Of a DNA stretch of 64,000 nucleotides, positions 1 to 64,000 are shown piece after piece; within the stretch, counting starts at the first letter, position 1; each line of letters begins with the position of its first letter. A program made the position numbers and the translations under genes. The stretch covers positions 1-64,000 of the forward strand of contig JAGYWI010000011.1 in assembly GCA_018606805.1 (NCBI GenBank), written 5' to 3'. This DNA is from Candidatus Magnetomicrobium cryptolimnococcus. GTDB taxonomy: Bacteria; Nitrospirota; Thermodesulfovibrionia; Thermodesulfovibrionales; Magnetobacteriaceae. The notes beneath the pieces are model-generated. The model did not search any database. It had not been told where the DNA came from and saw only the letters and a list, made by a program, of their open reading frames with translations.

Positions 1-121
1 TGTGTAACTGGTTCTATAATTTCTTCAAAAACTGTTCTTTCCTTTTTTCATTACAAACCTCCCTTTCATATATTATAATTTTATTATACAATATTTTTAA
101 AATTCATGCCGAACGGTATTG
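1..121 (-). mobile_element. End of an IS4-type insertion sequence (copy 1, runs off window)
   Basis: On the minus strand this segment begins at 121 with CAATACCGTTCGG and is clearly homologous, base by base with small changes, to the start of the element at 36917. It carries the same AT-rich leader, an AGGAGG-like ribosome site (GGGAGG) and an ATG followed by a lysine-rich start. The initial reading frame hits a stop within a few codons, as in the other copy, so the transposase is probably dead here too. Only this terminus is inside the window, so its target duplication cannot be checked. It interrupts the methyltransferase remnant next to it. Confidence 0.8.
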
Positions 122-476
122 CCAATATAATCTTTAACAACAGTGTAATATGATATATCTATATCTGTTAGGCCATAGCCTACACCTTCTAACTTATCTA
201 TATTCCAACACTCATAATCATCCTTTAAAGCCAACTATCCCAGCACCAATATCAAGTTTTGGAGCCCTTTGGAATATTATCATAAATAAATGTATAAACA
301 AGTAAGTACTGATATATCTTTAGAGTAAATAGCGATGGATCAATAACTCCTTTATTTGCTTCTTTCCATTTGTGCGGTACTGCATTAGAGTGTTTCATAA
401 TGGTTTGGAAATGTGATATTTTTGAATAAGTAAAATCATCAAAATTATCTGGTTTTATATTGATTGTATTTTTCAT
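122..476 (-). pseudogene. Remnant of a SAM-dependent methyltransferase, frameshifted and cut by the IS
   Basis: The first 74 codons (476 down to 252) form an open N-terminus ending in PKGSKT. A frame change then gives LDIGAGIVGFKG, which resembles the glycine-rich SAM-binding loop of class I methyltransferases. A second frame change gives YECWNIDKLEGVG, which I recognise as typical of a small methyltransferase family found in glycan loci. The similarity then stops at the IS end at 121. At least two frameshifts plus truncation make this a decayed gene. It starts 8 bp after the phosphonopyruvate decarboxylase stop and was probably the last gene of that minus-strand operon. The exact methylation substrate cannot be told. 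Confidence 0.7.
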
Positions 477-484
477 ATTATAAA

Positions 485-1645
485 TTAACAGTCTTTGTTA
501 TTTCTTAAAAAATACATAAATCTATTTTTTACTTCCATTGGACTAAGATTAGGTCTTAGAAGCGGTGATACCGAGCCATTTGCCACTTTTATATGCAATA
601 AATAAGGTCCGTCAGACATTTTTAAATTAGGAACAACTTGCTTTAAAAACTCCTGCTCTTCTACACGCCAACATTTATTATAACCACAGGCGGCAGCTAT
701 AGTTGTAAAATCCGTAGTTGTTGAAGTTGTAGTTTGTCCCCCTGTCGATTCATAAGATTCATTATCTAAAATAACATGTACAAAGTTTTTCGGTCTATAA
801 TATCCAATTACAGAAAATATCCCCATACGCATAATAGCTGCGCCATCTCCATCAAAAACAATAACCCTCTTTTTGGGTATAACATTATGTATACCAAAAC
901 CAATACCTGATGCACATCCCATTGAACCAATAATGTAAATTTGATTGCTGCTGTCTCCAAGACTAAATGCCTCTCGTCCAATCTTTCCAGTTGTAAACAC
1001 TAAGGCATCGTTTACTAAGGTGGAATCTTTTATTAATTCAATAGCTTTTATGCGTGGCATATTTTTCCTGTCAACGCTAAAAGTTCCAAATATCTGTCCT
1101 ATTTTGTTGGGTTTTGAGTGATCTATTTTTTGGTTTGAGTGGTATTTTTCAAATAACCCTTTTTTTATTATAAATGCAAATGGTACACCTAATGCATTCA
1201 TGTTCTGTTGTGCTTTACTAAGAGCATTAGGTATATTATCAATGTTAGATGGTAAAAAGTCCCATGGTATACGTAAAGTAGACAATAGCTCAGATGTTAT
1301 TTGTCCCATAAGTTCATGCTGTGGTTCATCGCCTATACCAATCTCTCCTCTTAGGGTTACAAACAATAGAAAAGGGATTTTAAAGGGATAATTAAGCGAC
1401 GTCATAGGATTAACCATATTGCCAAGCCCTGAGTTTTGGCATAAGACTACACATTTACTACCTGCTAAATATGCCCCTACAGCCATAGACACGGCATCAC
1501 CTTCATTTGGTGCTATTATATAATTAACATCATGAGATTCTATTACACAATTTATAAATGGCTTAAGAAAGGAGCATGGCACACCTGTAAAAAAAGTGAA
1601 TCCCTTTAAGCGTAACTCATTTAAAACATCTTTAGCGTTTAACAT
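485..1645 (-). CDS. ppd: Phosphonopyruvate decarboxylase (TPP-dependent)
   Basis: This 386-residue protein would decarboxylate phosphonopyruvate to phosphonoacetaldehyde, the step that pulls the unfavourable PEP mutase reaction forward. The N-terminal pyrimidine-binding half has GVPCSF (21-26) and the conserved acidic NEGDA (47-51). The C-terminal pyrophosphate-binding half has GDGAA (266-270) followed by DNESYESTGGQ (294-304), the pattern typical of this family. Length fits the family. Its start lies 6 bp downstream of the PEP mutase fusion on the same strand, so the two are almost certainly cotranscribed. Sulfopyruvate decarboxylase is the main alternative, but the neighbouring PEP mutase argues for phosphonopyruvate. 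Confidence 0.88.
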   Translation of the reverse strand: MLNAKDVLNELRLKGFTFFTGVPCSFLKPFINCVIESHDVNYIIAPNEGDAVSMAVGAYLAGSKCVVLCQNSGLGNMVNPMTSLNYPFKIPFLLFVTLRGEIGIGDEPQHELMGQITSELLSTLRIPWDFLPSNIDNIPNALSKAQQNMNALGVPFAFIIKKGLFEKYHSNQKIDHSKPNKIGQIFGTFSVDRKNMPRIKAIELIKDSTLVNDALVFTTGKIGREAFSLGDSSNQIYIIGSMGCASGIGFGIHNVIPKKRVIVFDGDGAAIMRMGIFSVIGYYRPKNFVHVILDNESYESTGGQTTTSTTTDFTTIAAACGYNKCWRVEEQEFLKQVVPNLKMSDGPYLLHIKVANGSVSPLLRPNLSPMEVKNRFMYFLRNNKDC

Positions 1646-1651
1646 GACATT

Positions 1652-3259
1652 TTAAAAAGAACTTATTTTAGAAAAATCATCTATATCATCGATGTCAATC
1701 CATGCACCGTGTGTATATGCAACATGAATTTTATAATTTCTGCTTATTAGCTCATTAAATAGTTCAGAAATCCTCATAGATTTAAAGCCATCTCTCTGTG
1801 ATAGTTCGTTTAAGATAGATTTTACAATATTTGTTCCAACACTAGAAAGTTTAAGTATACCAATCCATTCACCACTTATGTCTGATTCTGTAATTGTATT
1901 ACCTATATGTTGCAGAAATACTTTCTGCTCAAACTCTTCTTTTCTATATTTTACGTTACATGATACAAAATTTATATACCTCTGTTTATTTAAACTCTCC
2001 TGCCAACTAGAATCAACTACTATATTAAAATCTCCATCTAATTCAAAAAGTATGTTTATAACGTATTTTTTAAATAAAATATCACCGTAGGATATAATTG
2101 CATCACCAACTATATTAGTTAAGCCTTTAAAAAGTGAAAAGACCTCCCGAGTATTTTCGTAATCATCGTTATCTATATACTTTATATTATGGATTGAGAT
2201 TTTTTCTTTTTTATAACCCCTTACAACCGTTAAATCCTTTATCCCAAACTCATAAAAGGTTGATATTATTCTATTTAACAGAGGTTTTCCGTTAATGTTA
2301 ATCAGAGTTTTTGGTTGTTCGTGTGTTAATTGTCCAAGCTCCTTACCATGAGATGCTGCAAGAATAATTACACTGTTTTTATTTTTGTTATAAGAAAAAT
2401 ATCGTTCCTCTGCCTCTTGGAGCTCTTCGGAACATTGTAGGCGAAATACCTCAATTAGGGGTGCAATATTTTCTTCTAAATTCAGTACACTCTTTTCTTT
2501 ATAAACGAATCTAGCTGTATTTTGCATAGACACAATTGCGCTCCTCAACATGTGATTAGCCCAGATTATAAGACTTACCTTGGCATGTCTAAATACCTCT
2601 GTAGGTGTTCTATAGTATTTAGTAGGGACAACAACGACAGGTAATTGATTATCCCATGCCTTTATAAATTCAAGGATGTCGTTTGGTTGTGTCTTATCGC
2701 TATGAATAAGTATTGCATCTGCCCCGGCTTCTTTATATGCCATTGCCCTTTTTATAGCCTCTCTTAGTCCCCACCCGGCTATCAATGCCTCAATTCGTGC
2801 AACAATACAAAAATCACTATCCTGCTGAGTGTCTTTCCCGGCCTTTATTTTCCCGGAAAACTCTTCAATATCTGCTAATGGTTGGCAGTCTCCTTTGATA
2901 AAACTGTTTGTCTTGGGAAAAAGTTTGTCTTCTATACAAACTCCGGCAACCCCTCTTTGTTCCAGTTTTTTTACAAGCCTACGCATATTATTAAAATTGC
3001 CATAACCCGTATCACCATCTAACAAGATAGGAATATCTGTAGCATCAGACATTAACTCAACAACCTCTAATATTTGAGTCCAACTTGCCTCATTATTATC
3101 ACGAAGAGCCATTGAGGCGGACATACATAAGCCGCTTGCCCAAACACCTTCAAAACCGGACTCTGATACTATTTTAGCACTTAAAGCGTTATGCGCCTCC
3201 ATCAAAAAATTTAACTCTTTATTGTTTAAGATATTTTTTAATTTTGTGGTCTTTTTCAT
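1652..3259 (-). CDS. pepM: PEP mutase fused to a nucleotidyltransferase
   Basis: A 535-residue two-domain protein. Residues 1-285 are a phosphoenolpyruvate mutase of the isocitrate lyase superfamily, with the metal-binding DGDTGYG (81-87) and the diagnostic EDK-x5-NS signature seen as [10 protein letters not shown] (110-119). This makes phosphonopyruvate and the C-P bond. Residues 296-535 are a sugar-nucleotidyltransferase-type domain ([20 protein letters not shown], 300-319; acidic metal site at YGD). Known relatives (PntC) activate 2-aminoethylphosphonate with CTP, so this half may make a CMP-phosphonate. The canonical GxGxR loop reads SHGKEL here, which is atypical. The gene lies between the decarboxylase and the CDP-alcohol transferase in one operon. 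Confidence 0.9.
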
Positions 3260-3286
3260 AAATATATTATTTTCATAAACAATATT

Positions 3287-4432
3287 TTATTTCTTTTTAG
3301 AGTAATTTTGCATAGTAATTGCTATTACTAATAAAATCCAATAAATCTGTGAACCAACAGCAGATGCCCAAAGAAACCAGTCTGTAACACCCAAAACGGC
3401 AAAGACAAAGAATATATAAGCAACATCCCCACTGGCCGTACGCTCTAAGAATACAAGGAGTTTTGAATTTTCTTGTATTTTTTTATTTGTTACAAAGATT
3501 AACAGTAATACTGTTGTAATTACAGCACCAAATACTAATAATCCTGTTGCCAATAAATAATTGTGTTCAGGTCCAGCCCTATACAAACCAATCCCAAGCC
3601 CAACAAACACGGCAATATATACAACAACATCGCCAAATATGTCCAAGTACTTACCAAATTCAGTTTGGCTAAATGTCATACGTGCTACTGCCCCATCGCA
3701 ATAGTCTAGAAAACGTGAGATTATTAAAAGGAACGAACCTCCAAGTACCCACAGATACCCTATATTGGCTATCATTAAAGCCCCTATGAAACCTACCAAA
3801 ATAGAGGCGGTTGTTATCATATTAGGAGACAACCCAAGGTGTGCCAAAATCAAACTTATAGGGTTTGTAAAACGTCTTCGTGTAAAACGTGGGAAGTTCG
3901 ACTCTCGTTGATGACTTCCTATTGCTTGCATTATCTGTTTTTCTATATCTTTAGCTATAGCTTTGTTTGTAACATGTACACAAAATTTTTGAGGAGGAAG
4001 CTCTATTTTTTCTTTAATGTTACTAAATAGTAGTTCAGTTAAATCTAAAGGGGTTGATAAGCCCATAAACATATTTTTTAGATAACCCGATGATACAATA
4101 CTTAAACCTACGCCTGTATTGCCTAAGCCATTGTGGTTATTTATAATTTCAGATAACCCTTCCCCTGATAAAACCATGTCACCATAGATACATAACCATA
4201 TATCTACTTGATTAAGACTGTCTGTGTTTTCTTTGATATTTGATAGGGTTGTTGTTGAGATATGTTCACTATGCGCTATAGAGTCTAAGTTAGGATTATA
4301 TTTTTGTTCACAAAATACCCACAAAATAGGACCATATAGTCCTTCTTTTTTCATTTGTTTAGTTAACCGTAACGGAATAACTTGCCCACATACGTTTAAC
4401 GATTCAACGTGTTTTGGAACTAAAATAATCAA
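3287..4432 (-). CDS. CDP-alcohol phosphatidyltransferase-like membrane protein with N-terminal extra domain
   Basis: The 381-residue protein has a complete CDP-alcohol phosphatidyltransferase signature, D-x2-DG-x2-AR-x8-G-x3-D-x3-D, from Asp243 to Asp268, with hydrophobic segments around it. Residues 1-180 look like a degenerate nucleotidyltransferase-type domain (IYGDMVLSG near 82-90), an arrangement reminiscent of bifunctional inositol-phosphate enzymes. With PEP mutase and the decarboxylase downstream, the likely job is moving a CMP-activated phosphonate head group onto a lipid or glycan alcohol at the membrane (inference). The first conventional start is a TTG at 4432 with no good ribosome site. 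An AGGAG at 4463-4467 instead sits 6 nt before an in-frame ATA at 4454-4456, which would add eight residues. Confidence 0.82.
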   Translation of the reverse strand: MIILVPKHVESLNVCGQVIPLRLTKQMKKEGLYGPILWVFCEQKYNPNLDSIAHSEHISTTTLSNIKENTDSLNQVDIWLCIYGDMVLSGEGLSEIINNHNGLGNTGVGLSIVSSGYLKNMFMGLSTPLDLTELLFSNIKEKIELPPQKFCVHVTNKAIAKDIEKQIMQAIGSHQRESNFPRFTRRRFTNPISLILAHLGLSPNMITTASILVGFIGALMIANIGYLWVLGGSFLLIISRFLDYCDGAVARMTFSQTEFGKYLDIFGDVVVYIAVFVGLGIGLYRAGPEHNYLLATGLLVFGAVITTVLLLIFVTNKKIQENSKLLVFLERTASGDVAYIFFVFAVLGVTDWFLWASAVGSQIYWILLVIAITMQNYSKKK

Positions 4433-4560
4433 ACCAATAGATTTTTTATTGTTTATATTATACTCCTATAAGAAATGGATATGGCAATTTTACAATAATA
4501 TACTGAATAAAAAATGGTTATGTTTTTGTTTTCGATTGCTGTATACCCTTTTTACTAATA

Positions 4561-4589
4561 TTGACACAATAAAAAAAATATGATAACAT
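4561..4589 (+). promoter_or_regulatory. Sigma70-type promoter for the main plus-strand operon
   Basis: TTGACA at 4561-4566, a 17-bp spacer, and TAACAT at 4584-4589 preceded by TG at 4581-4582 (extended -10). This is the best promoter match in the 242-bp divergent gap and gives a leader of about 80 nt before the antiterminator gene. A second TATAAT at 4610-4615 lacks a matching -35. Confidence 0.6.
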
Positions 4590-4674
4590 TTAATTGATTC
4601 TTAGTAAAGTATAATATTTAGTTTAGTTTGAGAAAAAATTTTTATAAGGCAGTTTAGAGGGGTGAGGCTGGCAA

Positions 4675-5190
4675 GTGAATATATCTAACATTAGGATGGA
4701 TTGGTATGCTGTCCATGTTAGGTCTAAATGTGAGTTTAAAGTGTATGATTTATTGAGCAAAAAAGGGGTTGATGTTTTTCTAGCTACAATTGAGAAGCTT
4801 CATCGATGGAAAGATCGAAAAAAATTATTAAAATTTCCTCTTTTCCCAGGTTATTTATTTGTTCATATTTATACAACCCACGAAGAAATGCTTTCTGTAC
4901 TAAAGACATATGGTGTTGTAAAATTTCTTGGGGTGACTTTAAATAAGCCAGATTCTATACCAGAAGAACAGATAATTACTTTAAAAAAGTTTGTTGAAAA
5001 CAAAGAAGCTATTGATCCTTATCCTTATTTAAAAAAAGGACAAAGGGTTAGAATAAAAAAAGGACCTCTTACTGGAGTTGAAGGGATTCTTGGAGAAAGA
5101 GAAGGATATCACATACTAATTGTTTTAGTAGATATACTTCAGCAAGGAGTAGCTGTCAAAATAGACTCATCAGATGTAGAGTCTATATAG
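4675..5190 (+). CDS. NusG/RfaH/UpxY-like transcription antiterminator
   Basis: A 171-residue NusG paralogue. The N-terminal NGN domain starts WYAVHVRSKCEFKVYDLL and includes the FPGYLFV element. The C-terminal KOW domain has KGQRVRIKKGPLTGVEGIL at roughly 121-139. Such specialised paralogues load on RNA polymerase and allow transcription of long glycan operons, which suits its place as first gene of a run of about 59 kb of same-strand genes. The start taken is GTG at 4675 behind GAGGGGTGAGG. An ATG at 4696 directly before DWYAVHV is an alternative. Housekeeping NusG is unlikely because no secE or ribosomal genes are nearby. Confidence 0.88.
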   Translation: MNISNIRMDWYAVHVRSKCEFKVYDLLSKKGVDVFLATIEKLHRWKDRKKLLKFPLFPGYLFVHIYTTHEEMLSVLKTYGVVKFLGVTLNKPDSIPEEQIITLKKFVENKEAIDPYPYLKKGQRVRIKKGPLTGVEGILGEREGYHILIVLVDILQQGVAVKIDSSDVESI

Positions 5191-5253
5191 TAACGTGAAC
5201 TACTTCAGTTATTTATTTTGCTTGTTTACTATTTACAGAAATGTGGTATGTAA

Positions 5254-6006
5254 ATGAAAGGGTTTAGTTTTGTAAAAATGGTAAACTTATATTGTAAAAA
5301 TATAGATGTGATTATTTTAGCAGGTGGTAGAGGAACAAGATTGCAGAGTGTTGTATCTGATAGACCAAAACCATTAGCACCAATTAATGATAAACCTTTT
5401 TTATCGATAATATTTGACTTTTTGAATAAATATGATTGTATCAATAATGTTATAGTTGCTATTGGCTATATGGCAGATAAGATTATTAAAGAATATCAGC
5501 ATGGTTGGGAGTATAAATTCAATATTTTATTTTCTGTAGAAAAGGATTTGCTTGGGACAGGTGGTGCTATTAAGAAAGCAATGAAATTGTCTAATTCAGA
5601 ATTTTTTTTTGTTTTAAATGGTGATTCTATTATTGAACTTGATTTATATTTATTCATTCAAAAACATTTCGAGACGAAAGCAATAATGACGCTTGTAGTA
5701 AAAAAAGTTACAGATGTTAATAGATATGGAAGAGTAATATTAAATGATAATAATGTTATTACAAATTTTGAAGAAAAAACATCTGTTCCTGCGGAAGGGT
5801 ATATAAATGCAGGTATGTATTTAATAAAAAGAGAACTTTTTAATATTGTGGAAGATGATAAAGCTATATCAATAGAAAAAGATTTATTACCAAAGTTTAT
5901 AAAGAATAATCAAATATATGCTTTTATAAGTTATGGTAAATTTATTGATATAGGTGTACCAGAATCATATAATAATACCTCTCTATTTTTTGTAGATTGG
6001 AAATAG
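5254..6006 (+). CDS. hddC: HddC-like heptose-1-phosphate guanylyltransferase (sugar NTP transferase)
   Basis: A 250-residue nucleotidyltransferase with the signature LAGGRGTRL (22-30) followed by SVVSDRPKPLAPIND (32-46). The VVSDxPKPxAPIN wording is characteristic of D-glycero-D-manno-heptose 1-phosphate guanylyltransferases. A metal-binding NGDS lies in the middle and the INAGMYL substrate-side motif further on. It would make GDP-heptose. An HddA-like kinase at 14769 and a GmhA-like isomerase at 56330 supply two other steps of that route. A dedicated GmhB phosphatase is not evident. The N-terminus may be shorter, since MKGFSF precedes the fold by about 17 residues. A mannose- or glucose-1-phosphate substrate is the alternative. 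Confidence 0.72.
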   Translation: MKGFSFVKMVNLYCKNIDVIILAGGRGTRLQSVVSDRPKPLAPINDKPFLSIIFDFLNKYDCINNVIVAIGYMADKIIKEYQHGWEYKFNILFSVEKDLLGTGGAIKKAMKLSNSEFFFVLNGDSIIELDLYLFIQKHFETKAIMTLVVKKVTDVNRYGRVILNDNNVITNFEEKTSVPAEGYINAGMYLIKRELFNIVEDDKAISIEKDLLPKFIKNNQIYAFISYGKFIDIGVPESYNNTSLFFVDWK

Positions 6007-6115
6007 TATGTGAAAGTACATGATTTTATTCTTTAAAGTAATAAATTAAAGCAATGATTGATAAAAACTGTTTGTTACTAATACAATTTTGCAGATTAAG
6101 AATTAGTGTAAATAT

Positions 6116-7126
6116 ATGAGAGCTTTGATTACAGGTATAACAGGAATGGTGGGGTCTCATTTAGCAGATTATTTACTTGAGAACACTAACTGGGATGTTT
6201 ATGGAATGTGTAGGTGGCGCAGTCCTTTAGATAATGTTGAGCATTTAGTTGATAGAGCGAATAATAAAGATAGGGTCTATTTTGTTTATGGCGATTTATG
6301 TGATTATATTTCACTTCAAAATGCTATTGAAGAAAGTAGGCCTGATTATGTTTTTCATCTTGCAGCTCAAAGCTATCCATTAACAAGTTTTACCTCTCCA
6401 ATACAGACTCTTGATACAAATATAATTGGAACTGCAAGGTTACTTGAAGCATTGCGAAGATATAAAAATATTAACCCAATTATTCATGTTTGTTCATCAT
6501 CTGAGGTTTTTGGGCGTGTATCAAAAGAAAAATTACCGATAGACGAAGAATGCGCCTTTCACCCAGCCTCTCCATATGCTATTTCAAAAACTGGTACTGA
6601 TCTTGTAGGTAGGTTTTATGCTGAGGCTTATGCTCAAAAGATTGTAACTACAAGGATGTTTACACATACAGGACCAAGAAGAGGAGACGTTTTCGCTGAA
6701 TCTACCTTTTCTAAACAAATAGCTATGATTGAACATGGAGTCATTGCCCCTATAGTAAGAACAGGTAATCTAAAATCTCTTAGAACATGGTCAGATGTTC
6801 GTGATGCTGTAAGAGCGTATTACATGCTTTTAACTATTAATCCCATACCAGGTGAATATTATAATATTGGTGGTACTTACTCTTGTACAATAGAAGACAT
6901 GCTTGATTATTTGATATCAATTTCGACCCACAAAGATATTATAAAAATTGAGACTGACAAATCAAGGATACGCCCATTAGACGCTGATCTTCAGGTACCT
7001 GATACAAGTAAATTTAGAAAACACACAGGTTGGGAACCTAAAATACCGTTTGAAAAAACTATGCAAGATTTGTTAAATTATTGGCGCAATAGAGTAAAAA
7101 TAGGTAAAATGTTTTTATTGAGATAG
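6116..7126 (+). CDS. GDP-sugar 4,6-dehydratase (extended SDR, GMD type)
   Basis: A 336-residue extended SDR with the NAD-binding loop GITGMVGSHL (7-16), SSSEVFG (127-133) and the catalytic YAISK (154-158). SSSEVFG and the following FTHTGPRRGDVFAES stretch are typical of GDP-mannose 4,6-dehydratases and of GDP-heptose 4,6-dehydratases (DmhA/Cj1427-type relatives). Directly after a putative GDP-heptose pyrophosphorylase, it most plausibly makes a GDP-6-deoxy-4-keto-heptose or -mannose. All catalytic residues appear present. Substrate is inferred from neighbours only. Confidence 0.8.
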   Translation: MRALITGITGMVGSHLADYLLENTNWDVYGMCRWRSPLDNVEHLVDRANNKDRVYFVYGDLCDYISLQNAIEESRPDYVFHLAAQSYPLTSFTSPIQTLDTNIIGTARLLEALRRYKNINPIIHVCSSSEVFGRVSKEKLPIDEECAFHPASPYAISKTGTDLVGRFYAEAYAQKIVTTRMFTHTGPRRGDVFAESTFSKQIAMIEHGVIAPIVRTGNLKSLRTWSDVRDAVRAYYMLLTINPIPGEYYNIGGTYSCTIEDMLDYLISISTHKDIIKIETDKSRIRPLDADLQVPDTSKFRKHTGWEPKIPFEKTMQDLLNYWRNRVKIGKMFLLR

Positions 7127-7168
7127 ATAAAAATTATAGTTATTATGTTAATTAATAGGTAGCAATTG

Positions 7169-8125
7169 ATGACTATCGGTTCAACATTAATAGAGAGGTT
7201 CTATAGATCGTTGTATCTTATACGTAGAACTGAAGAAGAGATTGTAAAAATATATCCTACAGACAAGATTAAAAGCCCTGTTCATTTGTCTATTGGACAA
7301 GAGTTTGTTTCTGTTGGAGTCATTGAGGCATTGCGTTGTGATGATATAGTTTTTGGAACCTATAGAGGACATGCAATGTATCTTGCAAAAACTGGTAACC
7401 TTAGAAAGATGATTAGTGAACTATATGGGAAAATAACTGGCTGTTCAAAGGGAAAAGGTGGTTCTATGCATCTTGTAGATGTTGACAAAGGTGTGATGGG
7501 AACATCTGCTATTGTAGGTACTACAATCCCACTTTCTGTTGGTTATGCATTGGGGCTAAAATATAAAAAATCTGATTCTGTTGTTGTGAGTTTTTTTGGT
7601 GATGGTGCGGTTGATGAAGGTGTATTTCATGAAAGTATGAATTTTGCTGCCTTAAAGAAACTTCCAATATTATTTGTATGTGAAAATAATAAATATGCAA
7701 TACATTCATACCATATAAACCGTCATGATTCAGATAATATTTGTGAACGTGTAAAACACTATGGGATGCAAGTAGAAAGAATTGAAGATGGCGATATATT
7801 TAAAATTTATAATTTTACTAAAAATGTTATAGATTCCTTAAGAGAAAGAGATTTAGGACCGGTATTCCTTGAATGCGTTACGTGTAGGTGGAAAGAACAT
7901 GTTGGTCCTAATGATGATTTTCATCTTGGATATAGAGATAAAGAAGAAGTAGAATGGTGGAAGGCTAATGATCAGCTTAATAAAATAAGGATGATGGCTG
8001 ATGATAAAACAGCAAAATTAATAGAGTCTGTGGTTGAGCATGAAATTGCTGATGCGTTTAACTTTGCAGAGGAAAATACTGTTTACAATGAAAAAGAAAT
8101 TTATGAAGACCTTTTTAAGGAATAA
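7169..8125 (+). CDS. TPP-dependent 2-oxoacid dehydrogenase E1 alpha-like subunit
   Basis: A 318-residue E1-alpha-type protein. It carries the TPP/metal motif GDGAVDEG (144-151) ending in ENN (172-174), the GTYRGHAMYL region (63-72) and a GGSMHL loop. The ATG at 7169 is preferred over the TTG one codon upstream. Its stop overlaps the next start in TAATG, so it is translationally coupled to the beta subunit. No E2 acyltransferase or E3 dehydrogenase gene follows, so it is unlikely to be a normal pyruvate dehydrogenase. In a sugar-nucleotide neighbourhood the pair may perform a carboligation or acyl transfer onto a keto sugar (inference). Confidence 0.85.
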   Translation: MTIGSTLIERFYRSLYLIRRTEEEIVKIYPTDKIKSPVHLSIGQEFVSVGVIEALRCDDIVFGTYRGHAMYLAKTGNLRKMISELYGKITGCSKGKGGSMHLVDVDKGVMGTSAIVGTTIPLSVGYALGLKYKKSDSVVVSFFGDGAVDEGVFHESMNFAALKKLPILFVCENNKYAIHSYHINRHDSDNICERVKHYGMQVERIEDGDIFKIYNFTKNVIDSLRERDLGPVFLECVTCRWKEHVGPNDDFHLGYRDKEEVEWWKANDQLNKIRMMADDKTAKLIESVVEHEIADAFNFAEENTVYNEKEIYEDLFKE

Positions 8126-9162
8126 TGGAACGTATTTTAAGTTATCCAGAGGCAATTAGAGAAGCCACAGAACAGGAGATGCTACGAGATAGTTCTGTCG
8201 TTATTTTTGGGCAAGGAGTTGATGATCCCAAAAGGATATTAGGAACAACGAAAGGTTTATTGGAGCGTTTTGGTTCAGAAAGAGTATTTGATACCCCTTT
8301 ATCAGAAGATGGTATAACAGGTGTTGCAATAGGTGCAGCATTAGCTGGATTACGCCCAATTAATACTCATATTAGAATGGACTTTATGTTGTTGGCTATG
8401 AATCAAATAATAAATATGGCAGCAAAGATGCGATATATGTTTGGGGGTGTGTATCGTGTGCCAATTGTTATACGTGCCTTGATAGGTAAAAGTTGGGGGC
8501 AAGGTGCTCAACATTCACAAAGTATCTACCCTTTATTTATGAATATTCCCGGCCTTAAGATATTTGTTCCTTCAACCCCTTATGATGCAAAAGGTTGTAT
8601 GATTACGTCTATTAGGGATGATAATCCGGTTATATTTATAGAACATAGATTATTATATTATCAAAAGGGTTATGTACCAGAAAAAAGCTATTCTGTTCCT
8701 TTTGGAAAAGCAAGAATACTTGATAAAGGAAAAGACGTTACGTTAGTTGGAATATCTCAAATGGTTATTGAATGTTTAAGGGCAAAAAAATATTTACAAG
8801 AGGTAAATATAGATGCTGAGGTAATTGATATGGTATCTTTAAGCCCTTTGGATATTGATACTGTTAAAAATTCAGTTATGAAAACAGAAAAACTTATTAT
8901 TGTTGATAATGCATGGACTGTTTGTGGTGCTGGCTCTGAAATAATAACACGCTTAATTGAAATGGATGTAAAAATGCAAGTTAGACGTATGGGGTTTGCT
9001 TTTGTACCATGTCCTACAGCACCAGCACTTGAACAACATTTTTATCCTGATGCAAAAAAGATAGCAATGAACGCATTTAATATGCTCAACCCAAATAAAA
9101 AAGAATGGCAGCCTAATTTAGAGTTATCTATTGAAGAAATAGAATTTAAAGGGCCATTTTAA
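8125..9162 (+). CDS. TPP-dependent E1 beta-like (transketolase-type) subunit
   Basis: This 345-residue protein has the transketolase pyrimidine-binding fold in the first half (DTPLSEDGITGVAIGAAL) and a C-terminal transketolase domain (VTLVGISQMVIECLRA, then LIIVDNAWTVCGAGSEI). It pairs with the alpha subunit through a one-base start/stop overlap. E1 beta subunits contribute to the TPP active site at the interface with alpha. Lack of a partner E2/E3 is the odd point. Both look intact and full length. Confidence 0.85.
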   Translation: MERILSYPEAIREATEQEMLRDSSVVIFGQGVDDPKRILGTTKGLLERFGSERVFDTPLSEDGITGVAIGAALAGLRPINTHIRMDFMLLAMNQIINMAAKMRYMFGGVYRVPIVIRALIGKSWGQGAQHSQSIYPLFMNIPGLKIFVPSTPYDAKGCMITSIRDDNPVIFIEHRLLYYQKGYVPEKSYSVPFGKARILDKGKDVTLVGISQMVIECLRAKKYLQEVNIDAEVIDMVSLSPLDIDTVKNSVMKTEKLIIVDNAWTVCGAGSEIITRLIEMDVKMQVRRMGFAFVPCPTAPALEQHFYPDAKKIAMNAFNMLNPNKKEWQPNLELSIEEIEFKGPF

Positions 9163-9638
9163 CTTGACGTTTAGGAATTTCAAAGTTTTACTTAAAACTG
9201 TCAGATATTGTTATAATGCTTTGTGAAGGAAAAAAGAATTACCATTAGACTAATTATAAAAGTTTAAAAGCACTTGTTGGTAAAGATGAATCATTTTTTG
9301 TTTTTACAAGATCAATGTTAACAAGCTATGTTAACGATCGAAAGCAGGAAAAGAAGAACTTCTTTGAAAAGTTTAAAAACAAATAATATGTTTCAGCCAA
9401 AGTCAGCAGCCGAAGGCTGCCTAATTTATATATAAGTGATAATTTACCATTAATTTTAGTTTTAAAACATTAAATACTAAAAATGACTTAATAAAAGACC
9501 GTATATTTTAAGTAGTTTTTAAATTTAGAAATTCATAATGGTGTGTTGAATATTTTTTATAATTTTGATATTTGATATTGTGATAAGATTTTTAGATGAT
9601 AAATAAGGAGTTTTTAAGCTTTTAGTTCAAATATAAAT
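9163..9638 (+). other. 476-bp gap with gene remnant, small hairpin and weak promoter
   Basis: No intact gene is visible. From about 9242 to 9385 a short frame reads NYKSLKALVGKDESFF and ends in NFFEKFKNK before a stop, which looks like the tail of a lost gene. Its end resembles a second remnant near 29735. A hairpin GCAGCC-gaa-GGCTGC lies at 9406-9420 without a T-run. An extended -10, TGTTATAAT at 9209-9217, has no good -35. A weak AAGGAG precedes the next gene. Confidence 0.5.
9369..9393 (+). repeat. Short gene-tail repeat, copy 1
   Basis: The 25 bases here match 29735-29759 with two differences. In both places the repeat encodes a tail ending KFKNK-stop and is followed by a related, more decayed hairpin region and CTAATTT. 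It looks like two leftovers of the same element or gene family. Confidence 0.5.
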
Positions 9639-10628
9639 ATGGCAATAAATGAAGAAATATTAAAAAGTTTTAATAATAAGAATGTCCTTGTTACAGGAGG
9701 TACTGGTCTAATAGGAAGGCAAGTGGTAGATATTTTGGTTGATAGCGGTGCAAGTTTAATAGTTGTATCAATGGATAAAATAAAGCTACATAAATCAGTT
9801 GAATATGTTTATGGTGATTTAACTGATTTTAATTTTTGTAAGACAATAACTAAGAATATGGATTATGTTTTACAACTTGCAGGAATAGGTGCTTCTGTAA
9901 TGGCCTCTAAGAAAAAAATAGCCACTCATTTTGTACCAATGTTAATGATGAATACAAATGTATTAGAAGCATGTAGAATAAATATGGTTAAAAAGGTTGT
10001 ATATACCAGTTCGGTTGGAGCTTATGCTGATGCAGAGTTATTTAGGGAATCTGATTACAAGATAGATAGTATCCCTATGGATATTGCTGGATGGGCTAAA
10101 AGGATGGCTGAACTACAAATATATACGTATAAAATTGAGTATAATTTATCCAATTATTCTATAGTTAGACCGTCAAATGTTTATGGACCAGGTGATAATT
10201 TTAATCCCGTAAATTCTCTTGTGATACCATCTTTAATGTATCGACTATATCATGGAGAATCTCCTCTTGTTATTTGGGGAGATGGTTCCGCAGTAAGGGA
10301 TTTTGTTTATAGTATGGATGTTGCTGAAGGTATTATTTTATCTTTATATTATGGAACTGTCTCGGGTTTTGTGAATCTTGGAAGTGGAAACCCTTGTACA
10401 ATTAGAGAGTTAGTTGAGACATTACATAGTGTAGTTGATTTTGAATATAAGTTTGATCCTACAAAACCAAGTGGTGTTTCAAAAAGGGTTATGGATATAT
10501 CTCTGGCGAGCAATATGATTAACTATAATCCAACCACTAAATTAAAAGAAGGGTTGGAAAAGACATGGCACTGGTTTATAGAACACCCTGACGAATATAA
10601 AGAAAAATTAAATTATTTCGTAGATTAA
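9639..10628 (+). CDS. Extended SDR (NAD-dependent epimerase/dehydratase family), catalytic Tyr replaced
   Basis: A 329-residue Rossmann protein with GGTGLIG (20-26), a TSSVGAY strand (123-129) and an RPSNVYGPGDNF segment typical of WcaG-like sugar-nucleotide epimerases/reductases. Where a YGWAK-type active-site motif would be expected, the sequence reads AGWAK (150-154). The Lys is kept but the Tyr is Ala. Two relatives at 12660 and 13683 show the same replacement with other residues, so this is probably a shared subfamily trait rather than damage. Function is likely epimerisation, reduction or a non-canonical step on a GDP-keto sugar. Confidence 0.75.
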   Translation: MAINEEILKSFNNKNVLVTGGTGLIGRQVVDILVDSGASLIVVSMDKIKLHKSVEYVYGDLTDFNFCKTITKNMDYVLQLAGIGASVMASKKKIATHFVPMLMMNTNVLEACRINMVKKVVYTSSVGAYADAELFRESDYKIDSIPMDIAGWAKRMAELQIYTYKIEYNLSNYSIVRPSNVYGPGDNFNPVNSLVIPSLMYRLYHGESPLVIWGDGSAVRDFVYSMDVAEGIILSLYYGTVSGFVNLGSGNPCTIRELVETLHSVVDFEYKFDPTKPSGVSKRVMDISLASNMINYNPTTKLKEGLEKTWHWFIEHPDEYKEKLNYFVD

Positions 10629-10637
10629 TATAATATC

Positions 10638-11684
10638 ATGGACAAAAGTAAAAAAATCAATGTTGGTTTAGTTCAGATTGGAGATGAGTTTGGGGAAGAA
10701 TACTATTTACCATATTCCATCGGTGTCCTTGTTGCTTATGCAATAAAAAATCTTGAATATTCAGACAATTTCAATTTCCTATTACCTATATATAAAAAAA
10801 CTGATATTTCTTTGGCAGTAGATATTTTATTAAGTGCAGATATTGTCTTTTTTAGTAATTATGTATGGAATCATCAAATAAATATTAAAATTGCTGAACA
10901 TTTAAAAAGACACTCCAGTAGTCATATCATAGTATTTGGAGGTCCACATATTCCTGAAAAAGATACATCTATTTATTCTTTTTTACATTCCAATCCTTCT
11001 ATTGATATTGCATCTTTTGGTGAAGGTGAAATACCTTTTTTAAGAATTCTTCAAAATATAACAGATAAACACTGGGAAAAAGTTCCTTCAATTGGGTTTA
11101 TTACTGGAAATAATAATTTTATATATAACCCAACAACTGAAAGAATAGATGACTATAGTAAGCTTCCTTCTCCATATCTTAACGGAGTATTTGATCCTTT
11201 GATTAAAGCAAATCCAGCTCAAAAATGGGCAGCGTTGATTGAAACAAACAGGGGTTGTCCTTTTTCTTGTAGTTACTGTTATTGGGGAAAAAAGACAAGA
11301 AATAGGGTTTATCTACACGATATTAACAAGATATTTAAAGAAATAGACTGGATTAGTTCTAATAATATAGAATTTATATTCTGTTGTGATGCTAATTTTG
11401 GTATGTTTAAGAGAGACATTGAAATAGTTAGAAAAGTGTCTGATAATAAAAAAAAGTATGGTTATCCAAAGGTGTTTTCAGTACAAAACACTAAAAATAC
11501 ACCTGATACTATCATATTACTACAAAAAATTCTTAATGATTCAGGGTTACAAAAGGGTGTAAATATAGCACTTCAGTCTTTGAACGAAAAAACATTGCAA
11601 AGTATTAGACGTAGTAACATAGATAATAAATATTATAAATACCTACAGCAAACGTTCATAAAAATCTCAGCTAATTCTCTATAG
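10638..11684 (+). pseudogene. N-terminal part of a broken B12-binding-type radical SAM enzyme
   Basis: The reading frame holds a cobalamin-binding-like domain (about 1-190; FGGPH near 100-104, FGEGE near 127-131) and a radical SAM domain with RGCPFSCSYC, cysteines 207, 211 and 214 (CxxxCxxC). It stops abruptly after 348 codons. The last 11 residues come from an inverted copy of downstream DNA that begins at 11652. The rest of the protein continues in the same orientation at 11802. In relatives the missing stretch carries an ILGLPGET-type segment. About 60-70 residues therefore seem lost and replaced by the inverted 150-bp segment. Function of the intact ancestor is unknown. Such enzymes modify glycans, lipids or small molecules. 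Confidence 0.8.
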
Positions 11685-11801
11685 CTTATACCACACACTC
11701 TATTTAAAATTATAAAAGGTATCTGAAGTAGTTTATCAAAATATAATAATGAAGTCATCCAGCAGAAAACCTTTGTTCTAATCCATTCTTCTTTTGGCAT
11801 C
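11652..11801 (+). repeat. Left arm of a perfect 150-bp inverted repeat
   Basis: This arm is the exact reverse complement of 11925-12074, and I found no mismatch reading both arms in full. The two arms are separated by 123 bp. Bases just outside the arms do not pair. Confidence 0.97.
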
Positions 11802-12588
11802 GATAGATTATCAGGATAAGTATGGATTTGTTATAGTAGAATCTAAGATACTCCAACATCACACTTTTTTTGAAAGCAAGGCTGATAATGCTGAAATACA
11901 AAAGCTTGTAGTGGGTACAGAAATGATGCCAAAAGAAGAATGGATTAGAACAAAGGTTTTCTGCTGGATGACTTCATTATTATATTTTGATAAACTACTT
12001 CAGATACCTTTTATAATTTTAAATAGAGTGTGTGGTATAAGCTATAGAGAATTAGCTGAGATTTTTATGAACGTAGCAGTTAAATATAAAACAATAAATA
12101 GTATTCTTAATTTGTGTACAAAAAAAGCTTCTGATATACAAAAAGGTAAACCTGAGCATGTAGGATCGAAGAAATGGTTAAATATATGGTGGCCTGTAGA
12201 TGAGCTTTTGTTCATAAAGTTATGTAGTAGTGGATTAATATATAAATTTTATGAAGAGGCTGAAGATATTATTGCTAACTATATGGGAGAAAAATTTTTA
12301 AATTTTTCAAAAAAGCTATTAGGTGATTCAATTCTACTTAATTCAAAAATGATTAAGTTGCCATTTATAGATACAGATATAAATATTACCTTGAATTATA
12401 ATATACCTGAGATTGTAAATGGTATATTAAGTGGTATAACCATACCATTGCAGGAGGGATACTTCTGTTATAGGATAGATAGAACAACAAATAAATGGAC
12501 TACTCTTGAAAGTTGGCTAAAAGAAGTGGTTTGGTATGGTACAAAAAAGGGATTATATCTTTACGATTATAATAGAATTGAAAAATAG
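11794..12588 (+). pseudogene. C-terminal part of the broken radical SAM enzyme
   Basis: An open frame of 264 codons from TTG at 11794, of which the natural coding sequence starts at about 11802 with IDYQDKYGFVIVESKI. That wording, and VVGTEMMPKEEWIRTKVF, match what I know as the C-terminal region of B12-binding radical SAM proteins from glycan loci, so it belongs with the fragment at 10638. It has no plausible ribosome site, and its apparent start lies in the inverted arm. The natural protein would have been roughly 670-680 residues. It could still be expressed as a fragment, but a functional enzyme is unlikely. Confidence 0.75.
11925..12074 (+). repeat. Right arm of the perfect 150-bp inverted repeat
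   Basis: This arm is in the natural coding orientation of the radical SAM gene's C-terminal half (it encodes MPKEEWIRTKVFCWM and what follows). It is therefore the source, and the left arm is the inverted copy. Confidence 0.97.
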
Positions 12589-12659
12589 GCATAATAGGTG
12601 TATGAAAATTTATGCCACATTTGTAAAATAGAAAAAATATATACGCTCCAGATGAGAAA

Positions 12660-13658
12660 ATGGATAAAACATATCTCCAAATAAAAGATAATATCAATAT
12701 GAAATTCTTAAAGGGAAAAAAAGTATTAATTGCAGGTGGTTCTGGGTTATTGGGCGTAAATATTACAAGATATATGTTGGAATACGGCATTGATGTACAG
12801 AGCACATTTTTTTCTCGAAAACCGCCAGAGCATCTAAAAAATTATTATAAAAGATATGATTTTACAAAGTATAAAGAATGCCTTAAAGCAACAAAGGGAC
12901 AAGATTATGTTATAATTTGTGCCGCTCAAGCATCAGGTGTCGTCGGTATGGCATCTAACCCAACAAACACTATTCTTCCTAATTTAGAGATAAATGCAGG
13001 CCTTTTTGAGGCATGTGCTCAAAATAATGTCGCAAAAACTTTATGGATAAGTAGTTCTACTGTTTACCAAGAGTCATTTTATCCAATTAGAGAAGACCAA
13101 CTCGATTTGAACAAGCCTCCGTATGCTTTATACTTGGGTATTGGATGGGTTTATAGGTATCTGGAAGAACTGATAAAGTGTTACTATTATAAATATGGGA
13201 TGCAGATAGGTATTATACGTACTTCAAATATATATGGGCCTTACGACAAATTTGATGATAAGAAATCAAATGTTATTCCTGCCTTAATAAAGCGAGCTTT
13301 AAATAAAGAAGAACCTTTTGTTGTATGGGGCAGTAACAATACTATTAGAGATTTTATTTTTGTTGATGATCTTATAATCGGTATTTTAGGTGTTTTAGAA
13401 AAATACTGCAATGGTGATCCGATTAATATTAGCAGTGGAGAGCCTGTCAGCATTGGTGAACTGGTTAACAAAATCCTATATTTATGTAAACATAACGTTA
13501 TGCCATACTATGACACAAGCAAACCAACTGCAATTCCATATAGGGTATTGGATACTACAAAATATGAAACATTGCTTGGGAGGAAGCATAAAACATCGCT
13601 AAGGGAAGGAATTGAGTATACAATAAACTGGTTTACATCAGAACTTTTTAGTGAATAG
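12660..13658 (+). CDS. Extended SDR (NAD-dependent epimerase/dehydratase family), lacks YxxxK
   Basis: A 332-residue extended SDR with AGGSGLLG (25-32) and WISSSTVY (129-136). The active-site region reads IGWVYR (161-166), so neither the Tyr nor the Lys of YxxxK is in place. RTSNIYGPYDKFDDKKSNVIPALI and the later RDFIFVDD are shared almost word for word with the SDR at 13683, marking them as paralogues. The gene is preceded by GATGAGAA 4 bp before ATG. It probably acts on a nucleotide sugar, but with the catalytic pair missing it may bind rather than convert, or use another base. Confidence 0.75.
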   Translation: MDKTYLQIKDNINMKFLKGKKVLIAGGSGLLGVNITRYMLEYGIDVQSTFFSRKPPEHLKNYYKRYDFTKYKECLKATKGQDYVIICAAQASGVVGMASNPTNTILPNLEINAGLFEACAQNNVAKTLWISSSTVYQESFYPIREDQLDLNKPPYALYLGIGWVYRYLEELIKCYYYKYGMQIGIIRTSNIYGPYDKFDDKKSNVIPALIKRALNKEEPFVVWGSNNTIRDFIFVDDLIIGILGVLEKYCNGDPINISSGEPVSIGELVNKILYLCKHNVMPYYDTSKPTAIPYRVLDTTKYETLLGRKHKTSLREGIEYTINWFTSELFSE

Positions 13659-13682
13659 TCAAATTTTCTTGAGGTAATTAAA

Positions 13683-14633
13683 ATGAAAAGAAAGATGCTC
13701 ATACTTGGGTCAACTGGTTTTATTGGTAGGAATATAGCAGAATATTTTTCAGAGAAGCCTGAGTTTGAAGTTTATGGAACATATTATAAGTCTATTCCAC
13801 TGAGTCATCATGGGATTAAAATGGTAAAAGTAGATTTAACGCGAGCTGAAGATGTAGATATGGTAATAGATGGAATGGATATAGTAATACAAGCAGCAGC
13901 AACTACATCTGGAGCAAAAGATATTGTTAATAAGCCATATATTCATGTAACTGATAATGCAGTTATGAATTCCTTGATAACTAGAAGTGCTTATGAACAT
14001 TCGGTTGGACATATTATTATGTTTAGCTGTTCAGTAATGTATCAATCAAGCGATGTCCCATTAAAAGAGACAGATTTTAATCCAAACTCTGAAATGCATA
14101 AAAATTATTTTGGGGTTGGTTGGACGAAAGTCTTTATGGAAAAGATGTGTGAATTCTATTCAAGGCTAAACCGTAATAAGTATACTGTTTTTCGTCATTC
14201 TAATATTTATGGCCCGTATGATAAGTTTGATCTTGAAAAATCACATGTGTTTGGTGGAACGATTACAAAAGTAATGACTTCAAAGAATAGAAAAATATTA
14301 GTATGGGGTTCAGGAGAAGAAAGTAGAGATTTGCTGTATGTATCAGATATTGTTAGGGCCGTTGAACTTGCTATTGAAAAACAAGACACACCTTATGAAC
14401 TAATAAATATAGGATGTGGAGAATCTATTACAATAAAACATCTAGTGGAAAAAATTATTAATGTCTCCGGTAAAGATATTAAGATTGAGTTTGATCTGTC
14501 TAAACCTACAATTAAAACTGGGCTTTGCCTTGATTATACCAAGGCAACAAAAATTTTAGGTTGGAAACCATCTGTATTATTAGATGAAGGAATTAAAAAA
14601 ACAATAGAATGGTATACTAAGGGATATATATAA
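13683..14633 (+). CDS. Extended SDR paralogue, catalytic Tyr replaced by Val
   Basis: A 316-residue extended SDR with GSTGFIG (9-15), a FSCSVMY strand (114-120) and VGWTK (145-149) in place of YxxxK: Lys kept, Tyr replaced by Val. RHSNIYGPYDKFD and the RDLLYVSD segment show close kinship with the upstream SDR. A good GAGGTAATTAAA ribosome site precedes the ATG. Together with 9639 and 12660 it forms a trio likely acting in succession on the product of the 4,6-dehydratase at 6116 (inference). Confidence 0.75.
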   Translation: MKRKMLILGSTGFIGRNIAEYFSEKPEFEVYGTYYKSIPLSHHGIKMVKVDLTRAEDVDMVIDGMDIVIQAAATTSGAKDIVNKPYIHVTDNAVMNSLITRSAYEHSVGHIIMFSCSVMYQSSDVPLKETDFNPNSEMHKNYFGVGWTKVFMEKMCEFYSRLNRNKYTVFRHSNIYGPYDKFDLEKSHVFGGTITKVMTSKNRKILVWGSGEESRDLLYVSDIVRAVELAIEKQDTPYELINIGCGESITIKHLVEKIINVSGKDIKIEFDLSKPTIKTGLCLDYTKATKILGWKPSVLLDEGIKKTIEWYTKGYI

Positions 14634-14768
14634 ATTAAGGTAGTTAAAATGTCTGATATATCAAACATCCCTACTGCCTTAGCAATCGTTGGAATCAAGC
14701 TATTGAAGAAAGCTTTAAATTGTTTATTTTAAAAACCAATTGAGATGTATTATGCAGAGGGTTGATTG

Positions 14769-15761
14769 ATGATTATTAGTCGTACACCTTTTCGAATTTC
14801 TTTTTTTGGTGGGGGTACCGATTTTCCTACTTGGTATAAATATAATTGTGGTGCAGTTATATCTACAACAATAGATAAATATTGCTATATTAGCTGTAGG
14901 AAGCTTCCACCTTTTTTTGAACATAAACATCGGATTGTATATTCTAAATATGAGCATGTAAATGAATGTAATGATATAGTTCACCCATCGGTAAGAGAAA
15001 CATTTAGATTTATGAAAGTAACTGATGGACTTGAAATACATCATGATGCTGATCTTCCCGCAAGATCTGGTCTTGGTTCGAGTTCATCCTTTACTGTAGG
15101 TCTATTGCATGCCTTATATGCATTAAAAGGGAAAATAGTATCTAAGAAAAGATTAGCGCTTGAAGCAATTCACATTGAACAAGAGATGATTGAGGAAAAT
15201 GTTGGCTCCCAGGATCAAGTAGCAGCAGCTTTTGGTGGGTTTAATAAGATTGTCTTTATGGGTGATAGTAAAATTGATGTAACGCCATTAACTTTAACTA
15301 AACAAAGGCTTAGAGAGTTTCAGGAATGCTTGATGTTATTTTTTACAGGCTTTTCAAGATTTGCCTCTGATATAGAGGGTGATAAAATAAAACAGGTCAA
15401 AAAAAGGGAAAATGAACTAAAAACTATATATGAAATGGTTGATGAATCTATTAATATTTTGAATAGTAAAATCCCTATAGAGAATGTTGGTAAAATGCTA
15501 TACGAAAGCTGGAAGTTGAAAAAGTCCCTTTCAGATAAAGTATCAAATTCTCATATTGATGGTATATATGAAGTTGCCTTAAAAAATGGGGCTATTGGTG
15601 GTAAAATATTGGGGGCAGGAGGAGGAGGTTTTATTTTGTTTTTTGTTAAACCTGAAGAGAGAGATAGGTTAAGGCAGTCATTAGGTAGTTTATTACATGT
15701 TCCATTTAGTTTTGATACAAGCGGTAGTCAAATAATATTTTATAGTGAAAGTGGAGTATAA
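14769..15761 (+). CDS. hddA: HddA-like heptose-7-phosphate 1-kinase (GHMP kinase)
   Basis: A 330-residue GHMP kinase beginning RTPFRISFFGGGTDFP, wording typical of D-glycero-D-manno-heptose 7-phosphate kinases. The ATP-binding LPARSGLGSSSS (97-108) and a C-terminal GGKILGAGGGGF motif are intact. It would phosphorylate heptose 7-phosphate at C1, feeding the HddC-like enzyme at 5254. The ATG at 14769 lies behind AGAGGG and is preferred over the TTG one codon earlier. L-fucose kinase-like activity is the main alternative. Confidence 0.75.
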   Translation: MIISRTPFRISFFGGGTDFPTWYKYNCGAVISTTIDKYCYISCRKLPPFFEHKHRIVYSKYEHVNECNDIVHPSVRETFRFMKVTDGLEIHHDADLPARSGLGSSSSFTVGLLHALYALKGKIVSKKRLALEAIHIEQEMIEENVGSQDQVAAAFGGFNKIVFMGDSKIDVTPLTLTKQRLREFQECLMLFFTGFSRFASDIEGDKIKQVKKRENELKTIYEMVDESINILNSKIPIENVGKMLYESWKLKKSLSDKVSNSHIDGIYEVALKNGAIGGKILGAGGGGFILFFVKPEERDRLRQSLGSLLHVPFSFDTSGSQIIFYSESGV

Positions 15762-15763
15762 AG

Positions 15764-16963
15764 GTGAGAATTCCTTTTGGAACAATTTCTGTAACAGAAA
15801 AATCAAAAATTTTAATATCTAATATTCTTGAAACCAATAGATTATCAAGTGGAAAATATGTTAGAGAATTTGAAAAAAAATTTGCTGAGCTTATAGGTGT
15901 AAAAGAATCAGTGGCAGTATCTACTGGTACTGATGCTGATGCTCTTGCACTGGCTGTATTATATGACTTTGGGGCAAATAGAGGTGATGAAATAATTGTG
16001 CCTGCTTTATCTTTTGTTGCAACAGGAAATGCAGTTTTACAGGCTGGGTTTATCCCTGTTTTTGTGGATGTTGACAGAAAGACGTTAAATATTGACCCTG
16101 CCAAAATTGAGGAAAAGATAACAAAACGAACAAGGGCGCTTATGCCTGTTCACTTGATGGGTAAACCTGCTGACATGGATTCAATCAATACTATTGCAAA
16201 GAAATATAGTCTTTTTGTAATTGAAGATGCAGCAGAGGCTTATGGGGCAGTATATAAAGGTAAAAATGTTGGTACCCTTGGGGATATGGCTGCTTTTAGT
16301 TTATATGTGGCACATATTATAAGTACCGTAGAAGGTGGTATTATAATAACTGATAATAATGATTTTGCTGAAATAATTCGGTCTTTACGTAGCCATGGAA
16401 GGGCATGTAAATGCAAAAGCTGTGTTTTAAACAAGGTATCTGCATATTGTGAAAAGAGATTTAGTTATAGCAATAATGAAGATATAAGGTTTATGTTTGA
16501 AAGAATAGGTTTTTCATCAAAGATGAACGAATTAGAAGCAGCAATTGGATTAGGCAATCTGGAACTATATGAAGAAATACTTAGTAAGAGGAGAAAAAAT
16601 CTTTACTATCTTATAGATAAAGTAGAAAAATTCAACCCATATATTGTTTCAATAGAAAAGGATGCTTATGAAGAAATAGGCCCTCACGCATTTCCTATTA
16701 TTATAGGGGAAGATGCTAATTTCACACGTACTAAATTGACAAGTTTTATGGAAGAAAATGGAATTGACACTAGAACTCTTTTTTCTTCTATGCCAACACA
16801 ATGTCCTGGTTTTAATTTTTTAGGTTATAAACTTGGTGATTTCCCTAACTCTGAATTTATTGGGTTAAATGGGATTCATATAGGTATTCATCAGGATATA
16901 GGGACAGAAGAATGTGATTATGTGATAGAAGTAATTCAGGAATTTTTAAAGGAAAATGTATAA
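15764..16963 (+). CDS. PLP-dependent sugar 3-dehydrase of the ColD/RfbH (E1) type with a putative [2Fe-2S] motif
   Basis: A 399-residue DegT/DnrJ/EryC1-fold protein. The residue that normally is the PLP-binding Lys is His184 (FSLYVAHIISTVEGG), the known hallmark of ColD and RfbH-type 3-dehydrases as opposed to aminotransferases. A Cys cluster C215-x-C217-x2-C220-x8-C229 followed by EKRF closely parallels the [2Fe-2S] motif of CDP-hexose 3-dehydrase E1. This predicts 3-deoxygenation of a 4-keto sugar. An E3-type reductase was not recognised in the window. The GTG start follows a GGAG 8 bp upstream. Near the GDP-heptose genes, the product could be a 3,6-dideoxy heptose or hexose (inference). 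Confidence 0.8.
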   Translation: MRIPFGTISVTEKSKILISNILETNRLSSGKYVREFEKKFAELIGVKESVAVSTGTDADALALAVLYDFGANRGDEIIVPALSFVATGNAVLQAGFIPVFVDVDRKTLNIDPAKIEEKITKRTRALMPVHLMGKPADMDSINTIAKKYSLFVIEDAAEAYGAVYKGKNVGTLGDMAAFSLYVAHIISTVEGGIIITDNNDFAEIIRSLRSHGRACKCKSCVLNKVSAYCEKRFSYSNNEDIRFMFERIGFSSKMNELEAAIGLGNLELYEEILSKRRKNLYYLIDKVEKFNPYIVSIEKDAYEEIGPHAFPIIIGEDANFTRTKLTSFMEENGIDTRTLFSSMPTQCPGFNFLGYKLGDFPNSEFIGLNGIHIGIHQDIGTEECDYVIEVIQEFLKENV

Positions 16964-16987
16964 TATGTTTACAATATTGTTATGAGG

Positions 16988-17077
16988 TATGCAGTTAAAC
17001 GATTAGCACTATAAAAAAAGATATATTTCACGCTATATTATGTCTTAATTTTACAGTATTTTTTACTTAACTGCATA
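16988..17077 (+). repeat. 90-bp segment bounded by 11-bp perfect inverted repeats
   Basis: TATGCAGTTAA at 16988-16998 is matched by its exact reverse complement at 17067-17077. The interior is AT-rich and has no reading frame. It sits in the 146-bp gap between two genes and could be a tiny MITE-like remnant or a transcript hairpin. Confidence 0.5.
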
Positions 17078-17109
17078 ACTCCTAAATACAACAGATTGGT
17101 AAAAGGTCA

Positions 17110-17781
17110 TTGAATCGATATTTATCTCATAAATTATTATTAAGTAATCCAGTTTATGGAAATATAAGTAAAGATATTGGCATAGGAGCTATAAAGTCAA
17201 TAGATAAGGGAGATGCATGTCAGACTTTCTGGATAAGAATGGAAAATCATTGGGGAACACATGTTGACTGTCCTGCTCATTTTTTTCTTGATGGCAAAAA
17301 TGTATGTGATTACGATTGTGATTTTTGGTTTTTTAAAAACCCTCAAGTGATAAAAATTATAGCTAAACCTGGTCAGATAATTACAATTGAACATATAAAG
17401 GATAGGATAGATATAGATACCGACATTATTCTTTTTGTATCAGGTTGGGAAAATTTTAGGGGACAGAATATTTATAGTTTAAACAATCCGGGTCTACATC
17501 CAGATATAGCTCTGTGGTTACGACAAAGCTATCCGAGTGTTCGCGCAGTAGGTATTGATTGGATATCTATATCAGCTTTTCAGCAAAAAGAAATTGGTAG
17601 GCTTGCTCACAAAGCATTTTTAAACCCATACTCAGAGGGGCACCCTGTGTTGCTTATAGAAGATATGAAACTATCTGGTGATATTTCATATCTTGAAGGA
17701 TTATTTGTTTCACCAATATTAATTGATAAAATTGATAGTGCGCCATGTACCGTTGTTGGTATTTTTAAGGATTATCAATGA
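17110..17781 (+). CDS. Cyclase/kynurenine formamidase-like metal-dependent hydrolase
   Basis: A 223-residue protein of the cyclase (KynB-like) family, with the metal-binding HWGTHVDCPAH (47-57; HxGTHxDxPxH) and a C-terminal LSGDISYLEGL region typical of the fold. Members are Zn/Mn amidohydrolases, or cyclases in polyketide and small-molecule pathways. The TTG start follows AAAAGG. It is the last gene before a 517-bp regulatory gap. In this setting it may remove an N-formyl or other amide from a sugar intermediate, but nothing in the sequence proves the substrate. Confidence 0.78.
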   Translation: MNRYLSHKLLLSNPVYGNISKDIGIGAIKSIDKGDACQTFWIRMENHWGTHVDCPAHFFLDGKNVCDYDCDFWFFKNPQVIKIIAKPGQIITIEHIKDRIDIDTDIILFVSGWENFRGQNIYSLNNPGLHPDIALWLRQSYPSVRAVGIDWISISAFQQKEIGRLAHKAFLNPYSEGHPVLLIEDMKLSGDISYLEGLFVSPILIDKIDSAPCTVVGIFKDYQ

Positions 17782-17809
17782 AAGTTTTAGTGGTTCACCA
17801 TTGATAATC
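17770..17809 (+). terminator. Hairpin at the end of the cyclase gene (possible terminator)
   Basis: GATTATCAATG (17770-17780) and CATTGATAATC (17799-17809) are perfect 11-bp inverted repeats around an 18-nt loop, overlapping the stop codon. There is no clear T-run after it, so termination is uncertain. It lies where transcription would pause before the new promoter at 17902. Confidence 0.4.
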
Positions 17810-18298
17810 TATACCGAAATAAGTCAAATTTCTAAAAAGCCTTTATTCAACATTCTTTAGTAGGAGGTTCTAAAATAATTACACTTCAGAGCCAAAAGTG
17901 CTTGACAATATATCCTATATCCTATATACTGTTCATAGTATGAACTTAATATGTTTAATTTCTTATAAAAAATACTGTGTATCCCTTATTAAAATAATGA
18001 TAGATTGTATAATAAAACTGTTTGTTAGTAAATCAAGATTGGGTCGTTTTGTTTTTTTATAAGAAGATAACCGCTTGTCTTATAAAAATATCTTCTGTAT
18101 AAAAAAGAAGTATTAACAGATATTGTTTACCAAAATAGGCTTCTTGTAAAGTATAAAATATGTAGAAGCCATGTGAATTAATAATACTGTGCCAGTAAAG
18201 AATATTTGCTTGGTTACAATTTGGGAATTGTGTATGTAACTGAGAAGGCAGAGCTATGATTATTGTTTTGTTATAAAAGCAGTTGTTGGTTGAACCTA
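17782..18298 (+). other. 517-bp regulatory gap and leader
   Basis: No credible gene lies here. It holds the hairpin and promoter listed separately and a leader of about 360 nt. Within the leader three overlapping short stems compete: ATAAGA 18059-18064 with TCTTAT 18078-18083; AGAAGATA 18062-18069 with TATCTTCT 18089-18096; CTTCT 18092-18096 with AGAAG 18106-18110. This could be an attenuator, but the AT-rich sequence makes chance stems common. Confidence 0.45.
17902..17945 (+). promoter_or_regulatory. Strong promoter with a palindromic operator at the start site
   Basis: TTGACA at 17902-17907, a 17-bp spacer and TATACT at 17925-17930. Directly after comes GTTCATAGTATGAAC (17931-17945), a perfect palindrome with 7-bp arms around one G, placed where the transcript starts. 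This is the layout of a repressible promoter. The next gene encodes a winged-helix regulator that may bind here. The spacer contains a TATATCC direct repeat. Confidence 0.7.
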
Positions 18299-18652
18299 AT
18301 GGATGGCACATATCTAAAAATTTTGAAAATCATATCAAATAACTCCGTATTATCCCAGAGATATATTGCTAAAGAAATAAATCTTAGCATAGGAAAGGTT
18401 AATTATATCTTAAATGAGTTGATAGAAAAGGGATACATAAAAATGAATAGATTTAAGAGTTCTCAAAAAAAGTGTGCTTATGCTTATATAATAACTCCAA
18501 AGGGGTTAAGAAAGAAGATAGAGCTTACATATGAATTTCTCAAACTAAAATCGAGAGAATATGAGACTATAAAAAATGAAATAGATGAGCTTAGTACGGA
18601 TATTAGAGAATATGAAGCACTTCAAGATAATTTAAGGTTGAATACTGAATGA
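18299..18652 (+). CDS. MarR-type EPS-associated transcriptional regulator
   Basis: A 117-residue winged-helix protein. The helix-turn-helix spans about 10-50 (LSQRYIAKEINLSIGKVNYILNELIEKGYI, given here as two helices joined by the LSIGK turn), followed by a wing (YIITPKGLRKKIEL) and a C-terminal coiled-coil-like helix rich in Glu. Size and arrangement match the small MarR_EPS regulators that sit inside exopolysaccharide loci. The ATG at 18299 (MDGTYLKIL) is chosen over an upstream TTG because the fold starts there. No strong ribosome site is seen. The palindrome at 17931 is a candidate binding site. Confidence 0.75.
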   Translation: MDGTYLKILKIISNNSVLSQRYIAKEINLSIGKVNYILNELIEKGYIKMNRFKSSQKKCAYAYIITPKGLRKKIELTYEFLKLKSREYETIKNEIDELSTDIREYEALQDNLRLNTE

Positions 18653-18688
18653 ATAAATTTTTGATATTTATACTCAAAAGAGGCACAT

Positions 18689-19687
18689 GTGTTAGTAGGC
18701 TATAAAAAAGTTCTCGTAACTGGAGCATGTGGTTTTATAGGTAGTCATCTTGTAGAAAGGCTCATAGAAGAGGGATGTATAGTTCGTGCTTTTGTATATT
18801 ATAACTCTTTTAACTTTTGGGGATGGTTAGACACATTAAAGAAAGATAATCTTAAAGGGATTGAGATATTTACTGGCGACATAAGGGATCCAAATGGTGT
18901 TAGGAAGGCTGTTGAAGGTGTAGATGCTGTGTTTCACTTAGCAGCACTTATAGGTATACCGTTTTCATATCATTCACCTGATTCATACGTAGACACTAAT
19001 ATTAGAGGTACATTAAACGTTCTTCAAGCCTGTAAGGATTTTAATGTAAAAAAAGTAGTCATAACATCTACCTCTGAGGTCTATGGTACAGCAAAATATG
19101 TTCCTATAGATGAAAGCCATCCCCTTCAGCCTCAGTCACCCTACTCAGCTACAAAGATAGGGGCCGATTCAATTGCCGAAAGTTTTTTTAGGGCATTTGA
19201 TGTACCAGTAATAATAGCCAGACCTTTTAATACATATGGTCCTCGTCAGTCTGCAAGAGCTGTTATTCCCAGTATTATTACCCAACTTTTAAGAGATAAA
19301 AAGGAAATTAAATTGGGCAGTCTGACACCAACAAGAGATTTATGTTTTGTAAGAGATACATGTGAAGGATTTCTTACCCTGGCTAATCTTGATAAAGCTG
19401 TTGGTTCTGTAATTAATATAGGCACTGGAACAGAAATATCGGTAGGTGAACTGGCAAACTCTTTAATTAAACGGATTAATCCTGAGGCTAAGATAATTTC
19501 TGAGCATGTCAGGTTAAGACCTCAAAAAAGTGAGGTGGAGAGATTGGTTTGCGATAATTCTCTAATTAAAAGATTATCAGGTTGGAGTCCAAAAACATCT
19601 TTTGATGATGGTATAGAAGAAACTATAAAATGGTTTAGGCAAAGCAATAATTTAGCCATGTATAAAGATTCTATATATAATGTTTAA
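18689..19687 (+). CDS. legB: LegB-like NDP-N-acetylglucosamine 4,6-dehydratase
   Basis: A 332-residue extended SDR with GACGFIGSH (12-20), the very conserved AFVYYNSFNFWGWLDTL (34-50), STSEVYG (127-133) and YSATK (152-156). The YNSFNxWGWLD wording is characteristic of LegB, which in Campylobacter converts GDP-GlcNAc to the 4-keto-6-deoxy sugar in legionaminic acid synthesis. All catalytic residues are present. The start is GTG at 18689 behind AAAAGAGG. Matching LegC, LegH-like, LegG and LegI enzymes are 17-24 kb downstream in the same run, making a legionaminate-type route likely. Confidence 0.88.
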   Translation: MLVGYKKVLVTGACGFIGSHLVERLIEEGCIVRAFVYYNSFNFWGWLDTLKKDNLKGIEIFTGDIRDPNGVRKAVEGVDAVFHLAALIGIPFSYHSPDSYVDTNIRGTLNVLQACKDFNVKKVVITSTSEVYGTAKYVPIDESHPLQPQSPYSATKIGADSIAESFFRAFDVPVIIARPFNTYGPRQSARAVIPSIITQLLRDKKEIKLGSLTPTRDLCFVRDTCEGFLTLANLDKAVGSVINIGTGTEISVGELANSLIKRINPEAKIISEHVRLRPQKSEVERLVCDNSLIKRLSGWSPKTSFDDGIEETIKWFRQSNNLAMYKDSIYNV

Positions 19688-19740
19688 TTTCATAATAATA
19701 AAGTCAATAATTTAGCAAGATGCTAAAAAAGAGTTAATTT

Positions 19741-20814
19741 ATGATTAAAGTATCAATTTTGATACCAACGATGAACCGTTCGGATTTTCTTATACGTCAG
19801 TTGCAATATTACGCATCAGTAAATAGTCTTCATCCAATATATATTGGAGATGCCAGTACTAACGATCACATTGAAAAAATTAAAAGGGCTATTGATGATT
19901 TAAAAACAATAAAAATCCATTATTATCATTGGCCTACTCTTAATGATAGAGAAACTATTAGTAAATTAGGTAATATTGCCAAGGAAAAATTTTGTGCTCT
20001 CACTGGGGACGATGATTTCCTTATTCCCAATTCACTGACAAAATGTGCAGATTTTTTAGAGCGTAATATAGAATATAGGACAGCACAGGGCAAGGGGATT
20101 GTACTTTCATTAGAAAACGATGGTGTCTATGGTAATCTAAAGGATGTTTCACCTTATTGGTTACAAAAAAATGATCGGACTGAAACATCAGCAAGAGAGA
20201 GGTTATTTAATTTTAGTAAGAATTATTGGGTGCCTCAATTTTCTGTGCACCGTACTGAAGAGTTTTGTAATGATTCGAAGTTTTATGCAATAATAAAAGA
20301 TAGATCGTTTGGTGAACTTCTTCATTCATTTATTTTTATTGCTAATGGTAAATCAAAGACTATTGATTGTCTTTATTTAATTCGTCAAGTGCATTCTCGG
20401 CGCTTTTCTCTGCCTGATACATACGACTGGATAACAAGTGAGAACTGGTATTCTTCTTATAATATATTTAGCAATATTTTAACAAAGGTTCTGGTAGATA
20501 AGGATGGTGTTGATGAAGATATTGCCAAAAGTACAGTAAAACAGGCATTTTGGACTTATCTGAAAGATTGTATTAATATAAAATATTATATTAACTACGG
20601 CAATCTTTCAAAAGATAATATTATGGGAAATATTACAAATATTATCAAGAAAATTCCGTATTCAAGAAATGCAAGAGATATATTGGTTTATTTAACACAG
20701 TCTTCAAATAAAATATCAAAACTTTCTTTATTAAGCAAAATATCTCCATATCATAATGATTTCATACCAGTATACATGGCTATAACGAAATCAAACAAAA
20801 AAAGAATAATATAG
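19741..20814 (+). CDS. Family 2-like glycosyltransferase (GT-A fold)
   Basis: A 357-residue protein starting VSILIPTMNRSDFLIRQL, the first strand of GT2 enzymes, with IGDASTND and then the metal-binding TGDDDF near residue 90. The C-terminal half is not recognised but is of a type seen with nonulosonate loci. It has no membrane segments. It probably transfers one of the sugars made by the locus onto the growing glycan. Donor and acceptor are unknown. Confidence 0.7.
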   Translation: MIKVSILIPTMNRSDFLIRQLQYYASVNSLHPIYIGDASTNDHIEKIKRAIDDLKTIKIHYYHWPTLNDRETISKLGNIAKEKFCALTGDDDFLIPNSLTKCADFLERNIEYRTAQGKGIVLSLENDGVYGNLKDVSPYWLQKNDRTETSARERLFNFSKNYWVPQFSVHRTEEFCNDSKFYAIIKDRSFGELLHSFIFIANGKSKTIDCLYLIRQVHSRRFSLPDTYDWITSENWYSSYNIFSNILTKVLVDKDGVDEDIAKSTVKQAFWTYLKDCINIKYYINYGNLSKDNIMGNITNIIKKIPYSRNARDILVYLTQSSNKISKLSLLSKISPYHNDFIPVYMAITKSNKKRII

Positions 20815-20861
20815 TAATTTTAACATTCTTTTAGGCAATTAGTAGTAAAGTTATAATTTAT

Positions 20862-23255
20862 ATGAATCCTAATAAAAAAAAGGCAATTATTTTAGGAGCT
20901 GGACCGAGCGGGCTTATTGCTGCATGGAAACTTCTTGAGAATGGCTGGGCTGTAGAAGTATATGAGAAGAACAATATGGTTGGTGGTATGTGTCGTACAT
21001 GGAAATGGGATGACTTCCTTGTAGATACAGGTCCACATATTTATCATACGCCTGATATTGAATTGGCTAAGTTTTGGGAAAAGAACTTTGGTGATCTGTT
21101 TATTAAAGGTGAATTTTGGTGTAAAAATGTTAAAGGAAAAAACTTTGATGAATATTGGGATTATCCTTTGTCTTGGGAGAGTATATCTCGCTATCCTAAA
21201 CAGTTAAAGGAGACAATTCTTGGAGAGATCAAGTCATTATCTTTTGAAAAAAAAGCTAAGGCACGAAATTATACTGAATACATAGAAGCCCAGGTAGGAC
21301 CTACTTTAAGGAATATGTTTTTTGAGAAATACCCAAAAAAAATATGGGGAATTTCCACTGATGATATGGCTCCAGACTGGGCACCTAAAAGAATACAGTT
21401 TCGTCAAAAGGTTACACCATTTTATCATAATCAATGGAATGCAGTTGCGAAATATGGTACAGGTTGTATTTTTGAACGTATAAGGGAAAAGATTTTAAAG
21501 CTCGGAGGCATAATATATTTAAATCATACTGTAAATGATATTATATATAGTGATAAAAATATAGACAAAATCATTTTTTCTGATAAAGAACCATTAGTGG
21601 TTAATAATAAAGATATAATAATTTCATGCCTGCCTATTAATATATTATCTTATTATCTTGGTTATGAAAGCAAACTGCAATTTAGAGGGATAAGGTCTGT
21701 ATATCTTGCATATGACCAGAGAGAAATTTTACCAAAGGATATTCATTGGTTGTATTATGACTCTGAAGAGGTTCTCTTTAACCGCATTACTGAAGCAAAA
21801 AAATTATCTGTATATATGTCACCTATAGAAAAAACTTATTTAACTGCTGAAATAACTTATTCTAAAGGTGATGAGATAGATACAATGGATAATGAAATAT
21901 TAACGCAGATAGTTGCCGAACAGATTGAAATAGTTGGATTAATAAACAGGAATAAATTAATAAATATCGATACAAACAAAGAAGATTTTGTATATCCTTT
22001 ACAATACAAAGGTTATCAGGAAGAACTTGCAAAGACCCGTTCTGTCATACGTCAATTTCAACAATTATACTCAATAGGCACAGGGGGAGATTTTAACTAT
22101 GCAGATAGCCAAATATTATTTCACAAAGCATTTGACACAGTTGCAATCTTATGTGGCAAAGACTCTTCCTATACACAGGTTATTAGGCAAGTCCCTTCAG
22201 GTAAGCTAAATAATCATGTACGTATTAACAATAGAACTATTGGGGACGGACAGCGCTCATATATAATAGCAGAAGCAGGTCTAAACCATAATGGGAGTAT
22301 TAGTATTGCAAAGCAGTTAATTGATGAGGCTGTAAATGTAGGTTGTGATGCAATTAAGTTTCAGACATTCAAGGCATCAGGCAGGATTTCAAAAAAAGTT
22401 AAAGCTGTCAGATATGCAGAAACAGTAAACGGCTTAGAAGAAACCCTGTTTGATATGTTTGATAGGCTTGCATTACCTTTTAGCAAACAAAAAGAGATTT
22501 TTGAATATGGTAAGGAAAGAAAAATAGAGGTTTTTTCCACACCTTTTGATTTCGAGAGTGTTGATTTTCTAGAATTCATAGGAGTGAATATTTATAAAAT
22601 TGCCTCTATGGACTTAGTCAATTTACCTCTTATCAGATATGTAGCTAAAACCGGTAAACCGATGATTATTTCCACTGGCATGTCTACCTTTGGTCAGATT
22701 GAGGAGGCAGTAGAAACTGTAGTAAAAGAGAATAATCAAAACTTGATGCTCCTTCATTGTAATTCTTCGTACCCTGCAGCACCTGAAGATATGAATCTAA
22801 ATGTTATGAAGTCTCTTAAAAAATATTTCAACGTACCTGTTGGTCTTTCTGATCATACTTTTGGTTTGTTTGTATCACACACTGCCATAGCATTGGGTGC
22901 TGATTTAATAGAGCGGCATTTTACGTTAGACAGGAGCTTTGAAGGTCCTGATCATATATTATCCTCTGAGCCTGAAGAGTTTGCTGAATTAATATCTATT
23001 TCTAAAAGAATTCCTCTTATACTTGGCGGTGGTATGAAGCGAATCCAACCTAATGAATATGATACCTTAAATACGCAGCGAAAAAGTATTTACTCTATTT
23101 GTAATATTAAAGCTGGTCAAGTTGTTACAAAGGATATGGTAACAGTAAAAGGACCAGGTGGTGGGCTTTTGCCTAAGTATATGGATATAGTTATTGGAAG
23201 AAAAGCTACAAAAGATATAGAGGAAGATTATCCGATTACATGGGATGTTATTTAG
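20862..23255 (+). CDS. Fusion of an FAD-dependent oxidoreductase/mutase-like domain with a NeuB-type synthase
   Basis: One uninterrupted 797-codon frame. Residues 1-445 are a flavoprotein: the FAD-binding LGAGPSGLIAAWKLLENG (11-28), VGGMCRTW (40-47), and a C-terminal YSIGTGGDFNYADS as in protoporphyrinogen-oxidase or UDP-galactopyranose-mutase relatives. Residues 465-797 are a complete NeuB synthase (IAEAGLNHNG, DAIKFQTF, LSDHTFG, IERHFTLDR) with its antifreeze-like SAF domain at the end. The NeuB half condenses PEP with an amino-hexose-type aldose. The flavin half presumably acts on the same precursor or product. This fusion is unusual to me. No frameshift or repeat suggests an artefact. No clear ribosome site precedes the ATG. 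Confidence 0.85.
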   Translation: MNPNKKKAIILGAGPSGLIAAWKLLENGWAVEVYEKNNMVGGMCRTWKWDDFLVDTGPHIYHTPDIELAKFWEKNFGDLFIKGEFWCKNVKGKNFDEYWDYPLSWESISRYPKQLKETILGEIKSLSFEKKAKARNYTEYIEAQVGPTLRNMFFEKYPKKIWGISTDDMAPDWAPKRIQFRQKVTPFYHNQWNAVAKYGTGCIFERIREKILKLGGIIYLNHTVNDIIYSDKNIDKIIFSDKEPLVVNNKDIIISCLPINILSYYLGYESKLQFRGIRSVYLAYDQREILPKDIHWLYYDSEEVLFNRITEAKKLSVYMSPIEKTYLTAEITYSKGDEIDTMDNEILTQIVAEQIEIVGLINRNKLINIDTNKEDFVYPLQYKGYQEELAKTRSVIRQFQQLYSIGTGGDFNYADSQILFHKAFDTVAILCGKDSSYTQVIRQVPSGKLNNHVRINNRTIGDGQRSYIIAEAGLNHNGSISIAKQLIDEAVNVGCDAIKFQTFKASGRISKKVKAVRYAETVNGLEETLFDMFDRLALPFSKQKEIFEYGKERKIEVFSTPFDFESVDFLEFIGVNIYKIASMDLVNLPLIRYVAKTGKPMIISTGMSTFGQIEEAVETVVKENNQNLMLLHCNSSYPAAPEDMNLNVMKSLKKYFNVPVGLSDHTFGLFVSHTAIALGADLIERHFTLDRSFEGPDHILSSEPEEFAELISISKRIPLILGGGMKRIQPNEYDTLNTQRKSIYSICNIKAGQVVTKDMVTVKGPGGGLLPKYMDIVIGRKATKDIEEDYPITWDVI

Positions 23256-24322
23256 AAATGGAATATATTAATAAGACGAAAAAATTAGTACAAGATATTA
23301 TTGAACTATCTGAAACAGAAGGTAAATTATCAGGTTTTTGTATAGGAAATACTGCTAAAATTGATCCCGATGGGATTTATTTTATGCCGATTAGAAACAC
23401 TACCCTTATGGTAGTGGGTGGAGCAATTGTTTATACGCAGAAACAAGCAGTTGATATATCACGGTTAATTGATGGTAATATTAAATATGTTTTAGTAGAC
23501 GCAGAAAAGAAGATATCAAGCAAGATGACCTTGACAGGTGAACCCGCCAATGTGGAACGTGCAGTGCGTGAATCTATCCACTGTTCAAAGATTTGGGTTT
23601 ATAAAGGAAATGATTTATCTGTTGATGCTGTTGATGCCTTATTGACACAGATAACTAAAAATTCTATACAAGGAATTGGTTCTGCTAAGGTTACAATTTT
23701 AGGGGCAGGTAATTTAGGGGCTAAATTAGCCCTTAAGCTTGTAGAAAGAGGTGCACATGTTACTATAACCAGGAGAACGAAACAAGTGTTGGACATAATT
23801 GTGCAGGCAGTTAATTATATAAAACCTATATATACTACCGCTGCAGTTATAGGTACTACTAACAATGAAGAAGCTGCTAGAGGTGCAGAAATATTGATTG
23901 GTACAACACAAGGCAATCCAGTCATTACTCCAGAAATTGTGAGTAATTTGGCAGATCATGCGATTATTGTAGATGTTGGGAAGGGAACCATTTATCCTGA
24001 CGCCATTGAACTAGCCAAAGAGCGAGGTCTTGAGGTTTATCGGCTAGATGTTAGTGCAGCTTTCGAGGGATTAGTTCACAAATTGTGGGCTACAGAAAAC
24101 ATTGTAGAGAAAAAATTTGGCAGACGGCTGCTTTATAATGAATCATTAATCTCTGGTGGTATTTTAGGCAAAAATAATGAAATAGTTGTGGATAATGTAT
24201 GGCTACCCACACAAGTTTATGGAATTGCAGATGGTAGGGGAGATTTTGTCAGGGATTTATCTGAAGAACAGATTAACAGATTAAAAAATCTTAAAGAATT
24301 AATTAAGGATAGTAAGAGATAG
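23240..24322 (+). CDS. NAD(P)-binding Rossmann oxidoreductase of unknown function
   Basis: A 360-residue protein (354 from ATG at 23258) with an unrecognised N-terminal domain of about 140 residues and a Rossmann fold with VTILGAGNLGAKLALKL at about 151-167, then TITRRT. The layout loosely resembles shikimate-dehydrogenase or ornithine-cyclodeaminase-like enzymes. The first ATG overlaps the previous gene by 16 bp, implying translational coupling with the FAD::NeuB fusion. It likely reduces or oxidises an intermediate of the same branch. I cannot name a specific reaction. Confidence 0.65.
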   Translation: MGCYLEMEYINKTKKLVQDIIELSETEGKLSGFCIGNTAKIDPDGIYFMPIRNTTLMVVGGAIVYTQKQAVDISRLIDGNIKYVLVDAEKKISSKMTLTGEPANVERAVRESIHCSKIWVYKGNDLSVDAVDALLTQITKNSIQGIGSAKVTILGAGNLGAKLALKLVERGAHVTITRRTKQVLDIIVQAVNYIKPIYTTAAVIGTTNNEEAARGAEILIGTTQGNPVITPEIVSNLADHAIIVDVGKGTIYPDAIELAKERGLEVYRLDVSAAFEGLVHKLWATENIVEKKFGRRLLYNESLISGGILGKNNEIVVDNVWLPTQVYGIADGRGDFVRDLSEEQINRLKNLKELIKDSKR

Positions 24323-24325
24323 GAT

Positions 24326-26113
24326 ATGATAAACTATGAACAGTTGATTCCAGAAAATGGTTATGTTATTGCTGAAATTGCTAATGGACATGATGGTAAT
24401 CTCGAAAGACTTAAACTGTTAATTGATTGTGTAGCAGATAGTTCCACTAAGCTTATTAAGTTTCAAATATTTACGAAAGAAGAGCGTTCTGTAAAAGGTG
24501 ATAAGACGTGGGATATTTTTAGCAGGTTAGAGTTAAATAGAACTCAATGGTTTTATGCAGTTGATTATGCTCGAGAAAAAGGACTCTATATTATTTCTGA
24601 CGTGTATGGAAAAACAAGTTTCAATTTGGCAAAAGAATTAAAAGTCGATGGATTTAAAATACATTCTGAAGACCTACTGAATAGTTATTTTATTGCTCAA
24701 GTAGCAGAGGAAAAAAAAATAATATTTATCAGTATTGGTGGGGCACACCGATTAGAAATATGCAACCTCTTAAACTTTCTTAAAAGCAAAGGCTTGTTGG
24801 ATAAAGTTGTATTAATGACTGGTGTGCAGACTTTTCCAACTTCTTTAGAAGCACATTTTTTAGAAGAAATAAGCGATATTATCAATAAATATTCACACTA
24901 TGGAGTGAAGGTTGGTTTTTCAGATCATATTGCTGGTGATATGGAAGAAGCTAAGATTGCACCATTAATGGCATTAGCTAAAGGTGCTTGTATAATAGAA
25001 AAACATGTTACGATAAGCAGGGATGATAAGTGGACTGACTATCATTCCTCTCTTAACAAGGATGAGTTTTATGAATTTGTAAAAAGAGTGCAGAAATTGG
25101 CACCTCTACTGTGTCCAATTGGGCAGATGAGTAAGGATGAGATAAAATACAGAAAAATGTTTAAAAAGAGCCCTGTTTTTACAAGAGATATTAATGAGGA
25201 TTATATTTTAACTCCAAATGATATTGAGTATAGAAAAGATACTTTGAATGCTGTTCCAATTGCAAGTTTGGCACTTGTTGATAAGCCACTACTTCATTAT
25301 ACAAAAGAAGGGCAAATTTGTAGGTTTTCAAATATAAAGATTAAAATTGGAGGGATTATTGTTGCTAGGTGTACCTCGACTCGTTTGCCAAACAAAGCAA
25401 CCCGTAAAATTGCAGGAAAAGAAACTATTGCTCTTGTAATTAATCGAATGAAGAGGTGTAAAAAAGTAGATTGTGTCATATTAGCCACATCAACAGATCC
25501 CTCTGATGATATATTGGTTGAAATTGCACAGAGAGAAGGTGTGTATTCTTTCCGTGGTTCTTTAGAGAATGTAGCGCTAAGATATTTAGAGGCTTCTAAA
25601 TATTTTGCTATAGATCATTTTGTAAGGGTAACAGGGGATGCTCTTTTATGTGATGAGGTAATGGTAGATAAAGCAATTGAAAGTCACTTGTATCATTCCT
25701 GTGATGTTACTTTTATGAAAAACATGCCTTTTGGGACTCATAAAGAGATTGCTTCCATCAATGCACTGCAGACGATTGTGGAAAAAGCAGAGCAACCTAA
25801 TAACACAGAATATTTAGAATATTTTTTGGAAAATGATCGCTACTTTAGTGTTAATTATGTTGAAGCTGATTATGAATTTGATCCTCAACTTAGATTGACT
25901 TTAGATTATGAGGAAGATCTTCAACTTTTCGATAAAATATACACACACTTTTTTGAAATAGGCAATCCTAAGTTCTCCCTAAAAGAAGCGCTATGCTGGC
26001 TTGGAAAAAATCCTGATATAGCAAGTATTAATAAAAATATGATGCAGAAATTTGATTTACATCAAACCCGTAATTTTTTTAGTAGAAAATTAAATGTACA
26101 GTTAATGATATAA
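24326..26113 (+). CDS. Fusion of a NeuB-like synthase with an SpsF-type cytidylyltransferase
   Basis: A 595-residue bifunctional protein. Residues 1-335 are a divergent NeuB (IAEIANGHDGN 15-25, LIKFQIF 43-49, GFSDH 197-201, IEKHVTISRDD 224-234) with a short SAF-like end. Residues 341-580 are an SpsF-type nucleotidyltransferase (IIVARCTSTRLPNKA 344-358, VTGDALLCD, and a C-terminal RLTLDYEEDLQLFDKIY). The protein would make a 2-keto-3-deoxy acid sugar from PEP and activate it with CTP. The same two activities occur as adjacent separate genes at 44492 and 45538, supporting their functional link. The substrate aldose is unknown. The start follows AGAGATAGGAT. Confidence 0.85.
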   Translation: MINYEQLIPENGYVIAEIANGHDGNLERLKLLIDCVADSSTKLIKFQIFTKEERSVKGDKTWDIFSRLELNRTQWFYAVDYAREKGLYIISDVYGKTSFNLAKELKVDGFKIHSEDLLNSYFIAQVAEEKKIIFISIGGAHRLEICNLLNFLKSKGLLDKVVLMTGVQTFPTSLEAHFLEEISDIINKYSHYGVKVGFSDHIAGDMEEAKIAPLMALAKGACIIEKHVTISRDDKWTDYHSSLNKDEFYEFVKRVQKLAPLLCPIGQMSKDEIKYRKMFKKSPVFTRDINEDYILTPNDIEYRKDTLNAVPIASLALVDKPLLHYTKEGQICRFSNIKIKIGGIIVARCTSTRLPNKATRKIAGKETIALVINRMKRCKKVDCVILATSTDPSDDILVEIAQREGVYSFRGSLENVALRYLEASKYFAIDHFVRVTGDALLCDEVMVDKAIESHLYHSCDVTFMKNMPFGTHKEIASINALQTIVEKAEQPNNTEYLEYFLENDRYFSVNYVEADYEFDPQLRLTLDYEEDLQLFDKIYTHFFEIGNPKFSLKEALCWLGKNPDIASINKNMMQKFDLHQTRNFFSRKLNVQLMI

Positions 26114-26131
26114 ATTATTGGGGAGTTTAAA

Positions 26132-28063
26132 GTGAGTATTAGAATAATAATAGGAAAGGATTTGGTAATACAGCGCTCTCATGTTTTGTCCAATAAATTA
26201 GAAGATATTTATGTTTCTCAAGATGTGGTAATCCAAGGTGACTTTGGTGTAAAAACGATAAACGATAAAGGTTCTGCTTGCACTATATTTAATGGCAATA
26301 TTATAGGAAAACGACAAGATGATGGTGGCCTATCTATTTTGAACAAAAATGAAGAGGCATTTGCTGATTATTTATCTAAACATTCTATAGATGATTACTC
26401 AAAGAATCTTGAAGGAAGATACATTTTAGTAAAAATTAGTAATGCAAACGAAGTAGACATCTGCAATGATAAATATGGTCAAATGGATTTGTATTATCAA
26501 AAGATTGGTGGTGGAACTATTTTTTCAACAGAGCTAAGTCTACTCCCATGTTCACAAGGAGGTGTGGGGTATGATCATGTTGCAGTGGCTCATTCCCTTT
26601 ATATCTACGGCTTTAGACCGGGAAAAAGCCAAACTCTTTACTCAGGGGTTAAGCGGCTGAACGTTGGAGAAATTGCTTCGTGGAAAAATGGTCAATTAAG
26701 TTTTTACAGAATTTCTTTTAACTTACCATATTCAAATAACGATTATGGTAATCAAGAATTAACTCTATATTCTAAAATCTTATTAGATGCAATTGAGAAA
26801 CGTTCCTCTCCATATGGTAATCTTGTTTATTTATCTTCTGGATGGGATTCTACGTCTATTCTGGCGCATCTTGTAAAAATACACGGTCCTAGTAAGGTTA
26901 ACGCCATAATAGGACGAATGAACTTTTCTAAACGCAGAGGTGTAATTAATCAGTTTGAACTTGATAGAGCTAAGGCTTTTGCTGATTATTACGGCGTACA
27001 ATTGGATGTTGTTGAATATGATTATTGGCAAAGAGGTCCTGAGTTTTTAGAACAAATGCGTCCCTTTTTAAAATCACATATGTTGTCTGGTATGTCAGTG
27101 TATTTTTGGGATGATCTTGCCAGGCATGTTGCCACATATCATAAAGGAAAAGCTGTCTTTTGTGGAGAAATTAGCGATGGCTCTCATAATTTTGGATTTG
27201 CTCAATATGCCACTATATTAAATCATCCTGACTTAGGATTTCGTGAGTATGCTGATAAAATGGGTATTTATCTTTTTGGTCCAACCTTTTTACAGTCTCT
27301 TCTAAGAGGAGAACATAATAAAGATATAGTATACAAAGTTCTAAAGGGCGATTTACATGATGAGTGTTTTGATAAATCAGCAGACAATATATCAGATTGT
27401 ATGAAGCAGCTAATGGCTAGTTTATTTTTAAGAGACAAAAGGCTTCCGCTTTGGTCAATCAAAAACGCCAAAATATTTACAGAAAAAGGTAGTGAGCTAT
27501 ATTCTTCTACTATGAATGAATTGTATATAGATAATTTTGCCAACGAAATAACACCTCAGTCTTTGTATTCTTGTTATCAATATCTTTATAATTTCTTTCA
27601 TTGGCAGGGTGGAACGGTTTCTTCATTAGCTTTTACTGCCAATAAGTACGGCTTTGAAATGAATCTACCTTTTTATGATAGTCGTATTCAGGCATTTTTA
27701 TACCAGATGCCCGAATCCTGGGGGAGGGGATTAGAATTGAGATCTCCTAAATATCCACTAAAATGGACACTTTCTAATTCCATAGACTATCCTATACATC
27801 TACAAAAGGGACCTCACTCTTATCTTTACGATATTGACCCTAATTTTAGCCATGCTGGAGAGTTTATCTATCAATCATCCTTTACTCCTTTTATAAAAGC
27901 TGAACTGAAAAAGCGCAAATATATGGAACTGTTATCACCAGAGTTGTTTAACTTGGAATATTATAATGAAATTGTAAATAATTACCTTGAAGGAAAAGAG
28001 GTAGTAGCAGAACGTACAGATTTATCATCACTCATATTTATGACTATGAGTGATTGGTACTGA
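26132..28063 (+). CDS. Asparagine-synthetase-like amide ligase without glutaminase Cys
   Basis: A 643-residue protein of the asparagine synthetase class B fold. Residues 1-205 resemble the N-terminal Ntn domain but begin MSIRI, so the catalytic Cys2 needed for glutamine hydrolysis is absent. Residues 210-640 form the ATP-pyrophosphatase domain with the PP-loop SSGWDST (235-241). Such Cys-less relatives use free ammonia or another amine (as in lactam- or lasso-forming ligases). Here it may amidate a carboxylated sugar such as a nonulosonic acid (inference). GTG start after GGGGAG. Distinct from PseA-type amidotransferases, which are much shorter. Confidence 0.78.
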   Translation: MSIRIIIGKDLVIQRSHVLSNKLEDIYVSQDVVIQGDFGVKTINDKGSACTIFNGNIIGKRQDDGGLSILNKNEEAFADYLSKHSIDDYSKNLEGRYILVKISNANEVDICNDKYGQMDLYYQKIGGGTIFSTELSLLPCSQGGVGYDHVAVAHSLYIYGFRPGKSQTLYSGVKRLNVGEIASWKNGQLSFYRISFNLPYSNNDYGNQELTLYSKILLDAIEKRSSPYGNLVYLSSGWDSTSILAHLVKIHGPSKVNAIIGRMNFSKRRGVINQFELDRAKAFADYYGVQLDVVEYDYWQRGPEFLEQMRPFLKSHMLSGMSVYFWDDLARHVATYHKGKAVFCGEISDGSHNFGFAQYATILNHPDLGFREYADKMGIYLFGPTFLQSLLRGEHNKDIVYKVLKGDLHDECFDKSADNISDCMKQLMASLFLRDKRLPLWSIKNAKIFTEKGSELYSSTMNELYIDNFANEITPQSLYSCYQYLYNFFHWQGGTVSSLAFTANKYGFEMNLPFYDSRIQAFLYQMPESWGRGLELRSPKYPLKWTLSNSIDYPIHLQKGPHSYLYDIDPNFSHAGEFIYQSSFTPFIKAELKKRKYMELLSPELFNLEYYNEIVNNYLEGKEVVAERTDLSSLIFMTMSDWY

Positions 28064-28271
28064 AGTACTCTTTACCATGAAATTTAAAGAAGATACTTTT
28101 TGTCAAATGGGAAACTTTAAAAGGTTAAAACTTTATATCTTTTTTTTAAAATTAATGAATTTGTTGGATATAAATTGTTTGAATAAATATTTATTTTCTA
28201 AGGATTTAAAGTTTAAGCTATAAATTAACTATGTCAATCTTAATGGTTGATTTTCAAGTGGGGGATTATTG

Positions 28272-29642
28272 ATGTCAGTAGATATTTTATTTGTTAATCC
28301 AAGTTATAATGGACATGAAGAAAGGTTTTTATCGGTTAAAAAACGAATAGAACCGCATATTCCTAACCAAGAGACACCTCATATTGGTATTGCTTATCTT
28401 ATATCGTATGCTATAAAACATGGTATTAATGCAAAGTATATTGATATGATAGCTGAAGAGTATAGTATTGACTCTTTGATGGATATTATTGCCAAAGATT
28501 CACCTAGGGTTATTGGGTTTACTGCATTTACTGAACAAATTAAAATAGCAGGTTATTTTGGGAGTATTATTAGAGAAAAATATCCCAATATTTGGATATT
28601 TGCAGGGGGGCCACACGTTACTGCTATAGCGAAAGAAAGTTTAGAAGAGTTTGAATCTTTTGATTTTGTTGTATCTGGAGAGGGAGAGTCTCTACTGCTT
28701 AGTATCGTAGAAGCAACTAAAATAGAGGATTTAGATAATGTCCATGGAGTATTAACAAGATACAATAATAAAAAACATATGCTATTTTATCATAATGATA
28801 TAGAACATTTACCATTTCCTGAGTGGTCAAAGTTTAACTTGAGTAAATATGGAGGGATGTATCCTCATAGGACAAATAGAGAACTTCCCATGATAACAAG
28901 TAGAGGGTGTCCTTTTAAATGTGTTTTTTGTTGCAGGTCACTTGGTGATATACAACGCAGGAGAACTATTAGATCAGTTATTAATGAGATAATTTATAAT
29001 ATTGATAATTATGGATGTGAATCTATTGCGTTTTGTGATGAAACCTTCATATTAAATATAAACTGGTTTAAAGAATTTAGTAGTGAAATGAAGAGATTGG
29101 GACTTAATAAAAAAATATCTTGGTCTTGCAGTACTAGAACAAGAGGTATGACGCCTGAACTTGCAACAGAAATGAAGTCTGCCGGATGCTATTATATTTT
29201 TTTTGGAACAGAAAGTGCGGACGATAACACTTTGAAGATAATTAAAAAAAATACAACTGTTGAAGAATCAAAATATGCGGTTAAGGTAGTGAAAAATGTT
29301 GGGATAGTACCTGCTACGCCTTTTATAATAGGACTCCCTGGAGAAACAGAAGAGTCTGTATATAAAGCAATTGAACTCGGACAAGAATTGGAACCATATA
29401 CAATAACTTTTCCTATAGCAACTCCGTTTCCAGGTACAGAATTAAGAGAGATGGCATTGAGAAATGAATATGGAATGAGAATACTCTCAAATGATTGGTT
29501 AATGTATGGTAAACAAAAGCGACCTGTTTTAGACTCTGAAGATTTTCCTGCTGATAAAAGAGTAGAAATGCAACATATTGCATACTCTAACTTTCCTAAG
29601 AAGAAGATGGAAAATTATATTACTTCATTGAAAAGTATATAA
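28272..29642 (+). CDS. B12-binding-type radical SAM enzyme 1
   Basis: A 456-residue protein with a cobalamin-binding-like domain (1-170; AGGPHVTA and VVSGEGE at about 111-118 and 133-139) and a radical SAM domain with RGCPFKCVFC, cysteines 213, 217 and 220. IIGLPGET near 360 is the typical SAM-side motif. ATG 28272, next to a TTG, lies behind GTGGGGGAT. It is the first of three such genes in a row. No DxHxxG B12 motif is visible, as is common in this group, so cobalamin use is presumed. The reaction (methylation, rearrangement or other) is unknown. Confidence 0.82.
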   Translation: MSVDILFVNPSYNGHEERFLSVKKRIEPHIPNQETPHIGIAYLISYAIKHGINAKYIDMIAEEYSIDSLMDIIAKDSPRVIGFTAFTEQIKIAGYFGSIIREKYPNIWIFAGGPHVTAIAKESLEEFESFDFVVSGEGESLLLSIVEATKIEDLDNVHGVLTRYNNKKHMLFYHNDIEHLPFPEWSKFNLSKYGGMYPHRTNRELPMITSRGCPFKCVFCCRSLGDIQRRRTIRSVINEIIYNIDNYGCESIAFCDETFILNINWFKEFSSEMKRLGLNKKISWSCSTRTRGMTPELATEMKSAGCYYIFFGTESADDNTLKIIKKNTTVEESKYAVKVVKNVGIVPATPFIIGLPGETEESVYKAIELGQELEPYTITFPIATPFPGTELREMALRNEYGMRILSNDWLMYGKQKRPVLDSEDFPADKRVEMQHIAYSNFPKKKMENYITSLKSI

Positions 29643-29734
29643 TAAAAATTATAATGTTGATAAGGACAAATCAACCGCGTAGCTCCTAATTGTATCAAAA
29701 AATCACAAATAACAAAAAAGAAAGGTTTTTAAGT

Positions 29735-29759
29735 AAGTTTAAAAATAAATGATATGTTT
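29735..29759 (+). repeat. Short gene-tail repeat, copy 2
   Basis: Matches 9369-9393 with two differences. The preceding bases read NNKKERFLSKFKNK then stop, similar to the other remnant's NFFEKFKNK. It lies in the 182-bp gap between two radical SAM genes, which otherwise shows no gene. Confidence 0.5.
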
Positions 29760-29824
29760 AAGAAAAATTCGGTGACCTGAGATTGTCTAATTTTATTTTA
29801 AGATTATACAATTGGAGTAATTAA

Positions 29825-31135
29825 ATGAATGTATTAAAGATAGGATTTGTTATTCCGTGTGATCTCCATAATTATAAACCGTTTAGGAATCAACCTATAA
29901 ACGCATTATATTTGTTAACAATAATTGCACAATATTTTAGATCAGATGTTGATCTATCTATAATAGATTTAAGAGGAATAAAGAAAAGTGATATTAATTA
30001 TTATATACCTGAAAAAGATGTTTATTTTTATTCTGTAGCAACTATAGAATATTTGGAGACTATAAGAACTGTTCAAGAAATAAGACTATTATTTCCGCAA
30101 TCTAAACATATTGCTGGTGGAATACATATTAATATTTATCCAAAAGAAAGTTTAAAATATTTCGATTCTATTGCTTTGGGTAATGGTGAAGATATTATAT
30201 TAGAAATAATAAAAGATATTAAAGCAACGACTTTAAAAGAAATTTATGTAGAGGAAAGAACACTTGATTTTAATAAATTCCCTCATCCTGATAGGGGATA
30301 TTTGCCTCGCAAAGCAATAGTAGATACAGGTCTTCTTAATGGAGAATATATGGATTTAAAATCCACATCAGTATTATTCTCTAGGGGATGTCCATTTAAT
30401 TGTAGTTTTTGTGCTAATTTGATTCAATCAAAAATTGTATTTAGATTGCCCGAATTGATTATTAAAGAAATAGAATATTTAAAACAATCATATGGGGTTG
30501 AAGCTCTAGCTATAAAAGACGATAATATTATTAACGCTAATGAGAAATGTTCAACAGCAACATTAACTGCTATAGAAAAAACTGGTGTTAAGTGGAGGGG
30601 AAATTGCAGGGCTAATGGGGTATCAGAGAAAACTATTAAGTTAGCTAAACAGTGTGGTTGTGTAGATTTGGCTATAGGAATAGAGAGCGTGTGTCAAAAT
30701 GTATTAAACAATATTAATAAAAGATTAAATATAGAAAAAGCAAAAATATTTTTGGGATATTTAAAAAAATATGAAATTGGAATAAGATTAAATCTTATTA
30801 TAGGCCTTCCAGGAGAACCAAAAGATATATTAGAGAAAAGCATTAAATTTATAGAAGAAACTAAACCATCTTCTGTCCTACTTTCTATTCTTACTCCTGT
30901 TCCAGGCTCGGATATGTTTGAAAATCCTGAAAAATATGGAATGATATTTGACAAAAATATTTCATTTGATAGATTATTTTCTCTATTTGGTAGATTTGAT
31001 GAAAATGAGAAAAGAGATATGGTATTTGAATATAAAAAAAATACTCCATTTGGAGAAGGTATGACACAAGAAGAAATTGTAGGGAATTATATGTCGCTTC
31101 AAAAATACCTACGAGATCACAAATTAAATTTTTAG
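29825..31135 (+). CDS. B12-binding-type radical SAM enzyme 2
   Basis: A 436-residue protein with an N-terminal cobalamin-binding-like domain (HIAGGIHINIYPKES near 95-109, ALGNGED near 117-123) and the cluster motif RGCPFNCSFC with cysteines 189, 193 and 196, then IIGLPGEP near 334. It differs clearly from its neighbours, so this is not a recent duplication. The start is ATG behind GGAGTAATTAA. Substrate unknown. Position suggests modification of a glycan or sugar made by this locus. Confidence 0.8.
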   Translation: MNVLKIGFVIPCDLHNYKPFRNQPINALYLLTIIAQYFRSDVDLSIIDLRGIKKSDINYYIPEKDVYFYSVATIEYLETIRTVQEIRLLFPQSKHIAGGIHINIYPKESLKYFDSIALGNGEDIILEIIKDIKATTLKEIYVEERTLDFNKFPHPDRGYLPRKAIVDTGLLNGEYMDLKSTSVLFSRGCPFNCSFCANLIQSKIVFRLPELIIKEIEYLKQSYGVEALAIKDDNIINANEKCSTATLTAIEKTGVKWRGNCRANGVSEKTIKLAKQCGCVDLAIGIESVCQNVLNNINKRLNIEKAKIFLGYLKKYEIGIRLNLIIGLPGEPKDILEKSIKFIEETKPSSVLLSILTPVPGSDMFENPEKYGMIFDKNISFDRLFSLFGRFDENEKRDMVFEYKKNTPFGEGMTQEEIVGNYMSLQKYLRDHKLNF

Positions 31136-31155
31136 ATGGAGCTAAAAGCATATAG

Positions 31156-32589
31156 ATGAGATTTGATGATAAGTTTGATAAAAAAATAATCGAGGATATA
31201 GATTATCCAAATCTAAAAGACTTAGAGGTGATGCTGATTACGCCTAATGATTATTATAGAAAGAAGTTTTTTGGGTTAGGCAAGGCTTATGTTGCTACAG
31301 CTATGAAGATGTGTGGGATAAAAATTCATGTTATGTCTTGTGATATATGGTCATATGATGATATTGAAATTGCTAAAATTTTAGTAGAAAGCAAGGTTAA
31401 AGTCTTTTGTATAGGTGCAATGTATCCTATGTTTCGAGAAGTTGAGCGTTTATGTAGGATCATTCGTGCCTTGGTTTGTAACTCTACTATTATTTTGGGA
31501 GGTGCTTTACCAAGCCCAATCCCAGAGTTTGTTCTTCGTAGGACTGGTGCTGATATTGCTGTACTTGGGGAGGCTGAACTGACTATCCCTAAATTGATGT
31601 CAGCTTTAGCTGGAGAACGTAATTTAGAAGGCGTAGAAGGTATTGCTTATATGGTAGAAGGTAAATTTTACAGCAATGGTAAGCCTCAAATATTTAAATA
31701 TATTTCAAAAAAGGAGGTTGGATGGCCTGCTTTTGATTTGTTTCCGGTTGAAAAATATATTACAGCTCCTAAGTTTTACCCATTTGAATCTAATGATAGG
31801 GTGCTGCCTATATCAACAGGGAGGGGCTGTCCTTATTCCTGTAATTTTTGCTATCGGCCAACTGCTTTTCGCTTAAGACCAGTAGATGATATATTAGATG
31901 AAATGGTATATCTAATCGATAGGTATAAATTGAATGGGTTTTATATTGCTGATGACTTGACAATGATTAATAAGAAGAGAATTTCTGAAATATGTGATGG
32001 TATTGTAAGTAGAGGGTTAAAGATAAAATTCAATATATATGGCAGAGTCAATGTTGTTACACCTGAAATTCTCCGTATGTTAAAAGAAGCCGGGTGTATA
32101 GCAATTTTTTATGGATTAGAATCAGGAAATCAAAAAATTTTGGATAATATGTCTAAAAAAACCACAATATCACAGATTTACGATGCAATAAGGATTACTA
32201 GAGAAAGCGGTATATATTGTGATTATGCATTTATGTTTGGTCAGCCAGGTGATAATAAAGAAACACTTAGAGATACAATTAATCTAATAAAGGTTATTTC
32301 ATACGGAGAATTTCGTTCATTTAAAATTTTTGGCTGTGTTCCATTTCCAGGTTCAGAGTTGTATGATTGGTGTAAACAAACTGGGCATCTTAAGGATGAC
32401 GAGGATTTTTATAATCGTTATATTAATCAGGATATGGCGTTAGATCAAATTCCTGTTAATATGACCGATTTACCACATACTGAAATTAATAAGTTATTCA
32501 AAGAAGCTGATGAAGAGCTGAAAATATTTTTTATTAATAATGCATCAGCTGAATGGATTAATTTTTTTAGTAAAAAAAAGGACAATTAA
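31156..32589 (+). CDS. B12-binding-type radical SAM enzyme 3
   Basis: A 477-residue protein with a B12-like domain (ILGGALPSPIPEF near 113-125, VLGEAE near 136-141) and GRGCPYSCNFC with cysteines 225, 229 and 232. FGQPGDNKET replaces the more usual GLPGET. The MIKVISYGEFRSFKIFGCVPFPG-type region (residues about 373-395) is intact. It is 20 bp after the previous gene and 12 bp before the next, so it is cotranscribed. Not a paralogue duplicate of its two upstream neighbours at the sequence level. Substrate unknown. Confidence 0.8.
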   Translation: MRFDDKFDKKIIEDIDYPNLKDLEVMLITPNDYYRKKFFGLGKAYVATAMKMCGIKIHVMSCDIWSYDDIEIAKILVESKVKVFCIGAMYPMFREVERLCRIIRALVCNSTIILGGALPSPIPEFVLRRTGADIAVLGEAELTIPKLMSALAGERNLEGVEGIAYMVEGKFYSNGKPQIFKYISKKEVGWPAFDLFPVEKYITAPKFYPFESNDRVLPISTGRGCPYSCNFCYRPTAFRLRPVDDILDEMVYLIDRYKLNGFYIADDLTMINKKRISEICDGIVSRGLKIKFNIYGRVNVVTPEILRMLKEAGCIAIFYGLESGNQKILDNMSKKTTISQIYDAIRITRESGIYCDYAFMFGQPGDNKETLRDTINLIKVISYGEFRSFKIFGCVPFPGSELYDWCKQTGHLKDDEDFYNRYINQDMALDQIPVNMTDLPHTEINKLFKEADEELKIFFINNASAEWINFFSKKKDN

Positions 32590-32601
32590 AGATTTAAATC
32601 A

Positions 32602-33936
32602 ATGATTAAGAAAAAACTATTGATAACTTGGACCGCTCGCACGTTCAAGGAAATAATATTACCATTTATTGGTCCACTATCTAATCAATTTAATACAGTC
32701 GTTATGTTATTCAATTTTTCAATGCCTACTGGGACATTGGAAATATTAAGTTCACTAAAAAAAGAAAAAGCCATAGAAGACTTTATAATAACACCAGATT
32801 ACAGACAATTTCTGAATATACATTTTTTTATGAAAGAACAGATAAAGACACTTAGAAAATATAATTTTGATTTTTGGCTTACTATGGGCGAAATGCAGAT
32901 TATTGAAAGGTATATCTTTGACTACATTCTTTCGGAACATGCTATCTCTATTTGTATGTGGCACAATATAACTTATTTATTTATGTATAATGAGGATATG
33001 GTTAAAAAATTACTTTTTGGCGCTGAAATAGTTGAATATCCTCTCATAATAAAAAAATTAAAACCAGAGAGTAAGTTTGTTATTTTAAAAAAAGGGCTTA
33101 GGAAGCTATTTCATGACATTAATAATATGTCGATTATATATAATTTTTTACGAAAAGAAATAATTATTATCCGAAAAAAATACAATACCTATATTAATCG
33201 GATTGTTTTACCATTTTTAATGGTTGGTAAAACCTTTCGTTTAGGACCATATGATGAAATTACTCAATTAGGTTCAGGGCGTTGTGATGCTATAATTTTT
33301 TTTGATGAAATGGAAGCAAAAGCCCATAAAGCACTATTTAAAAGTCCAGAAATTTTTGTAGCTCAGTATCCATCGAGTGGTATGTGTCGATGTAAGTCGG
33401 GCAAAAAGGGCAAAAGAAGGATTTTATCACCTTTGAGTAATTTTGTTGGTAGTAAAAGGATAACAGACAGGGAGCTATTGCTTTATTATCGTGATTTTCA
33501 AACTGTGATTACACAGGCAGATGCAGATAATATTGACTTGAGGCTTCATCCTGATGAAACTGGCCAGTGGCCATATCAGTTGCATGATTATCTGTTAAAA
33601 AAAGGAATCAATGTCAGATTAGTCAAGCCTGATTTATCAATAAGAGAGATTGTATGTGACTATCTTGGTGTAGCTGGCAGCGCAAGTTCAGCTTTACGGG
33701 ATTGTCGTGCAAGTTGTGATTATGTTTTTGTTATTGGATTTGTTGGGATTTCAAAAATGCAATTTAATAATCCTAAGTTTGCCTTTGCAAGTTCAGAAGG
33801 AATCGATTGGATTGAGGAAGATGGAAGTTATAACCCAACAATTTTTTACAGAAAAAAGTATGAACCAACAAAGAGACTAACTGTACCTGAAATAGTGCAT
33901 AAATTATCGTGGACTCAGAGTCAAGGTCTTACTTAA
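32602..33936 (+). CDS. Putative GT-B-type glycosyltransferase (unassigned)
   Basis: I do not recognise this 444-residue protein with certainty. It lacks membrane segments. The C-terminal half has LRLHPDETG (about 313-321) and GVAGSASSAL (about 354-363), which recall the HP- and S-S/T-containing donor-binding motifs of GT-B polysialyl/sialyltransferase-like enzymes. A basic, Cys-containing stretch near 270 (CRCKSGKKGKRR) is peculiar. It is coupled by a TAATG overlap to the ABC exporter. A nonulosonate transferase is plausible but unproven. Confidence 0.5.
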   Translation: MIKKKLLITWTARTFKEIILPFIGPLSNQFNTVVMLFNFSMPTGTLEILSSLKKEKAIEDFIITPDYRQFLNIHFFMKEQIKTLRKYNFDFWLTMGEMQIIERYIFDYILSEHAISICMWHNITYLFMYNEDMVKKLLFGAEIVEYPLIIKKLKPESKFVILKKGLRKLFHDINNMSIIYNFLRKEIIIIRKKYNTYINRIVLPFLMVGKTFRLGPYDEITQLGSGRCDAIIFFDEMEAKAHKALFKSPEIFVAQYPSSGMCRCKSGKKGKRRILSPLSNFVGSKRITDRELLLYYRDFQTVITQADADNIDLRLHPDETGQWPYQLHDYLLKKGINVRLVKPDLSIREIVCDYLGVAGSASSALRDCRASCDYVFVIGFVGISKMQFNNPKFAFASSEGIDWIEEDGSYNPTIFYRKKYEPTKRLTVPEIVHKLSWTQSQGLT

Positions 33937-35732
33937 TGGATTATAGTTTTTTACAGATTTTAAAAAATTTTCGTTTTTTGTTACACCATTGGGGACTTAT
34001 AATAATAACGATTTCCTCAAGTATCGGCAGCTCTTTTATGGCTGGTTTAAGTATTTCATTTATTATCCCAATCATGAGTGATACTCAGATTTTAAGCAAA
34101 AAAAACATGCCTTTTCCTTTTGATAAAATATTACTTGCTTTTTCTGGATTAAATTTATCTGAGAAATTGCGGATTATTGCCGTATTGCTGATTGCTATTT
34201 TTATAGTAAAATCAATATGTCAGGTTGCTAGTCTTGTAGCCTCATCTAGGCTTACAATAATAAGTATCAAATACTTTCGCATAAAATGTTATGAGCAGCT
34301 AATGAATGTTGGTATGGGGTATTATTATAATAGAAAAGCAGGTGATTATCATACTATATGTGCAAGTTTCTGTAATTCTTTAGGAATGTTGAGTAATTTT
34401 GTGTTTTTGGCTATCCCACAGTTTTTAAATATTTTAATATTTCTTACAATGGGTTTGATATTATCATGGAAAATGGTCTTATTGTCAATTGTATTGGCTA
34501 TCATAATTTCTGTGTTACTAAAAAAGCATATGCATATGGCTGAGCGCAGAGGTAAAGAGTATACTATAGCTCATACAAGATTCACTAGTGAGTCAATTGA
34601 GTTAATTGCAGCTATGAAGGTTATACGTCTTTTTTCTAAGGAAAAAGATGAAATAAAAAGATTTGAAAACGAGATTGACTTTTTTAATCAAGCCAGCTAT
34701 AGAATTGGAATACTGCGCGGCTCTACAGCCCCTTATTATGAATTAATGGCTATTATGGCATTAGCGTGTATTATTATAATTGGTTCTTATTTGTTTGTTG
34801 GGCCTAATAATATAGGACTACCTGGTCTTGCCATTTTTACAATAATTTTTCAAAGAATATCATCCGAAGCTAATGGAATTAACCAAAAGAGGGTGAATAT
34901 TATAGGAGATATTACTAGTTATAGAGAGGTATTGAAGTTTCTTAGCCCTATTGACAAAGAGTATGTAAGAAGTGGTACAAAAGTTTTTTCTGGAACAACA
35001 GAAGGTATCGAATTTAAGAATGTAACATTCAGATATAATTCTAAAAAAAACCTTGTTTTAGATAATATTAATTTTCATATTCCAGTTGGAAAAAAAACCG
35101 GGGTTGTTGGTCCTTCTGGAGCAGGTAAATCCACCATTACAGAACTTTTGCTTCGATTTTACGACCCTCAAGAAGGACAAATTCTTATAGATGGTATAGA
35201 TTTAAAGGAATTTGATATAAATTCATGGCGTAGGTGGATTGGTGTTGTATCTCAAGATGTTTTTCTTTTTAACGATACAATAGGGGCAAATATTGCTTTT
35301 GCTAGACCTGATGCTACTCAAGATGAAATCGAACAGGCTGCTTATAAAGCTCACGCTCATGAGTTCATCCAGCAATTTCCTAATGGGTATGATACATTGG
35401 TAGGCGATCGCGGTGTTTTGCTGTCAGGAGGACAGAAGCAGAGGGTTGCTATTGCACGGGCGATTATTATTAATCCACAAATCCTTATATTTGATGAAGC
35501 TACTTCATCTCTTGATACTGAGTCTGAAAGGATTGTTCAAGATGCCCTTGATGAAATAAGTCAGGGTAGAACGGTAATTACAATTGCTCATCGTCTTTCC
35601 ACGGTATTTTCTTCAGATAATGTTATAGTCCTAAACTCAGGAAATATTGTTGAACAAGGGACACACAGTGAACTTATGAAGAAGAATGGATTTTACTATA
35701 AGTTAGTTAAAATGCAAGAGTTAGTAATATAA
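33936..35732 (+). CDS. MsbA/PglK-like ABC exporter (half transporter)
   Basis: A 598-residue half transporter. An N-terminal six-helix membrane domain (about 1-320) is followed by an ATPase with Walker A GPSGAGKST (about 392-400), LSGGQKQRVAIARA (about 495-508), Walker B ILIFDEATSSLD and the switch IAHRLSTV. Such exporters flip lipid-linked glycans (PglK) or lipid A-type lipids (MsbA). In the middle of a glycan locus lacking a recognised Wzx, it likely flips the finished lipid-linked saccharide. ATG 33936 shares one base with the upstream stop. A longer start upstream is unlikely. Confidence 0.88.
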   Translation: MDYSFLQILKNFRFLLHHWGLIIITISSSIGSSFMAGLSISFIIPIMSDTQILSKKNMPFPFDKILLAFSGLNLSEKLRIIAVLLIAIFIVKSICQVASLVASSRLTIISIKYFRIKCYEQLMNVGMGYYYNRKAGDYHTICASFCNSLGMLSNFVFLAIPQFLNILIFLTMGLILSWKMVLLSIVLAIIISVLLKKHMHMAERRGKEYTIAHTRFTSESIELIAAMKVIRLFSKEKDEIKRFENEIDFFNQASYRIGILRGSTAPYYELMAIMALACIIIIGSYLFVGPNNIGLPGLAIFTIIFQRISSEANGINQKRVNIIGDITSYREVLKFLSPIDKEYVRSGTKVFSGTTEGIEFKNVTFRYNSKKNLVLDNINFHIPVGKKTGVVGPSGAGKSTITELLLRFYDPQEGQILIDGIDLKEFDINSWRRWIGVVSQDVFLFNDTIGANIAFARPDATQDEIEQAAYKAHAHEFIQQFPNGYDTLVGDRGVLLSGGQKQRVAIARAIIINPQILIFDEATSSLDTESERIVQDALDEISQGRTVITIAHRLSTVFSSDNVIVLNSGNIVEQGTHSELMKKNGFYYKLVKMQELVI

Positions 35733-35744
35733 ATATTGATATTT

Positions 35745-36914
35745 ATGTCAAACTATATTAAAAAACGAACTATTCCTCTTTCTGAGCCTGAAATCTCAGG
35801 CAATGAATGGAAGTATATAAAAGAATGTTTAGATACAGGATGGGTATCCTCTGTTGGAGCTTATGTAGAGAAATTTGAACAGATGGTTGCACAATATTTA
35901 GGAGTAAAATTTGCAGTTGCAGTAGTAAACGGTACTTCTGCCCTTCATCTTGGGCTGTTTGCCTGCGGGGTTGTAGAAAACGACGAGGTTATAGTACCTA
36001 GTCTTACCTTTATAGCTCCAGTTAATGTAGTTAAGTATTGTGGTGCTAACCCTGTTTTTATGGACTGCGATGAAACATTATGTATTGACGTAGATAAAGT
36101 CAGCCAATTTATACACTCATACTGTGAGCAAAGAAGCTGCGGATATACTTATAACAAATACACAGGCAGAAGGGTAAAGGCAATAATACCTGTCCATGTA
36201 TTTGGCCATCCTGCTGAAATGGATAATTTAATTAGGCTATGTATTGATCGTAATATTGACATTATAGAGGATGCCACAGAAAGTCTTGGTTCTGAATACA
36301 AGGGTAAAAAGACTGGCACCTTTGGTAAAGTAGGGTGTTTTTCTTTTAATGGCAATAAATTGATTACAACAGGTGGAGGGGGTATGGTAGTTACAGACGA
36401 TAATCAGTTAGCTGAGAAGGTCAGACATCTATCTACGCAGGCAAAGAGGGACTCCATTGAATACTACCACGATGATATTGGATACAATTACAGATTGACC
36501 AATATTCAAGCTGCTATGGGGGTTGCTCAAATGGAAAGAATAGATGCATTTATTAAAATAAAAAGGGATAATGCAGCCTTATATAAAGAGTTACTGTCAG
36601 ATATAGACGAAGTATCATTGCTTTGGGAAAAGGATTTTGTAAAAAGTAATTTCTGGTTTTATACTATTAAAACCTCAAAACACCATAAAAATAATCTGAT
36701 TGACTTTTTATTATCAAAATATGTATATGTTAGACCTATATGGAAATTGATACATACTTTACCTATGTATAAAAATGAGATAATATACAATATTGATAAA
36801 TCTATTGATGCTTATGAATGTTGTATAAATCTTCCATGCAGTGTAGGGATTAGTGATAATGAAATAAACTTTGTGGTGGAAAATATTAAGGAATATTTTA
36901 TGCTTGTGTCGTAA
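35745..36914 (+). CDS. legC: LegC-like PLP aminotransferase
   Basis: A 389-residue DegT/DnrJ/EryC1 aminotransferase. The opening IPLSEPEISGNEWKYIKE and ECLDTGWVSSVG are the recognisable wording of LegC, which aminates C4 of the 4-keto-6-deoxy sugar made by LegB. The PLP lysine is in SFNGNKLITTGGGG (Lys about 205), so unlike the protein at 15764 this is a true aminotransferase. ATG 35745 (MSNYIKK) is preferred to a TTG nine bases upstream. The stop codon lies inside the 9-bp target duplication of the IS that follows, but the protein is unaffected. Confidence 0.88.
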   Translation: MSNYIKKRTIPLSEPEISGNEWKYIKECLDTGWVSSVGAYVEKFEQMVAQYLGVKFAVAVVNGTSALHLGLFACGVVENDEVIVPSLTFIAPVNVVKYCGANPVFMDCDETLCIDVDKVSQFIHSYCEQRSCGYTYNKYTGRRVKAIIPVHVFGHPAEMDNLIRLCIDRNIDIIEDATESLGSEYKGKKTGTFGKVGCFSFNGNKLITTGGGGMVVTDDNQLAEKVRHLSTQAKRDSIEYYHDDIGYNYRLTNIQAAMGVAQMERIDAFIKIKRDNAALYKELLSDIDEVSLLWEKDFVKSNFWFYTIKTSKHHKNNLIDFLLSKYVYVRPIWKLIHTLPMYKNEIIYNIDKSIDAYECCINLPCSVGISDNEINFVVENIKEYFMLVS

Positions 36915-36916
36915 GT
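36908..36916 (+). repeat. Target site duplication, left copy
   Basis: GTCGTAAGT here and again at 38114-38122 directly flank the element at 36917-38113. It includes the TAA of legC. Confidence 0.9.
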
Positions 36917-38113
36917 CAATACCGTTCGGTATAAATTTTAAAAATATTGTATAATAAAATATTAAAAAGGATGTTTGTAATGAAAAAAAGGGAAAAACAG
37001 TTTTTGGTGAAATTATAGAACCTGTTATACAGTTAATAATGTAAGAGGCAGGAAAAGTTAAAGATGATTTTACAACATATAAGCGTTGTTTTTACAATTT
37101 TGAAATTAATATATTATATGCAATATTAAATGATATAAAGAGCATTAGTTTACTTGTAACAGATATAAAGATTGCAATATTAACAAGAGAGCTATGTTTA
37201 GTTAACTCCTCCAAATCTATGTATTCTGATGCTTTTATCCGATATAAACCATCTATATATTGAAATGTTGTTTGCAAGTTATTGGAAAAACTAATTTTTT
37301 TAACGTAGCAGAAATTAAAGCATTGTGTAAAATTGTTTGTACGGATGGTTCCATATTTCCAGCCATTAAAACTATATTATGGTTTTTTTATAAAAAAAGA
37401 GTTAATGCTATCAAACTTCATTTATCTTTTAAAATAAATCGTATGATTCCAATTAATTTTATCAGTACAGAGGCAAATAGGTCTGAGAAAAAAATCCTTA
37501 TGTAAATGATCGAGACAGGTATTACGTTTATATTAGATAGAGGATATATTTGCTTTAATTTATTTTATGAGATTTGAGAAAAAAGGGCTTATTTTATTGT
37601 GCATGGTAAAGAGTATCGTATGATAATATTTGATACCATGGGAGAACAATTTATTTTATTGACAAATAGATTTGATTTAAAGACTTATGAAGTAATCATG
37701 TTATTGCCTACCATTAGTAGGTAGAGTTAATATGCCGTTTTCTAAAAAGAACTATGAACGGAATCATTTAATGAGATATGACCCAATAGAATTTAAATAC
37801 AGTTTATTTTATATATGATTAGTTATTTATTCCTATTATATTGCAAATGGAGATGTGAACTTTAATAACAAGCAAATAATAGATATAGAAAATAAATCAA
37901 CTGAAAATTATACAGATTATATCTGACAGTAAATTTTGTTTAGTAAATCAATATGTGTGCGGCTTAGTATCGTTAGTAGGTAAAAAATTACAACGATACT
38001 GGAAAATAGGAATCCATTGGTTTACCACAATCAGAAACGTCTTTATGGATTCATTTACTCCTGATACTATTAAACTTATGTTACGGACACATTGATTATG
38101 CCGAACGGTATTA
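36917..38113 (+). mobile_element. IS4-family insertion sequence, 1197 bp, inactive
   Basis: The ends are CAATACCGTTCGGTATAA and, on the other strand, TAATACCGTTCGGCATAA (16 of 18 bases equal). A 9-bp duplication flanks it. Inside is a broken transposase. A related terminus lies at 1-121 in the opposite orientation. The 9-bp duplication and transposase motifs fit the IS4 family. It separates legC from neuD, which would otherwise be 61 bp apart, and may reduce downstream transcription unless antitermination or an outward promoter compensates. Confidence 0.88.
36980..37880 (+). pseudogene. Degenerate IS4-type DDE transposase
   Basis: From ATG 36980 the frame is lost within about a dozen codons. 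Pieces in different frames give VFGEIIEPVIQLI, EAGKVKDDFTTYKRCF, CTDGSIFPA (first catalytic Asp, codon 37344-37346), ILDRGY (second Asp, 37536-37538) and LYCKWRCEL at 37836-37862 (like the YxxR..E region with the third acid). Several frameshifts and stops make it non-functional. Confidence 0.8.
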
Positions 38114-38122
38114 GTCGTAAGT
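38114..38122 (+). repeat. Target site duplication, right copy
   Basis: GTCGTAAGT, identical to 36908-36916. Exact identity implies insertion without later rearrangement, although the transposase itself has decayed. Confidence 0.9.
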
Positions 38123-38181
38123 TTTTTGGAGTATTATTCTTAGTTAAAAATAAGTCTTTCTTCAAAAATAAAAATACACCG

Positions 38182-38808
38182 ATGCAAAAAATCGTAATAC
38201 TTGGAGGGGGGGGGCATGCAAGGGTTCTAATAGACTTTATAAGGACTTTAGGTCTATACGAAATTGTTGGGATTGTAGACTCACAGCTTGACGCTGGAGT
38301 AATGGTTTATGGTGTAGCTGTAATAGGTGATGATGAAATGCTTTTGCAGTTACATTTAAATGGAATAAGAAATGCCTGTATTGGAGTAGGAAGTGTAAGA
38401 TACAACAAGAAGAGGATATTGTTATATGAAAAGGTTAAAAATGTTGGTTTTGCAGTTCCTACTTTGATACATCCAAAATCGATTATTTCAGAAAGTGCGG
38501 TTATTGAAGAAGGAGCTCAGATAATGGCAGGAGCTATTGTTGGTCCAAATGTATTTATTGGAGAAAATTCAATTATAAATACTGCGGCTATAATAGAGCA
38601 TGATTCTAAGATAGGTGCACATGTACATATATGTCCTGGAGCAATAGTCTGTGGTGGGTGTGTTATTGGTGAAGGAACATTTGTTGGGGTTGGTGCTACC
38701 ATAATTCAAGGAATTAAAGTAGGGAATAAGGCAACCATAGCTGCTAGAGCTTTAGTTATAAATGATATATCAGACGATATTATCGTAAAGGGGTTGCCAG
38801 CTAAATGA
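38182..38808 (+). CDS. neuD: NeuD/PglD/LegH-like sugar N-acetyltransferase
   Basis: A 208-residue acyltransferase. The N-terminal domain begins KIVILGGGGHARVLIDFI and binds the UDP/GDP-sugar. The C-terminal left-handed beta-helix shows hexapeptide repeats (AVIEEGAQIMAGAIVG, FIGENSIINTAA, IGEGTFVGVGA). The catalytic His is expected in IEHDSKIG. It would acetylate the 4-amino group made by LegC, as LegH does. ATG 38182 is chosen because an upstream ATG at 38098 lies in the IS end. A run of nine G at 38206-38214 encodes the glycines of the GGGGH motif and could slip. Confidence 0.82.
   Translation: MQKIVILGGGGHARVLIDFIRTLGLYEIVGIVDSQLDAGVMVYGVAVIGDDEMLLQLHLNGIRNACIGVGSVRYNKKRILLYEKVKNVGFAVPTLIHPKSIISESAVIEEGAQIMAGAIVGPNVFIGENSIINTAAIIEHDSKIGAHVHICPGAIVCGGCVIGEGTFVGVGATIIQGIKVGNKATIAARALVINDISDDIIVKGLPAK
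38206..38214 (+). repeat. G9 homopolymer inside neuD
   Basis: Nine consecutive G in codons 9-12 region of an otherwise very AT-rich gene. Gain or loss of one G would frameshift the protein after about ten residues. Poly-G tracts in glycan genes are classic phase-variation sites in Campylobacter. Confidence 0.8.
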
Positions 38809-38925
38809 GGATATTTATGGTAATGAAAGGTATCATCAAACTATTGAGTAATAAGAAATTAATTGTTTTTGAGCAAGCTTAACTAAAAATGGATATATAT
38901 CTCGGTATTTGATAGGATAAAATAA

Positions 38926-41151
38926 ATGGAGTTTTTAGAACATCTTTTCGTATTTATAAGATATTATCTATATTCATTTAAATTTGATTTAATTAATATT
39001 AGAATATTTCAAGAATATCTTTTTTTTAAAAAGATTTTTTTATATGGTTCATGGTTATTGCTTATTATTTTATCTATTTTTCCATTAGTTAATATTTATT
39101 ATGGATTCAAAAAGCATCAATATATTTCATATGTTTCTATTTTACTTACTCTCCCAAGCGCTTTTTTAATATTTTCTTTAAAATCTCACCATGAGGATGT
39201 TTTGATAGAAGTAGCGTATCTGAATTACACAAATTTATTTATCTTTTTAATGTTATTTTATTTATACGCCAAAGTTTATTTATTAAATAATACTATAGAA
39301 GGTAAATTTTATATACTTAAGTGGACAGCATGTTTTTTAGTATCTTTGTCTTTAATTTCACGACTTATTTATAAATATAATTATGATTCAATTTTTACTA
39401 TATTATTTTATTTTGGTGATTTCATTGTTATTGGAGTAGTATTAACGCAATGCTTTCAGTGGCTATATAGTTTTAAAAGTTTTTATGATAATTTGATGAA
39501 AAATCTTTGTTTTATAATAATAATAATGTTAGTATTAATAACTACTGGTATTCAACGTTTCATTGGCCCTAGTAACTTTTTTTGTATACATATAATAATG
39601 TCTGTTTTATGTATTAGATATATAATTAAAATACCTTTTAAACATTTTGATGAAATTATAACAAAATTTAGCAATATAGAAAAATATATAAAATTGTCTT
39701 TTATTATCTTACTTTTTCCAATTATCCTATATCTTTTTTATCCAGGTGTACCAGACGCTGATATTATTAGTGTATCAGAATTTATAGGTTTTTTATTACA
39801 AGGAAAATTTTTATTCAGTGCTCCAACAGGTTATTTTAATGAGATATTCCAAATCAGATATCCTGCAGGTATTGCCTCATTAGGTTATTTTATATGTGCA
39901 ATACTCAATTTAAGGGGGTCTGATGGTCTTTTTATTACTTGGATTCTGTGTTATATTGTTTTCATTTTGTCGATTTTTTACTTTTCAAAAAAAATTAAAA
40001 TTTCTCCTTTTTGGCCTCTATTGTTTATTGTATGCAATGCCACTCTTTCAGCACGTGGATTCACTGGTGGGCAACTTCAAGAAATGCTTGCCTATACATT
40101 ATGTCTTTATTCTTTGATGGTTTTTTTAGATGATTCAAAGGAAAAAGGTTTAAATTTTCCCTTGCTTATTTCCTCTATTTTTTTTTCAGCTGCTTTTGTT
40201 ACCCAACCAATGGTAGCAATTGTTTTTTGTTTACCACTTTTATATGCTTTTCTTCATCATATAAAATTCAAATTTAAAAATCTCTTTACGTACTATTTTT
40301 TAATAGCTCTCTGCCCTCTTGTTTTAACAATTATTTATTACTATTTCACAGTATTTGGTGCTACAAATTCTCCTGCTATACCAATGAGTAACGATATGTC
40401 AAGTTTTTTATATAATGTTTTTTATATGTTGACTAACTTTTATACTATTACATGGCCTTTGTTTTTTGTGTTTATATATATTGCTATTATTGGAAAGAAT
40501 GGTTACTGGAAGTATGGACAAGCGGTTATATTTATTTCTTGGGGATTGAATGCAATTATAGTAGATGGTTTGTTCAATAAAGGAAGTTCTTATGGAAGCT
40601 TTAGTATTATTGCACTTCTTGCTATTGGCGCAGGTCTTTTATCAGATTTGGTAAAACAAAATATTACACTATCTCAAACTATGAAATTAGGGATAAATAT
40701 TTTATTAGGATTATTATGGATTATCAATTCATTTCTTCAAGATTTTCCTATGAATATAATGAATTATACCGCTAAAGGTCCTTATACAACCCATGCTGAT
40801 ATTAAACTTGGAAGGATGATTGAAAAAATTGTACCTTACGATGCTTTTATTTTAAACATTGTAGACCCGGGTGTATCTTTATTATTTGCATTGCCTGCAC
40901 GTGGTAATTTTTCACGAAATACTGTCTATAGACGACTGGGTGGGCACCAACTTAAGAATGGAGATGGTGACTCTCATGGAATTAGTGTGGGTACTTGTAC
41001 TGAAGAAAATGCTTATATTATTAAAAAATACTTGCAAAGTTATAATATTACGCATATTTTTATTAGTTCACAAAAAAATATATCTAATAAATACCATTGT
41101 TTTGGAAATCCAAAGCTAAAATTTCAAAATAGTATATTAATTGAAATATAG
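38926..41151 (+). CDS. Large polytopic membrane protein, GT-C glycosyltransferase-like
   Basis: A 741-residue protein with many hydrophobic helices from about 35 to 610 and a soluble C-terminal part of some 125 residues. A loop with PGVPDADIISVSEF (about 277-290) precedes YPAGIASLGYF; acidic residues in such an early loop are typical of GT-C enzymes that use lipid-phosphate donors. It could equally be a polymerase-like protein of the locus, since no Wzy was recognised. AGGA lies upstream of the ATG. Function not certain. Membrane location is. Confidence 0.6.
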   Translation: MEFLEHLFVFIRYYLYSFKFDLINIRIFQEYLFFKKIFLYGSWLLLIILSIFPLVNIYYGFKKHQYISYVSILLTLPSAFLIFSLKSHHEDVLIEVAYLNYTNLFIFLMLFYLYAKVYLLNNTIEGKFYILKWTACFLVSLSLISRLIYKYNYDSIFTILFYFGDFIVIGVVLTQCFQWLYSFKSFYDNLMKNLCFIIIIMLVLITTGIQRFIGPSNFFCIHIIMSVLCIRYIIKIPFKHFDEIITKFSNIEKYIKLSFIILLFPIILYLFYPGVPDADIISVSEFIGFLLQGKFLFSAPTGYFNEIFQIRYPAGIASLGYFICAILNLRGSDGLFITWILCYIVFILSIFYFSKKIKISPFWPLLFIVCNATLSARGFTGGQLQEMLAYTLCLYSLMVFLDDSKEKGLNFPLLISSIFFSAAFVTQPMVAIVFCLPLLYAFLHHIKFKFKNLFTYYFLIALCPLVLTIIYYYFTVFGATNSPAIPMSNDMSSFLYNVFYMLTNFYTITWPLFFVFIYIAIIGKNGYWKYGQAVIFISWGLNAIIVDGLFNKGSSYGSFSIIALLAIGAGLLSDLVKQNITLSQTMKLGINILLGLLWIINSFLQDFPMNIMNYTAKGPYTTHADIKLGRMIEKIVPYDAFILNIVDPGVSLLFALPARGNFSRNTVYRRLGGHQLKNGDGDSHGISVGTCTEENAYIIKKYLQSYNITHIFISSQKNISNKYHCFGNPKLKFQNSILIEI

Positions 41152-41281
41152 ATATTGCTATTAAAGTTTAAGATATTGTCTTAACAAAAACTAATAAGGT
41201 TAAATAAAAGCTAAAAATGCAAATTGCTCAAAATGGAGAAAGACAATTAATTAGGTTTTTTGTTGGAGGGTTGCTATCTAA

Positions 41282-42283
41282 ATGAAGATATTTATTATAG
41301 CTGAGGCAGGTGTAAATCATAATGGTTCAATAGACATAGCAAAAAGACTTGTTGACTGTGCCGTAGATGCAGGGGCTGATGCTATTAAGTTTCAGACCTT
41401 CAAGGCTGAAAAGTTTGTTAGTTCTTTTGCCCCCAAGGCTTCCTATCAAGAAGCAACAACTAATCCTGAAGATTCGCAGCTTGAAATGATAAGGAAGCTT
41501 GAGCTAAATCATAGCGCTCATAAAGAGCTAATGTCCTATTGTAATGATAAAGGGATTATCTTTCTTTCGACTCCATTTGATTTGGACAGCATTAATCTAT
41601 TGTATGACCTTGGGCTTGATATATTCAAGATACCATCAGGAGAGATAACAAATCTCCCATATTTAAAAAGTATAGGGGCATTAAGAAAGAAAATTATATT
41701 ATCAACTGGCATGGCTGATTTAGGGGAAATAGAGGATGTCTTAGATATACTTATGGAAGCTGGAACTGAAAAAGGAGATATAATCGTTTTACACTGCAAT
41801 ACTGAGTATCCCACACCGTTTGAAGATGTAAACCTTCAGGCAATGTTAACTATAAGGGATACCTTTAAGGTAAAAGTCGGCTATTCTGATCATACATCAG
41901 GAATTGAGATCCCAATAGCTGCAGCTGCTTTAGGTGCGTGTGTTATTGAGAAGCATTTTACACTTGATAGGAATATGCAAGGGCCTGATCACAAAGCCTC
42001 GCTTATACCAGATGAATTAAAGAACATGGTTAATTCTATTAGAAATATTGAAAAAGCATTAGGTAATGGGATTAAAAAACCATCTGTATCTGAATTAAAA
42101 AACAAACCTATTGCAAGAAAGAGCATTGTCGCAGATAGATGTATAACTAAATCAGAAGTATTTACAGAGTATAATATTGCTGCAAAAAGACCTGGCACAG
42201 GTATAAGCCCTATGCTGTGGGATAATGTAATAGGCAGAAAGGCAGTAAGAGATTTTAATGAAGATGAATTAATTGAAATCTAA
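41282..42283 (+). CDS. neuB: NeuB/LegI nonulosonic acid synthase
   Basis: A 333-residue complete synthase: IAEAGVNHNGSIDIAKRL (6-23), DAIKFQTFKAEKFV, STGMADLGEIEDVL, GYSDHTSGIEIPIA, IEKHFTLDRNMQGPDH, and a C-terminal SAF domain (RKSIVADRCI, KRPGTGISPMLWD). It condenses PEP with a 2,4-diacetamido-trideoxy hexose or ManNAc-type aldose. Its stop overlaps the next gene's start (TAATG), and it heads a tightly coupled neuB-neuC-ptmE-neuB2-spsF string as in legionaminate loci. GGAGGG precedes the ATG by 11 bp. Legionaminate rather than sialate is favoured by LegB/LegC/PtmE. Confidence 0.9.
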   Translation: MKIFIIAEAGVNHNGSIDIAKRLVDCAVDAGADAIKFQTFKAEKFVSSFAPKASYQEATTNPEDSQLEMIRKLELNHSAHKELMSYCNDKGIIFLSTPFDLDSINLLYDLGLDIFKIPSGEITNLPYLKSIGALRKKIILSTGMADLGEIEDVLDILMEAGTEKGDIIVLHCNTEYPTPFEDVNLQAMLTIRDTFKVKVGYSDHTSGIEIPIAAAALGACVIEKHFTLDRNMQGPDHKASLIPDELKNMVNSIRNIEKALGNGIKKPSVSELKNKPIARKSIVADRCITKSEVFTEYNIAAKRPGTGISPMLWDNVIGRKAVRDFNEDELIEI

Positions 42284-43446
42284 TGCGTAAAATAGCAATT
42301 GTTACAGGTACAAGAGCCGAATATGGACTGCTTTATTGGATTATTAAAGGTGTAAATGATGTTCCAGAGCTACAACTTCAGCTTATAGTAACAGGCATGC
42401 ACCTTTCGCATGAATTTGGTATGACTGTTAGAGAGATTGAAAAGGATGGTTTTTCAATCGCTGAAAGGGTTGATATGCTCCTTTCCTCAGATAGCGAGCC
42501 AGCAATAGCAACATCAATGGGAGTTGGTATAATAGGGTTTGCAAAGGCTTATGAAAGGCTTAAGCCCAATTTACTGGTGGTACTAGGCGATAGATTTGAG
42601 ATATTTTCAGCAGTTACAGCAGCCCTGCCTTTTAGATTTCCTATTGCCCATATTCACGGAGGGGAAAGCTCTGAGGGTGCAATTGACGAGTCTATTAGAC
42701 ATGCTATTACTAAGATGAGCCATATTCATTTCACTTCAACTGAAACATATAGAAATAGGGTTATTCAGATGGGAGAACCCCCTGATAGGGTGTTTTGTTA
42801 CGGAGCGCCTGGTATAGATAATATTAATAGACTTAAATTAATTAAAAAAAAACAGTTATTAGTAGAATTAGATATTCCAGAGGATAAGAGATTAGGGATA
42901 GTTACTTATCATCCTGTAACACTTGAAAAGGGCTTATCTGAATCACATATTTTTGAGCTATTAAAAGCTCTAAAAATTTTTACAGATATATATTGGATAT
43001 TTACCTTCCCTAATGCAGATAATGAAGGTAGGATTATAATTGAGAGGATAAAGAATTTTGTGGGTGAAACCGAAAATAGGGGTAAGGTTTTTAAATCGTT
43101 GGGACAATTAAGATACCTTTCTCTGCTTAAGCATTCAGATTTAATGGTTGGTAACTCTTCTAGTGGTTTAATAGAGGCTCCTTCTTTCAAATTGCCTGTT
43201 GTTAATATTGGCAACAGACAAAAAGGAAGGGTGCGAGGAAGGAATATAATAGATGTTCAGAAATGTGAGAGAGAGTTTATTATTAAAGCAATAAGTAAGG
43301 CACTTTCAGAAGAATTTAAGGATTCTTTGGAAAATATGAAAAATCCCTATGGAGATGGAAATGTAAGCGATAAGATTGTTGAGGTTCTTAAGACTCATCC
43401 CTTATCGGACATATTACAAAAGACTTTTTTTGATTATAAAATATGA
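42283..43446 (+). CDS. neuC: NeuC/LegG hydrolysing UDP-sugar 2-epimerase
   Basis: A 387-residue protein with VTGTRAEYGLLYWII (6-20), LGDRFEIFSAVTAAL, HIHGGESSEGAIDE, YHPVTLE and NSSSGLIEAPS, the full set of hydrolysing 2-epimerases. It releases the nucleotide and inverts C2 to give the free manno-configured sugar for NeuB. It overlaps neuB by one base and ptmE by four (ATGA), so all are translated together. In Leg pathways LegG acts on the GDP or UDP-diNAcBac derivative. Confidence 0.9.
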   Translation: MRKIAIVTGTRAEYGLLYWIIKGVNDVPELQLQLIVTGMHLSHEFGMTVREIEKDGFSIAERVDMLLSSDSEPAIATSMGVGIIGFAKAYERLKPNLLVVLGDRFEIFSAVTAALPFRFPIAHIHGGESSEGAIDESIRHAITKMSHIHFTSTETYRNRVIQMGEPPDRVFCYGAPGIDNINRLKLIKKKQLLVELDIPEDKRLGIVTYHPVTLEKGLSESHIFELLKALKIFTDIYWIFTFPNADNEGRIIIERIKNFVGETENRGKVFKSLGQLRYLSLLKHSDLMVGNSSSGLIEAPSFKLPVVNIGNRQKGRVRGRNIIDVQKCEREFIIKAISKALSEEFKDSLENMKNPYGDGNVSDKIVEVLKTHPLSDILQKTFFDYKI

Positions 43447-44492
43447 GCAAAAACTGGAGAGAATCATTATTACCTCCAACCGTAACTGTTAAAGAGGCAA
43501 AACATGTTATTGACAATAGTCCGCTTCATATTGCCATTATAGTTGACGGAGACAGGAGGCTATTAGGAATAGTAACTCAAAGTGATTTTAGAAAGGGCTT
43601 ATTAAATCATGTGAATCTTGAAGACCCTGTTAGTTTTATTATGAATAATAAACCAACAACCGCTTTTTTAGGAGATAATAAGGGGAAAATAGATAATTTT
43701 TTTATTAAGACAAATCTAATGCATCTGCCCATTGTTGATAAAGATGGTATATTAGCAAGCGTTGAATATTATGATGAACATTTAAAAATTGACAAACATA
43801 ACAGTTGGATGGTTATTATGGCTGGTGGTTTAGGAAATCGTTTGAGGCCATTAACTGAAACTGTACCTAAACCACTTTTAAAGGTTGGAGAGAGACCTAT
43901 TTTAGAAAATATTATAATTAATTGTATTAATTATGGTTTTAATAAGTTTTACATTTCTGTTAATTATAAATCTGACTTGATAGAAGATTATTTTGGTGAC
44001 GGTTCAATATGGAATGTACAAATAGAATATTTAAGAGAAGAAAAAAAAATGGGTACTGCCGGTGCCCTATCTCTTTTACCCGAGGTTCCTACAACACCAA
44101 TATTTGTAATGAATGGTGATATAATGACTGAACTGAACTTTCAGGAGTTAATCAATTTTCATTTTGAACACAATGCTTACGCAACTATGTGTGTAAAGGA
44201 GTACGATTTTACAGTTCCCTATGGAGTTGTATGTGTTAACGGCAATAAAATTAAATGTATTGATGAGAAACCAATACATAGATTTTTTATAAATGCTGGA
44301 ATTTATATATTTGACCCAGATGTATTAAAATTTATACCAAAATATGAGCCGCTTGATATGCCTGATTTATTTAGAATGATAATTGACGATAATAAAGCAA
44401 CAGTTGCTTTTCCCATTCATGAATATTGGCTCGATATTGGACGAATAGATGACTACAAGAAGGCTAATTCTGATATAACAGGTTTTGTGTAA
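43443..44492 (+). CDS. ptmE: PtmE-like guanylyltransferase with CBS pair
   Basis: A 349-residue protein. Residues 1-118 are two CBS domains (IAIIVDGDRRLLGIVTQSDF 30-49, and HLPIVDKDGIL). Residues 122-349 are a sugar nucleotidyltransferase (MAGGLGNRLRPLTETVPKP 126-144, NGDI, INAGIYIF). This CBS+NTase build is that of PtmE, glucosamine-1-phosphate guanylyltransferase, which opens the GDP-sugar-based legionaminate pathway in Campylobacter. CBS domains may sense adenine nucleotides. It overlaps both neighbours. Confidence 0.85.
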   Translation: MSKNWRESLLPPTVTVKEAKHVIDNSPLHIAIIVDGDRRLLGIVTQSDFRKGLLNHVNLEDPVSFIMNNKPTTAFLGDNKGKIDNFFIKTNLMHLPIVDKDGILASVEYYDEHLKIDKHNSWMVIMAGGLGNRLRPLTETVPKPLLKVGERPILENIIINCINYGFNKFYISVNYKSDLIEDYFGDGSIWNVQIEYLREEKKMGTAGALSLLPEVPTTPIFVMNGDIMTELNFQELINFHFEHNAYATMCVKEYDFTVPYGVVCVNGNKIKCIDEKPIHRFFINAGIYIFDPDVLKFIPKYEPLDMPDLFRMIIDDNKATVAFPIHEYWLDIGRIDDYKKANSDITGFV

Positions 44493-45541
44493 TGAAATTA
44501 ATTGCAGAAACAGCATGGCATCATCAAGGTGATTTTGCCTATTTTAGAAGATTAGTTAAATCCATTGCCATGTATTCAATGGCTGATATAATTAAGGTTC
44601 ATATTACAATGAATCTTGACGAATATATGAACTCAGATCATCCCTTATATCTGCAGCTTAAGGATTGGCTTTTAACCGCTGAGCAATGGATAGAAATTCT
44701 TGATATAATCGTTGACAGTAATAAACAGCTAATGATCTTGTTTAACGATATGGATGCCATTGAATTTGGTATGAGATATAAGCCTGAATATGTTGAGATT
44801 CATTCTGTTAGTCTCAATGACGTAAAATTATTTGATAAATTAAAGGAATATGTCTTACAACAGACAAAAATATTTTTAGGCGTAGGTGGTTCTACTTTTG
44901 AAGAATATGATAAGGCAATAAATTGCTTAAATCATAAAAATACCGTATTGATGCACGGTTTTCAGAATTATCCTACAAACTATTCTGATATTAATTTCAG
45001 AAAAATAAGAACTATAATGGGTATATATAAAGATTTTCAACATGGTTATGCAGACCATACTGCTTGGAATGAACCAAATAATCTTCTAATAACACTATTG
45101 GGCGCGTCCCATGGGATGGATTATGTTGAAAAGCATGTGACTATAGATTATGGAGTGGAAAAGGCTGACTGGTCAGCCGCAATTAGTATAGAGATGTTTA
45201 ATAGGTTATGCGAAAAAAGTAAGATTATTGAAGAATGTATGGGCAGCGGTGAGCTGACTTTGAACCAGGCAGAATTACAATATTGCATTTACGGTCCAAT
45301 GAAAAAAGCAGCTATACTTAATAGAAATATTAAAAAAGATGAAATCTTTTCTCTTGATATGATAGATTTTAAGCGAACTGGACAGAAAGCAGACCTATCA
45401 CAAGTTGAGGTTATAAATAACGTTGCCAGGCAGTTTTCTCAGGATGTGAATAAAGGCCAAGTATTGCTTAAAAAACATTTAGTTTCAATAGTTGATGCTG
45501 ATATGGATATAACAAAAAAGATTAATAGGGTGTCTTCATGA
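44492..45541 (+). CDS. Divergent NeuB-like synthase 2
   Basis: A 349-residue NeuB relative: LIAETAWHHQGDFAYF (3-18) replaces the usual IAEAGxNHNG, HADHTAW-like GYADHTAWNE stands for SDH, and VEKHVTIDYG and a SAF-type C-terminus (AAILNRNIKKDEIF) follow. It shares one base with the upstream stop and overlaps the SpsF gene by four. Its divergence suggests a different aldose or 2-keto acid from the canonical NeuB at 41282. The pair with SpsF repeats the fused protein at 24326. Confidence 0.82.
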   Translation: MKLIAETAWHHQGDFAYFRRLVKSIAMYSMADIIKVHITMNLDEYMNSDHPLYLQLKDWLLTAEQWIEILDIIVDSNKQLMILFNDMDAIEFGMRYKPEYVEIHSVSLNDVKLFDKLKEYVLQQTKIFLGVGGSTFEEYDKAINCLNHKNTVLMHGFQNYPTNYSDINFRKIRTIMGIYKDFQHGYADHTAWNEPNNLLITLLGASHGMDYVEKHVTIDYGVEKADWSAAISIEMFNRLCEKSKIIEECMGSGELTLNQAELQYCIYGPMKKAAILNRNIKKDEIFSLDMIDFKRTGQKADLSQVEVINNVARQFSQDVNKGQVLLKKHLVSIVDADMDITKKINRVSS

Positions 45542-46287
45542 GAATCGGTTTTCTTATCACTGCCAGAATGAAATCAACCCGTCTTGCCAAAAAATTAACA
45601 TTAGAAATCAATGGCAGACAGATTATAAGATGGATGATTGATCGTTTAAAACAATGCCCATCTATTGACGATATAATTATATGTACTTCAACGAATCAAC
45701 AGGACAATATCTTAGTAGAGATTGCAAGTGAAGAAGGCATTAAGGTTTTTCGTGGTTCAGAAGAAGATGTTATACAACGTTTATACGAAGCGTCAAAATA
45801 CTATAATGTGGAATATGCGCTTAATATTACGGCAGACTGCCCGTTAGTCTCCTTAGAATATATTGATATAACAATAGATAAATATAAACAAACAAACGCT
45901 GATTTAATACGCTCATTAGAGCTGCCTCATGGCTTTTTCTTGTATGGATTAAAGGTTGAAGCAATGCAAAAGGTTTGTGAGATAAAAAAAGGAACTAACA
46001 CTGAAGTATGGGGGAAGTACTTTACTGATACTGCTCTCTTTAATGTCTTAGATATTGAAATACCAGATGATTTAAAAAGACCAGATTATAGATTGACTTT
46101 GGATTATCCTGATGATTATGAGTTTTTCAAGCGAATATATACACATTTTGGACAATATACATATAAAAAGAGTATTTACGAAATAATAGGTTTTATAGAT
46201 GAACACCCAGAGATTGTACAAATTAATAAGCACTGTAAGCAGTTATATAAAGAACGCTTCGATCAGCAAAATAATATACAAGTATGA
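45538..46287 (+). CDS. SpsF-type cytidylyltransferase (acylneuraminate cytidylyltransferase-like)
   Basis: A 249-residue nucleotidyltransferase with ITARMKSTRLAKKL (7-20), ICTSTNQQDN, NITADCPLVS and the C-terminal RLTLDYPDDYEFFKRIY. It is of the SpsF family known from Bacillus spore polysaccharide loci, next to an SpsE/NeuB-type synthase. It probably makes the CMP form of the acid sugar from synthase 2. ATGA overlaps on both sides show tight coupling. Confidence 0.82.
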   Translation: MRIGFLITARMKSTRLAKKLTLEINGRQIIRWMIDRLKQCPSIDDIIICTSTNQQDNILVEIASEEGIKVFRGSEEDVIQRLYEASKYYNVEYALNITADCPLVSLEYIDITIDKYKQTNADLIRSLELPHGFFLYGLKVEAMQKVCEIKKGTNTEVWGKYFTDTALFNVLDIEIPDDLKRPDYRLTLDYPDDYEFFKRIYTHFGQYTYKKSIYEIIGFIDEHPEIVQINKHCKQLYKERFDQQNNIQV

Positions 46288-47273
46288 ATAAAATACTTAT
46301 TTTAGGGTGTGGTTCTATAGGACAAAGACATATCAAGGCTTTATTAAAAATTGGTGAAACTAATATTGTAGCTTACAGGACTAATAGGGGTCAGATAAAA
46401 GAAATAGATGAAGCAATTAAAGCAAATATTAAGATATTTAATGACGAAGAGGAATCATTTGTTTGGAAACCAACCCATGTGATTATCAGTAACCCTACTA
46501 TCTTGCATCTAAAATATCTAATAAAAAGTATTACAATAGGAGCTAGAGTATTTGTTGAAAAACCTTTAACAAACAGTTATTCAGAGTTTGAAGAGGCATC
46601 AATTCCTTTGACAAAGATAGCAGACTATGGAGGGGTAGTTGGTTTTAATCTAAGATTTCATTCTTTAATTAAAAAGGTTAAAGAGGTGATAACCTCTTTT
46701 CAATATGGTAATGTTATATATGCAAATTTAACCGTTGGACACTATCTACCGTTTTGGCATCCCTACGAAAATTACAGGTACAGTTATGCGTCTAGGAAAG
46801 ATTTAGGTGGCGGAGTGCTTAGAACTTTGTGTCACGAGATAGATTTAGCTCAATTTTTTTTTGGAAAGATAAACAAGGTATTTGCTAAAGTAGAAAAGAT
46901 TAGCCCTTTAGAAATAGATATAGATGATGTTGTTGACCTCATCGTTGAGACACAAATGTGTAAGCGAGTGTTAATACATATGGATTATTTAAATCCTATC
47001 CCTATAAGACAGGGAAAGATATTGTTTGACAAGGGGTTGTTAGAGTACGATTATAATAATAATGAAATATTCTTTACTGACTATATTAATAAACATAAAG
47101 AACTATTATTTACAAACAACGAAGACTATGATCAGCAATACATTGCCCAAATGGAAAACTTTATCAATGGAAACACTGATACTGCATGTACAATAAGAGA
47201 GGGAATTGAGGTGATGAAGGTTATTTACAGTTGTGAAGAGTCAAACAGAATGGCAAGGCAGGTATGTATTTAA
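46284..47273 (+). CDS. Gfo/Idh/MocA-family NAD(P) sugar oxidoreductase
   Basis: A 329-residue protein with GCGSIGQRHIKALL (8-21) as Rossmann loop, FVEKPLTNS (about 93-101) carrying the family Lys, and GGGVLRTLCHEIDLAQFFFG with the conserved Asp/His pair. It overlaps SpsF by four bases and the SDR by ten. Such enzymes oxidise or reduce a sugar hydroxyl. In Campylobacter a PtmF-type gene sits in a comparable spot, but I do not claim orthology. Confidence 0.78.
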   Translation: MNKILILGCGSIGQRHIKALLKIGETNIVAYRTNRGQIKEIDEAIKANIKIFNDEEESFVWKPTHVIISNPTILHLKYLIKSITIGARVFVEKPLTNSYSEFEEASIPLTKIADYGGVVGFNLRFHSLIKKVKEVITSFQYGNVIYANLTVGHYLPFWHPYENYRYSYASRKDLGGGVLRTLCHEIDLAQFFFGKINKVFAKVEKISPLEIDIDDVVDLIVETQMCKRVLIHMDYLNPIPIRQGKILFDKGLLEYDYNNNEIFFTDYINKHKELLFTNNEDYDQQYIAQMENFINGNTDTACTIREGIEVMKVIYSCEESNRMARQVCI

Positions 47274-48097
47274 AAACTATGTTCAGTTTAGAAGATAAGG
47301 TTATAGTGGTGTTTGGAGGTAATGGACATCTGGGAAGAGAGTTTTGTAAGGCAGTGCTAGAGTTTGGAGCTAAGCTCTATAGCTGTGATATTAATGTTAA
47401 TGAAACAGAAGAAGTACTCATGTTGAAGAAAACTTACTTTAACAAATATAGACTTATTAAGATTGATGCTACAAATAATGAAGAATTACAAAATGTATAC
47501 AATGATATAGTTGAAAAAGAAAAAAAGGTAGATGTTTTAATAAATGCAACTACTATGAAAACCAATGATTTTTATTTACCTTTTGAAAAAGTATCCCTTG
47601 AAAGCTGGAATGTGGGAATATTAGGAAATCTAACAATCCCTTTTTTAACTATACAGAAATTTATACCTATAATGAAAACAAATAAGAAAGGGTCAATTAT
47701 AAACGTCTCATCTCATTATGGAATAGTTGGAAACGATCAGAGAATATATGAAGGGTCAAATCTACATGATATATATATTAAAGATTCACCTGACATTAAG
47801 CAAATATATTCCCATGGAGTGTATAATGCCGCTAAGGGCGGCTTAAACAATTTTACACGATATTTAGCAGCCTATTATGGTAAATATAATATAAGAGTGA
47901 ATACAGTTTCACCAGGTGGAGTATATAATGAAAATGAAAATGATGTATTTTTAAAAAACTATTCCAATAAGGTTCCGCTGGGCAGAAAGGCTTATATACA
48001 TGAAATGAACGGGTCTATTGTTTTCCTTGCTTCAGATGCTTCATCTTATATAACAGGTCATAATTTAGTGATAGATGGTGGATATACAATATGGTAG
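47264..48097 (+). CDS. Short-chain dehydrogenase/reductase (PtmA-like)
   Basis: A 277-residue classical SDR (272 from ATG 47279). GGNGHLGREF (18-27) binds the nucleotide, NVSSHYG carries the catalytic Ser, and YNAAKGG the Tyr and Lys. C-terminal YITGHNLVIDGGY is standard. A PtmA-like SDR is found with legionaminate genes in Campylobacter. It probably acts with the upstream Gfo/Idh protein on the same sugar. All catalytic residues are present. Confidence 0.8.
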   Translation: MYLKTMFSLEDKVIVVFGGNGHLGREFCKAVLEFGAKLYSCDINVNETEEVLMLKKTYFNKYRLIKIDATNNEELQNVYNDIVEKEKKVDVLINATTMKTNDFYLPFEKVSLESWNVGILGNLTIPFLTIQKFIPIMKTNKKGSIINVSSHYGIVGNDQRIYEGSNLHDIYIKDSPDIKQIYSHGVYNAAKGGLNNFTRYLAAYYGKYNIRVNTVSPGGVYNENENDVFLKNYSNKVPLGRKAYIHEMNGSIVFLASDASSYITGHNLVIDGGYTIW

Positions 48098-48136
48098 AGA
48101 AAAATATCCTTATTGGCAATAAATTTGTGCGGTAAT

Positions 48137-49162
48137 ATGAAAATAGTGCAAAAAAATACAATATTTTCTCCTCCATATTTTGACCCATATTCATTTGATT
48201 ATATTTACAATTTTAATCATGCGCCTAACCTTGTCAAATTAAATGCTGATAGTTATTTAGCGGCATGGTTTTCTGGACCATGGGAAGGCCATCCCTGGCA
48301 GATGATATTATCGTCAGTATTTTCAAAAGGTAGATGGACAGAGGCAAAGGTCTTACAGAACACTCATAGGGTGTCTGACTACGATCCTTCTTTCCTTAAA
48401 ACACACAATAAGGTGTTTTTTTTCTATTCAAATGCTCGTTGGTATGAAAGTAAGCTATATGGAGAAAATCGTGGGTTCTTAGGGACATATTTTAAGTATT
48501 CTGAAGATTATGGGGTAAATTGGTCAGAATCTAGTCTTTTGTGTGACCAATTTGCATGTAAATCAAATGGGATATCTCTTCAAAGTGGTGCTTTGCTCTT
48601 ACCGGTATACAATCCACTAACTAATCAAGTTGGTGTTTATAAGTCTATAAACAATGGACTGTCTTGGGAATTGAGGTTGGTGCCGTTTCCTTGTATTGAT
48701 GTTGCAGAACCTGCTATTGTAGAACTGGGAAATAGTCATATTTTAATGTGTATTAGGACTAAAACGGGTAGTATATGGCAATCAGAATCGTTAGATGAGG
48801 GCAACAGTTGGGTTACTCCTTATCCTCTAAAAGTAGAATCATACAATTCACCTGTATGCTTACTTAGTTATAACAACGTTTTGTTATTGTGCTACAATCC
48901 AGGAAAAAGAAGAGATAAACTGTGTATAATAGAATCAACAAAACCATATTATGATTGGGCTTATAGATTAATAATTGATGCTATAGATGACCAGCGGACT
49001 ATATGTTTTCAACCCATTCATCCTTCTGGAATAGATAGAGCAGTTTCCTATCCATCCATAATATTGGTTGATAATAATATAGCTATGTTATCCTGGTCAA
49101 AATACAGTATAAATGAAACCGAGCATAAGGGTGAAATCCATTGTTGTTGGATTGAATTATAA
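48137..49162 (+). CDS. Sialidase-fold (BNR/Asp-box) protein without signal peptide
   Basis: A 341-residue beta-propeller protein. Asp-box-like repeats occur as SEDYGVNWSES, SINNGLSWEL and SLDEGNSWVT. The region AEPAIVEL and the late SYPSIILVDNN fit exo-sialidase-like enzymes. There is no signal peptide or membrane segment, so it should act in the cytoplasm. ATG 48137 is favoured over a TTG at 48113. Possibilities are hydrolysis of a nonulosonate glycoside or nucleotide, an editing role, or a lyase-type reaction. A degradative role would be strange in a biosynthetic operon. Confidence 0.72.
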   Translation: MKIVQKNTIFSPPYFDPYSFDYIYNFNHAPNLVKLNADSYLAAWFSGPWEGHPWQMILSSVFSKGRWTEAKVLQNTHRVSDYDPSFLKTHNKVFFFYSNARWYESKLYGENRGFLGTYFKYSEDYGVNWSESSLLCDQFACKSNGISLQSGALLLPVYNPLTNQVGVYKSINNGLSWELRLVPFPCIDVAEPAIVELGNSHILMCIRTKTGSIWQSESLDEGNSWVTPYPLKVESYNSPVCLLSYNNVLLLCYNPGKRRDKLCIIESTKPYYDWAYRLIIDAIDDQRTICFQPIHPSGIDRAVSYPSIILVDNNIAMLSWSKYSINETEHKGEIHCCWIEL

Positions 49163-49175
49163 AAGACTAATTTAA

Positions 49176-50216
49176 ATGAATAGTGAACCGGTAACAACCA
49201 GGGATAATATCTTGGTGGAAGATTTAGTTTTAATTGATGGACAACCAGGTTGTGGAAAGACATTATTTACAGCGATAGTTGCTGCTATGGAGCGAGTTGA
49301 GTTGTTAAATTATTCTCCAGAGCTTGAAAACATATGTGCATTACGCTATTTAGATAAAATGTCAGATGATGCCGCTAAGACAATGCTCCGCATACAAATG
49401 GATTTGGTACTCTATGAGACAATGATGAGTCGCAGGACAAATTTTAGACCATCTGACCTTTCTAGTGCATTTAAAGATACTAACTGCTGGACTTATATAA
49501 AAAGGTTGTTTTTAAAGGGCGATGAAGTAATCCCTGAGAGGATTAAAAAAGAAAGGCCGATTCTGCATTTTGCTACACATAATCTGCTACCATTTTCTGC
49601 GCCTATTTTTGCAAGTTTTGGCAATAAAGTAAAAATCATTGAAATTGTAAGACATCCTTTATACATGATAATCCAACAAACATTGAATCAAGAGCGTTGG
49701 ATAAAACCAGAGGGCATAGTCCGTCAATTTCATCTGCATATGAAATTCAAAGAACATCAAGTACCTTATCATACAAGAGGTTGGGAAGAACTATATATTA
49801 ACTCCAATCCTGTTGAACGGGCAATTTATGAAATAGATAATATTTTTGAATTAACAGAGACATTTAAAAAGAATAATGAATATGGCATTAGTAATCAGAT
49901 ATTAACTATTCCTTTTGAAAAATTTGTTATTAATCCATTGCCATATATGCAAGATATTGAGCATGTCGTAGATACTAAAATTACACAAAAAACACAAAAA
50001 ATTATGAAAAAGCAGAATGTACCGAGGGAAAAAATATCTGATGGCATACCATTGTCAATATATAAGCGCTGCGGATGGCAACCGCCTGAGAAAGGATTAT
50101 CCGAAAAAGATGAACTACAACTAAGGCGGCAATATGCACTAAAACATGGCGCTGGAAATGACGCTATGAAAGTATTGGATAGGATATGTGAAGAGTATGA
50201 AAGTAAATACTTATGA
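49176..50216 (+). CDS. P-loop sulfotransferase-like protein
   Basis: A 346-residue protein with a P-loop GQPGCGKT (22-29) close to the N-terminus and IEIVRHPLYMI further on, which resembles the 3'-phosphate-binding R-x-P region of sulfotransferases. The C-terminal IPFEKFVINP is also found in that fold. It may sulfate a sugar. A kinase of the same P-loop class is possible because the GKT is more kinase-like than usual sulfotransferase loops. Soluble. Confidence 0.6.
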   Translation: MNSEPVTTRDNILVEDLVLIDGQPGCGKTLFTAIVAAMERVELLNYSPELENICALRYLDKMSDDAAKTMLRIQMDLVLYETMMSRRTNFRPSDLSSAFKDTNCWTYIKRLFLKGDEVIPERIKKERPILHFATHNLLPFSAPIFASFGNKVKIIEIVRHPLYMIIQQTLNQERWIKPEGIVRQFHLHMKFKEHQVPYHTRGWEELYINSNPVERAIYEIDNIFELTETFKKNNEYGISNQILTIPFEKFVINPLPYMQDIEHVVDTKITQKTQKIMKKQNVPREKISDGIPLSIYKRCGWQPPEKGLSEKDELQLRRQYALKHGAGNDAMKVLDRICEEYESKYL

Positions 50217-50301
50217 AGAGCTTATGACTATAAGTTAGATATATCTATAAATGCCTTTCATACAATCCGTGTAAAAAAAAGAGAAAAAGGATGAAGCTTT
50301 A

Positions 50302-51444
50302 ATGAATAAAAAAATGGTAGCTATGATACCAGTTAGATTGGGTAGTAAACGTATACCCAAAAAAAATCTGAGATTATTAGATGGAAAACCATTAATCGCC
50401 TACATAATCGAATCAGCTATATCTTCAAACATATTTGATAATATATATATCAATTCAGAGGCAAATATTTTTAAGGAAATAGCAGATAGTTATAAAATCA
50501 AATTTTATAATAGACCACAAATCCTGTCCTCTGATAGTGCAACCAATGATGAGTTTGCCTTAGATTTCATTAACAACGTAGAATGTGATATCCTAATACA
50601 ATTGTTGTCCACATCGCCTTTTTTAACTCCTAATGATATAAGGTTTTTTGTTAAAAGGATGCTGGATGAACAATATGAGACCTTAATATCTGTAAAGAAT
50701 GAGCAGATAGAATGTATTTATGACGGTAAACCTATTAACTTTGTTCAGAAAGACAAGACACTGCCATCACAAATGCTTAGGCCAGTGCAGCCATATACAT
50801 GTGGCATTATGGGATGGGATGTAAAAAGATTTCAGGATAATATGCGTAAGTTTGGTGCCGCTTATCATGGGGGGGAAGGTACTATAGGATTCTATATTTT
50901 AAAAGGATTTTCCACTAATGATATTGACATCGAGGAAGATTTTAGATTAGCTGAGGCAATTATTCGGATGCAAAAATCAAAAATGAGACCAGCAGAGTTC
51001 TATATAGCGGAAAAGGAGAGAAATATACATTCAGAAGTTGATGTGCATATGATTTTAAAAAAGGATGGGGTAGAACATATAGAATTGTTTGAAAATATTA
51101 ATATTCCCCTTTCAAATATAGATAAAATTATTAATGGAATGCCACAAGGTATTTCTTGGAGTCAGCGTATTATTAATACTGCAAGCAATAGTGCAACATT
51201 GGTTTGTCAGTTACCTGGTGAAGGAAATAGATTGCATTATCATAAGGATTGGAACGAATGGTGGTATATTGTTGATGGCGAGTGGGAATGGGAAATAGAA
51301 GATGAGAAAATTATCGTCAAAAAAGGCGATGTGGTATTTATAGAAAAGGGGAAGATGCATAAAATAACAGCAATTGGTGAAAAAGCTGCTATAAGGTTAG
51401 CTGTTAGTCGAGAAGATGTGGCTCATATATATCCACAAATATAA
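50302..51444 (+). CDS. CMP-nonulosonate synthetase (NeuA/LegF-like) fused to a cupin
   Basis: A 380-residue fusion. Residues 1-225 are a CMP-sugar synthetase (IPVRLGSKRIPKKNLRLLDG 9-28; LSSDSATNDEF, LLSTSPFLTPNDI, IDIEEDFRLAEA). Residues about 255-380 are a cupin with LHYHKDWNEWWYIVDGEW (about 311-328), whose His and Glu could bind metal. The cupin might isomerise or epimerise the sugar or regulate. The gene would activate the neuB product with CTP. A G7 run at 50869-50875 is notable in such AT-rich DNA. AAAGGATGAAG precedes the ATG. Confidence 0.83.
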   Translation: MNKKMVAMIPVRLGSKRIPKKNLRLLDGKPLIAYIIESAISSNIFDNIYINSEANIFKEIADSYKIKFYNRPQILSSDSATNDEFALDFINNVECDILIQLLSTSPFLTPNDIRFFVKRMLDEQYETLISVKNEQIECIYDGKPINFVQKDKTLPSQMLRPVQPYTCGIMGWDVKRFQDNMRKFGAAYHGGEGTIGFYILKGFSTNDIDIEEDFRLAEAIIRMQKSKMRPAEFYIAEKERNIHSEVDVHMILKKDGVEHIELFENINIPLSNIDKIINGMPQGISWSQRIINTASNSATLVCQLPGEGNRLHYHKDWNEWWYIVDGEWEWEIEDEKIIVKKGDVVFIEKGKMHKITAIGEKAAIRLAVSREDVAHIYPQI

Positions 51445-51474
51445 GCCTATTATAATCATAAAAAAATAAGAATA

Positions 51475-51500
51475 AAGATATGATAGTTATATCATATCTT
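51475..51500 (+). promoter_or_regulatory. AT-rich hairpin just upstream of the aminotransferase gene
   Basis: AAGATATGATA and TATCATATCTT are perfect 11-bp inverted repeats around a 4-nt GTTA loop, ending 23 bp before the next start codon. No T-run follows, so a terminator is not clear. It could be an operator or a translation-control or mRNA-processing stem. Confidence 0.5.
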
Positions 51501-51523
51501 CTCGTTTATATCAAAAATATCAT

Positions 51524-52651
51524 ATGAAAACTGTTTTTAATATAAAGATTGATTTTGAAAAAAGTCATGGTTCTTATGTATATGATAAAAATTCGCAAGA
51601 TGAGTTTCTAGATTTTTTTGGAATCTTTTCTTCTTTGCCTATTGGTTATAACCATGCAATATTTAATAAAACATTTGAAGAAAAGATAATTAAAGTATCA
51701 AAACTTAGAATGGCAAATAATCTATTTCAATCAGATGAACTTATCAATTTTGTAGAAAAATTGAGACCATATGTTTTCTCACAATATATACATTTCTCAT
51801 GTACTGGAGCTTTGGCAGTGGAATCGGCTATTAAATGTGCTATGGAATACAAGAAGGTTAAAAATCCAATGGTTTTAGCATTAAAAAAGGGGTTTCATGG
51901 CATTAATAGCTGGGGGTTTATTACAGACAGGTATTTAGGTACTGCAGATAGGATTATTAATTTTCCTAATAATAATTGGAAAAACTTAGATATTAAAGAA
52001 GTGATACAATATATAAAAAATAATGATACTAAAGATGTTGTTGCTGTAGTAATTGAGCCAATACAATGTACAGCTGGTGATATATATCTTAATGTTGATG
52101 CATTATTAGAATTACAACAAATATGTATAGATAATGATATATGTTTCATTGTTGATGAAATTCAAACAGGATTTGGAGTAACTGGCGCTATGTGGTATTC
52201 AGAAAAAATAGGAATTAACCCTGATGTGCTTGTTTTTGGAAAAAAATCCCAGATATGCGGAATTGTAGCTAAAGAAAAATATAACGCCTGTATGGTAAGC
52301 CCATTACGAAAATTAGAAGTAACTTTTGATGGGGAATTAATAGATGCTATAAGATCAATGTATATAATAAAGGCATATGAAAAATATGATTTAATAAATA
52401 AGGTTAATAGCAATAACCTTCGCTTTATGAATATTCTACAGGACAGAGTATTACATTATCGAAGTGTTGGACATCTTATTGCCTTTGATTTTAGTGATAG
52501 CTACAAAAGGGATGAGTTTGTTAAAAGGTGTTATGAAAACAGATTATTATCTAATCCTACAGCAGAAAAAAGTGTTAGACTTAGGCCAAATCTGGCTATT
52601 TCTGATGAAGAAATAGAACGTTTTAAAGAAATAATAGACATTATTCTATAG
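51524..52651 (+). CDS. Class III PLP aminotransferase (lysine 6-aminotransferase-like)
   Basis: A 375-residue class III (omega) aminotransferase with FSCTGALAVESAIKCAMEY, FHGINSWGF, FIVDEIQTGFG and the PLP Lys in VFGKKSQICGI (Lys 240 or 241). VFGKKxQxCGI matches lysine 6-aminotransferases. In this cassette it probably aminates a keto sugar, cyclitol or aldehyde rather than lysine. It leads a string of genes ending in the GmhA-like isomerase. The only other true aminotransferase seen in the window is legC. Confidence 0.82.
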   Translation: MKTVFNIKIDFEKSHGSYVYDKNSQDEFLDFFGIFSSLPIGYNHAIFNKTFEEKIIKVSKLRMANNLFQSDELINFVEKLRPYVFSQYIHFSCTGALAVESAIKCAMEYKKVKNPMVLALKKGFHGINSWGFITDRYLGTADRIINFPNNNWKNLDIKEVIQYIKNNDTKDVVAVVIEPIQCTAGDIYLNVDALLELQQICIDNDICFIVDEIQTGFGVTGAMWYSEKIGINPDVLVFGKKSQICGIVAKEKYNACMVSPLRKLEVTFDGELIDAIRSMYIIKAYEKYDLINKVNSNNLRFMNILQDRVLHYRSVGHLIAFDFSDSYKRDEFVKRCYENRLLSNPTAEKSVRLRPNLAISDEEIERFKEIIDIIL

Positions 52652-52667
52652 GAAAATACAATCAGGT

Positions 52668-53408
52668 ATGAATATTAGTTTTTATGATAAGAAAATATTG
52701 ATTACAGGTGGAACAAGGGGTATTGGCGCTAATTTATGTGAGGCTTTTTTATCAGAAGGGGCTTTTGTTTATGCCACTGGAACAGATAAAGAGCATATAA
52801 GAGATTTAAACGAATCTAAGAAAACACAAATCAAATATTTATATCTTGATTTTTCATCATTAGCATCTGTTAATGAGTGTTTAGAAGATTTGAGTAAACT
52901 TGATAGAATAGATGTACTTATTAATAATGCAGGAGTTAATAAAATCAATTATATAGAAAATGTTGAGTATGAAGATTGGGACTGGATAAATAATGTCAAC
53001 CTTAAAGGTCCTTTTCTCTTGACCAAGACCATTGTACCTAAGATGAAGGTTCAAAAATCGGGTAAAATTATTAATATTGCGTCTATATTTGGTGTAGTTA
53101 GCAAAGTAAAGAGATCTGTTTATTCAACAACAAAATGGGGCTTGATTGGGTTTACAAAGGCAATGGCTTTAGAGCTTGCTCCTTATAATATTTTAGTTAA
53201 TGCACTATCCCCTGGATTTGTTGATACAGAGCTTACAAGAAAAATACTTAGCAGTGATGAGATTGAGGTGCTAAGGCAGCATATCCCCCAAAAAAGGCTT
53301 GCCAGTTGTGATGAAATCACGAAAACTGTACTCTTTCTTGCAAGTGACCATAACACCTATATAACTGGCCAGAATATTATTATAGACGGTGGATTTACAA
53401 GCTTATAA
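52668..53408 (+). CDS. Short-chain dehydrogenase/reductase (FabG-like)
   Basis: A 246-residue classical SDR with GGTRGIGANL (13-22), NNAGVNK, NIASIFG and YSTTKWG (Tyr and Lys of the active site), and YITGQNIIIDGGF. The build is that of 3-keto-reductases. In this neighbourhood it likely oxidises or reduces a sugar or cyclitol hydroxyl. Its stop precedes the cyclase start at 53416 by 7 bp. No defect is visible. Confidence 0.8.
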   Translation: MNISFYDKKILITGGTRGIGANLCEAFLSEGAFVYATGTDKEHIRDLNESKKTQIKYLYLDFSSLASVNECLEDLSKLDRIDVLINNAGVNKINYIENVEYEDWDWINNVNLKGPFLLTKTIVPKMKVQKSGKIINIASIFGVVSKVKRSVYSTTKWGLIGFTKAMALELAPYNILVNALSPGFVDTELTRKILSSDEIEVLRQHIPQKRLASCDEITKTVLFLASDHNTYITGQNIIIDGGFTSL

Positions 53409-53415
53409 TAGATAT

Positions 53416-54498
53416 ATGGGTAATTTTATAGTTAAATCTATAGTTAGTGATTATGAAGTTAATTTCATAAACAACACAAAGCAGACATTGGATGAGGAAT
53501 TAAATGATGCTGATGTTGTTATCATTGATAATATAGTCAAAGACTTATATCCTGATATTTTAAATATAAAATTGAAAAACAATTTGACTATAGGTATTGA
53601 CGCAAGAGAAACTACGAAAAGTTATCAGGGACTTATTCCTATAATAGAAAAACTTATTGCATCTGGTTTTCGTAAAAATCACAGGCTTATAGGGATTGGA
53701 GGTGGTATTACTCAAGATATTACAGCATTTATATCATCAATTATATACCGCGGTGTATCATGGTTTTTTTTCCCTACAACGCTCTTAGCACAAGGTGACA
53801 GTTGCATTGGTAGTAAAACCTCCATTAACTTTGGAGAATATAAAAACCAAATTGGGGGTTTTTATCCTCCAAACAAGGTTTTTATTGATCTAAACTTTCT
53901 TAATTCTTTGTCAGAGGCTGATCTAAAATCTGGGCTTGGGGAAATGTGCCATTATTTTATAGTGGCAGGTGAGGAGGATTTTAATAGATTTAAGAATGAA
54001 TATACTTTGGTGCTAAAGGATAAAGAGCTATTGAGTGGTCTCATTACAAGAAGTTTAGAAATCAAGAAAAGCTATGTAGAGATTGATGAATTTGATAAGA
54101 ATGAAAGGCAGGTATTTAATTACGGTCATTCATTCGGGCATGCTATAGAGACATTGACTGATTATGCAATTCCTCATGGAATTGCTGTAAGTTATGGTAT
54201 GGATATAGCAAACTTTATATCTGTTAAGCTAAACTATTTGACTGAAGATATTAGATATGAAATCAGGCAATTGCTTGAACAAATTTGGGATGGGTATAAT
54301 ATAAAAAACATCTCTGTTGAAAAATTTAAAAATGCGCTTAGTAAGGATAAGAAGAATGTTGGTAAGGAACTTCGATTAATACTGTGTAAAGGTTATGGGA
54401 AGGTATTCAAGGCAGGTATGCAGATGAATAAAGAGTTTATAGGATGGTTAGAGGAATATTTGATAAGCAGCTTAAATAAAGTGGTGGATAAATTATAA
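53416..54498 (+). CDS. AroB-fold sugar-phosphate cyclase (dehydroquinate synthase-like)
   Basis: A 360-residue member of the sugar phosphate cyclase superfamily: GIGGGITQDITAFISSIIYR (about 92-111), FPTTLLAQGDSCIGSKTSIN, YKNQIGGFYPP, and metal-ligand regions SGLGEM and NYGHSFGHAIE (about 234-244). In dehydroquinate synthase the loop reads GGGVxGDxxGF. Here TQD with F following suggests a non-shikimate substrate. Nearby aminotransferase, SDR and Gfo/Idh genes fit a cyclitol (C7N-like) route, with sedoheptulose 7-phosphate also being the GmhA substrate. ATG 53416 is chosen over GTG 53389, which overlaps the SDR. Confidence 0.8.
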   Translation: MGNFIVKSIVSDYEVNFINNTKQTLDEELNDADVVIIDNIVKDLYPDILNIKLKNNLTIGIDARETTKSYQGLIPIIEKLIASGFRKNHRLIGIGGGITQDITAFISSIIYRGVSWFFFPTTLLAQGDSCIGSKTSINFGEYKNQIGGFYPPNKVFIDLNFLNSLSEADLKSGLGEMCHYFIVAGEEDFNRFKNEYTLVLKDKELLSGLITRSLEIKKSYVEIDEFDKNERQVFNYGHSFGHAIETLTDYAIPHGIAVSYGMDIANFISVKLNYLTEDIRYEIRQLLEQIWDGYNIKNISVEKFKNALSKDKKNVGKELRLILCKGYGKVFKAGMQMNKEFIGWLEEYLISSLNKVVDKL

Positions 54499-54518
54499 AG
54501 TTTAATAGAGGAATAAAG

Positions 54519-55331
54519 TTGAAAATTTGGAAAAACACTGCCACTCTTGAAGGTTACGATGAGGGGCTTATTTTTACTGATAATAAGAGTGAGGCTGATA
54601 TTGTATTGATAGGTAGTAAAACTATTAGCCTGGAGGAATTTTCAAACCTTAAGGGTATTTTCCGGGCTGGCATTGGTAAGGACAACATACCCCTTGAACG
54701 AGCCCAAGCAATGGGGCTTGTAGTGCATTTTCCATCTAAAGAAACTATTGACATCATCTATGAAGAAACTGCTAATTTTACCTGTGGATTGATCTTCAGA
54801 ATGCTTTATAGTGAAGTTGGGACTATAGAACCTTGGCTAAAGCGTGATCGTATGCAGTTAGCTGAAAAAGTGCTTGTTGTGATTGGTAAAGGAAATATTG
54901 GTAGCAAAGTGGCTGAAAAAATGAGCAATTTTATGCTGGTTAAAACTTATGACGTTTTGCATAATTCAGAAATAGAGTTGAAATATATGCTCTCAATAGC
55001 TGATTGTATTACCTTGCACATTCCAAAAAGTAAGGATAACTTAAAATTCATAGATAGGCAGAAGCTTTCTTGGATGAAGGATGGCGCAGTTGTGGTCAAT
55101 ACTGCCAGAGGGGCTATTATAGATGAAGAGGCTCTTTATATGGAACTTTTAAACGATCGTCTTCGCGCTGCATTTGATGTTTACTGGCATGAACCCTATT
55201 ATGGAAAGTTAAAGGAGTTTTATCCTTCCAGATTTTATATGACACCGCACGTAGCAAGTACTTGTAAAGGGTTTATACAAGGCTGCAGGCATGATCTTGA
55301 TAATCTCATAAGGGAGCTTAGCTATGCATAA
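54519..55331 (+). CDS. D-2-hydroxyacid dehydrogenase family protein
   Basis: A 270-residue NAD-dependent dehydrogenase with VVIGKGNIGSKVAEKM (about 119-134), NTARGAIIDEEAL (Arg), a catalytic Glu region and TPHVAST (His). It is shorter than usual (about 310-330) because the N-terminal domain is small. TTG start with GAGGAA 8 bp upstream. It overlaps the next gene by 8 bp. It probably reduces a 2-keto acid or oxidises a hydroxy acid group in the same pathway as the cyclase. Confidence 0.78.
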   Translation: MKIWKNTATLEGYDEGLIFTDNKSEADIVLIGSKTISLEEFSNLKGIFRAGIGKDNIPLERAQAMGLVVHFPSKETIDIIYEETANFTCGLIFRMLYSEVGTIEPWLKRDRMQLAEKVLVVIGKGNIGSKVAEKMSNFMLVKTYDVLHNSEIELKYMLSIADCITLHIPKSKDNLKFIDRQKLSWMKDGAVVVNTARGAIIDEEALYMELLNDRLRAAFDVYWHEPYYGKLKEFYPSRFYMTPHVASTCKGFIQGCRHDLDNLIRELSYA

Positions 55332-56310
55332 GGTTGGTATTATTGGATATGGGAAAATGGGAAGGATTCGCTATCAAGAGATATATAAAAGTGGTAGGGC
55401 CGAGATAGTGTCAGTGTTTGATCCACATTGCGTTGACTTGGAAATACACAGTGCAAATAGTGCTAATGAGATCATTAATAACCCATGTATTGATGCCATT
55501 TTTATCTGTACACCAAATTATTTAAATAAGCCATTGACAATACAGGGGCTTAAGGAAGGAAAACATGTCTTCTGTGAAAAACCTCCAGCGTTTACTGCTT
55601 TAGATATTAAAGAAATACGAGATATAGAGAAATATTCAGGAAAGGTTCTAATGTATGGATTTAATCATCGACATCACGAGAGCATTAAGCATATGAAGAG
55701 ATTGATTGATGAGCAAGAATACGGACGTGTGTTGTGGATGCGGGGACGTTATGGTAAAAGCGTAGATAATTCCTTTTATAATAATTGGCGTGCAAATATA
55801 GAAATGGCTGGTGGCGGAATACTTATTGATCAGGGGATTCACATGCTTGACCTTTTTCTTTACCTTGGCGGTGACTTTGACTCTGTACATGCTTCTGTTT
55901 CTAACCTTTACTGGAATTTGAGCGTAGAGGACAATGTCTTTGCCACCTTGGAAAATACAAAAACTGAAATGGCAGCATCACTTCATTCCACAATGACACA
56001 GTGGCGGCATCTGTTTTCGTTAGAAATTTTTTTAGAAAAAGGCTATCTTGTGCTAAATGGTCTTAAAACTTCTTCAAACACATATGGTGATGAAGTTCTC
56101 TCTATAGCAAAAAACCGCACCACTGCCCCTGCTGCCACATGGGAAGATGAAGAACACATAACATATCATATTGATGAATCATGGAAGTCAGAAATAAACG
56201 AGTTTTTTACAGCAATTGAGGACAACAGGGGTGTAAAAACTGGGAACTCTGGTGATGCCCTTAAACTAATGCATATTGTTGACAAGATTTATTCATATAG
56301 AAAAAAATAA
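55324..56310 (+). CDS. Gfo/Idh/MocA-family oxidoreductase
   Basis: A 328-residue protein with GYGKMGRIRYQEIY (8-21), FCEKPPAFTAL (about 85-95) with the family Lys, and GGGILIDQGIHMLDLFLYLG with Asp and His. It belongs to the inositol/glucose-type dehydrogenases, which fits a cyclitol or sugar 3-oxidation. It overlaps the upstream dehydrogenase, and is followed by the GmhA-like isomerase after 19 bp. Confidence 0.8.
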   Translation: MHKVGIIGYGKMGRIRYQEIYKSGRAEIVSVFDPHCVDLEIHSANSANEIINNPCIDAIFICTPNYLNKPLTIQGLKEGKHVFCEKPPAFTALDIKEIRDIEKYSGKVLMYGFNHRHHESIKHMKRLIDEQEYGRVLWMRGRYGKSVDNSFYNNWRANIEMAGGGILIDQGIHMLDLFLYLGGDFDSVHASVSNLYWNLSVEDNVFATLENTKTEMAASLHSTMTQWRHLFSLEIFLEKGYLVLNGLKTSSNTYGDEVLSIAKNRTTAPAATWEDEEHITYHIDESWKSEINEFFTAIEDNRGVKTGNSGDALKLMHIVDKIYSYRKK

Positions 56311-56329
56311 TACTTATAAGGTAAGAGTT

Positions 56330-56890
56330 ATGGATGATAAAGGATTTATAAAGGATTATATAGAACGATATAGACAATCTTTATTTGAAACTGATGTGTC
56401 CGAACAACTAATTTATATGAAAGAACTTTTAATAGACTTAAAAAAGCAAGACAATAAAGTTATTATAGCTGGCAATGGAGGCAGTGCTGCAATAGCAAGC
56501 CATGTGGCTGTTGATTTTACCAAGCAGGCTGGCATTAGAGCGGTAAATTTTAATGAAGCCGATCTCATTACCTGTTTTGCTAACGATTACGGATACGAAC
56601 ACTGGGTGGCAAAGGCTGTTGAGTTTTATGGTGATAAAGGTGATGTGGTTATATTGATAAGCTCAAGTGGCCAGTCAAAAAACATGATAAATGGAGCAGT
56701 GAAAGCAAAGGGGCTTGATATGAAGGTTATTACTTTTACGGGATTTAACAAGAACAATCCTCTTAAGATGGTAGGTGATTATAGTTTCTGGGTTGATAGT
56801 CGCGCCTATAATATTGTAGAAAACACTCATCAAGTATGGTTACTTATGCTATGTGATTTGATTATAGGTAAGGCAGAATATTCTGCATAG
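56330..56890 (+). CDS. gmhA: GmhA-like sedoheptulose-7-phosphate isomerase (SIS domain)
   Basis: A 186-residue SIS-domain protein: IIAGNGGSAAIASHVAVDF, then ANDYGYEHW, ISSSGQSKNMI and NTHQVWLLM. The GNGGSA and SSSGxSxN motifs bind the sugar phosphate. It would turn sedoheptulose 7-phosphate into D-glycero-D-manno-heptose 7-phosphate, feeding the HddA- and HddC-like enzymes far upstream. ATG 56330 (MDDKGF, behind AAGGTAAGAG) is preferred to a start at 56276 inside the previous gene. Another ketose isomerase is possible. Confidence 0.8.
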   Translation: MDDKGFIKDYIERYRQSLFETDVSEQLIYMKELLIDLKKQDNKVIIAGNGGSAAIASHVAVDFTKQAGIRAVNFNEADLITCFANDYGYEHWVAKAVEFYGDKGDVVILISSSGQSKNMINGAVKAKGLDMKVITFTGFNKNNPLKMVGDYSFWVDSRAYNIVENTHQVWLLMLCDLIIGKAEYSA

Positions 56891-56902
56891 ATTTGAATAA
56901 AT

Positions 56903-57655
56903 ATGTTTAAAACAGCTTTTCTTATAACAGCTCGTCTTAAGTCAACTAGGCTTCCTAAAAAAATTATACTTGAGGTGAAAGGCAAGCCTTTAATTGTTCA
57001 TATGATTGATAGGATAAAGAGGGCTATACATATCGATAAGATCGTAATCTGCACCTCTATCAATCCACAAGATAACCTTTTGGAGGATATTGCAAATAAG
57101 GAAGCAGTATACTGTTATAGGGGTAGTGAAAATGATGTATTAGAGAGGTTGCTAAGGGCTGCAAATAATCATGGGCTTGACTACTTTGCCAATATAACTG
57201 CTGATTGCCCAATGATTGATCCTTTATTGATAGATAAGGCTATTGAGGAATATGAAAAGACGAATGCAGATTTAGTAAAATATGACGATCAAAACAATGA
57301 TGTGCCTTTTAATTGCTATGTTATAAAAGTAACAGCCTTAAAAAAAATCTGTGAATTAAAGACTGAAACAGATACAGAATGTTGGCTTAATTATTTTAAA
57401 TCGAGTGGTAAGTTTAGAATTCACGAAATTCCTATGGAAAACCAATACAAACATGCTGCACTAAAAACATCGCTTGATTATCCAGAAGATTATGAATTTA
57501 TGAAAAAAGTATTTAATGTTTTATATGAATCCAACAAGTATTTTTCTTTACTTGACATCATAAATCTTGTTAACAATTGTCCTGATATTCTTGCTATCAA
57601 CTCTAATCCTGATTTATTAAAAAGGTGGAGAAAACACCAGATTTTCAATACATAA
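56903..57655 (+). CDS. SpsF-type cytidylyltransferase (third SpsF domain)
   Basis: A 250-residue nucleotidyltransferase closely similar in build to that at 45538: ITARLKSTRLPKKIILEVKG (7-26), ICTSINPQDNL, NITADCPMIDPLLID, and KTSLDYPEDYEFMKKVF. It has no adjacent NeuB, so either it activates the product of one of the other synthases or of the cyclitol cassette. Intact. Confidence 0.82.
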   Translation: MFKTAFLITARLKSTRLPKKIILEVKGKPLIVHMIDRIKRAIHIDKIVICTSINPQDNLLEDIANKEAVYCYRGSENDVLERLLRAANNHGLDYFANITADCPMIDPLLIDKAIEEYEKTNADLVKYDDQNNDVPFNCYVIKVTALKKICELKTETDTECWLNYFKSSGKFRIHEIPMENQYKHAALKTSLDYPEDYEFMKKVFNVLYESNKYFSLLDIINLVNNCPDILAINSNPDLLKRWRKHQIFNT

Positions 57656-57724
57656 AAATTTCAATAAATATAAAATTAATAACAATTATATAATGAATAT
57701 ATATAAATAGGATTTGAACACTAA

Positions 57725-59809
57725 ATGAAAAAAAATTATGTTAATAAATCACTATACTATAATTTATATATTGAAAGATTGTCTTTATTCAATGTCATAA
57801 CCCATTTATTACCGTTGCTGCTAAAAAATAATAAGCTTAATTGTTATTATATCGATATTACAAATGAAGCACTTAAAACTATATCATTTTTAAAGCATTT
57901 TTTTAAATTCCGATGTGAAGAACTTAAGTTCAAATTGATAGATTTGCGTGATGGTCCTAATTCAGATTCTTATAGATATCAAGTTCCATCAATAGATTTG
58001 TTTAAGGTTCGTCAGATGATTTCTAATAGTAATTTATACCAGTCTTTTTGTCATAAGAAGTATAATACACACAGGTTTCCTGAATATTTACTTCAAGCAA
58101 TTTCTAACAAGCATATGATTGACGACTGGAGAGCCCCTTATAAAGCCATTATGATTATTAAAATTGTTAATTGGCATATGAAAAAGCATAATATTTTACG
58201 GAGTGTATTAGTGCTAAGACTACGTCCCTATATAGATGTTATAATTCAATACGCTCAAGAACAAAAATTTAGTATTAATATAAAATCCAACCATGCATGG
58301 TTGCCCTATATTTTAAAACTAAAAAATGAGATAAAGAGATTCCCATGGTTAATTTTACTGGTCAAAAAAATAATATTTTTTTATCGTACAAAACAATGGG
58401 TCTCCAACGCGTGGTATAGAGAAAACAAATCAGTAACTCAATCATTTGTAGCTTCTGTTGGAAGAGGACATTTTCATTTTGAAAATGATGGATTAAATAC
58501 GGATGCGTTTTTTTGTTTTCAATCAAAACTAAATCCTCGTAAGATTATTTTTCCATTGACAGCTTCACTTCCACAAGAGGTGCTCGAGAAATTGTTTTCA
58601 AAAGGATTCCAACCGATAAATGTTTATTATGCTTATAATGCTAATTTACCTGTATTTATTGGACCAAAGCAACTATATGTGCGTAAATCTTTTCCATCTA
58701 TTATTAATAATAAAAAATCTTTTCCAGAAATATTTTCTGCCCGCTGTTGTATGAATGAGTACAACTATAGATATAGTTTTTGGAGAGAATTTTTTACTAA
58801 TAATGCAGTTAAGGTTTACTTGAGTTGGTATAGGTATGATGAAGATCATATTGCCATAGGTGATGCTATTCAAGAAACTGGCGGAATTATGGCAATGTGG
58901 CAGCTAGCGTTAGATGTTTTGCCTTCAATTGGAATGTCTATTTTCACAGATGTTTATTTTGCTTTTTCCACTTGGGGAAAAAACATTGAGAATCAGATGG
59001 GATCAAAAATATCCTATTATGTTGCAACTGGATTTACAAAAGATTATGTTGCTCCTATGTTGAGAAGTCTTGCCTTGCAAAAGAGAAAAGAACTGCAGTC
59101 ACATGGTGCAGAGAAAATCATCACAGTATATTGTGAAAATTCTTGTAGCGATGAAAGATGGAATTATGGTCATGACCTGCAGAGACAAAATTATTATTTC
59201 ATATTAGAAGAAGTGCTTAAAAAACCATGGTTAGGTGTAATATTTAAACCAAAAGCCCCTCAGACTTTAAGGAAAAGGCTCGGAGATATAAATATGTTAT
59301 TGGAAGAGGCAGAAAAGACTGGACGATGCTATGTATATGAAGATGTAAGTGTAAATGGATGTGCAAGTCCTTCGGCAATACCCCCTATTTTAGCTGCATT
59401 GTCGGCTGATATTGTTATTCATCCCCACTTATCTGCCGGCACCTGTGGATTTGAAAGTGCTTTGGAAGGCATTCCAGCAGTAATGATAGATAGAGAAGGT
59501 TATAAGAGCAGCCCTCTGTATCAACTGGGTATAGGAAACGTGGTCTTTCCTGATTGGCCATCATGTTTGGCAGCAATTTTTGAGGATTGGAATTCAACAA
59601 ATAAAAATCCATATTTTGGTTATTGGTCCCCACTGCTTAATGACCTTGATAATTTTCGTGATCGAAGAGCTGCAGAAAGAATGGGGAATTATATACATTG
59701 GATGTTAGAAGGATTTGACCATGGATTTGACCGCGACACTGTTTTGGCTAATACAGCCGAGAGGTATTGTAAAAAATGGGGATATGATAAGATTGTTTCT
59801 ATTCCTTAG
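57725..59809 (+). CDS. Large unrecognised protein, possibly a GT-B glycosyltransferase
   Basis: I do not recognise this 694-residue soluble protein. It has no signal peptide or membrane segments. The C-terminal third is best conserved in appearance: GVIFKPKAPQTLRKRL, then HPHLSAGTCGFESALEG at about 566-582, followed by VMIDREG and FPDW. A late glycine/glutamate-rich segment protecting a donor phosphate is typical of GT-B enzymes of CDP-glycerol- or capsule-type. A short hydrophobic run FPWLILLVKKIIFFY near 205-219 could touch the membrane. A glycosyltransferase is a guess from fold hints and context. Confidence 0.5.
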   Translation: MKKNYVNKSLYYNLYIERLSLFNVITHLLPLLLKNNKLNCYYIDITNEALKTISFLKHFFKFRCEELKFKLIDLRDGPNSDSYRYQVPSIDLFKVRQMISNSNLYQSFCHKKYNTHRFPEYLLQAISNKHMIDDWRAPYKAIMIIKIVNWHMKKHNILRSVLVLRLRPYIDVIIQYAQEQKFSINIKSNHAWLPYILKLKNEIKRFPWLILLVKKIIFFYRTKQWVSNAWYRENKSVTQSFVASVGRGHFHFENDGLNTDAFFCFQSKLNPRKIIFPLTASLPQEVLEKLFSKGFQPINVYYAYNANLPVFIGPKQLYVRKSFPSIINNKKSFPEIFSARCCMNEYNYRYSFWREFFTNNAVKVYLSWYRYDEDHIAIGDAIQETGGIMAMWQLALDVLPSIGMSIFTDVYFAFSTWGKNIENQMGSKISYYVATGFTKDYVAPMLRSLALQKRKELQSHGAEKIITVYCENSCSDERWNYGHDLQRQNYYFILEEVLKKPWLGVIFKPKAPQTLRKRLGDINMLLEEAEKTGRCYVYEDVSVNGCASPSAIPPILAALSADIVIHPHLSAGTCGFESALEGIPAVMIDREGYKSSPLYQLGIGNVVFPDWPSCLAAIFEDWNSTNKNPYFGYWSPLLNDLDNFRDRRAAERMGNYIHWMLEGFDHGFDRDTVLANTAERYCKKWGYDKIVSIP

Positions 59810-59827
59810 ATAAACCAGAGTACTTAA

Positions 59828-60757
59828 ATGAAACAAATAGCATTAAAAGGACACTCAGGATGTAAGATTTATTTAAATATTCCTTCCAAAGGAAAGCCGT
59901 TTGTTAGAAAGATTTCTAAAGACATTCAATATAATGAGAGATTAAGAAATCAATGTAATAGACAGAGAGAATATAAAAGTAATTATGCATATGTACCACA
60001 AGTCTTAGAAGAAGGTAAAATAAATAATTTGTATTATTTTGATATGGAGTATATCCGCGGTATTAATATGACATTTCTTTTAAGCTCTTGTTCTATTAAT
60101 ACATTAGATAACATAGCTAAGTTATTAATTAATATAGTTAATGAAAATAAAAATAAAGAACAATATTACAATACTAATGTAAGTGATATTGTAGATAAAA
60201 AGTTAAGAAAAATGTCGCATACTTTAAGTGTTTTTAAAGATAACAAAATAATAAAAAGTGTATTTAATATGTTATCAGACAATAATTGGTCAAAAATTGT
60301 TTGCTCCCGTTCTCATGGAGATTTAACACTTGAAAATATAATATACAGTAATGATGGCAAATTTTATTTGATTGATTTTTTAGATACATTTATAGAAACG
60401 TGGATAGGTGATGTAAGTAAAATATATCAGGATTTGCTTGTTGGGTGGTCATTTAGGAATGAAATCATAAAAACAAAGCCTACATCAGAAAATATAAAAG
60501 TAAGGGTTCTATTATTAGGTAAACAATTTAGTTGTATGTTAAGCGATATTATTGATGATAATAAAATTTGGGAAGATATTTTTTGTTTTTTGTTGTTTGA
60601 TCTATTAAGGATTATCCCTTATATACAAGATGAAGCAATATATTCTTTTGTTATGAAATCAATGGAAGAAGTTCTATGTATAGCCGATAAAGGAGGGTTG
60701 TATGGGCACATTAATAGTACCATGTGCTGGCCGATCTACGAGATTTCCAGGGGTTAG
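59828..60757 (+). CDS. Aminoglycoside/choline-kinase-like phosphotransferase
   Basis: A 309-residue kinase-fold protein with the catalytic loop HGDLTLENII (about 163-172) and YLIDFLDT (about 179-186; metal-binding Asp). It would phosphorylate a small alcohol or sugar. It overlaps the next gene, a nucleotidyltransferase, by 56 bp, a pairing reminiscent of choline kinase plus cytidylyltransferase (licA/licC). The true substrate is unknown. Confidence 0.72.
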   Translation: MKQIALKGHSGCKIYLNIPSKGKPFVRKISKDIQYNERLRNQCNRQREYKSNYAYVPQVLEEGKINNLYYFDMEYIRGINMTFLLSSCSINTLDNIAKLLINIVNENKNKEQYYNTNVSDIVDKKLRKMSHTLSVFKDNKIIKSVFNMLSDNNWSKIVCSRSHGDLTLENIIYSNDGKFYLIDFLDTFIETWIGDVSKIYQDLLVGWSFRNEIIKTKPTSENIKVRVLLLGKQFSCMLSDIIDDNKIWEDIFCFLLFDLLRIIPYIQDEAIYSFVMKSMEEVLCIADKGGLYGHINSTMCWPIYEISRG

Positions 60758-61757
60758 ACCAAAATGGATGTTGACATATCCTGATGGTAAATTAATGATT
60801 CAAAAATCTATAGAGGGACTGTTAATCAAAAACTTAGAAAGGATTATTATCACTATTGTCAAAGAACACTGTGATAAATTTGATGCAGATATATGGTTAA
60901 AAAATGCCATTGGAAATGATATAGAAATATGTATTTTGGATGCTTATACTTCTTCGCAGAGTGAAACTGTCTCATTAACAATTAACAAGATGAATGTGAG
61001 CGGTGGATTTATTTCCAAGGACTCAGATGGATATGTAGAGGTAGAAATTAGTGAGTTTGAAAATTTCCTTGTTGGTGCAGATTTAAAAAAAAATATGGAA
61101 GTTTCAAATGTAGCAGGTAAAAGTTTTATTATTCTTAATGAGCAAAATATGGTTAATGATATTATTGAAAAATCTGTATGTTCAAATATAATTAATATAG
61201 GTGTTTATGGTTTTAGCTCGGCACAGGATTTTCTTGAAGCACAAGAGGTTGTAAAGCAAGCTTGGAACTCTGCAAAAAGTGAGATATATTTAAGTCATGT
61301 TGTATCCTATATGATAGGACAGGGCAGTTTTTTTTCATATAAAGAAGCTGTTAACTATGAGGATTGGGGATTGCTTAGTGATTGGAATCGTTCAATTAGT
61401 CGGAAGAAAACATATTTTATAGATATTGATGGTGTGGTTTTTAAAAATAAAGGACGGTATGGAAAGGTAAACTGGAGTACAGCTGATGTTCCACTTGAGA
61501 ATAATGTTAAGACGATTAAAAAAATAGCTGAAAAGGGTGGTCAAATTATTTTTTGTACTGCCAGAGTAGAACAATACAGGGAAAAAGTAGAACAATCTCT
61601 TAGGGCATTAGACATTTCGTGGCATAGCATAGTAATGGGATGCAATCATTCTCAGAGGGTTCTAATTAACGATTATTCCAATACAAATCCTTATCCATCT
61701 TGTACCGCTATAAATTTACAAAGAGATAGTGATACCTTAGAGGACTATATTTTATAA
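60702..61757 (+). CDS. Nucleotidyltransferase fused to a HAD-like phosphatase domain
   Basis: A 351-residue fusion. Residues 1-230 are a nucleotidyltransferase-like domain with PCAGRSTRFPGVRPKWML (7-24). Residues 238-351 are HAD-like, with FIDIDGVVF (about 240-248; the DxDG nucleophile site) and IIFCTARVEQYREKV. ATG is behind GGAGGG. Since no GmhB phosphatase was found, the HAD half is one candidate for a missing sugar-phosphate phosphatase, but it more resembles capsule-biosynthesis HAD domains. The upstream kinase is coupled to it. Confidence 0.72.
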   Translation: MGTLIVPCAGRSTRFPGVRPKWMLTYPDGKLMIQKSIEGLLIKNLERIIITIVKEHCDKFDADIWLKNAIGNDIEICILDAYTSSQSETVSLTINKMNVSGGFISKDSDGYVEVEISEFENFLVGADLKKNMEVSNVAGKSFIILNEQNMVNDIIEKSVCSNIINIGVYGFSSAQDFLEAQEVVKQAWNSAKSEIYLSHVVSYMIGQGSFFSYKEAVNYEDWGLLSDWNRSISRKKTYFIDIDGVVFKNKGRYGKVNWSTADVPLENNVKTIKKIAEKGGQIIFCTARVEQYREKVEQSLRALDISWHSIVMGCNHSQRVLINDYSNTNPYPSCTAINLQRDSDTLEDYIL

Positions 61758-61769
61758 GGATTGTTTAAT

Positions 61770-62705
61770 ATGCAAAAAAAAAATAATTTAATTACGTATG
61801 TATATTTAGAAACATCAAATGTTTGTAATTTAGATTGCGTATACTGCAATAGAAGGAATGTTGTAAAAACCCCCACATATATGTCTCTTAAACAATGGGA
61901 TATAGTATTAGAGAAATTATCTATATATCCAATAAGCGAAGCAAAACTTATGGGTTTAGGTGAGCCTTTTTTTCACCCTGATTTCCATAACATATGTAAA
62001 AATTTTAAAGGTATCTTCCCTAATGCCTTCACAATCACTGCAACGAATTGTCAGTATCAATTAAATGATAATTTTATAAAAACTCTTCCTTATATAGATA
62101 TCTTGTATCTTTCCATTGATGGATATGAAGAAAACTATGAAAGATTTAGACCTAAAGCAAGTTGGGATAAATTAATAAAATTCCTTGATGACTTAACAAA
62201 ACTAGATCGAGGCAAGACTAGAATAACTATTAACTATGTTGTAAATAATATGAATTATAAGGACATAGAAAAAATACATAAAATGGTTTTATCGAAATAC
62301 AACTATATTGAAGAGGTAAGGCTTAATATTGCGCAGTGGTGGAGTGAAGATGAAGAATGTAATATGGATTCTATAAGTAAAGAACTTATTAATACGTTAA
62401 TTAAGTATAAAAAAAATGTAAAGGGTAAATCTCCATGGACATTCTCAGAATGTTTTTGGCCTATAAGGGGTTTTTATATGGATGTATATGGTAATGTAAA
62501 AATTTGCTGTCTAAATACTTCAACAGAACCAATTGGCAATATATTTGAATCGAATATAGAAGAAATTAGACTCTCATCTAAGTTGCTTCAGGTTAGAAAA
62601 GAATGTAATAATGATACGCCTGGTCTTCATTGTAGAAAATGTGATTATAAGAGATTATCCCCTATTTTAGCACCTATATTTACCTTAAATACAGCGGAGA
62701 TATAA
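61770..62705 (+). CDS. Radical SAM/SPASM-type enzyme
   Basis: A 311-residue protein with the cluster motif CNLDCVYC (Cys 19, 23, 26), LGEPFFHPDF (GGEP-like) and a C-terminal cysteine set including ICCLN and CRKCD, typical of SPASM or twitch auxiliary clusters. ATG 61770 (MQKKNN) with AAGGA upstream is preferred over a TTG nine bases earlier. It would bind auxiliary iron-sulfur clusters. Substrate unknown. It lacks the B12-type N-terminal domain of the others. Confidence 0.78.
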   Translation: MQKKNNLITYVYLETSNVCNLDCVYCNRRNVVKTPTYMSLKQWDIVLEKLSIYPISEAKLMGLGEPFFHPDFHNICKNFKGIFPNAFTITATNCQYQLNDNFIKTLPYIDILYLSIDGYEENYERFRPKASWDKLIKFLDDLTKLDRGKTRITINYVVNNMNYKDIEKIHKMVLSKYNYIEEVRLNIAQWWSEDEECNMDSISKELINTLIKYKKNVKGKSPWTFSECFWPIRGFYMDVYGNVKICCLNTSTEPIGNIFESNIEEIRLSSKLLQVRKECNNDTPGLHCRKCDYKRLSPILAPIFTLNTAEI

Positions 62706-62710
62706 TTATC

Positions 62711-64000
62711 ATGAAGATATTGCTTATAGTTATTGATAAAGAATCTCATGTGAATTTTTTCCCATTAGGAATTGCTTATCTTTCATCGTCAATTATTAAA
62801 TATGGGTATAATGATTTAACAATATTTAATCAAGAGGTATATCATTATAAAGACGAATATATAAAAATTTTTAATAATGAAGGAAATTTTGATGTTATAG
62901 GGATTGGATTTTATGGTTATCAACAGTATAAAAAAGCAGTTAGCCTTTTTAAGCATATTCATTATGCCAAACATCGTCCAATTTTGGTACTTGGAGGACA
63001 TGGACCAAGTGCAGCTCCTGAATTTTTCTTAAAGAAATTAAATGCAGATGTTATAGTTATTGGTGAAGGGGAAAAGGTTTTCTGTAATCTGCTTGATGCT
63101 ATAGCAGGAAGCAGCCCTTTTAGTGCAGTAAAGGGGATAGCTTATAGAGATGGGGATAGGGTTATTATTAATGATAGAGAAGCTGTTATTTCTAATCTTG
63201 ATGATCTTCCTTTTCCAGCATGGGATAAGTTCCCAATGGAACACTATGTCATGGAAAGACATATAGCAGCAAAGCACACTGATCGGTGTTTTCCAGTATT
63301 AGCAAGTAGAGGTTGTATGTATAATTGTAATTTTTGTTATAGGATGTATAAAGGGTACAGACTGAGAAGTGTTGAAAGTGTTGTTGAAGAAATAAAAAAA
63401 CTAAAGAGGGATTATTCAATTACCCATATAACATTTGCTGATGAAAACCTAATGTGTACTGAAAATAATGCCCTTGATTTTGCTGAAGGTATGGCTAAAG
63501 CAAAGCTTGGGATAAAATGGAATTGCATGGGCCGACTAAAAGTGGCAAAACCTCATGTATTAAAAGCCATGAAGGAGGCTGGTTGCACATATGTTAATTA
63601 TGGGATAGAATCTTTGGATCAACATGTTTTAGATTTAATGGATAAGAAACAAACAGTGGAGGAGGCATACGAGGGCGTTGAAAATACAATTAATTCTGGT
63701 TTATTACCTGGACTAAACATAATATGGGGGAATTTGGGTGATAATGGGGAGACGCTGCGAAAAGGTGTTGAATTCCTTAAAAGATATAATACAAGCGTCC
63801 AAATGAGGACTGTAAAACCAGTTACACCATATCCTGGAACTAAACTTTTTGATATAGCTATTGAAAGAGGATTGCTTAAAGATGTAGAAGATTTTTATAA
63901 CAAATATACAAACTCTGACAGACTTACTGTAAATTTCACAGAACTGCCTGACAATGAATTTTATAAATTACTTTTTGAAGCAAATAAAGAGGTAGCTGAA
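62711..64000 (+). CDS. B12-binding-type radical SAM enzyme 4 (runs off the window)
   Basis: An open frame from ATG 62711 continues for 430 codons to the last base. The N-terminal half is B12-like (VLGGHGPSAAPEF, VIGEGEKVF). The radical SAM motif is RGCMYNCNFC with Cys 202, 206 and 209. ITFADENLM and WNCMGRLK follow. It starts 5 bp after the previous stop. It resembles the enzyme at 31156 (GRGCPYSCNFCYR) in the cluster loop and FADENL-type segment, so it may be a distant paralogue. The 3' end is missing. Confidence 0.85.
   Translation, partial: MKILLIVIDKESHVNFFPLGIAYLSSSIIKYGYNDLTIFNQEVYHYKDEYIKIFNNEGNFDVIGIGFYGYQQYKKAVSLFKHIHYAKHRPILVLGGHGPSAAPEFFLKKLNADVIVIGEGEKVFCNLLDAIAGSSPFSAVKGIAYRDGDRVIINDREAVISNLDDLPFPAWDKFPMEHYVMERHIAAKHTDRCFPVLASRGCMYNCNFCYRMYKGYRLRSVESVVEEIKKLKRDYSITHITFADENLMCTENNALDFAEGMAKAKLGIKWNCMGRLKVAKPHVLKAMKEAGCTYVNYGIESLDQHVLDLMDKKQTVEEAYEGVENTINSGLLPGLNIIWGNLGDNGETLRKGVEFLKRYNTSVQMRTVKPVTPYPGTKLFDIAIERGLLKDVEDFYNKYTNSDRLTVNFTELPDNEFYKLLFEANKEVAE

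Follow-up and report, generated by a model that had tools for sequence, protein, structure and literature searches.

The gene set at 51524-56890

What does an AroB-like cyclase contribute to a glycan locus, and from which substrate would it close a ring? The window, that is, the whole stretch of 64,000 nucleotides that was analysed, contains such a gene within a compact set, which was originally predicted to form a C7N aminocyclitol from sedoheptulose 7-phosphate. We now favor, at a probability of about one half, a dedicated, horizontally spread cassette whose product would be an unusual acidic building block for glycans, with a DHQS-type carbocyclisation in its synthesis.

Six open reading frames, all on the plus strand, are tightly packed with operon-like spacing between positions 51524 and 56890. 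In order, they encode a class III aminotransferase (51524..52651; Aminotran_3, 181 bits), an SDR reductase (52668..53408; adh_short), a TIGR04425 AroB-like cyclase (53416..54498; DHQ_synthase and DHQS_C), a D-2-hydroxyacid dehydrogenase family protein (HADH; 54519..55331; 2-Hacid_dh_C, 102 bits), a Gfo/Idh/MocA oxidoreductase (55324..56310; GFO_IDH_MocA) and a GmhA-like SIS isomerase (56330..56890; SIS_2). The coordinates and families of the six genes all agree with those first reported. Their functional assignments are putative, and rest on homology and gene context. The catalytic motifs of the partner enzymes are intact, including YSTTK in the SDR, GKGNIG and the R/E/H residues in the HADH, EKP and GGGILIDQGIH in the Gfo/Idh protein, and the lysine of the aminotransferase. 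The cyclase frame is open from a GTG at 53389, and the starts of its homologues suggest that translation begins at the ATG at 53416. Likewise, the SIS frame is open from a TTG at 56276, while the homologue starts point to 56330. With these homologue-supported starts, the genes overlap by only a few bases.

Two cytidylyltransferase genes flank the set on the same strand. One, located upstream, encodes a NeuA-like enzyme fused to a cupin domain (50302..51444; CTP_transf_3 and Cupin_2), and the other, directly 3' of the set, is of the SpsF type (56903..57655; CTP_transf_3, 94 bits). Genes for sialic-acid-like sugars adjoin the cassette, and several NeuB and cytidylyltransferase genes are found within the window.

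A conserved neighbourhood linked to CMP-ulosonate synthetases

Homologous loci were collected in one contig scan, in which the best 80 of 183 matches were taken as loci (top identity, 71%); many of these are on MAG contigs, some of them incomplete. The neighbourhoods were compared with our own ORF calls, grouped by BLAST and Louvain clustering. An SDR gene lies directly 5' of the cyclase gene in 68 of 77 loci among these best 80 of 183. Two locus types were distinguished: 45 loci have the Gfo/Idh gene (type A), 21 have a TPP enzyme (type B), and no locus has both. The type A loci contain the SDR (42 of 45), SIS (38), HADH (36), NeuA (28), YhcH (20), HpcH (19) and KdsB (9) genes. In the type B loci, an HpcH-like protein (HpcH270; 15 of 21) and NeuB (3) never occur together. 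None of the 12 canonical AroB neighbourhoods from related genomes has an SDR, HADH, Gfo/Idh, SIS or NeuA partner. The grouping of the cassette genes is not due to chance, as it recurs in up to 80 loci and is absent from those AroB neighbourhoods; the loci share ancestry and are not phylogenetically independent, and the Fisher p-values for these counts are descriptive only.

In many type A loci, from a range of phyla, the cassette Gfo/Idh shares 60-72% identity with that of the window. Homologues of the NeuA-cupin protein, with 48-56% identity, adjoin the cassette in seven loci (L024, L036, L037, L038, L045, L066 and L075), and this protein is probably the CMP-activating enzyme of the cassette. 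The SpsF-type enzyme has a 57% identical homologue in L066 only. The idea that YhcH and the cupin fused to NeuA strictly replace each other was rejected, since L038, L049 and L051 have both. A PF04199 (KynB-like) hydrolase encoded far upstream (17110..17781, plus strand; Pfam match) is 43% identical to the product of a gene adjoining the cassette in L036, and is a possible distant member.

The sole HpcH/HpaI gene of the genome (C8:67287-68054) is found 3.3 kb beyond the window, still on its contig; the product is 61% identical to the HpcH of the cassette in L058. It is followed by a KdsB gene (C8:68047-68829) that passes the kdsB cut-offs, and then by genes for an epimerase and a HAD phosphatase; another kdsB, the housekeeping candidate, is located on contig C27. 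HpcH and KdsB also occur together with the cyclase in L058, L060, L061, L070, L073, L043 and L053. The cassette unit extends upstream to the cupin-NeuA gene and rightward to HpcH and KdsB past the window, and the CMP-ulosonate synthetases linked to it are the NeuA-cupin protein (50302-51444) and this KdsB.

Such an arrangement might also consist of two separate pathways lying side by side, in which the cyclase set produces, for example, a quinate-like acid or a cyclitol, while HpcH with KdsB or NeuA produces an ordinary ulosonic acid for the same glycan. This view gains from the several NeuB and cytidylyltransferase genes already present in the window, from the type B loci, where a TPP enzyme and an aldolase are accompanied by a CMP-synthetase in just 1 of 21, and from the YhcH anomerase, which fits a normal ulosonic acid. 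However, one CMP-ulosonate synthetase type is found near the cyclase in 37 of the 45 type A loci, from many phyla, with NeuA and KdsB together in none, and 18 of the 19 HpcH loci contain such a synthetase. We therefore regard two separate pathways as unlikely, although still worth considering.

The cyclase belongs to a sporadic family distinct from DHQS

With 440.9 bits, the cyclase exceeds the curated cut-off (400) of NCBIfam TIGR04425, an "AroB-related putative sugar phosphate phospholyase (cyclizing)" described as a hypothetical equivalog without an assigned substrate. Against the aroB equivalog it scores 262.9 bits, below the cut-off of 305. In the searchable literature, we found no biochemical work on any TIGR04425 member, no paper naming this family or a DHQS homologue in such a setting, and no description of its cassette partner set and residue pattern.

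The reference sequences for the trees were DHQS (plasmid-borne and from related genomes), annotated S7P cyclases, ValA (4p53), 5tpr, DOIS (2d2x) and ebo-type cyclases, together with two Streptomyces paralogues adjoining DAHP synthase or DHQ dehydratase, which are called aDHQS-like by context only. The plasmid and phage collections yielded only ordinary AroB and other cyclases, which served as references. In a quick tree, all 79 family members fall on one side of one branch (SH-aLRT 99), and in a smaller, more careful tree the family forms a clade of 18 out of 18 members with support of 100/100. Forcing the window cyclase inside the DHQS and aDHQS-like sequences lowers the log-likelihood by 145 units (AU p = 7.6e-8), and its orthology with DHQS is thereby rejected. 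As for the sister group of the family clade, neither a union with DHQS (p = 0.31) nor one with EEVS (p = 0.14) is rejected.

The genome (3.59 Mb in 91 contigs, 98.5% complete) contains a second, better-scoring DHQ-synthase gene (C16:16002-16937), which groups with the DHQS of related genomes and is the canonical aroB. Because the window cyclase falls outside DHQS and a second AroB is present, neither of the two observations that the original prediction had set against itself, a clear grouping with shikimate-pathway DHQS and the lack of another aroB, holds here. The score, the tree and the other AroB support the view that the window cyclase is not the shikimate AroB.

It could nevertheless be a second DHQS, which supplies ordinary 3-dehydroquinate for a quinate- or shikimate-type decoration or as a backup of the shikimate pathway. 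The nearly full DHQS residue set (12 of 13; see below) would suit this role, as would the nearest solved folds: the AF2 model (pLDDT 89.7) matches DHQS best in the PDB (TM about 0.85), with DOIS and then ValA lower, a comparison that confirms the cyclase fold and says nothing on the substrate. On the other hand, the score below the aroB cut-off, the rejected DHQS placement, the replacement of K197 by His in 32 of 79 members, the constant glycan context and the canonical AroB elsewhere in the genome make this role quite improbable.

The family is sporadic, with members above the cut-off in 2 of 100 relatives and, across the phylum, in 5 of 396 genomes. The best 80 loci of the 183 matches are from Bacteroidota, Fidelibacterota, Spirochaetota, Cloacimonadota, Fibrobacterota, Pseudomonadota, Bacillota, Cyanobacteriota and others. 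Since the nearest tree neighbours of the window cyclase are from other phyla, and the other Nitrospirota members are located elsewhere in the tree, the distribution points to horizontal transfer.

A DHQS-type pocket predicts a DAHP-like substrate

The GGGITQD stretch of the cyclase, first noted as atypical, proved to be a signature of its own family: GGGI.QD is present in 74 of 79 members and in 0 of 25 other cyclases, although the family frequency is inflated, as one retrieval pattern held the stretch GGGI[IT]Q.

Twelve of the 13 DHQS catalytic positions checked (numbered as in the A. nidulans enzyme, mapped via E. coli AroB) are invariant in the family and equal to DHQS, as R130, D146, K152, N162, E194, K250, R264, N268, H271, H275, H287 and K356 are present in 79 of 79 members. 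The S. aureus residues that match these positions are listed as the DAHP pocket (PMC6262012). Only position 197 varies: 47 of the 79 members have Lys there, and 32 have His. The window cyclase has His (His188), whereas the aDHQS-like pair has Arg. Residue 197 presumably lies near C4 of the substrate, as in the DHQS structures.

The related cyclases differ from DHQS at these positions: EEVS/EVS at 250, 268, 275 and 356, with variation at 264, and DOIS at 264, 268 and 356. In contrast, the positions changed in DOIS (R264, N268 and K356) are kept in 79 of 79 family members, and the S7P-cyclase residues M250, D/A268, P275 and non-Lys 356 occur in 0 of 79. Arg264 is kept in the compared enzymes with a carboxylate substrate, but not in DOIS or most S7P cyclases. 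Since the DHQS-type pocket including Arg264 is kept, a DAHP-like substrate is predicted for the cyclase, and not sedoheptulose 7-phosphate; identity as an S7P cyclase was rejected on the residues K250, R264, N268, H275 and K356, present throughout the family.

A link to sedoheptulose 7-phosphate through GmhA is not supported either. The SIS protein scores 98.2 bits, far below the gmhA equivalog cut-off of 209, and in the alignment it has Asp at the Glu position of GmhA while the His is kept; we take these Glu and His positions to be the catalytic ones. By reasoning, the idea that GmhA provides the substrate of the cyclase does not fit, as an aldoheptose would need a seven-membered ring closure. 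Of 84 loci, just two (L036 and L075) have a homologue of the aminotransferase, and this enzyme may be an optional amine-adding module, with the amino group a local variant here. Given the pocket residues, the rarity of the aminotransferase and the SIS score, it is therefore highly improbable that an EEVS-like cyclase turns sedoheptulose 7-phosphate into a C7N aminocyclitol in a pathway whose core includes the GmhA-like isomerase and the aminotransferase, even though 38 of the 45 type A loci have a GmhA-like gene, the aminotransferase gene is adjacent in the window and the tree does not reject the EEVS grouping (p = 0.14). What stands of the original prediction is a non-shikimate cyclase in a dedicated glycan cassette; its S7P and C7N aminocyclitol chemistry is not supported.

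Proposed pathway

The scheme for an acidic building block starts from what is observed: the gene content and its conservation, the separate clade, the DHQS-like pocket, and the linkage to pyruvate-aldolase and CMP-synthetase genes. Because keto or hydroxy acids are the substrates expected for most partners (the pyruvate aldolase or NeuB, the 2-hydroxyacid dehydrogenase, the CMP-ulosonate synthetase and the anomerase-like YhcH, beside the cyclase with its DAHP pocket), we prefer a scheme in which a DAHP-like acid is cyclised by DHQS-type chemistry. From these partners and the pocket we infer the substrate, the order of steps and the final structure, as follows.

The substrate would be a carboxylate-bearing 3-deoxy-ulosonic acid 7-phosphate of the DAHP type, probably altered near C4, and drawn from the DAHP pool of the cell or made from pyruvate and a tetrose phosphate by HpcH (NeuB in some loci). 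The cyclase would then perform a transient oxidation, phosphate elimination and ring closure, and the SDR, judging from its inferred role, would reduce the resulting carbocyclic ketone. HADH, Gfo/Idh and SIS may adjust the substrate or the product, and in this genome the aminotransferase may add an amine. Finally, in type A loci, a NeuA- or KdsB-type enzyme would attach CMP, for transfer into a surface glycan. If HpcH acts before the cyclase, then a quinate-like carba-ulosonate would result; if it acts afterwards, then it would add three carbons onto a ring-bearing aldehyde. The product is probably CMP-activated and possibly carbon-ringed.

In its most specific form, the scheme would yield a CMP-activated carba-ulosonic acid found across many phyla, in which an aldolase or NeuB and the cyclase form a quinate-like ring that a NeuA or KdsB relative activates for surface glycans. 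Such a compound, a carbon-ring analogue of a 3-deoxy-ulosonic acid made from a DAHP-like acid, is a speculative and rather unlikely product. Several points speak against the scheme as a whole. The sialic-acid-anomerase-like YhcH, encoded in 20 of the 45 type A loci, suggests that the CMP-activated sugar has an anomeric centre, which is absent from a pure carbocycle, and favors an activated sugar with a true hemiketal. Furthermore, the step of HpcH may follow that of the cyclase or belong to another sugar pathway, and the scheme leaves the requirement for a GmhA-like isomerase without an account.

With its partners and DHQS-like pocket, TIGR04425, a named family with no assigned function, gains a concrete, testable role. 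The data suggest that AroB-type ring formation is a widespread step in the making of bacterial surface glycans, for which there are few reports of carbocyclic sugars. If the scheme is true, then a class of glycan building blocks has been overlooked, and the family genes labelled 3-dehydroquinate synthase are misnamed.

Comparison with known systems

The window cyclase is above the TIGR04425 cut-off and falls in the same clade as all retrieved homologues. It resembles AroB, the shikimate DHQS, in its fold and in 12 of 13 checked catalytic positions, but differs in its own clade, its GGGI.QD and DSCIGSK signatures, the His at position 197 and the glycan context. With EEVS and DOIS it shares the superfamily, the metal and NAD sites and a role outside the shikimate pathway; however, EEVS lacks the residues of the family at 250, 268, 275, 356 and mostly 264, and DOIS those at 264, 268 and 356.

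The aminoshikimate (AHBA) pathway comprises aminoDHQS, oxidoreductase and isomerisation steps, and employs a DHQS paralogue on a modified DAHP. Both systems have a DHQS paralogue with a changed position 197 (Arg in the two aDHQS-like sequences), but no AHBA synthase context was seen here, where the cyclase lies in a glycan locus with CMP-ulosonate synthetases. The pathways for Kdo and nonulosonic acids have in common with the cassette an SIS isomerase, an aldolase or NeuB, NeuA or KdsB, and a YhcH anomerase-like protein, and to these the cassette adds a DHQS-type cyclase with the SDR, HADH and Gfo/Idh enzymes.

Ulosonic acid genes of the locus

A single locus of the window, 20862–57655, encodes four synthase domains of the NeuB type and as many cytidylyltransferase domains of the NeuA/SpsF type, a gene load that suggests several different ulosonic acids.

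The NeuB domains include two that occur in fusion proteins. A single ORF at 20862–23255 joins a NeuB domain to an FAD-dependent amine-oxidase/UGM-like domain, while at 24326–26113 a KdsB/SpsF-like cytidylyltransferase is fused to a NeuB domain, a domain arrangement that predicts synthase and CMP-activation functions in one protein. The same locus contains a BNR-repeat (sialidase-like) protein at 48113–49162.

Downstream of the cassette, a 694-aa protein (57725–59809) had no match in Pfam or NCBIfam; a 39% homologue in another cassette locus, L066, adjoins an SpsF2 homologue.

Genes toward and beyond the window edges

On inspection by eye, the minus-strand genes at 485–4432, encoding a phosphonopyruvate decarboxylase-like protein, a PEP mutase-nucleotidyltransferase fusion and a CDP-alcohol transferase, look like those for a glycan or lipid with phosphonate decoration. 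Past the right edge, FkbH-like, MaoC-like, FabG-like and acetyltransferase genes, also recognized by eye, lie in series (L122:13423–17507, about 74.9–79.0 kb of the contig) and perhaps form an acyl decoration set.

The cyclase family in other loci

The type B loci, L076–L101, represent an apparent second use of the TIGR04425 cyclase, which is accompanied there by a TPP acetolactate-synthase-like enzyme, by a protein of either HpcH-like or NeuB type, and by genes for CDP-dideoxyhexose. In the Ruminococcus flavefaciens locus L093, two small membrane proteins judged by eye to be EmrE/ArnE-ArnF-like directly follow the cyclase (10107–10818), possibly as a flippase for a lipid-linked product.
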